A stretch of DNA of 28,280 bases from positions 1 through 28,280 of the IMG/VR virus record IMGVR_UViG_3300037189_013516. One strand, given 5' to 3'. Positions 1 to 28,280 of the stretch are shown here, piece by piece. Source of the stretch: a virus. A program made the position numbers and the translations under genes. Numbering within the stretch: the first letter of the stretch is position 1; each line of letters starts with the position of its first letter. Below the pieces are notes generated by a model that saw only the letters and a list, made by a program, of their open reading frames with translations, was not told the origin of the DNA and ran no database searches.

Positions 1-1
1 A

Positions 2-178
2 ATACTAGAAATATTTAAAAAAAGGGAAAATATAGACATTTTTAATAAAAAAGCAGTGTTTATTTACGTAAAAGAGATGGCAGATGCTCAATCTAACACT
101 ATAACTAAAGTGATCAAGAAGTTAAAAACCATCTATAAGCAGATATTAGACAACTATTTAGAAAATAATGATTACTAA
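2..178 (+). CDS. C-terminal end of an unknown protein (5' end outside window)
   Basis: The frame starting at base 2 is open for 58 codons and ends in TAA at 176-178, 19 nt before the next start. It reads as a Lys- and Ile-rich, probably helical tail ending in LENNDY. An in-frame ATG at 77 could begin a 33-residue peptide, but the frame is open without interruption to the window edge, so a gene truncated by the window is more likely. Its strand and tight spacing to the baseplate genes suggest membership of the same structural cluster. I do not recognise the family. Confidence 0.6.
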   Translation: MLEIFKKRENIDIFNKKAVFIYVKEMADAQSNTITKVIKKLKTIYKQILDNYLENNDY

Positions 179-179
179 A

Positions 180-186
180 TATTTAT
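180..186 (+). promoter_or_regulatory. TATTTAT motif, candidate late promoter
   Basis: The word TATTTAT, preceded by A, lies in the 19-nt gap between the first stop and the ATG at 198, 11 nt before that start. The same [AG]TATTTAT word occurs in five other intergenic gaps (upstream of 3959, 12293, 15250, 26760 and 27588). T4-type late promoters need only a -10 element, so a promoter role is plausible. AT-rich background makes chance occurrence a real alternative. Confidence 0.35.
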
Positions 187-197
187 TCTAAACCTTT

Positions 198-560
198 ATG
201 GAGTTAGATAAAGTCATATTCAAGGATAAAACCATTGCAGACCTCGTAGAAGAAGTTTATAACAAGCATAAAAATCAAGATAAAACACTACGAGATGAGA
301 TCTTGAGGCTGACAGATATGATTGAAACAGCCGGAGACGCTATTGTGATTGTCCCTCTATTAAAAGGCTTCTTTGATTCTAGCTTAAAGAATGATGAAGT
401 CTTAATGAAGCTACTTACTATATTCCAAAAAGACTCCACTGACTCTAAAAAAGATGGAGCTGAAGATAATGGTATTCTTACTGAAAAGGATATAGAACAG
501 CTATTTAGTGAAGTTACTAGTTTAAAAGTTAAAGATCCTAAACAACTACCTCAAGCATAA
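198..560 (+). CDS. hypothetical acidic, helical 120-aa protein
   Basis: This 120-residue protein is rich in Lys, Glu, Asp and Leu and looks largely helical. Residues 1-45 are charged and amphipathic, residues 46-62 form a short hydrophobic stretch (IVIVPLLKGFF), and a charged helical C-terminus follows. There is no signal peptide and no catalytic motif I recognise. Its stop shares one base with the start of the next gene (TAATG), implying translational coupling to the baseplate hub candidate downstream, so a structural or assembly role in the tail is likely. Its codon use looks less AT-biased than its neighbours. Function unknown. Confidence 0.75.
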   Translation: MELDKVIFKDKTIADLVEEVYNKHKNQDKTLRDEILRLTDMIETAGDAIVIVPLLKGFFDSSLKNDEVLMKLLTIFQKDSTDSKKDGAEDNGILTEKDIEQLFSEVTSLKVKDPKQLPQA

Positions 561-1462
561 TGGGATATGTATTTGGAAATAAAATTGATTCTGATTTAGC
601 CAAAGTAGGTGGTCATTACTTTCAAATAGGAAGGGTTAAGTCTATTGTAATGGGACCTTATTCAGGAAATAGCAAATTACCTAATCCTGATTATGGAAGT
701 CCTAGTGATATAGGAAAGATAAGCTATGAATTATTATATTCAAGTCTTGCTACGTCAAAATCAAAAGGAATATCTCCTCCAGCATGGCCTATATTTAGTT
801 TTATAAAACAATATCCTACTATAAATGAAATAGTACTAATTATAGCCGGACCTACCGATGGATTAAATGATAATTTTTCTAATCAAAAATTTTTTTATTT
901 CCCTCCTTATGATTTATGGAATCATGTTAATCATGCTGCATTTCCAAATATGTCAGAATATTCAAAATTCCTAAATCAATATGCAAATCAACCAGGATAT
1001 CAAGGATCTGCTGTTCAAGGAACAAAACTTCCTTTAGGATATACTTTTCAAGAAAAAGAAACTGTAAGAAATTTGCAGCCATTTGAAGGAGATACAATAT
1101 TAGAATCTAGATTCGGTCAATCAATAAGATTTGGTAGCACAGTTCCAGTAATGAAAAAAAGTAATAACTGGTCTAATTCTGGAAATAATGGAGATCCTAT
1201 AACTATTATAGTTAATGGACAGGGTAGATCTTCTACGCTAAGTAAATTTGATCCTATAGTAGAAGATATAAATAAAGATAAATCGTCTATATATTTAACC
1301 GCAGGGCAAGAAATAAACATAGAAGACTTAACTTTATTTCCTCTTGCATCTTTTAGAACAAGTACAGGTGCTATAATTCAACCTCCTGTACAATTAGTTA
1401 AACCTTTTATATCTGATGAAGTAACTTCTGCTCAATTTCAAGATAAAAATAGTAATAAGTAA
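560..1462 (+). CDS. baseplate hub/spike-type structural protein (gp5 OB-fold-like)
   Basis: This 300-aa protein resembles OB-fold baseplate hub proteins of T4-like phages. An N-terminal region (about residues 15-110: GRVKSIVMGP, then NEIVLIIAGP) fits a beta-barrel. Residues 172-194 carry a conserved-looking block, LQPFEGDTILESRFGQSIRF, and residues 207-247 include GDPITIIVNGQG and EDINKDKSSIYLT, a pattern I associate with phage baseplate structural proteins. It overlaps both neighbours by one base (TAATG at 560 and 1462), and the following gene looks like the spike tip. No lysozyme domain is visible, unlike T4 gp5, where OB-fold, lysozyme and beta-helix are one chain. Hub assignment is by sequence style and context; an exact T4 equivalent is uncertain. 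Confidence 0.7.
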   Translation: MGYVFGNKIDSDLAKVGGHYFQIGRVKSIVMGPYSGNSKLPNPDYGSPSDIGKISYELLYSSLATSKSKGISPPAWPIFSFIKQYPTINEIVLIIAGPTDGLNDNFSNQKFFYFPPYDLWNHVNHAAFPNMSEYSKFLNQYANQPGYQGSAVQGTKLPLGYTFQEKETVRNLQPFEGDTILESRFGQSIRFGSTVPVMKKSNNWSNSGNNGDPITIIVNGQGRSSTLSKFDPIVEDINKDKSSIYLTAGQEINIEDLTLFPLASFRTSTGAIIQPPVQLVKPFISDEVTSAQFQDKNSNK

Positions 1463-1899
1463 TGTTTAAACCAGAATTTCCATATAAAGGTAATCAAATT
1501 ATAATATCATCAGATAGAGTAACACTGCATTCTAAAACTGATGCTATATTTCTATTTGGAAAACAAGCTGTTTCACTATCATCTACAAAAACTATAAATC
1601 TTGATGCAGTAGAGGGAGTAAAAATAGATTCTCCTAATATAGAATTAGGTCATGAAGCAAAAAAACTAGGTGAACCTGTAGTATTAGGAAGAACGCTAAA
1701 TACACAATTACAGGTATTATTATCTAATATTATGCAAGCAGGCAGATACATGCAACTAGCGTCTTCTGAACCTGATACAATGGGAGCTACTATGCAAAGT
1801 ATAAGAGATGCCGGTCAATTATTATTTAATTCTGCTGAGAGTTTACGTACTTCATTAATAGCAGACTCTATTTTGTCTAAAAATACTTATACAAGATAA
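1462..1899 (+). CDS. central spike/beta-helix-like baseplate protein
   Basis: This 145-aa protein has a repetitive beta pattern in residues 9-63 (GNQIIISSDRVTLHSKTDA, FLFGKQAVSLSSTKTINLDA, VKIDSPNIELG). Such alternating short strands with the 'KIDSPNIELG' style are typical of needle or spike proteins whose chains wind into a beta-helix, as in the C-terminal domain of T4 gp5 and gpV/VgrG-type spikes. Residues 75-145 look helical and probably pack against the hub. It begins on the last base of the OB-fold gene, consistent with the two making one complex. The likely role is membrane puncturing at the tail tip. No enzyme domain or C-terminal metal-binding HxH motif is seen. Confidence 0.65.
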   Translation: MFKPEFPYKGNQIIISSDRVTLHSKTDAIFLFGKQAVSLSSTKTINLDAVEGVKIDSPNIELGHEAKKLGEPVVLGRTLNTQLQVLLSNIMQAGRYMQLASSEPDTMGATMQSIRDAGQLLFNSAESLRTSLIADSILSKNTYTR

Positions 1900-1900
1900 A

Positions 1901-3940
1901 ATGTCAGATCCAGTAACTATAAATACTAAAATTAGTGCACCTACAAATGTAAGTACTAAACTAAATCCTGCTGCCTTAGCTACAGCAAATAAAACACCGC
2001 CTGGATTACCAGCTGTAAAAGTACTTAGTCGTAATGCTAAAGATATAGATATTAGTAAAGGAAATTCAAAAGGATTAGAAAGAGCTATTGGAGTTACTGC
2101 ACATTTTATTATTGATGCCCAAACAAAAACTAGCGAATTATTATACGGAAAGTATAGTGTTAGTGAAGACGAAATAAATCCAATTAAAAAAGCACTTGAT
2201 AAAGGTATAATTAAACTTCTTGAAGTAGTTGCCGGTGTTGACTTCTGTAATTTGATTAATTATGCTATAAATAATGTACCAGGCGGTAAAAAATTTAATC
2301 CAAAAGATACTCCGCCAACAGATTCATTAGGTAAAAAAAAGTGGTATATTCAAAATAAAGCATTTCAGATTCAATCTTTTATAGATGGTTATTATACTCA
2401 ATATGGAGATGCAAAAAATCCTGAAAGTAAATTAGGGCTTTATGCATTGACAAAGGAAATATCTAATATATTTGATTCTTTATTAAATCCAAACTCAGGT
2501 TTAAATGATCCTGATTTAACTAGTGCATTTCCACAACTTTCTATATTTAATAATTTTTTACAAAATTCATTAGGCATATTTAATAAGTACACAGATCTTA
2601 GACAGATTCCTAATTCAGAATTACAAAAAATAATTGGTTACGTAGATAAGGTAAGAGGCATTTCTATTGCTATTCAAGGATTAAATTCAGCCGCTTCTGC
2701 AGTAAGTTTAGCAGACACTTTTACAAATGGAGCAGTTTCAGATGAAATAGCTAAATTAAGTAGTCAAATACCTGTAACTAAACTTATTCCTACGCTAAAG
2801 TCTATATTAAAAACTGCTAATAAGATTAATTCTGTTGGAAGGAAAATAGTTGGGTTTATAAATTCATCTAGGTTTTTAATTAAACTACTTATGGGATTAA
2901 TTTGGATATTTAATCTAATTAAAGCATACTTTTTTGCAATACCATTAGGACCGCCTCCTATAGGAGCTACTGCAAAGTTAAGTGACGTAGTTCAAAATAA
3001 ATTAACTATAGAAGGAAATAAAAGACTTATAAGAAGGCTAGGACAAATCAATTCAGTTTTGAGTTTACTATCTTCATTTGCAGTATTATTAATATCTGGG
3101 ATGGTTAATATTATTGGAAAATTAGAACTGATTTTACTTAATATAGAGAATTGTGATAATGTAGATCCTAGTTTAGCAGAAGAAATTAAAGACACTATAA
3201 ATAATTTAGTTGGAACAACAAATGACTTACAAAAATTTATTAGCGAATACGAAGATAATAAAAATAAACTAAATACTAATTTTGGAAAATACCAAATTAA
3301 AATAGTTGATGAAGAAATAACTGATCAGGGTATCGGATTAAAAAGAAGGTACGGAGTTGCTTTAGATATTAATGGCGTTTTAGCTGTTCAAACTACTCCA
3401 ACATTTGCTTCATTAGATCAAATAATAATAAATGAAGTAAAAGTTCTTTTAGTATCTAAAGGATTAGTTAATTCAGCTTTCAGTGCATTTCCTATAGGAG
3501 ATATAGAAATCATGAATGAGGCATTAAATTATACAGGAGAAGTAGATATTAATATTGATGATATGCAAATTACTAATTTTGATTCCGGATTAGACGCCCC
3601 AGATAATACTGATCCTGAGCAAGGTAGTGGTCTTAATGCATTTATAAATAACTTACCTGGAGGTAAGGCGCTTAAGAGAAGAATGCGTAAATTGATGATT
3701 AAAAACAGTGAACAGCTTAAAACTGATTTAAAAAAGACAGATCCTAATGGTAAATATACTAGTGATGTTATTAAAAAAAATGATAGTGAAATTAATCAGT
3801 TAAAAATAGATGATCTTGAGGCAGAAAAGAAAAAATTAAAAGAAACACTAGCAACGACTACAAATCCTGCAAGTACTGCAGCTATAGTTAGGAAAATAAA
3901 AGACATAGATGATCAGATAAGGGATCTTAAAAACCATTAA
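1901..3940 (+). CDS. large unknown tail/baseplate protein with hydrophobic segments
   Basis: This 679-residue protein sits between the spike candidate and gp25. It is mostly helical, with a Pro/Thr-rich N-terminus (1-40). Two long hydrophobic segments lie at about residues 320-350 (FLIKLLMGLIWIFNLIKAYF) and 383-415, separated by a basic, polar stretch. Residues 440-620 look mixed alpha/beta, and a highly charged coiled coil occupies about 615-679. Hydrophobic hairpins occur in tape-measure and injected proteins that insert into the host membrane; that role is an inference. It starts 1 nt after the preceding stop, so it is probably co-translated with the spike gene. No catalytic motif recognised. 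Exact function unknown. Confidence 0.6.
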   Translation: MSDPVTINTKISAPTNVSTKLNPAALATANKTPPGLPAVKVLSRNAKDIDISKGNSKGLERAIGVTAHFIIDAQTKTSELLYGKYSVSEDEINPIKKALDKGIIKLLEVVAGVDFCNLINYAINNVPGGKKFNPKDTPPTDSLGKKKWYIQNKAFQIQSFIDGYYTQYGDAKNPESKLGLYALTKEISNIFDSLLNPNSGLNDPDLTSAFPQLSIFNNFLQNSLGIFNKYTDLRQIPNSELQKIIGYVDKVRGISIAIQGLNSAASAVSLADTFTNGAVSDEIAKLSSQIPVTKLIPTLKSILKTANKINSVGRKIVGFINSSRFLIKLLMGLIWIFNLIKAYFFAIPLGPPPIGATAKLSDVVQNKLTIEGNKRLIRRLGQINSVLSLLSSFAVLLISGMVNIIGKLELILLNIENCDNVDPSLAEEIKDTINNLVGTTNDLQKFISEYEDNKNKLNTNFGKYQIKIVDEEITDQGIGLKRRYGVALDINGVLAVQTTPTFASLDQIIINEVKVLLVSKGLVNSAFSAFPIGDIEIMNEALNYTGEVDINIDDMQITNFDSGLDAPDNTDPEQGSGLNAFINNLPGGKALKRRMRKLMIKNSEQLKTDLKKTDPNGKYTSDVIKKNDSEINQLKIDDLEAEKKKLKETLATTTNPASTAAIVRKIKDIDDQIRDLKNH

Positions 3941-3946
3941 AAATAA

Positions 3947-3953
3947 TATTTAT
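3947..3953 (+). promoter_or_regulatory. TATTTAT motif, candidate late promoter
   Basis: A-preceded TATTTAT in the 18-nt gap after the 679-aa gene, 5 nt before the ATG at 3959. If it acts as a -10 element the transcript for the gp25/gp6 group would be nearly leaderless. Confidence 0.33.
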
Positions 3954-3958
3954 AAAAT

Positions 3959-4411
3959 ATGGCACAAGTAGACTTACTAAGAAAATTAATCCGAGAAGAA
4001 CTCCGTGCGGTTCTAAAGGAAGAACTCCCTAAAATGCTAAAGGAGATCAAACAACCAGTTTATGTAGATCAGAAAAAAGCATTACAAGAAGAGGTTAAAA
4101 CAAAAATACCAGGAACCCTTAATACACATAGATCAAATCCAGTTGCCGGTGTTAAATTCCAAGGAAGTAGCCCTATGGCAAGTCTTTTAAATGAGACAGC
4201 ACTAAGTATGACTTCTGATAATGCAATGTCATTTAATAGTGAATATTCTAGTCCAACTATGGCATTCCAACCAGCTGAGGCAAGTGTTGGTTCTGTAGAA
4301 AGTATGCTAGGAACTGCTAGAGCAAGTTCAAATTTAGATGCAGTACAAATAAATGAGGTGCCAGATTTTACAGGTTTAATGTCAAAACTTAAAGCACAAG
4401 GAGCTATTTAA
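3959..4411 (+). CDS. hypothetical structural protein with N-terminal amphipathic helix
   Basis: This 150-aa protein opens with a charged amphipathic helix (residues 1-32: LLRKLIREELRAVLKEELPK). A low-complexity middle, rich in Ser, Met, Ala and Asn, and a short C-terminal helix (TGLMSKLKAQGAI) follow. Small proteins of this style are found beside gp25 in T4-like phages of marine bacteria; I cannot name its function. Its stop overlaps the gp25 start by one base (TAATG at 4411). An AAGGAG in its last codons lies 7 nt before that start, one of the few Shine-Dalgarno-like sequences here. Codon use at its 5' end is less AT-rich than neighbours. Confidence 0.65.
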   Translation: MAQVDLLRKLIREELRAVLKEELPKMLKEIKQPVYVDQKKALQEEVKTKIPGTLNTHRSNPVAGVKFQGSSPMASLLNETALSMTSDNAMSFNSEYSSPTMAFQPAEASVGSVESMLGTARASSNLDAVQINEVPDFTGLMSKLKAQGAI

Positions 4412-4824
4412 TGGCATACGGATTAAAACAAATATCACCTTTAGATCTTAAACCTTCAACAGGTATTGGAGTTAAAATACCTTTTCAGGCTGCTAATGTA
4501 TTTACTTCTGTATATACTACAAAGGAACAGATAAAATATAATATAATAAATTATCTATTAACAGACCCTAAAGAAAGACCATTTAATCCTACTTTTGGAG
4601 CTGGATTGAGATCTAGGTTATTTGAACAAATTGATAGACTATCTTTTGAAGATTTAAAACAGTCTATAATGACTCAGATGGAAAATTATTTTCCTCAAAT
4701 ACAAGTAACTCAATTAGAAATAATAGGAAATCCAGATTATAATTCAATTAATATAAAATTTAGTTATAGATTATTAAGATCAAATGAAAATGATTCGGTT
4801 ATCTTGACAATACAAAATATGTAA
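4411..4824 (+). CDS. 25: baseplate wedge subunit, gp25-like
   Basis: This 137-aa protein has the length and pattern of T4 gp25 and type VI secretion TssE. Residues 38-52 form a helix (KEQIKYNIINYLLTD) and residues 53-71 hold the signature block PKERPFNPTFGAGLRSRLF, corresponding to the family's conserved Arg/Pro-FG core. Helix LSFEDLKQSIMTQMENYFP and the C-terminal beta hairpin (INIKFSYRLL ... SVILTI) complete the fold. In contractile tails gp25 sits in the wedge core and helps dock the sheath to the baseplate. It is followed after 2 nt by gp6, the neighbour expected from the T4 wedge. Assignment is secure at family level. Confidence 0.92.
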   Translation: MAYGLKQISPLDLKPSTGIGVKIPFQAANVFTSVYTTKEQIKYNIINYLLTDPKERPFNPTFGAGLRSRLFEQIDRLSFEDLKQSIMTQMENYFPQIQVTQLEIIGNPDYNSINIKFSYRLLRSNENDSVILTIQNM

Positions 4825-4826
4825 AA

Positions 4827-6683
4827 ATGCCTAACGAAATCGACATTAAATATTTAAATAAAGATTTTAGTTCTTTTAAAGCAGATCTAATAGACTATGC
4901 TAAAGCGTACTATCCTACAGTTTATAATGACTTTAGTCAAGCTAGTCCTGGTAGTATGTTTATTGAAATGGCTTCATACGTTGGTGATGTTATGTCGTTC
5001 TATCTTGATAATCAACTTCAAGAAACTTTTTTACAATATGCTAAACAAAAAAATAATCTTTATACATTAGCATATATGTTAGGTTATAGACCTAAAGTAT
5101 CTTCTGCCGCAATAGTAGATTTAGACGTGTATCAACAAGTTCCTTCTATAACAAACGGAACAGATACAACACCTGACTTTTCATATGCAATGACTATACA
5201 ACAAGGAATGCAGGTAAAATCTTCAATTAATAGCTCAGTTGTATTTTATACTCCTCAAAAAGTAGATTTTACTACCTCTTCTTCATATGATCCAACTACT
5301 ATAGAAGTTTATACTATTGATGGTGGAGGAAATCCTAGTACTTATTTATTAAAGAAAACTGTTCAAGCACTTTCAGGACAAAGTAAAATTGCAGCATTTT
5401 CATTTTCTTCTCCTCAAAGATTTTCTACAGTAACAATACAAGATACATCTATTATATCTATATTAAGTGCTATAGATTCTAATGGTAATACTTGGTATGA
5501 AGTACCTTATTTAGCTCAAGATTATATATTAACACCAGTACAAAATACGGCATTAAACTATCCAAGTTTATACCAGTATTCAAATCAGGTTCCTTATATG
5601 ATTCAAAAACTTCAAGTACCTAGACGTTTTGTTTCTAGGTTTAGAACTGATGGATCATTAGAAATTGAATTTGGATCTGGCATAAATTCAGTAGCTGATA
5701 CTGCAGTTATTCCTAACCCTAATTCAGTAAGTGTTGGATTAACAGGAGGTGGTCTTAGTCAACTATCTAGTTCATTTGATCCAACTAATTTTGTAACTAC
5801 GCAAACTTATGGACTAGCTCCTAAAAATACCACAATTACATTTAATTATTTAGTAGGTGGTGGTGCAAGTGCTAACGCTCTATCTAATCAACTAACTCAA
5901 ATATCATCTTATACTGTTACTGGAAATACTAGTTTCCAAAATACTATAGCTGTAAATAACCCAAATCCTGCTGTAGGTGGTGGGGATGGTGATACTGTTG
6001 AAGAGTTAAGATTTAATATAGCTAATGAATTTCCTACACAGTTAAGAGCAGTTACTCAACAAGATTATCTATCTAGGACTCTTAGTATGCCAGGACAATA
6101 TGGTAAAGTATCTAAAGCTTATGTAACAAAAGACGATGCTACATTTAATAATTACATGCAATCAGATATAAGCCAAAAAGATCAAATATTAGTAAGTCTT
6201 TATTTGCTAGGATTAAATAATGCAAATCAACTAGCAGATCCTTCCCCAGCATTATTACAGAATATTCAGACATATCTTTCAGATTATAGAATGATGACTG
6301 ATTCAATTAATATCAAACCTGCGTATATTATAAACATAGCATGTAATTTTGATATTGTTATTAGACCTAATTATACAAGTCAAGATGTTATTGCTAGATG
6401 CATAATTCAAATGCAAAATTTCTTTAATATTGATAATTGGCAAATAAATGAACCTATTATATTAGGAGATATATATTCAACTCTAGATCAAGTAGAAGGA
6501 GTGCAAACAGTTAAAGATGTAAGAATAGTTAATAAATCAGGAGAGGCTTCAGGATATTCTAGATATTCTTATGATATCTCTGCTGGTACTTTAAATAATG
6601 TAATATATCCTTCTTTAGATCCATCTATATTCGAAGTTAAATATCCTAATACAGATATTCAAGGACGCGTAGTAACAATGTAA
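4827..6683 (+). CDS. 6: baseplate wedge subunit, gp6/baseplate-J-like
   Basis: This 618-aa protein matches the gp6/baseplate J type. The N-terminus (KYLNKDFSSFKADLIDYAK), then SPGSMFIEMASYVGDVMSFY and the helix holding LQETFLQYAKQ, is the classic opening of wedge J proteins. The central beta-rich part carries RRFVSRFRTDGSLEIEFGSG, where the FGxG turn is typical, and residues 385-430 include ELRFNIANEFPTQLRAVTQQ followed by DYLSRTLSMPGQYGKV. The C-terminal third (YIINIACNFDIVIRPNYTSQ, then EPIILGDIYSTLDQVEGVQ) is the conserved alpha/beta end domain. T4 gp6 dimers form the inner iris of the baseplate and link wedges. Its position just after gp25 supports the call. Confidence 0.92.
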   Translation: MPNEIDIKYLNKDFSSFKADLIDYAKAYYPTVYNDFSQASPGSMFIEMASYVGDVMSFYLDNQLQETFLQYAKQKNNLYTLAYMLGYRPKVSSAAIVDLDVYQQVPSITNGTDTTPDFSYAMTIQQGMQVKSSINSSVVFYTPQKVDFTTSSSYDPTTIEVYTIDGGGNPSTYLLKKTVQALSGQSKIAAFSFSSPQRFSTVTIQDTSIISILSAIDSNGNTWYEVPYLAQDYILTPVQNTALNYPSLYQYSNQVPYMIQKLQVPRRFVSRFRTDGSLEIEFGSGINSVADTAVIPNPNSVSVGLTGGGLSQLSSSFDPTNFVTTQTYGLAPKNTTITFNYLVGGGASANALSNQLTQISSYTVTGNTSFQNTIAVNNPNPAVGGGDGDTVEELRFNIANEFPTQLRAVTQQDYLSRTLSMPGQYGKVSKAYVTKDDATFNNYMQSDISQKDQILVSLYLLGLNNANQLADPSPALLQNIQTYLSDYRMMTDSINIKPAYIINIACNFDIVIRPNYTSQDVIARCIIQMQNFFNIDNWQINEPIILGDIYSTLDQVEGVQTVKDVRIVNKSGEASGYSRYSYDISAGTLNNVIYPSLDPSIFEVKYPNTDIQGRVVTM

Positions 6684-6693
6684 AAAATAAAAA

Positions 6694-7803
6694 ATGGCCG
6701 TATATAAAATATTTCCTTCAGCAGATGCCTCAATATATTCAAGTAGACCGGCAGCCAATGCAGGACTAGATGAAATATTAGAAGTATCAGTAAAAAATAA
6801 TCAATATCCATTGAATTATTTTGTTGATCCAGTACCAAATACTCCGTTACTAAGTGATGACTTAAGAAGATCTCTTATATTATTTGATGGTAAAGATTTA
6901 AGTACTATTAAATCATTTACAACAGGATCTTATCAAACAAATCTAAGATTATATCTTGCTAATGCAGAAAATTTAACTACTACATATAGTTTAGAAATAA
7001 GACAAATTTCTCAGTCTTGGTCAATGGGAACAGGAAAAGCTTCAGATAACCCAGAAACTAGAAACGGTGTTTGTTGGTATAATACTGGATCTTTTACAAC
7101 CACTGTTAATAACTGGGGATTTTTTAGATCTGCGCATTTAACTCCTGGAGGTGGTTCATGGACTGATGTATATGTTACTCAATCATTTGGATATAAGGAT
7201 AATAAAGATATTAATATAGATGTTACAGATATAGTAAATACCTGGTTTGATGGATCTCAATATAATAATGGATTTATTATAAAACACACAGATGCTATAG
7301 AACAAAATGATACTAGTTATATAGGATTAAGTTTTTTTTCTGTTGATACCCACACCATATACCCTCCTACTTTAGAAATAAAATGGGATGATAGTTCATA
7401 TGACAATGGAAATTTATCTATTGTTGATAATTCTAATACTATAATAACATTAGCCAACAACAATGGTAACTATAAATACGGAACATCAAAATATAAGATT
7501 ATAATTAATGCAAGAGATAAATATCCTGCGAGGGTATTTACTACATCTTCTTTTTATACAACTAATAAAGCCCTACCAGAAACATCTTATTGGGCACTTC
7601 AAGATGCAAAAACAGATGATATTGTTATAGATTTTGATACTAATTATACTAAAATAAGTTGTGATGGAACTAATAGTTATTTTAATTTATATATGAATGG
7701 ATTAGAGCCAGAAAGATATTATAAAGTACTTATAAGAACAGTACTACCAGACGGAGAGTCTTACGATACTGATAATAATTTAATATTTAAAGTAGTTAGA
7801 TAA
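6694..7803 (+). CDS. baseplate-associated structural protein with DNRLRE-like domain
   Basis: This 369-aa protein opens with a beta-sandwich resembling DNRLRE-type domains: PSADASIYSSRPAANAG (residues 7-23), RRSLILFD, LRLYLANAE, SLEIRQISQSWSMGTGKAS, then VTDIVNTWFDGSQYNNGFII and the aromatic strand LEIKW. The C-terminal region (240-369) is a second beta domain with YMNGLEPERYYKVLIRTVLP. DNRLRE domains are carbohydrate-binding or extracellular beta modules in bacterial surface proteins. In phage tails such domains act as structural decoration, so wedge-periphery or receptor-proximal placement is inferred. It lies 10 nt after gp6 and overlaps the next gene by one base. Its leader is A-rich with no Shine-Dalgarno. 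Confidence 0.65.
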   Translation: MAVYKIFPSADASIYSSRPAANAGLDEILEVSVKNNQYPLNYFVDPVPNTPLLSDDLRRSLILFDGKDLSTIKSFTTGSYQTNLRLYLANAENLTTTYSLEIRQISQSWSMGTGKASDNPETRNGVCWYNTGSFTTTVNNWGFFRSAHLTPGGGSWTDVYVTQSFGYKDNKDINIDVTDIVNTWFDGSQYNNGFIIKHTDAIEQNDTSYIGLSFFSVDTHTIYPPTLEIKWDDSSYDNGNLSIVDNSNTIITLANNNGNYKYGTSKYKIIINARDKYPARVFTTSSFYTTNKALPETSYWALQDAKTDDIVIDFDTNYTKISCDGTNSYFNLYMNGLEPERYYKVLIRTVLPDGESYDTDNNLIFKVVR

Positions 7804-8141
7804 TGGCAAATGTAGATTTAGTAAAACAAATTTATGGTCTTAATACCTATACAAAGGCCATCGATACCAGTTTTAGTGAGTTGATAACTCCAGTAACTGC
7901 ACCAACATTAACTGCTGTAACAGTAGATGATTTTTTTACTTATTATGATCAATTATTTTTTGATATTCCTGTTGATGGAAATATAAATTCTCATAAATAT
8001 TTAGTAGAAAGAAGTCAACAATATATAGGAGGTTCAGTAATCGATGCTGAAAAACAAGCCTTAATAGAAGAGATTAATTCACTTCGTCAACAATTATTAG
8101 ATCTTAATCAGACATTCACCAATATTAATCAATTAATGTAA
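7803..8141 (+). CDS. small coiled-coil baseplate-region protein
   Basis: This 112-aa protein has a globular N-terminus containing VTVDDFFTYYDQLFFDIP and a C-terminal coiled coil (about residues 78-112: AEKQALIEEINSLRQQLLDL) with regular Leu/Ile spacing. Both its start and its stop overlap neighbours by one base (TAATG at 7803 and 8141), so it is translationally locked between the DNRLRE-like protein and the giant 1359-aa protein. That arrangement suggests a connector or trimerisation component of the wedge or fibre attachment. No enzymatic motif. I do not recognise a named family. Confidence 0.7.
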   Translation: MANVDLVKQIYGLNTYTKAIDTSFSELITPVTAPTLTAVTVDDFFTYYDQLFFDIPVDGNINSHKYLVERSQQYIGGSVIDAEKQALIEEINSLRQQLLDLNQTFTNINQLM

Positions 8142-11100
8142 TGGAATTAGTTAATATAACATACGCAGGGCAGGGAGCAGAGAGTCAAAATTTATCTCCA
8201 TTAGATAGACAATTAGTTACATCCAACTATATTAACACTCAATTTGGTGATACAAATGATTATATAGAATTATATATCTATGATGAAAAGAGTCAGTTAT
8301 TAGATTTTGATTACGACGCTACAGACTATTATCCATATTTAACAGCAAATCCACAAAATAACACCTATTCTAGTCTTACATTAGATCCTGAAAAAGATCT
8401 AAAAAATAGAGGGTATAATAGAGGTAATTTAAATATACAATATCATTTTCATAAAAAATTATTTAATTCTGCTTATGGTAGATTTTATTGGATAAAAGAA
8501 ATATCTACTTCAAGGACAGAATTAAAATTAGCATCTCAAGCAATTAGCAATTCTGAAATTAAAAACGGTTTTAATCAATATCAAGTTTATATTGGTAATA
8601 AAAATTATTATCCTGTATTTTATCTTAATTTAGGCAATAATCAAACTATAATTGCAGATAACGTAGCTTATACTGAAGATGCTGATGGAGGTTACTTATT
8701 AGTAAAATTATATGCTCCACTATCTCCAGAATATGATTTAAAGACACAATTATGGATAGTAGATAAAATAGCTGAGTCTGTTAGTTTTAATGTAAATATC
8801 CAAGTTCAAGCAGAATCAACTCAAGATATAAATTCTTTAAGAGGGCCAAATTATAATGTTGTTGTAAATAGTAAAAATGGACAAACTACTCCATATTACA
8901 ATTACAATAATTTATTATCTAGTCCGGTAACTTCTTCTTATCAAAAATTACTTAGCTATTATCAAGATAAGTCTGTTGATATAAACATTGACTATAGTAA
9001 TTTTAGTAATTTTATACACTTTTCTAGTGCTACAGAAAGAGTAAATAATTTTGTTTACAAATTAGGATTAATAGAATCTTATAATGCTCAATTAGTTGAG
9101 CAATTATCTATAAATGGAGGACCGTCGACTTCTACAATTGCTTCATCATCAATAGGATATATTCAATCTTCTATAAACAATATTATTCAAAATTTTGATA
9201 CTTACGAATACTTTTTATATTTTCAATCTGCATCTTTTGCGTGGCCTAAGTCAACAACCACACAACCATATCAGTTATATTCTGTAACATCTTCTCAAGC
9301 TCTTAGCTTCTTAGGATCCACAAATATAGTACCAAATGCAATAACACAATCTTTATTGTTTTCAGCATCTTATTATGATAGTACTAATAAAGATCTGCTT
9401 CATAATAGTATTCCTCAATATCTTTTAGACGATCCAAATAATGACTCTTATGTTACTTTTTTGGATATGATAGGTCAACACTTTGATAATATTTGGATAT
9501 ATTATAAAGACTTATCTAATAGATATAATGCAACAAATAATCCAGATACAGGAATATCATTAGATGTTGTTTCTGACGCATTAAAGGGATTTGGAATACA
9601 ATTATATACAAACTCAAATGTATCTGATAACCTGTATTATACACTATTTGGTATTAATCCTGACGGCAGTTTACTACCTCCAACAGGATCTGAATTAATA
9701 ACTAATTATGTTACTTCAAGTTTAACAACACTTCCTGCGGCTACTATTCAAGACGAATTATATAAAAGACTTTATCATAACTTACCATATTTACTTAAAA
9801 CAAAAGGAACTCAAAGAGGTGTAAAAGCTTTAATAAGTACTTTTGGTATACCGGAAGAAATTTTAACAGTTAGAGAATTTGGAGGAAGTCCTATAAATGC
9901 TATTGATGGAGTTTTTGATCTTAATACAACTCAGTATAAACTAACTATTTCAACAGGAAGTAATGGAAATGTAAGCGGTAGTTTAGAATTATCATCATCA
10001 CTGCTATCTCCATTTACTACGTTACAATACTACGATAAAGATAATAGAATTAATAGTACAAATATTGAAGTAGGATTTTCTCCAGCAGATACTATTAATA
10101 CAAATATAACTGCTTCATTAGGATATTTTGATATTAATCAATTAATAGGTCATCCTGATGATCAATATTCTTCATCGTACTCTAGTTTAGTTAGCGCTAG
10201 TAATGCATATTTTTCAAACTATACTCAACCTAGTAGTATTTGGGAATATATAAGACTAATTAAATTTTACAATAACTCTTTATTCAAAATGATTAAAGAT
10301 TATGTACCTGCCAGAGCAAATCTTGCTACAGGTATTATTGTAAAATCTCACATGCTAGAAAGAAATAAGTATGCAAGACATGAACCTGATATTAGTTTTA
10401 CTAATAATTATTCACAGTCTATACAAATGGTTAAAGTATCAGGTTCTGAAGGCGGCATGCTATCTGGATCTACTTATTGGAGTTCATTTGTAAACACACC
10501 TTTAGGACCAGCTGCGTACACTAGTTCTCAAGGAATGGAAAGATTTAATGGAGAATTAAGTGGATCAAAAATAGTTGTTACTACAGGTAATGCATTTGAC
10601 GAAACAGAAAATTCAAATAATATCGATCCGTCATTTACAGATCCTATTAGAGTTTCTAGAGGCGCTTTATATCAAAATGTAACTTCTTCTGTTAGATCAA
10701 TTTATCTTTGGGATTTAGATTATAGTACAAATCAACAAACCCCTGTTAACTTAGGAATAATAACTAAGTCAATAAATGATTCTCAGAATGATAATTATAA
10801 TGACTATAATAATCCAAATAGTCCATATGCCCAGGTTCAAGACTATAATTATTTTTTACAAAGATCAATTATTCCTAGATATATAGGATCAAAAACTACT
10901 AGTGCTACTTGGACCACATATACTCCTGGAGATAATTCTTATGGTAAGACTGCCGCTGTTGATAAATTAAAATATCAGTATGCTTATTTAGTAGATATAT
11001 TTTCATCATCATTTCAGCTTCCTAAAAGAGCTAACGCTCAAATTAAATATATTATAGATAACAATCAAAATGTATTAGACTTAACTAAAACTAATACTAA

Positions 11101-12220
11101 TATATTCTATACTCAAAATATATTTAAGTCAGGAGAAACAACAAACGTTTCACTATTTAATTATGATCCAACACAACCATATATACAAAAATTAACTAAT
11201 AATAGTAATTTTTCTATTTATGAAGGAGGTTTTAGATATTCTCCTATGATATATAATTTGGCTGGTAATCAAAGTATGTATTACAAATTAAATGAACCTA
11301 CTAGTACTACATCTAGTATTAACACCCCAAACTATGCAATTATAGATTCTACGAGTGGTAGTTATTGGAGAACTTTATCTGCGGGTGTTGTAAATGATGC
11401 AGGGACATATTATCCTACAATTGTACCTTTAACGATATCTTCGCCGGTAACATCACCAACACCTTTACAAACTAGAATTATTTATAGATTAACAAATACT
11501 AGTAGGGTAGTTAGTCCACAAAGTTATGGTGGGATTACAACAATACCAGCTGGATCATCTGGTCCAATTACATCTAATATATATTTGCCTTCAAATTTTA
11601 AAGGTGTATGGATAAATGGAGACAGCGTGAGTGCGAGTATATCTTATGAAGAAACTTACGATCCTACTGGAGGCAGTTCTATTGTTACTAATTATATAAC
11701 TACTATTGAGGATGTAACTGGAAATAATGCTTGGTATGCAATAGACACAAACAGTATAAAATTATCTGCATCGCAATCTGCATATTATAACAGTTTTATA
11801 TTTACACCAGCATCTAATGAGTCTACAGGCGGAATGGATACGCCAGTATTTTCTTTATCTGGATCTCAAATGGATTTAATTAGACTATATAATCAAACAG
11901 GTCGTTGGACAAATAACTCAGAATATAGAATTGAGTCTGTTACACAACTTACAGATGATAGTGGATCTTTTTGGGTATTAAATCTAGATAGAGATCTAGA
12001 TCCAGGAGATACAGACAATAAAACTATACCCGGAAAGATATCCAAATATATGTTACTAAAAAGACTTCCTGATGAAACTAATGTCATATTAAATTATGAT
12101 TTAGGCACGCCAATTACCCAAGATGGTTTATTATTTCCTCAATATATAGAACAAGATGTAAAAGATAATTCAGGAAATGTAGTAAAAGCCTTAAAACAAC
12201 AAAATTTAATACCACAATAA
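8141..12220 (+). CDS. giant tail/baseplate structural protein (1359 aa)
   Basis: This 1359-residue protein is the largest in the window and occupies the place where T4-like phages encode the large wedge protein (gp7) or fibre-attachment proteins. Residues 1-250 are beta-rich. Residues 260-330 and 440-480 are helical (FSSATERVNNFVYKLGLIES; GQHFDNIWIYYKDLSNRY). Around residues 545-580 is HNLPYLLKTKGTQRGVKALI followed by STFGIPEEILTVREFGG, a pattern like the core of tail protein I-type baseplate proteins. Residues 600-1359 are a long Ser/Thr/Asn/Tyr-rich beta region resembling fibre or lectin-like sandwiches. It could therefore be wedge-to-fibre linkage plus display; the split of roles is inference. 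There are no Cys-rich or TPS linkers here. Confidence 0.7.
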   Translation: MELVNITYAGQGAESQNLSPLDRQLVTSNYINTQFGDTNDYIELYIYDEKSQLLDFDYDATDYYPYLTANPQNNTYSSLTLDPEKDLKNRGYNRGNLNIQYHFHKKLFNSAYGRFYWIKEISTSRTELKLASQAISNSEIKNGFNQYQVYIGNKNYYPVFYLNLGNNQTIIADNVAYTEDADGGYLLVKLYAPLSPEYDLKTQLWIVDKIAESVSFNVNIQVQAESTQDINSLRGPNYNVVVNSKNGQTTPYYNYNNLLSSPVTSSYQKLLSYYQDKSVDINIDYSNFSNFIHFSSATERVNNFVYKLGLIESYNAQLVEQLSINGGPSTSTIASSSIGYIQSSINNIIQNFDTYEYFLYFQSASFAWPKSTTTQPYQLYSVTSSQALSFLGSTNIVPNAITQSLLFSASYYDSTNKDLLHNSIPQYLLDDPNNDSYVTFLDMIGQHFDNIWIYYKDLSNRYNATNNPDTGISLDVVSDALKGFGIQLYTNSNVSDNLYYTLFGINPDGSLLPPTGSELITNYVTSSLTTLPAATIQDELYKRLYHNLPYLLKTKGTQRGVKALISTFGIPEEILTVREFGGSPINAIDGVFDLNTTQYKLTISTGSNGNVSGSLELSSSLLSPFTTLQYYDKDNRINSTNIEVGFSPADTINTNITASLGYFDINQLIGHPDDQYSSSYSSLVSASNAYFSNYTQPSSIWEYIRLIKFYNNSLFKMIKDYVPARANLATGIIVKSHMLERNKYARHEPDISFTNNYSQSIQMVKVSGSEGGMLSGSTYWSSFVNTPLGPAAYTSSQGMERFNGELSGSKIVVTTGNAFDETENSNNIDPSFTDPIRVSRGALYQNVTSSVRSIYLWDLDYSTNQQTPVNLGIITKSINDSQNDNYNDYNNPNSPYAQVQDYNYFLQRSIIPRYIGSKTTSATWTTYTPGDNSYGKTAAVDKLKYQYAYLVDIFSSSFQLPKRANAQIKYIIDNNQNVLDLTKTNTNIFYTQNIFKSGETTNVSLFNYDPTQPYIQKLTNNSNFSIYEGGFRYSPMIYNLAGNQSMYYKLNEPTSTTSSINTPNYAIIDSTSGSYWRTLSAGVVNDAGTYYPTIVPLTISSPVTSPTPLQTRIIYRLTNTSRVVSPQSYGGITTIPAGSSGPITSNIYLPSNFKGVWINGDSVSASISYEETYDPTGGSSIVTNYITTIEDVTGNNAWYAIDTNSIKLSASQSAYYNSFIFTPASNESTGGMDTPVFSLSGSQMDLIRLYNQTGRWTNNSEYRIESVTQLTDDSGSFWVLNLDRDLDPGDTDNKTIPGKISKYMLLKRLPDETNVILNYDLGTPITQDGLLFPQYIEQDVKDNSGNVVKALKQQNLIPQ

Positions 12221-12292
12221 TACAATACACTTATTTTTTAATAGTGTAAAATAAAATAGAATTCATTATATTTATTTAAAAGCCCATTTTTT
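12221..12292 (+). other. 72-nt intergenic gap with a weak inverted repeat
   Basis: This is the longest gap within the structural genes. It contains a 6-bp inverted repeat (TACACT at 12226-12231, AGTGTA at 12243-12248) with an AT-only loop. A-rich rather than T-rich sequence follows, so it is a poor intrinsic terminator. A TATTTAT word follows at 12269-12275. The combination suggests a transcription boundary between the 1359-aa gene and the next gene, but the hairpin is weak. Confidence 0.3.
12269..12275 (+). promoter_or_regulatory. TATTTAT motif, candidate late promoter
   Basis: A-preceded TATTTAT 17 nt before the ATG at 12293, in a gap long enough to hold a promoter. Same word as at 180, 3947, 15238, 26746 and 27539. 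Confidence 0.38.
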
Positions 12293-12952
12293 ATGTCATA
12301 TTTAAGTAATACCTCAGTAATTGTAGATGCTATCTTAACTAAAAAAGGTAGAGAACTTCTAGCCCGGAATGATGGGTCATTTAGAATTACTCAATTTTCA
12401 TTAGCTGATGATGAGATTGATTATACCTTATATAATCCAGTCCACCCATCTGGTTCTGCTTTTTATGGTGAAGCTATTGAAGCAATGCCTATTCTTCAAG
12501 CATATCCTAACGACACAGAGATAATGAAATATAAACTTATTACTCTCCCAAGAGGAACAGCTAAAATACCAGTTCTTGATCTTGGATATACAGCAATTAC
12601 TCTTCGTCAAGGAGCATCTCTTTCAATAACTCCGCAGACCCTAAATTATTTAGGTGCAACATCTACATTTGAACAATCAGGATACGTAGCTACTATAGGT
12701 GACGTTAGAACTATGAGTTCATTTAATGGAGTTGGCATTAATACAGCAGAAGCTACTCAATTAAATTCAACAACTACTATTGGTACTAATGTAAGTAAGA
12801 CAGTAATTGGAACGACTATTAATATAAGTGCAACAACTGTTAACACTCTATTTGGATCTAATACTTCACTATACACAACACTAATTGTTGTTGGTCGTGA
12901 TTCTGGAGCTAGGATATCTATTCCTGTAACTATTACAAAAGTAAATCAATAA
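12293..12952 (+). CDS. conserved T4-like phage virion structural protein
   Basis: This 219-aa protein starts with the highly patterned block SYLSNTSVIVDAILTKKGRE, then LLARNDGSFRITQFSLADDE and IDYTLYNPVHPSG, then MKYKLITLPRGTAKIPVLDL. I recognise this style from virion structural proteins encoded near the baseplate or fibre genes of T4-like phages of aquatic bacteria. The first half is mixed and conserved. The second half (110-219) is beta-rich with many Thr, Asn and Ser. It probably attaches to the tail or baseplate, but its precise place is not known to me. A TATTTAT word and a gap precede it, so it may head a new transcript with the genes downstream. No Shine-Dalgarno is seen. Confidence 0.7.
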   Translation: MSYLSNTSVIVDAILTKKGRELLARNDGSFRITQFSLADDEIDYTLYNPVHPSGSAFYGEAIEAMPILQAYPNDTEIMKYKLITLPRGTAKIPVLDLGYTAITLRQGASLSITPQTLNYLGATSTFEQSGYVATIGDVRTMSSFNGVGINTAEATQLNSTTTIGTNVSKTVIGTTINISATTVNTLFGSNTSLYTTLIVVGRDSGARISIPVTITKVNQ

Positions 12953-12963
12953 TAAATTAAGAT

Positions 12964-13998
12964 ATGTCATTCACAAGATTAGACCCAACAGATTTTGTAG
13001 TATCATCCGACGCAGTTGTGGCTCCAGCATGGAGTAACGGAGCTACTGTATTATCTTCATTTTATACAGCTTCTGCAAGTACAACAGGAAGTTATTACAT
13101 AGACATTTATAATGCACCAGTAACTCAAGCAACTTCATCTGTACAATTCTCTATTGCTTATGGCAACTATACAGGTTTAGGATCAGCTCCTTTAAATTCT
13201 TTAGTCCCTGGAAATACTCCTTCTAGAATAACTTTCGGACAGTATAGAAACTTAATTTATGGAGATGCAGAAAGTGCAGTAAACTTTGGAACAGGAAATA
13301 CTTCATCAGTTGATCTAATTGCAATACCAATAGATAGAAATAGGTATAAAGAAAGTCTTTTTCCTGGTACATTTAATCTTAAATTGAGTGACGGTTCTGG
13401 AACTATTTTAAAATTAACAGACAACTCTAATGATGTTACAACTGTAAATTATGTAGATGGAGGTAGAGTTTATGATATCATATCTGGATCTAATGGAACT
13501 TCTGTAAATAGTCCTTTACTATCTGGAGCTAGCGCTAAAGGTTACACAGCATCCGGAAGTTATGGGCTAATGCTTCCTGATCTTGGACTATTAGTTTTAA
13601 ATCCGAAAGCTTTACAATTAGCAACTACTGCTGGTGGTTTAGGTTATACACTTAGCACAGCAAATACTGTAGGAGCTAGTTCTTATAATCATAATTTAAT
13701 ATATCTAGCAATTAGTCAAGGAGCAAATTTCCAATTAAATTCTCAAGAAACAATTTCTTCAGATTATATATTTGTAAGAGTAAAGAATGGAGAATATAAC
13801 TACACAACTAATCCATCATTTATATCTGGTTCGGGAACATTAATATATTCAAACTTTATCAATAGTCCTCAAACATATCCAACAACTGTAGGTATGTATA
13901 ATGATAATAATGAATTAGTAGCTGTAGCTAAACTATCAAAGCCTTTAACAAAAGACTTTACTAAGGAAGCACTTATTCGTGTAAAACTAGATTGGTAA
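12964..13998 (+). CDS. virion structural protein with reusable C-terminal module
   Basis: This 344-aa protein begins SFTRLDPTDFVVSSDAVVAP. Its centre (SVDLIAIPIDRNRYKESLF ... TFNLKLSDGSG) parallels the centre of the next protein (FLAIPRTQFGEQISRKTFKL), so the two share a domain. Residues 270-344 (FVRVKNGEYNYTTNPSF ... YPTTVGMYNDNNELVAVAKL ... IRVKLDW) form a module found again as a stand-alone 101-aa protein at 26760-27065. This pattern occurs in T4-like phage structural proteins near the tail fibres. It ends 5 nt before the first TPS-linker protein. A role as an adaptor or fibre-proximal protein is inferred. Its start follows an A-rich leader. Confidence 0.68.
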   Translation: MSFTRLDPTDFVVSSDAVVAPAWSNGATVLSSFYTASASTTGSYYIDIYNAPVTQATSSVQFSIAYGNYTGLGSAPLNSLVPGNTPSRITFGQYRNLIYGDAESAVNFGTGNTSSVDLIAIPIDRNRYKESLFPGTFNLKLSDGSGTILKLTDNSNDVTTVNYVDGGRVYDIISGSNGTSVNSPLLSGASAKGYTASGSYGLMLPDLGLLVLNPKALQLATTAGGLGYTLSTANTVGASSYNHNLIYLAISQGANFQLNSQETISSDYIFVRVKNGEYNYTTNPSFISGSGTLIYSNFINSPQTYPTTVGMYNDNNELVAVAKLSKPLTKDFTKEALIRVKLDW

Positions 13999-14003
13999 AA
14001 TAA

Positions 14004-15230
14004 ATGAGCAGATCGAAGAATACAATAAAAAAATCAGATGCTTCTTCGACTCCTATAAAAGTAAAGTATTCTAATACCTATGCTAGTCAGTCTTTGTATA
14101 GCAATGGAATAACTACTAATAGGGGTATATATTATACTGCTAATAAAGCAGGAAAACCAGGAAGTACAACATATACAGCAAGAAATAATTATGCTGTAAT
14201 TAGACAGCTGTATTATCAAAATTATTTAACCGGTTCAGTTAGTAATCAATCAGCTTCTTATTGGGATTCTTCTTTACAATCCACAGCAGCTTCAGGAACT
14301 TTAGATGATGATTATAGATATTTTCCTTCTGCTACTGGAAGTAATATAAGTTTTCTAGCGATCCCAAGGACTCAATTTGGTGAACAAATTAGTAGAAAAA
14401 CTTTTAAGTTACTTTCAACAGATGGATTAACTTATAGTATTATTGATGATGGTAATGGAAATATAGTAGACACATTTAATAATAATGTTCACGTAGGAAA
14501 TATTATATATTCTCAAGCTATAGTTACAATAACTAATCCTGATTATGTCGGGATAATATTAAATTTTAATTTTACATTTAATATAAGTGTAGCTACGGGT
14601 CCAAGTCCTACACCTACTCCAACAGTAAGTACTACACCAAATGCTAGTAAAACCCCTACTCCGACTATAACACCAAGTCTGACAAGGACTCCTACTGTAA
14701 CTCCGAGTATAACGATTACAAAAACTGCTAGTCCTTCACCAGGAGCTAGTAAAACACCTACTCCGACTAAAACACCGAGTAAAACAATAACACCTACTGT
14801 AACTTCAACACCTACAGTTACACCTACTATGACCGTGACTCCTAGTCCTTCACCAGATATACAAGCTACTATATATGTTTATGGTTTTAATAATGGAAGT
14901 GGATTTGTTTTAGCAGAAGCAGATAATAATGGAGATATTAAAGATGATATTACTATAACAGGAACTATATCAAGATATAGTGGTACTAATTGTACTACCC
15001 TTTTAGGTGGATGTTCATTTATTGGATCAACGCAACTATTTATTCCTAATGGAACACCAAATGGAACTTTTACAGATACGCTTCCTTTATGTGCCAATGG
15101 AGGAGCTAATAGTTGGAAGCCTACAGCATTAGTTGTAAACGGAACTACTATAACATCTAGTCCTCAAATTGTTACCATAGGTAGTAATGACTATAAAATA
15201 ATAGGTTATAACGTATGTGGAGCATTATAA
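14004..15230 (+). CDS. fibre/adhesin-like protein with Thr/Pro-rich linker
   Basis: This 408-aa protein has three parts. Residues 1-199 are related to the central region of the preceding virion protein (NYAVIRQLYYQNYLTGS; FLAIPRTQFGEQISRKTFKL), which probably anchors it to the particle. Residues 200-285 are a linker of TP, TPT and TPS units (SPTPTPTVSTTP, SPGASKTPTPTKTPSK). Residues 286-408 are a compact Gly/Thr/Asn-rich beta domain with four Cys, ending NVCGAL; this is the likely exposed binding domain. A patch of its linker DNA is 28/30 identical to DNA in the next gene. A mucin-like linker in a cytoplasmically made phage protein beside glycosyltransferase genes makes O-glycosylation a credible inference. 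No signal peptide. Confidence 0.7.
   Translation: MSRSKNTIKKSDASSTPIKVKYSNTYASQSLYSNGITTNRGIYYTANKAGKPGSTTYTARNNYAVIRQLYYQNYLTGSVSNQSASYWDSSLQSTAASGTLDDDYRYFPSATGSNISFLAIPRTQFGEQISRKTFKLLSTDGLTYSIIDDGNGNIVDTFNNNVHVGNIIYSQAIVTITNPDYVGIILNFNFTFNISVATGPSPTPTPTVSTTPNASKTPTPTITPSLTRTPTVTPSITITKTASPSPGASKTPTPTKTPSKTITPTVTSTPTVTPTMTVTPSPSPDIQATIYVYGFNNGSGFVLAEADNNGDIKDDITITGTISRYSGTNCTTLLGGCSFIGSTQLFIPNGTPNGTFTDTLPLCANGGANSWKPTALVVNGTTITSSPQIVTIGSNDYKIIGYNVCGAL
14601..14858 (+). repeat. degenerate TP/TPS-coding linker
   Basis: An in-frame low-complexity tract encodes residues 200-285 of the 408-aa protein, built on act/aca-cct/cca-agt units. Less regular than the array in the next gene. Bases 14730-14759 match 16051-16080 at 28 of 30 positions (the SPGAS interruption), indicating that the two linkers share an origin or recombine. 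Confidence 0.8.
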
Positions 15231-15237
15231 AAAAAAG

Positions 15238-15244
15238 TATTTAT
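15238..15244 (+). promoter_or_regulatory. TATTTAT motif, candidate late promoter
   Basis: G-preceded TATTTAT in the 19-nt gap between the two TPS-linker genes, 5 nt before the ATG at 15250. The only one of the six with G rather than A in front. Confidence 0.33.
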
Positions 15245-15249
15245 ATTAA

Positions 15250-18200
15250 ATGGATATAATAATAACATTGGATCCTAATTTTGGTAATGGAGTTGTCGGC
15301 CCATTTGATATATACTATAATAATGGTGGCCTTGATACACTAATAGCTACCGGAGTAACTATAGACGAATTATTAGCTGGATATCCACTAACTGTTCCAG
15401 ATGATACAAATTATGTTAAAGAAGTTGATACTGATCCTTACGATTATGGTAATTTTTCAGTACAATATGTAGTCGCTCCAAGCCCTAGTCCCACTCCAAG
15501 TATAACACCTAGTATATCTATAACACCTAGTTTAACTCCTAGTTTATCGGCTACTCCAAGTATAACACCTAGTATATCTATTAGTAAAACTCCAAGTCGT
15601 ACTCCTAGTATAACTCCAAGTTTAACAGCTACACCTAGTATTACCGCCACACCTAGTTTAACACCTAGTATTACAACTACACCTAGTTTAACAGCTACGC
15701 CAAGCATAACAGCTACACCTAGTTTAACAGCCACACCTAGTATTACAACTACACCTAGTTTAACAGCTACGCCAAGCATAACAGCTACGCCAAGCATAAC
15801 TACAACACCTAGCATAACACCTAGTGTATCTATAACACCTAGCGTAACTATAACACCTAGTATTACTAAAACACCTAGTATTACAGCTACACCTACTTTA
15901 ACAGCTACTCCTAGTTTAACTCCTAGTATTACAGCTACACCTAGCATAACAGCTACACCTAGTATTACAACTACACCTAGTTTAACAGCTACGCCTAGTA
16001 TTACAGCTACGCCTAGTATTACAGCGACACCAAGCATAACAGCTACACCTAGTTCTTCACCAGGAGCTAGTATAACACCTAGTGTATCTATAACACCTAG
16101 TTTAACAGCTACACCTAGTATAACAGCTACCCCTAGTTTAACACCTAGTATAACATCTACTCCTAGTTTAACACCTAGTGTATCTATAACGCCTAGTATA
16201 ACAGCTACCCCCAGTTTAACACCTAGTGTATCTATAACGCCTAGTGTAACTATAACACCTAGTATTACTAAAACGCCTAGTTTAACACCTAGTGTATCTA
16301 TAACGCCTAGTATAACAGCTACCCCTAGTGTATCTATAACACCTAGTTCTTCACCGGCAGCTAGTGTATCACCTAGTATATCTATAACACCTAGTTTAAC
16401 AGCAACGCCTAGTATAACAGCTACCCCTAGTTTAACACCTAGCGTATCTATAACACCTAGCGTAACTATAACACCTAGTATTACTAAAACACCTAGTTTA
16501 ACAGCTACGCCTAGTATAACACCTAGCGTATCTATAACTCCAAGTTTAACAATTACACCTAGTATAACACCAAGTTTAACAATTACACCTAGTATAACAC
16601 CAACAGTAACTCCTAGTATATCTACTCCACCGACTGCGTTTGTTATATCTAATACAGATTTCATAGATTATACAACTGCCTGTCGTGTAGGATCAGCCAA
16701 TAATGGTACTATTTATCAAAGTCCTGTTTACACTATACCTACTACACTACAGCAACTTTATACTAATTTAGGATTATCAACTAATTGGGCTCCTACTATA
16801 GGTTCTAATGGTTGGTTTTTATTTACTAAAGGATCAAGTACTTGGGCAGTACAGGTAAACGTAAATGGTATAATAGTAGACGTTGTTGATTGTACAACTA
16901 TTCCATCGATATCAGCTACTCCTAGTGTCACTCCTAGTATTAGTATAACTCCTAGTTTAACACCTAGTATAACTACAACACCAAGTTTAACAGCTACGCC
17001 TAGTGTTACTAAAACACCATCAGTAACACCTAGTTTAACTAAGACTCCTAGTATAACGATTAGTAGAACTCCATCAGTAACACCTAGTTTAACTAAGACT
17101 CCTAGTATAACAGTTACTAAATCGCCTACTCCTACTCCTAGTATATCTTTGTCTCCTTCTCAATCAGAGCCAACAATATACTCATTCAGTTTAGGATATA
17201 GTTCATCGTCTCCTTATTCTGCGTGTATAGCATCTAGAACAACTTATTATTCATATAGTTCAACTTTTGGAGTAGGAGATACATTATATACTGTGCTTAC
17301 ACATCCTCTATCATCAGCTAATTACGCTCCTATTGGGTATTATTCAGACGGTAGTATATATGGCCAAATAGATGGAAATGGAACTATAACATCAACAGCT
17401 GTATGTCCATCACCAACGCCAACTCCATCTAAGACGCCTAGTGTAACTCCAAGTATTTCAGCGAGTCCTCCAATTGTAACTCCAGCTATAAAAGCTACTA
17501 ATGGAGCTACACCAACATCGGATGCATTTAAACTTCAATATTCTACCGTCGGCGTAAATGGTCCTTGGTCCAGTATGCTTCCTACTGTTAATAACGATAC
17601 TATATGTAGATCAATGACAGGATTATCTGTACCAAGTGGTACATTAGTATATTTTAGACTACTTCATGATGTTACATCAGCACCAGTACAATTTGATTCT
17701 GTTAGTGGTACTACAACATGTCCTGCAAATGGCGGAACATCTTGTTATGCATCTTATGTAATAACTACAGGTACTCAATTAGCATTCACTGCTAACATTG
17801 ATGGATCAGGAAATTATACTGATTGTCCTGTCGCTCCATCACCTACTCCTACTGTAAGTAAAACGCCTAGTATAACTAAGACTCCTAGTATAACTCCATC
17901 ATCTCCTAGATATACTGTAACGGTATATGCTAACCAAGATGTAGCAATAACAAGTCCTACTCCAACAGATTCATGGAAATTCTATTATACTACAGCAGGT
18001 CCTACTGTAACTCAATTAGGTGGATCGCTTAATACCGTAACATGTACTTTATTAGGAACAATTACCGGTTTAAAATACGGAGATACTCTATATTTTGGAG
18101 GTAGTAATTCTTCAGATAATGGAGTATATTACAATTATGGATTGAATTCCAGTTGCGCTGCTGCAGCTACACCAGGATGTGGTAAACCATTTAGTGCTGG

Positions 18201-18315
18201 ACCAGGACTTGGATCTAGCATTACAATAACTGGAAATCTTACTTTATATGTAAGAGCTACAGTAATAGATTTTGGTGCTAAAGGACAGTATTTTGAGTAT
18301 TGCCCAGCTCCTTAA
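15250..18315 (+). CDS. giant mucin-like TPS-repeat fibre/adhesin protein
   Basis: This 1021-aa protein alternates folded domains with Thr/Pro/Ser linkers. Residues 1-76 are an N-terminal domain. Residues 77-461 are a long linker of TPSITA-, TPSLTP- and TPSVSI-like hexapeptides with TPSL tetrapeptides. Domain A (462-550, Cys478/Cys548) and domain B (642-719, Cys659/Cys719) look paralogous, sharing LYT-L-(9-11 residues)-N[WY]AP and a closing Cys. Linkers lie at 551-641, 720-741 and 863-886. Domains C (742-862) and D (887-1021) also pair, both ending near CP-AP. About half of the chain is linker. No signal peptide, so it is made in the cytoplasm and probably displayed on the tail. The linkers lack the Asp of the Bacteroides D-S/T-hydrophobic O-glycosylation motif. 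Immediately downstream lie two GT60-like genes, the main reason to suspect dense O-GlcNAc-type decoration. Confidence 0.75.
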   Translation: MDIIITLDPNFGNGVVGPFDIYYNNGGLDTLIATGVTIDELLAGYPLTVPDDTNYVKEVDTDPYDYGNFSVQYVVAPSPSPTPSITPSISITPSLTPSLSATPSITPSISISKTPSRTPSITPSLTATPSITATPSLTPSITTTPSLTATPSITATPSLTATPSITTTPSLTATPSITATPSITTTPSITPSVSITPSVTITPSITKTPSITATPTLTATPSLTPSITATPSITATPSITTTPSLTATPSITATPSITATPSITATPSSSPGASITPSVSITPSLTATPSITATPSLTPSITSTPSLTPSVSITPSITATPSLTPSVSITPSVTITPSITKTPSLTPSVSITPSITATPSVSITPSSSPAASVSPSISITPSLTATPSITATPSLTPSVSITPSVTITPSITKTPSLTATPSITPSVSITPSLTITPSITPSLTITPSITPTVTPSISTPPTAFVISNTDFIDYTTACRVGSANNGTIYQSPVYTIPTTLQQLYTNLGLSTNWAPTIGSNGWFLFTKGSSTWAVQVNVNGIIVDVVDCTTIPSISATPSVTPSISITPSLTPSITTTPSLTATPSVTKTPSVTPSLTKTPSITISRTPSVTPSLTKTPSITVTKSPTPTPSISLSPSQSEPTIYSFSLGYSSSSPYSACIASRTTYYSYSSTFGVGDTLYTVLTHPLSSANYAPIGYYSDGSIYGQIDGNGTITSTAVCPSPTPTPSKTPSVTPSISASPPIVTPAIKATNGATPTSDAFKLQYSTVGVNGPWSSMLPTVNNDTICRSMTGLSVPSGTLVYFRLLHDVTSAPVQFDSVSGTTTCPANGGTSCYASYVITTGTQLAFTANIDGSGNYTDCPVAPSPTPTVSKTPSITKTPSITPSSPRYTVTVYANQDVAITSPTPTDSWKFYYTTAGPTVTQLGGSLNTVTCTLLGTITGLKYGDTLYFGGSNSSDNGVYYNYGLNSSCAAAATPGCGKPFSAGPGLGSSITITGNLTLYVRATVIDFGAKGQYFEYCPAP
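15661..15788 (+). repeat. 56-nt perfect direct repeat within the TPS array
   Basis: Bases 15661-15716 are identical to 15733-15788 (offset 72 nt, exactly 24 codons), with a mismatch immediately on both sides. This is a recent in-frame tandem duplication or recombination footprint. Confidence 0.9.
15826..16497 (+). repeat. 54-nt perfect dispersed direct repeat within the TPS array
   Basis: Bases 15826-15879 match 16444-16497 over 54 nt, with different flanks. The copies are 618 nt (206 codons) apart. A third, slightly diverged version lies near 16227-16282. Recombination between copies would remove or add about 200 residues in frame. Confidence 0.85.
16900..17172 (+). repeat. second TPS linker (91 codons)
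   Basis: Encodes residues 551-641 between domains A and B of the 1021-aa protein. It holds a near-duplicated unit coding TPSVTPSLTKTPSIT at about 17017-17061 and 17071-17115. Two shorter linkers of the same kind follow at 17407-17472 and 17836-17907. Confidence 0.8.
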
Positions 18316-18357
18316 AATAAATTTTTTTATATCAAATTAATTTAGTATATTTAAGTT

Positions 18358-19614
18358 ATGTCAAAAATTTTTGTTTCGATAGCCTCCTATAGGGACCCTG
18401 AATTACTCCCTACTATAAATAACTTATTAGAGAATTGTGCTAATCCACAAGATTTAACTATTTGTATTGGTTGGCAACATGCAGAACAAGATACTTGGGA
18501 TACTTTAGATTTATATAAAGATGATCCAAGATTTATTATATTAGATATTCCTTATAAAGAAGCTAAAGGAGTTTGCTGGATGAGGTCAGAAATCCAAAAA
18601 AATTATAATGGAGAAAAATATTATTTACAATTAGATTCTCATCATAGATTTAGTAAAGATTGGGATATTACAATAAAGGATTATTTGCACTATTTACAAT
18701 GTAAAGGCCACGAAAAACCTTTATTATCAGCTTATATACCAGGATATTATCCAGATAAAGATCCAAAAGGTAGGGTTAATGAAGTTTGGGGATTGAATAT
18801 AGATAGGTTTATGCCTGGAGGTGCAATATTTTTAGCTCCTCATCACGTAGATAATTGGGAAGATTTAAAAGAACCTTTCCCGTCAAGATTTATCTCTGCA
18901 CATTTTATTTTTACTTTAGGATCGTTTCCTATAGAAGTTCCTTATGATCCTGAATTATATTTTCATGGTGAGGAAAGTTCTTTAGCCGCTAGAGCTTATA
19001 CATTTGGGTATGATCTTTTTTCTCCTCATAAACCTGTAATTTGGCATGAATATACAAGAGAAGGAAAGAAAAAACATTGGGATGATTCAGGAGATTGGAA
19101 ACAAAGAGATGATGCTTCTTATGCAAGATATAGAAAATTAATGGGAATGGATCCAGGTTGTTCTTCATGCACTAGAAGAGCATTAGCTCCAAATTATTTT
19201 GGAACTACAAGATCTTTAGAAGATTTTGAAAAATATGCCGGATTAAAATTTAGTACTAGACAAATTCATGTTGAGACTATACAAAATAATTTTCCTCCAA
19301 TAAAAGGAGATTATGAATCAGGTTTAGCATCAAGAATAAAACATTGTATAGATGTATATAAAGGATCTCTTACTGAATCTGATTATGATTCATTTGCTGT
19401 AGCCTTTTTAGATGAAAATGGTAATGACGTATATAGAAAAGATTGCGATAAAAGTGAAATTATATCTTTATTTAGTCAAGATAAAAATGATCAGTTTATA
19501 CACATATGGAGAGATTACGAAGATAATAAACAACCGTATTCTTGGAGAGTTTGGCCTCATAGTGAATCAAAAGGTTGGTTAGAAAGAATAGATCAAGTTA
19601 TAGAATATGAATAA
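18358..19614 (+). CDS. GT60-like polypeptide GlcNAc-transferase family enzyme (first copy)
   Basis: This 418-aa protein has the hallmarks of the PF11397/GT60 GlcNAc-transferase family. These are the start IFVSIASYRDPELLPTINNL (4-23), LDSHHRF (92-98), where DSH occupies the metal/nucleotide-sugar site, GGAIFLAP (154-161), and YFHGEESSLAARAYTFGYDL (201-220) ending PHKPVIWHEY. Known family members (Dictyostelium Skp1 GlcNAc-transferase, Trypanosoma cruzi mucin GlcNAc-transferases) act on hydroxyproline or Thr of proteins. A CSSC (residues 269-272) might bind metal. The C-terminal 120 residues are an extra domain shared with the next gene. It lies 42 nt after the mucin-like protein, so that protein is the obvious candidate acceptor. 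Sugar donor and acceptor are inferred. Confidence 0.82.
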   Translation: MSKIFVSIASYRDPELLPTINNLLENCANPQDLTICIGWQHAEQDTWDTLDLYKDDPRFIILDIPYKEAKGVCWMRSEIQKNYNGEKYYLQLDSHHRFSKDWDITIKDYLHYLQCKGHEKPLLSAYIPGYYPDKDPKGRVNEVWGLNIDRFMPGGAIFLAPHHVDNWEDLKEPFPSRFISAHFIFTLGSFPIEVPYDPELYFHGEESSLAARAYTFGYDLFSPHKPVIWHEYTREGKKKHWDDSGDWKQRDDASYARYRKLMGMDPGCSSCTRRALAPNYFGTTRSLEDFEKYAGLKFSTRQIHVETIQNNFPPIKGDYESGLASRIKHCIDVYKGSLTESDYDSFAVAFLDENGNDVYRKDCDKSEIISLFSQDKNDQFIHIWRDYEDNKQPYSWRVWPHSESKGWLERIDQVIEYE

Positions 19615-20878
19615 GAAAAAAACAATACTAGTACATTTACCGGCTTACAGAGATCCAGAATTAATTCCTACTATTAAAGACGCATTAGCAAATGCTAAAT
19701 ATCCAAAAAGAATACATTTTGGTATTTGTAGACAATATCATCCTGATGATAAATTTGATGATTTATCTGAATTTGAAGGAGATACTCGATTTAAAATTTA
19801 TGAGTGTTTATATAATGAAGCTCAAGGACTTCCTTGGGCAAGAGCCATTATAAACGAAAAATTATTAACAGATGAAGATTACATTTGTCAATTAGATTCA
19901 CATCATAGATTTGCTAAAGATTGGGATGAGACTTTAATAGATATGCATAGTGGTTTAGAGGCTCGTGGTTACAAACCAATTCTTGCAGCCTATCTACCAT
20001 TATATACACCATTTGATGATCCTGGTGGCCGCACAATGGAGCCGTGGCAACAGCATTTTGCTTGCTTCTATCCTCATGGAACGATATTCATTAGACCAGG
20101 CTTACTTACAGGATGGGAGACTATGACGGAACCTCCAATGAGTAGATTTTTATCAGGGCATTTTTGTTTTGCAAGATCAGAGTGGGCTAAAGAAATAAGA
20201 CACGATCCAGATATCTATTTTTCAGGTGAAGAATTAAATTTAACAGTAAGATCATATACTCATGGGTATGATTTATTTCATCCACATAAATTAGTAGTGT
20301 GGCATTCTACTATGCGTGAAGAAAGATCAGGTATGTTAAAATGGGATGATGATTCTAAATTAGGAGTAGATTGGTGGAATAAACAAGAATATGCTAGAAA
20401 AAAAATAAGAGTTTTATTAGGAACAGAAGAAGATCCAAATATAGACTTAACAGGATATGATTTAGGAACAGTTAGAAGTTTACGAGACTACGAAAAATAC
20501 GCAGGTTTTCATTTTAAAAATAAATCAGTTCAGCAATATACTTTAGATAATAAGTACCCTCCTAATCCTCTTATCAAAGATGACAGTTTATGGGAATTAT
20601 CTTTTACACAATCATTTTATCATTTAGTAAAATTATATAAAACTGATTTTCCTTTTGATGATTATGAATTTATTCATATGGCATTTGATGATGAAGCAGG
20701 TAAACCTATATATGTAAGAAATTTAGAAAAAGATTATATAAAAAGAGTATTAAGTACTGAATCAGGTTATTTTGATTTTGAAGAAATATTTTTAGTAAAT
20801 AAAAAACCATCTAGATTAGTACTATGGGGATATAGTAATGAAAGAGGGTGGTGTGAACGTAAAGAAGAAATAATATAG
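19607..20878 (+). CDS. GT60-like polypeptide GlcNAc-transferase family enzyme (second copy)
   Basis: This 423-aa paralogue of the preceding enzyme overlaps it by 8 nt (ATGAATAA), so the two are translationally coupled. It keeps the same motifs: LPAYRDPELIPTIKDALANA (11-30), LDSHHRFAKDWDETL (96-110), HGTIFIRP, YFSGEELNLTVRSYTHGYDL (204-223) and PHKLVVWH (226-233). It also shares TVRSLRDYEKYAGFHF with TTRSLEDFEKYAGLKF of the first copy, and a similar C-terminal domain. Divergence elsewhere suggests different donor or acceptor preference, for example Thr versus Ser sites, or priming versus a second sugar. All acidic and His motif residues appear intact, so both copies should be active. Confidence 0.82.
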   Translation: MNKKKTILVHLPAYRDPELIPTIKDALANAKYPKRIHFGICRQYHPDDKFDDLSEFEGDTRFKIYECLYNEAQGLPWARAIINEKLLTDEDYICQLDSHHRFAKDWDETLIDMHSGLEARGYKPILAAYLPLYTPFDDPGGRTMEPWQQHFACFYPHGTIFIRPGLLTGWETMTEPPMSRFLSGHFCFARSEWAKEIRHDPDIYFSGEELNLTVRSYTHGYDLFHPHKLVVWHSTMREERSGMLKWDDDSKLGVDWWNKQEYARKKIRVLLGTEEDPNIDLTGYDLGTVRSLRDYEKYAGFHFKNKSVQQYTLDNKYPPNPLIKDDSLWELSFTQSFYHLVKLYKTDFPFDDYEFIHMAFDDEAGKPIYVRNLEKDYIKRVLSTESGYFDFEEIFLVNKKPSRLVLWGYSNERGWCERKEEII

Positions 20879-20881
20879 TAT

Positions 20882-21580
20882 ATGAATAAATTTATTGAAG
20901 TTTTAAAAGCATGTGATAGTTTTAAAAAAAACACTTATTATTGGACTCATGATGTTTTAACTCATGAAGAAAATAGCATTAGAAATTACCCAGCTCCATG
21001 GATAACAAAAACAATTGAACTATTAAAAATAATCGATGCTAAAGTTGTAGTAGAAATTGGATCAACAAGAAGAGAGTTAACTCAATCATGCATTAATTAT
21101 TATAATAATTCTATTAATTTAGAAAGTAAAGATGCACCTCCGTGTTGTCAAGATGGGCATTCAACTTATTTTTGGGCTAGAGAAGGATTTGATGTTTACA
21201 CCGTAGATATTGATGAACATTGTAAAACAGAACTAGAAAAACAATATCAATATCATATAAAAGAACCAATTCCAGATAATTTACATATCTGTATTCCTCA
21301 AGATGGTATTCAATTTTTAAAAGACTTTGATAAAAAAATTGATTTTCTTTTTTTAGATGGCTGGGATAAAGGAACTCATGAATATGCAGAAAGACATTTA
21401 GAAGCTTTTTTAGCTGCTCAAAATAAATTATCAGATTTACATATTATTTCTATTGATGATACTGATTTTAATACAGATAGCGCTGGTAAAGACAAATTAC
21501 TAACTCCTTATTTACTTGAAAATAATTATGTTAAAGTATTATGGGGTAGACAAACTGTCTTTTTAAAAAATCAAATATGA
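20882..21580 (+). CDS. class I SAM-dependent methyltransferase
   Basis: This 232-aa protein shows a Rossmann methyltransferase pattern: motif I KVVVEIGSTRRE (54-65), motif II VYTVDIDEH (105-113) with acidic Asp109/Asp111 to bind the SAM ribose, motif IDFLFLDGWDKGTHEYAERH (153-172), and HIISIDDTDF. The LDGWxxGTHEYxxRHLEAF style resembles Methyltransf_24-type enzymes, which often modify sugars or small molecules. It starts 3 nt after the GT60 pair and overlaps the next gene by 4 nt (ATGA), placing it in the cassette. O-methylation of a sugar on the phage glycan is the likely role (inference). A DNA or protein substrate cannot be excluded; no DNA-MTase NPPY/DPPY motif is seen. Confidence 0.75.
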   Translation: MNKFIEVLKACDSFKKNTYYWTHDVLTHEENSIRNYPAPWITKTIELLKIIDAKVVVEIGSTRRELTQSCINYYNNSINLESKDAPPCCQDGHSTYFWAREGFDVYTVDIDEHCKTELEKQYQYHIKEPIPDNLHICIPQDGIQFLKDFDKKIDFLFLDGWDKGTHEYAERHLEAFLAAQNKLSDLHIISIDDTDFNTDSAGKDKLLTPYLLENNYVKVLWGRQTVFLKNQI

Positions 21581-22593
21581 GTAAATTTATAAGGCAAGTA
21601 TTTGGATCGGTACATTTTAAAACTAGGTTTCTACCATTTATAGAAAATAATAAAGAGACCGCACATAATTATATCTATTTAGTAGATAACTATGAACTAT
21701 ACGAACCTTATAAAAATCTTCTAACTATTATAGATATAGAAGATGCCAGAAAAAATCATCCGTGGAGTACTAATGATATTGAAGTTCATTATAAAGAAAA
21801 AGATCCAGAATTATATGCCAAAAATTTTCATCAATTTTATAAACAAAAAAATAGCCTACTTCCTTTTTGTACGATGAGATTTTTGTTTCCATATATGTAC
21901 GAAAATAATATTTTAAAATTTAGTTATGTAGGAAATAATGTTTTTATAACCAACCAACAAAAAATTATAGATAACTTTTTTAAAAAAATTCCTGAGGGCG
22001 TACTTGGTATTCCTCATATAGGTCCTATGGATGAAACATACTCATCACCGATATTTGGTCATATAGGAAATCTATTAAAAAGTAAATTTCCACAGTTAAC
22101 CATTCCAGAAGATTATTGGTATTGTGAATTATTTACTTGTGATTTTAGTTTTAAAAATAAAGAAGATATAAAATTATTTTACGAAATTTTTGATTATATA
22201 ACTTACTGTTATAATTTTTCTGATAACATACATATTAAAAATCATTTTTTTCAAAAAAATCATGGGTATACTAAAATAGATGATATAGTTGGATACTTAT
22301 TAAGAATTTTTGAAATTAATTTTAATTATAAAATAAAAAATCGTCTTCACTATTGGGAAGATGATACATTAGGATTTCATATGTCAACACCGCATGATTC
22401 ATGGTATTATTCTAATATGCTTCCTAATTGGAATCTTTTACCTCCTAATAAAAATGAAACAGTGTTTACAACTGAAGAATATATCAAAAAGAATAAAGAT
22501 GCTTTAATAAATTATTATAATAATCATGCAACACATGCTACGTATAACATAACAGAAAATAATAATATTATTATTAAACATAAAAATATATAA
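21577..22593 (+). CDS. GT8-like protein lacking the DxD motif (possible inactive partner)
   Basis: This 338-aa protein is a paralogue of the next gene. DIEDARKNHPWS (53-64) corresponds to DIDELRKDYPWS there, and LPFCTMRFLFPYMYEN (95-110) corresponds to IPGSIWRFVFCLPEIE. Where the next protein has CNCDIE, this one has VGNNVFI (118-124), with no acidic pair. If the GT8-like reading is right, metal-dependent transfer should be lost. The protein might be a non-catalytic partner, bind acceptor, or use a different mechanism. The rest is rich in aromatic and Asn/Lys residues, with no membrane segment. It overlaps the methyltransferase by 4 nt. Confidence 0.6.
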   Translation: MSKFIRQVFGSVHFKTRFLPFIENNKETAHNYIYLVDNYELYEPYKNLLTIIDIEDARKNHPWSTNDIEVHYKEKDPELYAKNFHQFYKQKNSLLPFCTMRFLFPYMYENNILKFSYVGNNVFITNQQKIIDNFFKKIPEGVLGIPHIGPMDETYSSPIFGHIGNLLKSKFPQLTIPEDYWYCELFTCDFSFKNKEDIKLFYEIFDYITYCYNFSDNIHIKNHFFQKNHGYTKIDDIVGYLLRIFEINFNYKIKNRLHYWEDDTLGFHMSTPHDSWYYSNMLPNWNLLPPNKNETVFTTEEYIKKNKDALINYYNNHATHATYNITENNNIIIKHKNI

Positions 22594-22609
22594 ATTAAAA
22601 AAATAAATA

Positions 22610-23533
22610 ATGCTTCTAGTATATTATACAATAGGTCCAACATTTAGAAATCGTATAGTTTATAGTATTTTAAAAAATATAGAAAGTTATTCTTTATTTG
22701 ATGTCCTTATTATGACGGATATGAAAGAAGATCCTATATTTAAATCATTAGAAAGTTACAAAAATATAATAATAAAAGATATTGATGAATTAAGAAAGGA
22801 TTATCCGTGGTCTATTGAGTACGAAAAATTACCAATAAAAACATTAAATGAAAAAGAATACGCTACATATGTACTTGAAAAAGATTGGGTAATACCTGGT
22901 TCTATATGGAGATTTGTATTCTGCTTACCAGAAATAGAAAAGTATGATGCTATTTTTGTTTGCAATTGCGATATTGAATGTAAAGCTGATCAGTTAATAT
23001 ATGACTCTATAAAAAATTCTTTCAGTTCTTTAAATAAAGATATGGTAATAGGAAATGGAGGTTATGATTTTACAGATAGATTTGGTGATTTAGCTAATAT
23101 AATTATTAAAGAAAATAATTATCAACAATTAAATCCTAGATTATATTCTAATGATGGCAACTTTTTTTGCTATACTTTTAAAAATAAAAATAATATAAAA
23201 AATTATTTAGATATTTTTAATAATATAGTCTACGAAATATTAGTAAATAACCGTGAAGATTTATTTATTTTAGGCCGTCATGGAATTTGGGCAGTAAATA
23301 ATGAACCCATTCAATCTATAGTTCATTCTATATTAGATATAGATGTAGCATCACTTACCTTTGAAGTAAATAGAGGGTTTTCTATACTAACATTTCCAGA
23401 AGATAGATTTTGGAATTGGTGTCAAGGAGATTTTATTTGTACATTAGAAAGTAAAGAGGAATTTATAAAAATAAATTATGAAAGACTAAAATCTTTTTAT
23501 ATAAGTAGAGGTCAACTTTGGAATTACAATTAA
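22610..23533 (+). CDS. putative GT8-like glycosyltransferase
   Basis: This 307-aa protein begins with a beta strand, LLVYYTIGPTFRNRIVYSIL, followed by FDVLIMTDMKEDP. It contains PGSIWRFVFCLPEIEKYDAI (96-115) and then FVCNCDIEC (116-124). This matches the GT8-type arrangement of an R-containing helix, LPE, YD and a DxD-like metal site, here D121-I-E123. A late HGIW (279-282 region) could provide the family's second metal ligand. It is paralogous to the preceding protein. Substrate unknown; glycan extension on a phage structural protein is inferred from context. The leader is A-rich (AAAAAAATAAATA before ATG), without Shine-Dalgarno. Confidence 0.6.
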   Translation: MLLVYYTIGPTFRNRIVYSILKNIESYSLFDVLIMTDMKEDPIFKSLESYKNIIIKDIDELRKDYPWSIEYEKLPIKTLNEKEYATYVLEKDWVIPGSIWRFVFCLPEIEKYDAIFVCNCDIECKADQLIYDSIKNSFSSLNKDMVIGNGGYDFTDRFGDLANIIIKENNYQQLNPRLYSNDGNFFCYTFKNKNNIKNYLDIFNNIVYEILVNNREDLFILGRHGIWAVNNEPIQSIVHSILDIDVASLTFEVNRGFSILTFPEDRFWNWCQGDFICTLESKEEFIKINYERLKSFYISRGQLWNYN

Positions 23534-23542
23534 TTAAAAAAT

Positions 23543-24355
23543 ATGGCAATAGTAACACTAACAACAATACCTTCAAGGCTTTCAGTATTAGATGATCAAG
23601 GAATAAAATTATGTATTAATTCATTAATTAATCAAAATTATGATGATTATGAAATACATTTTAATATTCCTTATATTAATAATTTAACTAGAGAAGAATA
23701 TATTATTCCTGAATGGTTAGAGGAGTGCAGTAAAATTAAAATTTTTAGAACAGAAGATTTAGGTCCAGCAACTAAATTAATACCAACAGTACAAAGAATA
23801 ACTGATCCTGAAACTATAATAATTGTAGTTGATGATGACCTAGTTTATGATCCTGATATGGTAAAGACTCAAATTGAAAATCAAAATAAATGGCAAGAAG
23901 GTATTGTTGGATATGATGGAATGAGATCTAGAGACGAAAATGGAAATTTTGCATCTAATTTTGGTGATAGTAGAGACTACTATTTCACATCCCAAAAAAT
24001 AAGTATCAGAGTAGATATAATTCAGCATTATAAAACAGTATCATATAAAAGACGTTATTTTGAAGAAGATTTTTTTGATTTTGTAAAAGAGTATTATTCT
24101 TGGGCAGATGATATATTAATGGCAGCTTATTTTTCTAGTAAAAAAAGAGATAGAATAGTTGAAACACACGAATCAATACCTAATTTTCCTACTTTTGATG
24201 ACTGGATAAATGGCGGAGGAGTGTCTACATTTCCTGTATTAAGACATACTCATCACGAATCTTATGAAGGATGTAATATATTTAGACAAACTGAGGTTAG
24301 TGATAATGGAAATAATTTATATAAAATTTTTATAGATCATGGTTATTCAAAATAA
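23543..24355 (+). CDS. GT-A-type glycosyltransferase with DDD motif
   Basis: This 270-aa protein starts AIVTLTTIPSRLSVLDDQGI and continues KLCINSLINQNYDDYEIHFN, the beta-alpha-beta opening of a GT-A/GT2-like fold. LGPATKLIPTV (73-83) and TIIIVVDDDLVYDPDMV (91-107) follow, with Asp97-99 as the DxD metal/nucleotide-sugar site. The SWADDILMAAYF block (about residues 186-197) may supply the catalytic acid or base. Short proteins with 'GPATKL...VDDDxxY' are widespread in polysaccharide gene clusters. It sits 9 nt after the GT8-like gene and 5 nt before the large fusion. The glycan and sugar cannot be determined from sequence. Confidence 0.72.
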   Translation: MAIVTLTTIPSRLSVLDDQGIKLCINSLINQNYDDYEIHFNIPYINNLTREEYIIPEWLEECSKIKIFRTEDLGPATKLIPTVQRITDPETIIIVVDDDLVYDPDMVKTQIENQNKWQEGIVGYDGMRSRDENGNFASNFGDSRDYYFTSQKISIRVDIIQHYKTVSYKRRYFEEDFFDFVKEYYSWADDILMAAYFSSKKRDRIVETHESIPNFPTFDDWINGGGVSTFPVLRHTHHESYEGCNIFRQTEVSDNGNNLYKIFIDHGYSK

Positions 24356-24360
24356 TTTTT

Positions 24361-26745
24361 ATGCAATATAAAGAAACATTTTCTAACATATATGATACAT
24401 TTGGTTTTGGTAGTACTGAAAGTAGATCTGGTCCTGGCAGTACATTAGAAGAAACTAAATTACTTAGAGAAAAAATAAAAGAGTTAGTATTACAAAAAAA
24501 TATTAAATCTGTAGTTGACATTCCGTGCGGAGACTTTCATTGGATGAAAGAAATTGTTTTTAATTTTGAGAGTTACATTGGCGGTGATATAGTAGATAAA
24601 TGTATTCAACAAAATAATGAAAAGTATAATAGTCCAAGAATAAAATTTATTAATTTTGATTTAGTAAAAGACGATATACCAGAATCAGATCTATTAATTG
24701 TCAGAGATATTATAGGACACTTTCCTATTGAAGAAGGAAAAAAAATAGTAGAAAATATTTTAAGATCAAATTGTAAATATCTTTTAAGTACTACATGGGC
24801 TAAAAAAACAGATCAAGGTTGGAGTAGGTGTAATCCTAATGATGTTCATAGAGAAAACGAAGGTGTAGATTTTGGGAGATTTTATCCAGTTAATTTAATG
24901 GCATCTCCATTTAATTTTCCTGATGCTGATGTATATTTAGAGGAAGATGTTAGAGTCGATAATTTTGAAAATGGAAATAGAAAAGTTTTAGCTTTGTGGG
25001 ATATACAAAAAGTTAAAGAATATGTACAAAATTTAAAACCTATTGAATCAAAAAAATCTAATTTAGATTTAACTGTGGTTACTGGTCTTTGGAATATAGG
25101 AAGGCCTAATAGAGATTTTAGTCACTACATAGAAAACTTCAATAAATTTTTAGATATTGATGTTAATATGTTTATCTATATTCCTAAAGAATATGAATAT
25201 TTAGTTTGGCAAAAAAGATCTAAAGAAAATACGTTTGTTAAAGTGTATGAATTAGAAGATGTAAAAAATTTATATGCTCCTTTTTGGGATCAAACACAAA
25301 AAGTAAGAAACAATCCAGATTGGTATAATCAAACAGGCGAAGGAGGTTGGTTAAAAACAAGTCCTCAAGCCTCATTAGAATGGTATAATCCAATAGTTCA
25401 ATCTAAGATGTTTATGCTTAATGATGTTACTATATGGAACCCTTTTGATACTAATCATTTTATTTGGTTAGATGCAGGTATTACTAATAGCGTATATGAA
25501 AAATATTTTACAGATAATAAAGCGTTAGATAAAATACTTCCATACTTAGAATCATTTTTATTTTTAAGTTATCCTTATGACGCAGTAAATGAAATTCATG
25601 GATTTAATTACTCTGCTATTAATGAATATGCTGGAAAAAAAGTTGAACATGTTTGTAGAGGGGGTTTATTTGGTGGTAGAAAAGAAATAATAAATCAAGC
25701 TAATTCTACGTATTATGCTATATTACAAAGATCTTTAGGATCTGGATATATGGGAACTGAAGAGAGTATATTTACTATAATGTCTTACCTAGAACCTAAT
25801 ACATATAGAAGATACGCTTTAGATTACAATGGTTTAATAGTTAAATTTGTTCAAGCTCTATTAGATGATAAAGTAGAGTTAGAAGACATACCACAAAATG
25901 AAATAAAAATTATTAGAAAATACATTGACACAAAAAAATTAAAACTGTCATTGTATATGTTAACATTTAATTTTCCTCATCAATTAGAATATACCATACA
26001 AACATGGCTTAAGCATCCTAAGTGGATAACAGATACTAGAAATATTTTGATAGATAATTCTACTAATGATGAAGCGAGATTAGCTAACGCAGAAATTTGT
26101 AAGAAGTATAATTTTGAACATATCATAACTAATGAAAATACAGGAATAAATGGAGGACGTTTTAGAGCCGCTCAGCACTTCCAAGAATCAGATAGCGATT
26201 ACTATATTTTTTTAGAAGACGATATGGGAATACATGAACCTGTAGATGGATACTGTAGAAACGGTTTTAGAACCCATGTACCAGATTTATATACTAAAGC
26301 ATTAAAAATAATGGAATCTTCGGATATAGATTTTCTTAAGCTGTCTTATACTGAAGTTTACATGGATAATAATATTCAGGTTTCTTGGTACAATGTTCCT
26401 CAATCTATTAGATCAGAATTTTGGCCAACATATGATAAACTACCAATAACAGGTTTAGATCCAGATTCTCCTAGAACTAAATTTGATAAAATAGAAGTTA
26501 TTGATGGATTAAGTTATATTACTGGTGATATATACTACTGTAATTGGCCAACTATAACTAATAAGAAAGGAAATCAAAAAATGTTTTTAGATACTGTATG
26601 GGCAAATCCTTATGAACAAACTTGGATGAGTTATATGTTTCAAGAAACTAAAAAAGGAAATCTTAAACCCGCGATATTATTAGCTAGTCCAATAAATCAT
26701 AATAGAATTGCTCATTATAGTCCTGAAGAAAGACGTGAGAACTAA
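24361..26745 (+). CDS. three-domain fusion: methyltransferase + HtrL/YibB-like + GT2-like glycosyltransferase
   Basis: This 794-aa protein joins three enzyme-like domains. Residues 1-225 look like a SAM methyltransferase: SVVDIPCGDFHWMKE (50-64), YIGGDIVDK (72-80), IVRDIIGHFP (113-122). Residues 235-500 resemble HtrL/YibB-type proteins: LTVVTGLWNIGRPNRDFSHY (237-256), HFIWLDAGI (366-374), RGGLFGG (433-439), GTEESIF (465-471). Residues 528-794 are GT2-like: LSLYMLTFNFPHQLEYTIQT (529-548), ENTGINGGRFRAA (592-604), YIFLEDDM (615-622) with a DxD-like EDD. Fusing methylation and two transferases suggests a processive or capping enzyme that completes and methylates a glycan. No frameshift is seen; the reading frame is continuous. 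It ends just before the TATTTAT word at 26746. Confidence 0.7.
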   Translation: MQYKETFSNIYDTFGFGSTESRSGPGSTLEETKLLREKIKELVLQKNIKSVVDIPCGDFHWMKEIVFNFESYIGGDIVDKCIQQNNEKYNSPRIKFINFDLVKDDIPESDLLIVRDIIGHFPIEEGKKIVENILRSNCKYLLSTTWAKKTDQGWSRCNPNDVHRENEGVDFGRFYPVNLMASPFNFPDADVYLEEDVRVDNFENGNRKVLALWDIQKVKEYVQNLKPIESKKSNLDLTVVTGLWNIGRPNRDFSHYIENFNKFLDIDVNMFIYIPKEYEYLVWQKRSKENTFVKVYELEDVKNLYAPFWDQTQKVRNNPDWYNQTGEGGWLKTSPQASLEWYNPIVQSKMFMLNDVTIWNPFDTNHFIWLDAGITNSVYEKYFTDNKALDKILPYLESFLFLSYPYDAVNEIHGFNYSAINEYAGKKVEHVCRGGLFGGRKEIINQANSTYYAILQRSLGSGYMGTEESIFTIMSYLEPNTYRRYALDYNGLIVKFVQALLDDKVELEDIPQNEIKIIRKYIDTKKLKLSLYMLTFNFPHQLEYTIQTWLKHPKWITDTRNILIDNSTNDEARLANAEICKKYNFEHIITNENTGINGGRFRAAQHFQESDSDYYIFLEDDMGIHEPVDGYCRNGFRTHVPDLYTKALKIMESSDIDFLKLSYTEVYMDNNIQVSWYNVPQSIRSEFWPTYDKLPITGLDPDSPRTKFDKIEVIDGLSYITGDIYYCNWPTITNKKGNQKMFLDTVWANPYEQTWMSYMFQETKKGNLKPAILLASPINHNRIAHYSPEERREN

Positions 26746-26752
26746 TATTTAT
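26746..26752 (+). promoter_or_regulatory. TATTTAT motif, candidate late promoter
   Basis: A-preceded TATTTAT directly after the stop of the three-domain gene, 7 nt before the ATG at 26760. This would let the small structural module be expressed independently of the glycosylation cassette. Confidence 0.35.
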
Positions 26753-26759
26753 ATATAAT

Positions 26760-27065
26760 ATGGCTATTATTCCCTATAAACCTTTTACTGTATCATTCGT
26801 TGCTGAATCTACCATTTATCAAAATGAGATTAGATGTCATGTTGATGAGAATGATTTTAACTACACATTAAATCCTAGCGCAAATAAAGCAGGTACATCA
26901 GGATCTTATATAGACGCAGTAACAGGATCAGACTTTCATCCATACACTACTATGGTTGGATTATATAATGATCAAGATGAACTTTTAGTAGTAGGAAAAT
27001 TATCAAGACCGTATCCCATCCCACAAAATACAGATATGACTTTCATAGTCAGATGGGATAGTTAA
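26760..27065 (+). CDS. stand-alone homologue of a virion protein C-terminal module
   Basis: This 101-aa protein is recognisably the same module as residues 270-344 of the virion protein at 12964-13998. DENDFNYTLNPS corresponds to KNGEYNYTTNPS, TTMVGLYNDQDELLVVGKLS corresponds to TTVGMYNDNNELVAVAKLS, and FIVRWDS corresponds to IRVKLDW. It is therefore probably a small virion or baseplate-associated beta protein, not a cassette enzyme. Its location just after the glycosylation cassette means the cassette and fibre genes are bracketed by two copies of the module. Whether it is a remnant of a longer fibre gene or a complete small protein is open; it has its own start and an intact C-terminus. Confidence 0.72.
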   Translation: MAIIPYKPFTVSFVAESTIYQNEIRCHVDENDFNYTLNPSANKAGTSGSYIDAVTGSDFHPYTTMVGLYNDQDELLVVGKLSRPYPIPQNTDMTFIVRWDS

Positions 27066-27075
27066 ACTTTAAAGT

Positions 27076-27528
27076 ATGAAATGGTTTTATGTAGATGCAC
27101 TTGGAAGCTATCGAGAATTCAAGAAGATAGAAGATTTTCCAGAGAATGCAATTGGCTTTATATATAGGGTAACAAACATTATCACGAATCGATTCTACAT
27201 AGGTAGAAAGGTTCTTTATAACAATACTAATAAAACATTAACCAAAAAGGAAACAGAGGCCTGGATCAAACCTGGGCGCGTCCCAAAGAAGAAGAAAGTC
27301 ACTAAAGAAAGTGACTGGCTAACTTATTATGGAAGTAATAAGAATTTAAACTTAGAAAGAAAGGAATTAGGAAACGAAATATTCACTAGAGAGATCCTTC
27401 AATTGTGCTACTCTAAAAAACAACTTACTTATTGGGAAGTTTATTGGCAAATGAAATTTGATGTACTTCGTATAGATTCCTATAATGATAATATACAGGG
27501 CAGATTTTACAGAAAGGACTTAGAATAG
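27076..27528 (+). CDS. putative GIY-YIG nuclease (Seg/homing-type)
   Basis: This 150-aa protein carries a GIY-YIG-type N-terminal pattern: GFIYRVTN (27-34), then FYIGRK (40-45), with Arg44 in the catalytic position. WLTYYGSNKNLNLERKELGN and TREILQLCYSKKQLTYWEVY follow; the Glu of YWE is a candidate metal ligand. A basic insertion of Lys and Arg (about residues 54-75) may contact DNA. This layout resembles small phage endonucleases related to T4 Seg proteins, some of which are mobile homing enzymes. No DNA-binding NUMOD tail is visible. It begins 10 nt after the previous stop. Its codon use is less AT-biased than the cassette genes, in keeping with a different history. Confidence 0.7.
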   Translation: MKWFYVDALGSYREFKKIEDFPENAIGFIYRVTNIITNRFYIGRKVLYNNTNKTLTKKETEAWIKPGRVPKKKKVTKESDWLTYYGSNKNLNLERKELGNEIFTREILQLCYSKKQLTYWEVYWQMKFDVLRIDSYNDNIQGRFYRKDLE

Positions 27529-27538
27529 AAATCAAAGA

Positions 27539-27545
27539 TATTTAT
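27539..27545 (+). promoter_or_regulatory. TATTTAT motif, candidate late promoter
   Basis: A-preceded TATTTAT 42 nt before the holin-like ATG at 27588, in a 59-nt gap. Of the six, this leaves the longest 5' leader. Confidence 0.38.
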
Positions 27546-27549
27546 TATA

Positions 27550-27570
27550 GTACCAATGGTACATATTTTT
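27550..27570 (+). terminator. weak hairpin with T-run, possible terminator or leader structure
   Basis: A perfect 5-bp inverted repeat GTACC-AAT-GGTAC (27550-27562) is followed by ATATTTTT. The stem is short and T-run starts late, so termination for the nuclease gene would be leaky. It could instead be a leader hairpin of the holin-like transcript. Confidence 0.25.
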
Positions 27571-27587
27571 AACTAAAAAGTAATATT

Positions 27588-27755
27588 ATGAAAGATCAAA
27601 CTTTAGGTCTAATTAGACATGCATTAACTTTTGTAGGCGGTATTATCGTTGCAAAAGGATTAGTTGACGATGCTTTATTTCAAGAGATCCTAGGAGCAGT
27701 AATGACTCTTGCAGGAGCTGGCTGGTCAATTGCGTCTAAAAAGAAAGCCGCTTAG
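27588..27755 (+). CDS. small holin-like membrane protein (55 aa)
   Basis: ATG at 27588 opens a 55-codon frame ending in TAG at 27753-27755. The protein has a hydrophobic helix LTFVGGIIVAKGLV (about residues 13-26), a polar turn DDALFQEI, a second hydrophobic helix LGAVMTLAGAGWSIAS (about 35-50) and a basic SKKKAA tail. This two-segment hairpin with a GLVDD turn and W-S-lysine end resembles small phage holins of the Pam3-gp28 type. Holins form inner-membrane holes that time lysis. No endolysin is seen in the window. A strong terminator follows 35 nt later, so this is the last gene of the + strand unit. The start has an A-rich leader without a clear Shine-Dalgarno. Confidence 0.6.
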   Translation: MKDQTLGLIRHALTFVGGIIVAKGLVDDALFQEILGAVMTLAGAGWSIASKKKAA

Positions 27756-27790
27756 TTTTAATTCTTTATTAATTTTTATATTAATAAGAG

Positions 27791-27813
27791 GCCAGCTTTT
27801 GCTGGCTTTTTTT
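27791..27813 (+). terminator. strong rho-independent terminator (+ strand)
   Basis: GCCAGC (27791-27796), loop TTTT, GCTGGC (27801-27806), then seven T (27807-27813). A 6-bp GC-rich stem in very AT-rich surroundings, right after the holin-like gene. It closes the + strand structural/cassette unit. Confidence 0.9.
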
Positions 27814-27825
27814 GTGCTCATATAA

Positions 27826-27852
27826 TAAAAAAGCCCCAACTAGTGGAGCTTT
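27826..27852 (-). terminator. rho-independent terminator for the minus-strand gene
   Basis: Read on the minus strand: AAAGCTCC, a 7-nt loop, GGGGCTTT (one G-U pair), then a T-run (opposite A 27827-27832). It lies 28 nt past the minus-strand stop codon. With the + strand hairpin it forms a convergent terminator pair. Confidence 0.8.
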
Positions 27853-27879
27853 AATATCTGGGAGTCGCAAGGGGTTCTT

Positions 27880-28280
27880 TTATTTAGCGTTTTGATTTAC
27901 TAATCTAATTAGTTCATCTTTACTTAATCCTGCTTGATTTGCTGCATATACTGCGTCTGCAAAATCCGCTCTTGGATATTTAGGAGCATCTGGTCCTAGT
28001 GGATCGTTTGGCCCTTCTTGTGGTTCAAGATCAAATTCTTCTGCACTTTGATATTCATAATCTTGCGCCTCTTCCATTTCTACACCTGATGAACTAACTG
28101 ACACTTCTTCATTCATATCACTGTACTTCTTTTCTACCTTATTAAGATAAGGAGTAACGGCTTCAGCATAAGATTCAAAATCAGGATAAGAATTATCTCC
28201 TATAGTTTCATGATCTATAACTGCTTCGCCACTATCAACTGAAGTTTCACAAGCAATACCTTTAGCACCATCCCAACCTG
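27880..28280 (-). CDS. acidic unknown protein, N-terminus outside window
   Basis: The minus-strand frame ending in TAA at 27880-27882 stays open to the right edge (at least 133 codons), so the ATG at 28116 is an internal Met and not a proven start. The visible part reads GWDGAKGIACETSVDSGEAV near the edge, then YPDFESYAEAVTPYLNKVEK, a very acidic Ser/Glu-rich stretch (EEVSVSSSGVEMEEAQDYEY), a Pro/Gly/Asp segment, and a C-terminal helix LSKDELIRLVNQNAK. It is the only minus-strand gene here and opposes the late unit. I do not recognise the family; the acidic linker plus short terminal helix suggests a protein-interaction tail. Confidence 0.65.
   Translation of the reverse strand, partial: GWDGAKGIACETSVDSGEAVIDHETIGDNSYPDFESYAEAVTPYLNKVEKKYSDMNEEVSVSSSGVEMEEAQDYEYQSAEEFDLEPQEGPNDPLGPDAPKYPRADFADAVYAANQAGLSKDELIRLVNQNAK

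Follow-up and report, generated by a model that had tools for sequence, protein, structure and literature searches.

Mucins are extended, protease-resistant proteins, and mucin-like O-glycosylation is usually regarded as a eukaryotic trait. The eukaryotic polypeptide GlcNAc-transferases of PF11397/GT60 act on mucins in trypanosomes and on Skp1 in Dictyostelium. The polypeptide GalNAc-transferases (ppGalNAcTs) of GT27 are the enzymes that initiate mucin-type O-glycosylation. Chloroviruses and giant viruses encode an autonomous, host-independent glycosylation of virion proteins (PMC4691112, PMC7019647). In mycobacteriophages, virion glycosylation affects the C-termini of capsid and tail-tube subunits (Freeman et al. 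2023, as summarised in PMC12619734).

The locus analysed here lies in a viral record of 28,280 bases, the whole of which is referred to as the window. It encodes a fibre-like protein with long tracts rich in T, P and S (TPS tracts), followed by two GT60-type glycosyltransferases, named GT-A and GT-B, and a cassette of additional genes. The phage enzymes share with eukaryotic GT60 enzymes the Pfam family, a predicted GT-A-type fold and a putative polypeptide acceptor. They differ from the eukaryotic enzymes in their phage and bacterial occurrence, their strict association with a YibB-GT2 partner protein and the lack of a secretory pathway. The ppGalNAcTs provide the closest solved folds, and the phage acceptor would be a PTS-type mucin tract. 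The proposed system resembles that of the mycobacteriophages, as summarised in the same source, in being phage-encoded and directed at virion proteins, but it would involve long TPS fibre stalks and GT60 and YibB-GT2 enzymes. Chloroviruses and giant viruses, in contrast, are eukaryotic viruses with other enzyme families. The open-access literature, searched for GT60 in phages, mucin-like phage fibres and related subjects, yielded no description of such a system, and the cassette appears to be a previously undescribed variant of virus-encoded protein glycosylation.

Fibre genes at the tail tip

The left half of the window is a contractile-tail module, which includes genes for a gp25-like (4411-4824) and a gp6-like (4827-6683) baseplate wedge protein. 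The baseplate gene order is the same as in Flavobacterium phage immuto and Microcystis phage Mel-JY01. At the tail tip, genes for a 408-aa protein and the 1021-aa TPS protein are followed by a closely packed cassette extending to 26745; all genes, tracts and motifs given below from 14004 onwards are on the + strand. Beyond the cassette lie a small structural gene and then a homing-endonuclease-like gene, as is also the case in relatives. The small gene (26760..27065) encodes a 101-aa protein resembling, by eye, the C-terminus of the 12964-13998 product, and marks the return to the virion module. Its equivalent is present at the cassette-free locus L146. A 63-kb record (L170/G051) has the same sequence around the fibre genes as the window.

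The 1021-aa fibre-like protein (15250..18315) is the main acceptor candidate. It is built of small globular modules that contain Cys and are linked by TPS tracts, and has no match in Pfam. The original prediction that about half of it is made of TPS repeats is borne out by 83 TPS triplets and by 61% of residues falling inside TPS-rich segments (at least 55% T/P/S). The longest tract (15475..16659) comprises 395 residues, including 110 T, 90 S and 74 P with few charged residues, and three shorter tracts follow at 16876..17226, 17362..17523 and 17800..17937. The triplets are encoded by 13 different 9-mers using all four Thr codons; hence, simple repetition of a DNA unit does not account for the array. 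A 406-aa antisense ORF (15444-16664) was rejected as a repeat artefact. The upstream 408-aa tail protein (14004..15230; PHROG 15511, E 6.5e-14) carries a TP-rich linker at residues 188-294 (nt 14565-14885) and is a probable second acceptor candidate. The unit was originally placed at 15250-20878. The genes therein are as described, but the cassette runs on to 26745 and the TP-rich sequence includes 14004-15230.

Predicted initiating and extending enzymes

GT-A (18358..19614, 418 aa) is the predicted initiating enzyme and its ORF shares an 8-base overlap with that of GT-B (19607..20878, 423 aa). The assignment of this coupled pair to PF11397/GT60, first made without database searches, agrees with profile scores of 214.7 bits (E 3.5e-63) and 168 bits (E 5.4e-49), respectively, against a gathering cut-off of 21. 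Both also match PHROG 24687, annotated as glycosyltransferase (E 1e-146 and 3e-112). D93, H95, W102, D103 and E206 are invariant in 117-119 phage and bacterial homologues, and H230 is nearly so. D93 and H95 form the conserved metal-binding DxH motif of PF11397 (DSH in GT-A, nt 18634-18642). The term GlcNAc in PF11397 is only a Pfam name. GT-A and GT-B are 38% identical and fall into two separate clades of the tree, which indicates an old duplication. The two types of paralogues may differ in site preference.

The AlphaFold2 model of GT-A (pLDDT 96) shows an alpha/beta domain with a beta domain C-terminal to it. Its 25 best fold matches in the PDB are all ppGalNAcTs, with E from 3.5e-10, so that the predicted fold of GT-A is ppGalNAcT-like. 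The next matches are TarS, GlfT2 and SpsA, all with other acceptors. With a TM of about 0.5 and an identity of 11-16%, the likeness to ppGalNAcTs is at the superfamily level. By sequence, the enzymes fall outside GT27, as no ppGalNAcT was found in a profile search of PDB chains and Pfam assigns PF11397 only. Neither a PDB sequence search with GT-A nor PDB searches with GT60 and YibB profiles recovered relatives, and no solved structure of the GT60 family was found.

The cassette continues with a methyltransferase-like protein (20882..21580), which scores below the cut-off for Methyltransf_24 (22.4 versus 26.3 bits, E 2.3e-4) and has homologues in 7 of 77 GT60-positive loci. A role in glycan methylation is possible. 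The following proteins of 338 aa (21577..22593; no match in Pfam, NCBIfam or PHROG) and 307 aa (22610..23533; no match in Pfam or PHROG) have homologues in four and eight GT60-positive loci, respectively, and are suspected from their position to be glycosyltransferases. A GT2-family glycosyltransferase (23543..24355; PF00535, E 7e-8) with homologues in 15 GT60-positive loci precedes the last cassette gene (24361..26745). This gene encodes a 794-aa protein with methyltransferase, HtrL_YibB and GT2 parts, predicted to be a tandem glycan-extending enzyme. It matches PHROG 3382 (methyltransferase, E 3.7e-34) and HtrL_YibB (PF09612, E 2.8e-12; 47.2 bits against a cut-off of 24.1). YibB is its sole NCBIfam name, with a score below the equivalog cut-off of TIGR02192 (49.5 versus 264.9). 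The best fold matches of its model (pLDDT 87.9) include proteins with two glycosyltransferase domains, namely LH3, chondroitin polymerase (K4CP), LARGE1 and COLGALT1. These are multi-domain glycosyltransferases as well, but with whole-chain TM values of 0.2-0.3 and no sequence match the likeness is one of architecture only.

Proteins of the YibB-GT2 type are the commonest neighbours of viral GT60 (57 members in 77 loci). HtrL_YibB was found in all 18 GT60-positive records and in none of 28 GT60-negative records, 13 of which have TPS arrays. The domain is also present at 71 of 90 GT60 loci versus 0 of 148 control loci. Other genes at viral GT60 loci encode carbamoyltransferases (22 loci), FkbM methyltransferases, GT25, GT34, GT10 and GDP-mannose dehydratase.

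Linkage of GT60 to TPS tracts in phages and bacteria

At least 585 relatives of GT60 occur in viral contigs. A TPS-rich ORF lies within 10 kb of GT60 in 47 of the 80 loci examined, and 24 out of 72 non-redundant loci have a TPS ORF whose end is no more than 400 bp upstream of it. In L025-L027, TPS genes are located between the two GT60s. A control set was formed by loci of two neighbouring structural proteins, picked regardless of GT60 or TPS. Among the 96 of these syntenic tail modules whose sequence extends 3 kb or more downstream, eight carry both, 16 TPS only, none GT60 only and 72 neither (p 5.5e-6; as the records share ancestry, the co-occurrence p-values overstate independence and serve as guides only). 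One locus counted as TPS only (L100) would have a GT60 1-2 kb beyond the point where its TPS arrays stop, provided that the contig is circular, and the other heavy TPS-only loci are fragments of 21-45 kb. The original prediction proposed a survey of co-occurrence in other phage genomes. In records of at least 80 kb, with a few long records from a close-relative terminase scan added as extra controls, TP-repeat arrays were found in 18 of 19 GT60-positive and 0 of 19 GT60-negative records. The isolates Xanthomonas phage XacN1 and Stenotrophomonas phage RAS14 carry GT60, YibB and TP arrays, and in both of them GT60 and the TP-linker gene lie apart. All three features are missing from immuto and Mel-JY01.

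Sampling by TPS first recovered GT60 in 11 of 38 records versus 1 of 35 reversed-pattern controls, which were not size-matched (p 0.003). Among the 13 TPS-selected records that reach 100 kb, five lack GT60, and L146 similarly has TPS without GT60. Hence, the presence of GT60 predicts TPS, but TPS does not require GT60, which is therefore dispensable for some TPS stalks. One record with GT60 and YibB (G069/L060) has no TP array in 114 kb. Two GT60-positive records without TP arrays, L650 (TPTTGTQTTTGETQ) and L657 (TGTTTGSTTGS), have Thr-rich, proline-poor tracts instead, which hints at Thr as the acceptor.

Relatives of GT60 are also found in contigs assigned to several bacterial phyla, and bacterial and phage sequences are intermixed in the tree, where at least six switches are well supported. 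Some bacterial MAG contigs with GT60 may themselves be phage. At five bacterial loci (Acidobacteria, Myxococcota), GT60 is fused in a single chain to YibB-GT2. Three gammaproteobacterial loci have GT60 inside a long ORF, which at L304 encodes hydroxyproline arabinosyltransferase (HPAT), GT60 and 2-oxoglutarate/Fe(II) oxygenase domains in a Pfam scan. Similar N-termini and length suggest that L308 and L291 encode the HPAT fusion as well. ORFs with a Tat-like signal and a P/T/S tail number 12 within 1.5 kb of bacterial GT60s versus five farther away, among 3.4 times as many ORFs and apparently spurious (p 3.6e-5, partly post hoc because the Tat criterion was loosened after several examples had been seen). 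L263, one of the 12, has a true P/T/S tail and an unconvincing Tat signal. A TPS gene is adjacent to 8 of 51 bacterial GT60s, a rough count since simple gene calling misses TPS genes in GC-rich genomes. In Jiulongibacter sediminis, a Tat-like protein with a P/T/S tail has a GT60 on either side, and a carbamoyltransferase and a methyltransferase-YibB-GT2 protein come next. Both the fusions and the P/T/S neighbours occur in unrelated settings and suggest that the acceptor is a polypeptide. The Tat pathway exports proteins already finished in the cytoplasm, so Tat-exported neighbours fit cytoplasmic glycosylation.

Acceptors and competing explanations

The genes, their domains, the conserved linkage and the fusions make it likely that the cassette is a phage-encoded system for the cytoplasmic O-glycosylation of tail fibres. 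GT-A and GT-B would attach a sugar to Thr, and perhaps Ser, within the TPS tracts of both tail proteins (1021 aa and 408 aa). The sugar is probably an N-acetylhexosamine supplied by a UDP donor. Transfer would occur in the host cytoplasm ahead of virion assembly. The YibB-GT2 tandem enzyme and the GT2 protein, perhaps with the 338-aa and 307-aa proteins, would then extend the glycan, and methyltransferases, in relatives also carbamoyltransferases, would complete it. This would yield extended, brush-like stalks that bear receptor-binding modules and, by analogy with mucins, are likely protease-resistant. The original prediction that phage enzymes glycosylate the stalks is favoured by PF11397 membership, the predicted ppGalNAcT-like fold, adjacency, co-occurrence and the bacterial fusions. 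Its account stopped at the initiation step because the extending enzymes, above all YibB-GT2, were missed. Stiffness, protease resistance and effects on lectins, the benefits it suggested, would be possible consequences.

The YibB gene of E. coli lies in an LPS-related region, and the weaker fold matches of GT-A include TarS and GlfT2. Both would suit a cassette that alters the LPS or capsule on the surface of the infected host, for instance to block superinfection or re-adsorption, with the TPS stalk as a bystander; glycosyltransferase clusters of jumbo phages have been so interpreted (PMC7824862). This explanation is unlikely, given the co-occurrence of GT60 with TPS genes, often directly upstream of it, the bacterial GT60s beside Tat-signal P/T/S proteins, the fusion of one GT60 to HPAT and a 2OG oxygenase, two domains for which polypeptide substrates would be expected, and the ppGalNAcTs as the closest predicted fold. 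A purely genomic association is conceivable too, since TPS tracts and GT60 are both patchy, both situated in the variable tip region and found in related phage lineages, and could simply ride the same mobile, variable receptor-binding cassette. The same pairing with unrelated P/T/S proteins in bacterial contigs of several phyla, and its occurrence without adjacency in XacN1 and RAS14, leave this with little probability, slightly less than that of the hydroxyproline acceptor considered below.

Two alternatives concern the acceptor. The Skp1 Hyp-GlcNAc transferase is among the characterised GT60 enzymes and one bacterium encodes the HPAT-GT60-2OG oxygenase fusion, as would be expected if the fibre were glycosylated at hydroxyproline of its TP tracts rather than at Thr or Ser. 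However, the window shows no recognisable prolyl hydroxylase, and the Thr-rich tracts of L650 and L657 have little proline, which makes a Skp1-like modification very unlikely. Phages with hypermodified DNA are known to encode glycosyltransferases (Pyle et al. 2024, as summarised in PMC12619734), and the enzymes could act on modified bases in phage DNA. The genes are located within the tail-fibre module and not among replication genes, the window has no recognisable DNA-modification gene, and bacterial contigs show GT60-YibB fusions and Tat/TPS adjacency; a DNA acceptor is therefore the least credible of these explanations.

With glycosylation of the fibre protein as the preferred explanation, the recurrence of the cassette in many phages and the bacterial fusions point to a widespread protein-glycosylation system. 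We lean slightly towards a broader proposal, in which GT60 and YibB-GT2 constitute a previously undescribed cytoplasmic mucin-like O-glycosylation common to phages and bacteria. Such a system would coat Thr/Pro/Ser stalks, in phages on fibres yet to be assembled and in bacteria on surface proteins yet to be exported by Tat. It may represent in prokaryotes what mucin and Skp1 glycosylation are in eukaryotes. If true, a compact mucin-like system in many environmental phages would add to the known systems of protein modification, and its enzymes could be tested for making mucin-like proteins in bacteria. TPS stalks, a puzzling feature of phage fibres, would receive an explanation, and the finding is also relevant to the display of receptor-binding domains by large phages.

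Repeat stalks and GT60 genes in phages

The phage locus L146 (6300-11433) carries the same tail module as the window, with more than 1000 residues of Thr-Pro-Ser (TPS) repeats, and the glycosyltransferase cassette is absent from this module; the fibre gene, a small structural gene and a GIY-YIG-like gene follow one another directly. In some phages encoding GT60 (PF11397-type) glycosyltransferases, TPS arrays are replaced by S/T/A- or T/G-rich repeats (L022:145-9946; L650; L657). Microcystis phage Mel-JY01 (L008), a syntenic phage without GT60, has a gene (1075-1674) whose annotation reads prolyl 4-hydroxylase. A 406-aa antisense ORF with LGV-type repeats (window 15444-16664, minus strand) was rejected as a gene and represents an artefact of the TPS array.

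Bacterial GT60 fusions and neighbours

Single-chain fusions of GT60 with the tandem glycosyltransferase YibB-GT2 are encoded in the bacterial loci L313 (6551-10141), L261 (17-3649), L262 (9995-12904), L273 (3652-6897) and L277 (2756-6019). Some of these five contain an extra inserted segment, which is methyltransferase-like in L313. Proteins with a Tat-like signal and a P/T/S tail recur next to bacterial GT60 genes in several phyla, lying within 1.5 kb in L248, L249, L253, L262, L264, L269, L273, L277, L291, L304 and L313. Two Chitinophaga genomes (L278, L312, about 8650-9960) present another kind of GT60 context: the gene immediately upstream seems to encode a Cys-rich peptide-modifying protein, possibly of the radical-SAM type.

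Possible hydroxyproline glycosylation in bacteria

Long gammaproteobacterial proteins combine hydroxyproline arabinosyltransferase (HPAT), GT60 and 2OG-Fe(II) oxygenase domains, a set confirmed by Pfam in L304 (2615-6127) and putative in L308 (4379-7981) and L291 (742-4452). Small P/T/S-rich proteins are encoded near these genes. This domain set and its neighbours suggest that hydroxyproline glycosylation occurs in bacteria.

Follow-up and report, generated by a model that had tools for sequence, protein, structure and literature searches.

A phage tail-module gene cassette headed by GT60 glycosyltransferases and its probable mucin-like acceptor proteins

In the Skp1 pathway of Dictyostelium and Toxoplasma, a cytosolic GT60 enzyme acts first and several further glycosyltransferases then complete a pentasaccharide; the acceptor is a hydroxyproline made by a prolyl hydroxylase. 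GT60 enzymes, relatives of the GT27 initiators of mucin-type chains, are UDP-GlcNAc:polypeptide alpha-GlcNAc-transferases, which form GlcNAc-alpha-Thr on the mucins of T. cruzi (PMC9472816; PMC8724618). Glycosyltransferases of mycobacteriophages Che8, Corndog and Myrna O-link sugars to the phages' own structural proteins (Freeman et al., 2023, as cited in PMC12363180 and PMC11652166). The report on the jumbo phage XacN1 (PMC5852040) describes at least two virion glycoproteins, names two glycosyltransferases but draws no connection between these and the ORF325 TPTP tract, and cites chlorovirus PBCV-1 for virus-encoded glycan machinery that works in the cytoplasm.

Here we describe seven genes in a viral window (the whole stretch of DNA analysed, 28,280 nt). 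They probably constitute a phage-encoded, cytoplasmic mucin-type O-glycosylation system, and the T/S/P tracts that it would decorate lie in two tail proteins of the phage itself (14004-15230 and 15250-18315).

Gene content and enzyme families of the cassette

An ORF check of the window identified seven intact, closely packed, ATG-started ORFs on the + strand between 18358 and 26745 (418, 423, 232, 338, 307, 270 and 794 aa in order). Successive genes are spaced by -8, +3, -4, +16, +9 and +5 nt, which bears out the contiguous seven-gene run, with its short overlaps and gaps, described in a first-pass annotation of this DNA. The cassette and its surroundings comprise:

4827..6683, + strand: baseplate wedge (gpJ-like) protein (phrog_219, 7.7e-21)
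14004..15230, + strand: tail-region structural protein with a conserved N-terminal domain and a C-terminal T/S/P tract (23 TP/SP dipeptides); candidate acceptor
15250..18315, + strand: protein of 1021 aa carrying mucin-like tracts of the type TPSITPS.. (107 TP/SP dipeptides); main candidate acceptor
18358..19614, + strand: GT60a, PF11397, polypeptide HexNAc-transferase-like; predicted chain-priming enzyme, constant first gene
19607..20878, + strand: GT60b, second PF11397 protein, overlapping GT60a by 8 nt
20882..21580, + strand: methyltransferase, Methyltransf_24-like (weak); variable-middle gene
21577..22593, + strand: ORF4, GT-A fold glycosyltransferase, GT8-like fold; variable-middle gene
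22610..23533, + strand: ORF5, GT-A fold glycosyltransferase, GT8-like fold; variable-middle gene
23543..24355, + strand: GT2-family glycosyltransferase with a DDD motif at residues 97-99
24361..26745, + strand: fusion of methyltransferase (aa 16-196), HtrL_YibB (aa 236-480) and GT2-like (aa 530-622) domains; constant last gene
26760..27065, + strand: 101-aa conserved protein marking the 3' border of the cassette

The baseplate wedge protein shares 45% identity with that of Flavobacterium phage immuto, and by this gene we assign the region to the predicted tail module of a contractile-tailed phage. As in phage-encoded virion O-glycosylation, the glycosyltransferases lie within the structural region, in viral records. 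The same gene order is present on independent contigs (a near-identical copy in L003; diverged copies in G023 and others), and the cassette is neither a chance arrangement nor an assembly artefact. Its genes are under purifying selection, with dN/dS of 0.10-0.16 for GT60a (against three relatives) and 0.12-0.32 for the fusion. Scans of the window for promoters and terminators gave hits at chance level only.

GT60a and GT60b match Pfam PF11397 at 3.5e-63 and 5.4e-49 (214.7 and 168 bits, cut-off 21), and GT60a also matches phrog_24687 (1.2e-146). The two proteins are 38% identical, and GT60b is present in most cassettes. The motif LDSHHRF, a metal-binding motif of the DxH/DxD type as in the GT60 family, is unchanged across 19 phage homologues, among them the two encoded in the window and those of XacN1 and RAS14. 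When the GT60 sequence was compared with those of solved structures, no meaningful match was returned. The methyltransferase at 20882..21580 matches Methyltransf_24 below the cut-off (2.3e-4) and phrog_24975 at 3e-15; its homologue in G023/L151 is 75% identical (dN/dS 0.105). The GT2 gene matches PF00535 (7e-8). In the fusion, the N-terminal methyltransferase is clear in PHROGs (phrog_3382, 3.7e-34), HtrL_YibB is matched by PF09612 (2.8e-12), and the GT2 match is weak (PF00535, 0.0016). These searches agree with the first-pass assignments of two GT60-like proteins, a DDD glycosyltransferase, a methyltransferase/HtrL-like/GT2 fusion and a separate methyltransferase.

The same annotation called ORF4 and ORF5 GT8-like, which stands for the fold but not for the sequence: neither protein matches any family in Pfam (the GT8 profile PF01501 included) or PHROGs. 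AlphaFold2 models (mean pLDDT 65 for ORF4 and 83 for ORF5) gave as top Foldseek matches XXYLT1 (E 3.5e-5), Kre2/Mnt1 and Bogt6a for ORF4, and XXYLT1 (E 1.8e-6), LARGE1 and LgtC for ORF5. The matches also include LARGE1, LgtC and glycogenin, with TM-scores of only 0.3-0.45. "GT8-like" therefore refers here to the predicted fold only.

Across 27 related viral loci the ends of the cassette are constant (GT60 first, HtrL-GT2 last) and the middle is variable, with genes for fucosyltransferases, NodU-type carbamoyltransferases, FkbM methyltransferases, a GDP-mannose dehydratase and an epimerase. HtrL-GT2 is the final gene in every complete cassette, and its N-terminal methyltransferase is optional in relatives. 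The tailoring genes of the variable middle strengthen the earlier suggestion that the cassette builds an oligosaccharide. This constant/variable/constant architecture, the upstream T/S/P-repeat acceptor candidates and the polypeptide-directedness of GT60 go beyond that annotation.

It is extremely unlikely that the enzymes instead glucosylate or otherwise glycosylate hydroxymethylated phage DNA. A relative of thymidylate synthase in which the Asn177 position is occupied by Asp, the residue expected of dCMP hydroxymethylase, is encoded on three related contigs. The first-pass view that DNA modification is less likely is supported, but for a different reason than the one given there. The hydroxymethylase-like gene is uncoupled from the cassette: of seven large contigs that carry the cassette only three have it, and G007, G020, G023 and G025 lack a gene of this type. 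GT60 is polypeptide-directed, and no cassette enzyme in the window, itself a fragment, matches the Pfam families of alpha or beta DNA glucosyltransferases typical of T4. To our knowledge, no DNA glycosylation set is as extensive as these seven genes together with the carbamoyl and fucosyl tailoring seen in relatives.

Conversion of host O-antigen or another surface glycan for superinfection exclusion would suit HtrL_YibB, named after an E. coli gene near the LPS core locus, and phages do carry O-antigen conversion genes (a weak match to phrog_22739 was found). Yet none of the seven proteins has a membrane segment (top 19-residue hydropathy 1.12), so there is no GtrA-like flippase or GtrB-like membrane glycosyltransferase, and a gtr-type conversion cassette was rejected on these hydropathy values. 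The location in the tail module and the association with tail repeat proteins also count against this target, which we regard as very unlikely.

Repeat proteins and their association with GT60

The two tail-region ORFs directly upstream of the cassette (14004-18315) contain long mucin-like T-P-S repeats. In the product of 15250..18315, 672 aa are tract and Thr precedes Pro in most cases. Tract composition is 25% T, 21% S and 17% P, with D and K at about 2% each and E at 0%; dense Thr/Ser-Pro repeats with few charged residues are as in acceptors of mucin-type glycosylation.

For comparison we used 34 loci chosen via an unrelated tail gene, each with at least 8 kb downstream. ORFs rich in P/T/S were present at 7/7 loci with GT60 and 3/27 without (Fisher p=2e-5), an association that on the tail-gene tree rests on only 3-5 independent pairs, too few for significance; the tract difference runs in the same direction in most pairs and in the opposite direction in none. 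A piecewise scan of 13 large contigs found a tract in all seven with GT60 and, weakly, in one of the six without. When the remainder of eight GT60-bearing contigs without a nearby tract was scanned, four had one. No tract was found in the DNA examined of the GT60-bearing contigs L009-L012, L022 and L024; L009 and L011 have S/T-rich, Pro-poor fibres in its place. Loci L059, L061 and L089, all on contigs of at most 45 kb, have a tract and no GT60. The N-terminal domain of the 14004-15230 protein is followed by a tract at 13/13 loci with GT60, and nearly all of the more than 60 loci that carry this domain with no GT60 in the examined DNA lack one.

The pairing recurs outside this lineage. Jumbo phages XacN1 and RAS14 encode GT60, a carbamoyltransferase and HtrL-GT2, with a TPTP tract in a giant baseplate-adjacent protein (in XacN1, GT60 ORF334, HtrL-GT2 ORF330 and tract-bearing ORF325, whose relatives occur only in GT60-bearing records). 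GT60 is paired with a PTPTP-bearing muzzle protein in the crAss-like contigs L233 and L268, and with a tract again in a Jiulongibacter chromosome (L232). Among T6SS VgrG proteins of Burkholderiales, a tract is present in 10/10 GT60-linked and 0/20 other copies, although the ten are not independent because these VgrGs are orthologues. A tract is missing from a VgrG that does not lie beside GT60 and whose core is 65% identical. In bacteria, most GT60 loci lack a tract within 10 kb.

These patterns bear on two other targets. The enzymes may act on other virion proteins (capsid, tail tube or Ser/Thr-rich fibres), the T/S/P tracts being no more than flexible stalks encoded in the same late region. 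Mycobacteriophages glycosylate their capsid and tail tube proteins (as cited in PMC12363180 and PMC11652166), and the cassettes of L009 and L011 adjoin S/T-rich, Pro-poor fibres. We consider this unlikely, since it leaves unexplained why the same structural gene has a tract with GT60 and nearly always lacks it without, and why the VgrG with the 65% identical core, away from GT60, has none.

It is highly improbable that the cassette modifies a small molecule or a cytoplasmic protein of the host, or that it is a passenger island at an insertion hot spot beside repeat proteins. This would fit the many bacterial GT60 genes without a repeat neighbour, the G009 cassette, which is separate from the main fibre locus, and L089, where the 101-aa border protein directly follows the repeat proteins and the site occupied by the cassette in the window is empty. 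However, a repeat protein adjoins the G009 cassette as well (a fragment with PTS=0.36 upstream in L017; an ORF with 37 dipeptides at the contig end), and insertion at a hot spot would not by itself favour such tracts in VgrG or a muzzle protein.

Proposed mechanism and implications

Under the favoured reading, glycosylation of the phage's own tail tracts, GT60a and GT60b would use a UDP-sugar as donor and place HexNAc (GlcNAc by analogy) on Thr/Ser residues in the TPS repeats. The GT8-like, GT2 and HtrL-GT2 enzymes would then lengthen the chain. Methyl-capping by the methyltransferases is plausible from their predicted domains, and in relatives carbamoyl or deoxy-hexose groups may be added. 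On the virion, the glycosylated repeats could form a sleeve or fibre that is stiff, hydrophilic and variable in its antigens.

More tentatively, and with slightly less than even confidence, we suggest that GT60 proteins are dedicated mucin-type O-glycosylation initiators for contractile-tail machines in general. P/S/T tracts would have been added to tail proteins that are exposed (fibres and baseplate proteins of phages, the crAss-like muzzle, T6SS VgrG) and would be glycosylated in the cytoplasm by a linked GT60, and the constant/variable/constant phage locus would diversify the coat much as O-antigen loci do. The literature covered, which was partial and did not extend to bioRxiv preprints, contained nothing linking phage GT60 or T6SS VgrG to glycosylation of P/S/T tracts.

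If correct, a bacterial virus makes itself a variable coat of glycans with repeats as the scaffold, and "phage mucins" become a testable class in which a single locus encodes the starter enzyme, the acceptor and the tailoring functions. This would bear on phage resistance to antibodies, to proteases and to adsorption on debris, and on the frequency of TPS repeats in phage fibres. We found no described role for prokaryotic GT60 proteins in the literature; this reading would give them one, and it predicts that the VgrG spikes of some T6SS are glycosylated. XacN1 and RAS14 are cultured phages, open to direct test.

Comparison with known systems

T. cruzi TcOGNT1 and the Dictyostelium GT60 belong to the same Pfam family as the phage enzymes, with the DSH motif in common, and mucin-like Thr/Pro-rich proteins are the acceptors for the TcOGNT1 type and the probable acceptors here. 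Unlike the TcOGNT1 type, the phage GT60 is phage-encoded, cytosolic rather than Golgi-located, present in two tandem copies, and placed within a tail module, accompanied there by putative genes for extension and capping. The Skp1 pathway resembles the window in its cytosolic GT60 followed by further glycosyltransferases. A Skp1-like prolyl-hydroxylase route was rejected for the window: the 2OG-Fe(II) oxygenase family PF13640 was found in 0/20 cassette contigs, most of them incomplete.

PBCV-1 shares virus-encoded cytoplasmic glycan machinery with the window, but it is a eukaryotic virus with N-type attachment to its capsid, and its enzymes differ from those described here. In Che8, Corndog and Myrna the capsid and tail tube are reported to be modified, whereas in the window the probable acceptor is a repeat tract in tail fibre or baseplate-region proteins, GT60 is the first enzyme and the locus is modular and variable. 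XacN1 is similar to the window in its homologous GT60 and HtrL-GT2; glycoproteins are reported in its virion (PMC5852040), and its cassette is shorter. Virion glycosylation by phages is already known; the proposed mucin-type form on tail repeats, with GT60, would extend it.

The cassette and its modular architecture

The 28,280-base IMG/VR virus record contains the tail module of a phage with a contractile tail. Its baseplate wedge protein shares 45% identity with the counterpart in Flavobacterium phage immuto and 44% with the one in Microcystis phage Mel-JY01. A locus from a different sample (L003) differs from the window by one mismatch in about 19.9 kb. Obvious Shine-Dalgarno sequences were not seen before the window genes, and the leaders are A-rich; a Bacteroidota host would suit both features.

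Features of the window
4827-6683: baseplate wedge protein (phrog_219)
14004-15230: first T/S/P-repeat protein
15250-18315: second T/S/P-repeat protein
18358-26745, + strand: seven-gene cassette

The seven-gene run described as glycan-building in the first-pass annotation was confirmed, with all genes intact and on the + strand (spacings -8, +3, -4, +16, +9 and +5 nt). Two proteins, GT60a and GT60b, score far beyond the GT60 (PF11397) cut-off and carry the invariant LDSHHRF motif. ORF6 is a GT2, and the last protein (794 aa) has the domain order methyltransferase, HtrL_YibB, GT2-like. ORFs 4 and 5 had no family match in sequence search. Their AlphaFold2 models (pLDDT 65 and 83), for which proteins of the window and of the loci were aligned, matched GT-A enzymes such as XXYLT1, LARGE1, LgtC and glycogenin at modest TM-scores (0.3-0.45), and we therefore assign these ORFs as probable GT-A enzymes at the fold level only. 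The dN/dS values of GT60a (0.10-0.16) and the fusion (0.12-0.32) show that these proteins are in use.

With GT60a as query, we identified 27 IMG/VR loci, among which five pairs each seem to represent a single phage or two almost identical ones. GT60 is the first gene in every cassette, usually as a tandem pair with an identical 8-nt overlap, and HtrL-GT2 is the final gene in every complete one. Between them lie 1-10 genes from >30 protein clusters, including (by Pfam) GT10 fucosyltransferase, GT2, GT25, GT8, galactosyltransferase-like proteins, FkbM methyltransferases, NodU-type carbamoyltransferase, GDP-mannose 4,6-dehydratase and an epimerase. Such a constant-variable-constant order would be expected for a locus that generates glycan diversity.

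A SegE-like GIY-YIG endonuclease gene (27076-27528; PF19835, 1.6e-26) adjoins the 3' border of the cassette, as also in several relatives, and could contribute to cassette mobility. In an empty-site form (L089:6300-11433), TPS-repeat proteins are followed directly by the 101-aa border protein and then by a GIY-YIG gene, and the cassette is absent.

The likely acceptor

The two ORFs immediately 5' of the cassette contain TPSITPSLTATPS.. tracts and are the likely acceptor of its enzymes. The second encodes 107 TP/SP dipeptides, in a tract that is 25% T, 21% S, 17% P and almost uncharged. As a test of coincidence, 80 loci were fetched by an unrelated tail gene (12293-12952), ignoring GT60 status. 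Among the 34 contigs with at least 8 kb downstream, P/T/S-rich ORFs occur in 7/7 with GT60 versus 3/27 without (Fisher p=2e-5, treating related phages as independent). In the three exceptions (L059, L061 and L089, on contigs of 26-45 kb), the cassette may lie beyond the contig ends. A tree of the tail gene, used as a kinship check, yields only 3-5 independent contrasts, with the tract opposite in none; by this stricter criterion, which allows for the relatedness of the phages, the association is suggestive only.

A profile built from the N-terminal 190 residues of the first repeat protein found homologues in 13/13 GT60-containing loci, with the tract every time, and in >60 loci whose examined DNA contains no GT60, where all are tract-free except L054, L059 and L089. 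A piecewise scan of 13 large contigs (79-183 kb) gave tracts in 7/7 GT60-containing versus 1/6 other contigs, the last being a weak case. Where GT60-containing contigs had no tract near the cassette, scanning the remainder gave one in 4/8.

Other virion proteins are possible acceptors, most of all in two cassette-bearing loci (L009:145-6912 and L011:1912-6279), where very long fibres with SSYSYTASS repeats, S/T-rich but Pro-poor, replace the TPS tracts. The acceptor there may be different.

ALTERNATIVES: that the cassette glycosylates phage DNA is very improbable. Three relatives have a ThyA homologue of hydroxymethylase-like type, with Asp in place of Asn177, but four others (G007, G020, G023, G025) have the cassette without it. 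The homologues (L110:132-776 and L112:72-707, on contigs G002 and G009; also G008) are 210-aa thymidylate-synthase-like proteins with FGFCND and Asp at the Asn177 position. Given this dCMP hydroxymethylase-like Asp, the G002, G008 and G009 phages may have hydroxymethylcytosine DNA. Conversion of host O-antigen is also very unlikely, as membrane components are absent; no membrane segment was identified in any of the seven enzymes.

In T. cruzi, GT60 enzymes form GlcNAc-alpha-Thr on mucins; the family corresponds, in protists, to the GT27 enzymes that initiate mucin-type glycosylation (PMC9472816, PMC8724618). GT60-primed tail glycosylation is the simplest model. In it, priming of the TPS tracts by GT60a/b would take place in the cytoplasm of the host, either ahead of tail assembly or while it proceeds; chain extension would fall to the GT8-like, GT2 and HtrL-GT2 enzymes, and capping to methyltransferases. 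We infer the priming, linkage and sugars, as well as a coat role (spacer, shield against antibodies or proteases, decoy, or adhesin). A search of 20 cassette contigs, most of them incomplete, found no prolyl hydroxylase (PF13640), which leaves a hydroxyproline acceptor of the Skp1 type unsupported.

GT60 and repeat tracts in other phages and bacteria

Among cultured phages in the collection searched, XacN1, RAS14 and CM1 alone gave a GT60 match; all three belong to a single, unrelated group of jumbo phages. Both XacN1 and RAS14 have the order GT60 - carbamoyltransferase - .. - HtrL-GT2, and TPTPTPTTTPQLSPTP or TPSPTPAAPTPSSTATPTP tracts in a >3,000-aa baseplate-adjacent protein. At least two glycoproteins were reported in XacN1 virions, and its authors suspected phage glycosyltransferases (PMC5852040). 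In two loci from bacterial assemblies (L233 and L268), GT60 is paired with a crAss-type muzzle protein carrying PTPTP. The Jiulongibacter sediminis chromosome (L232:7948-15151) encodes GT60, NodU-type carbamoyltransferase and MTase/HtrL-GT2 beside a small TPTP-rich protein, a cellular version of the cassette.

In Burkholderiales, GT60 lies a few kb from a gene for VgrG, the T6SS spike protein, whose long C-terminal tail is made of P/S/T repeats.

GT60-linked tailed VgrGs
L278:15075-17717: gene
L276:15072-17561: gene
L265, L266, L271, L272, L274, L275, L277, L371, L372, L373: loci

Across seven genomes the tail is present in 7/7 GT60-linked versus 0/19 other VgrGs. GT60 is also encoded in each of three more genomes found by VgrG alone: the tail is present on their three linked VgrGs, 4.5-20 kb from GT60, and absent from a fourth VgrG (core 65% identical, on another contig). 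Tail repeat units vary (TPDE, PTPT, PPPSEE, TEPPP, PTG), as if composition were kept rather than sequence. Being orthologues, the tailed VgrGs represent one or few events.

No tract lies within 10 kb at most of the remaining bacterial GT60 loci. PF11397 proteins occur widely in Enterobacterales (e.g., L279, L280, L292, L300, L305, L308), Acidobacteria and Aquimarina, with no P/S/T protein nearby. On a broader view, GT60 would be the partner of P/S/T tracts on contractile-tail proteins, including those of the T6SS; this has slightly less than an even chance of being correct.

Comparison with known systems

Within our partial coverage of the literature, we identified no paper tying phage GT60 to repeat tracts or describing the modular cassette. 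Phage enzymes that glycosylate virions are already known from Che8, Corndog and Myrna, as cited in PMC12363180 and PMC11652166. The cassette would be a form of phage virion glycosylation, in which the GT60-repeat pairing and the modular locus are new within the literature covered.
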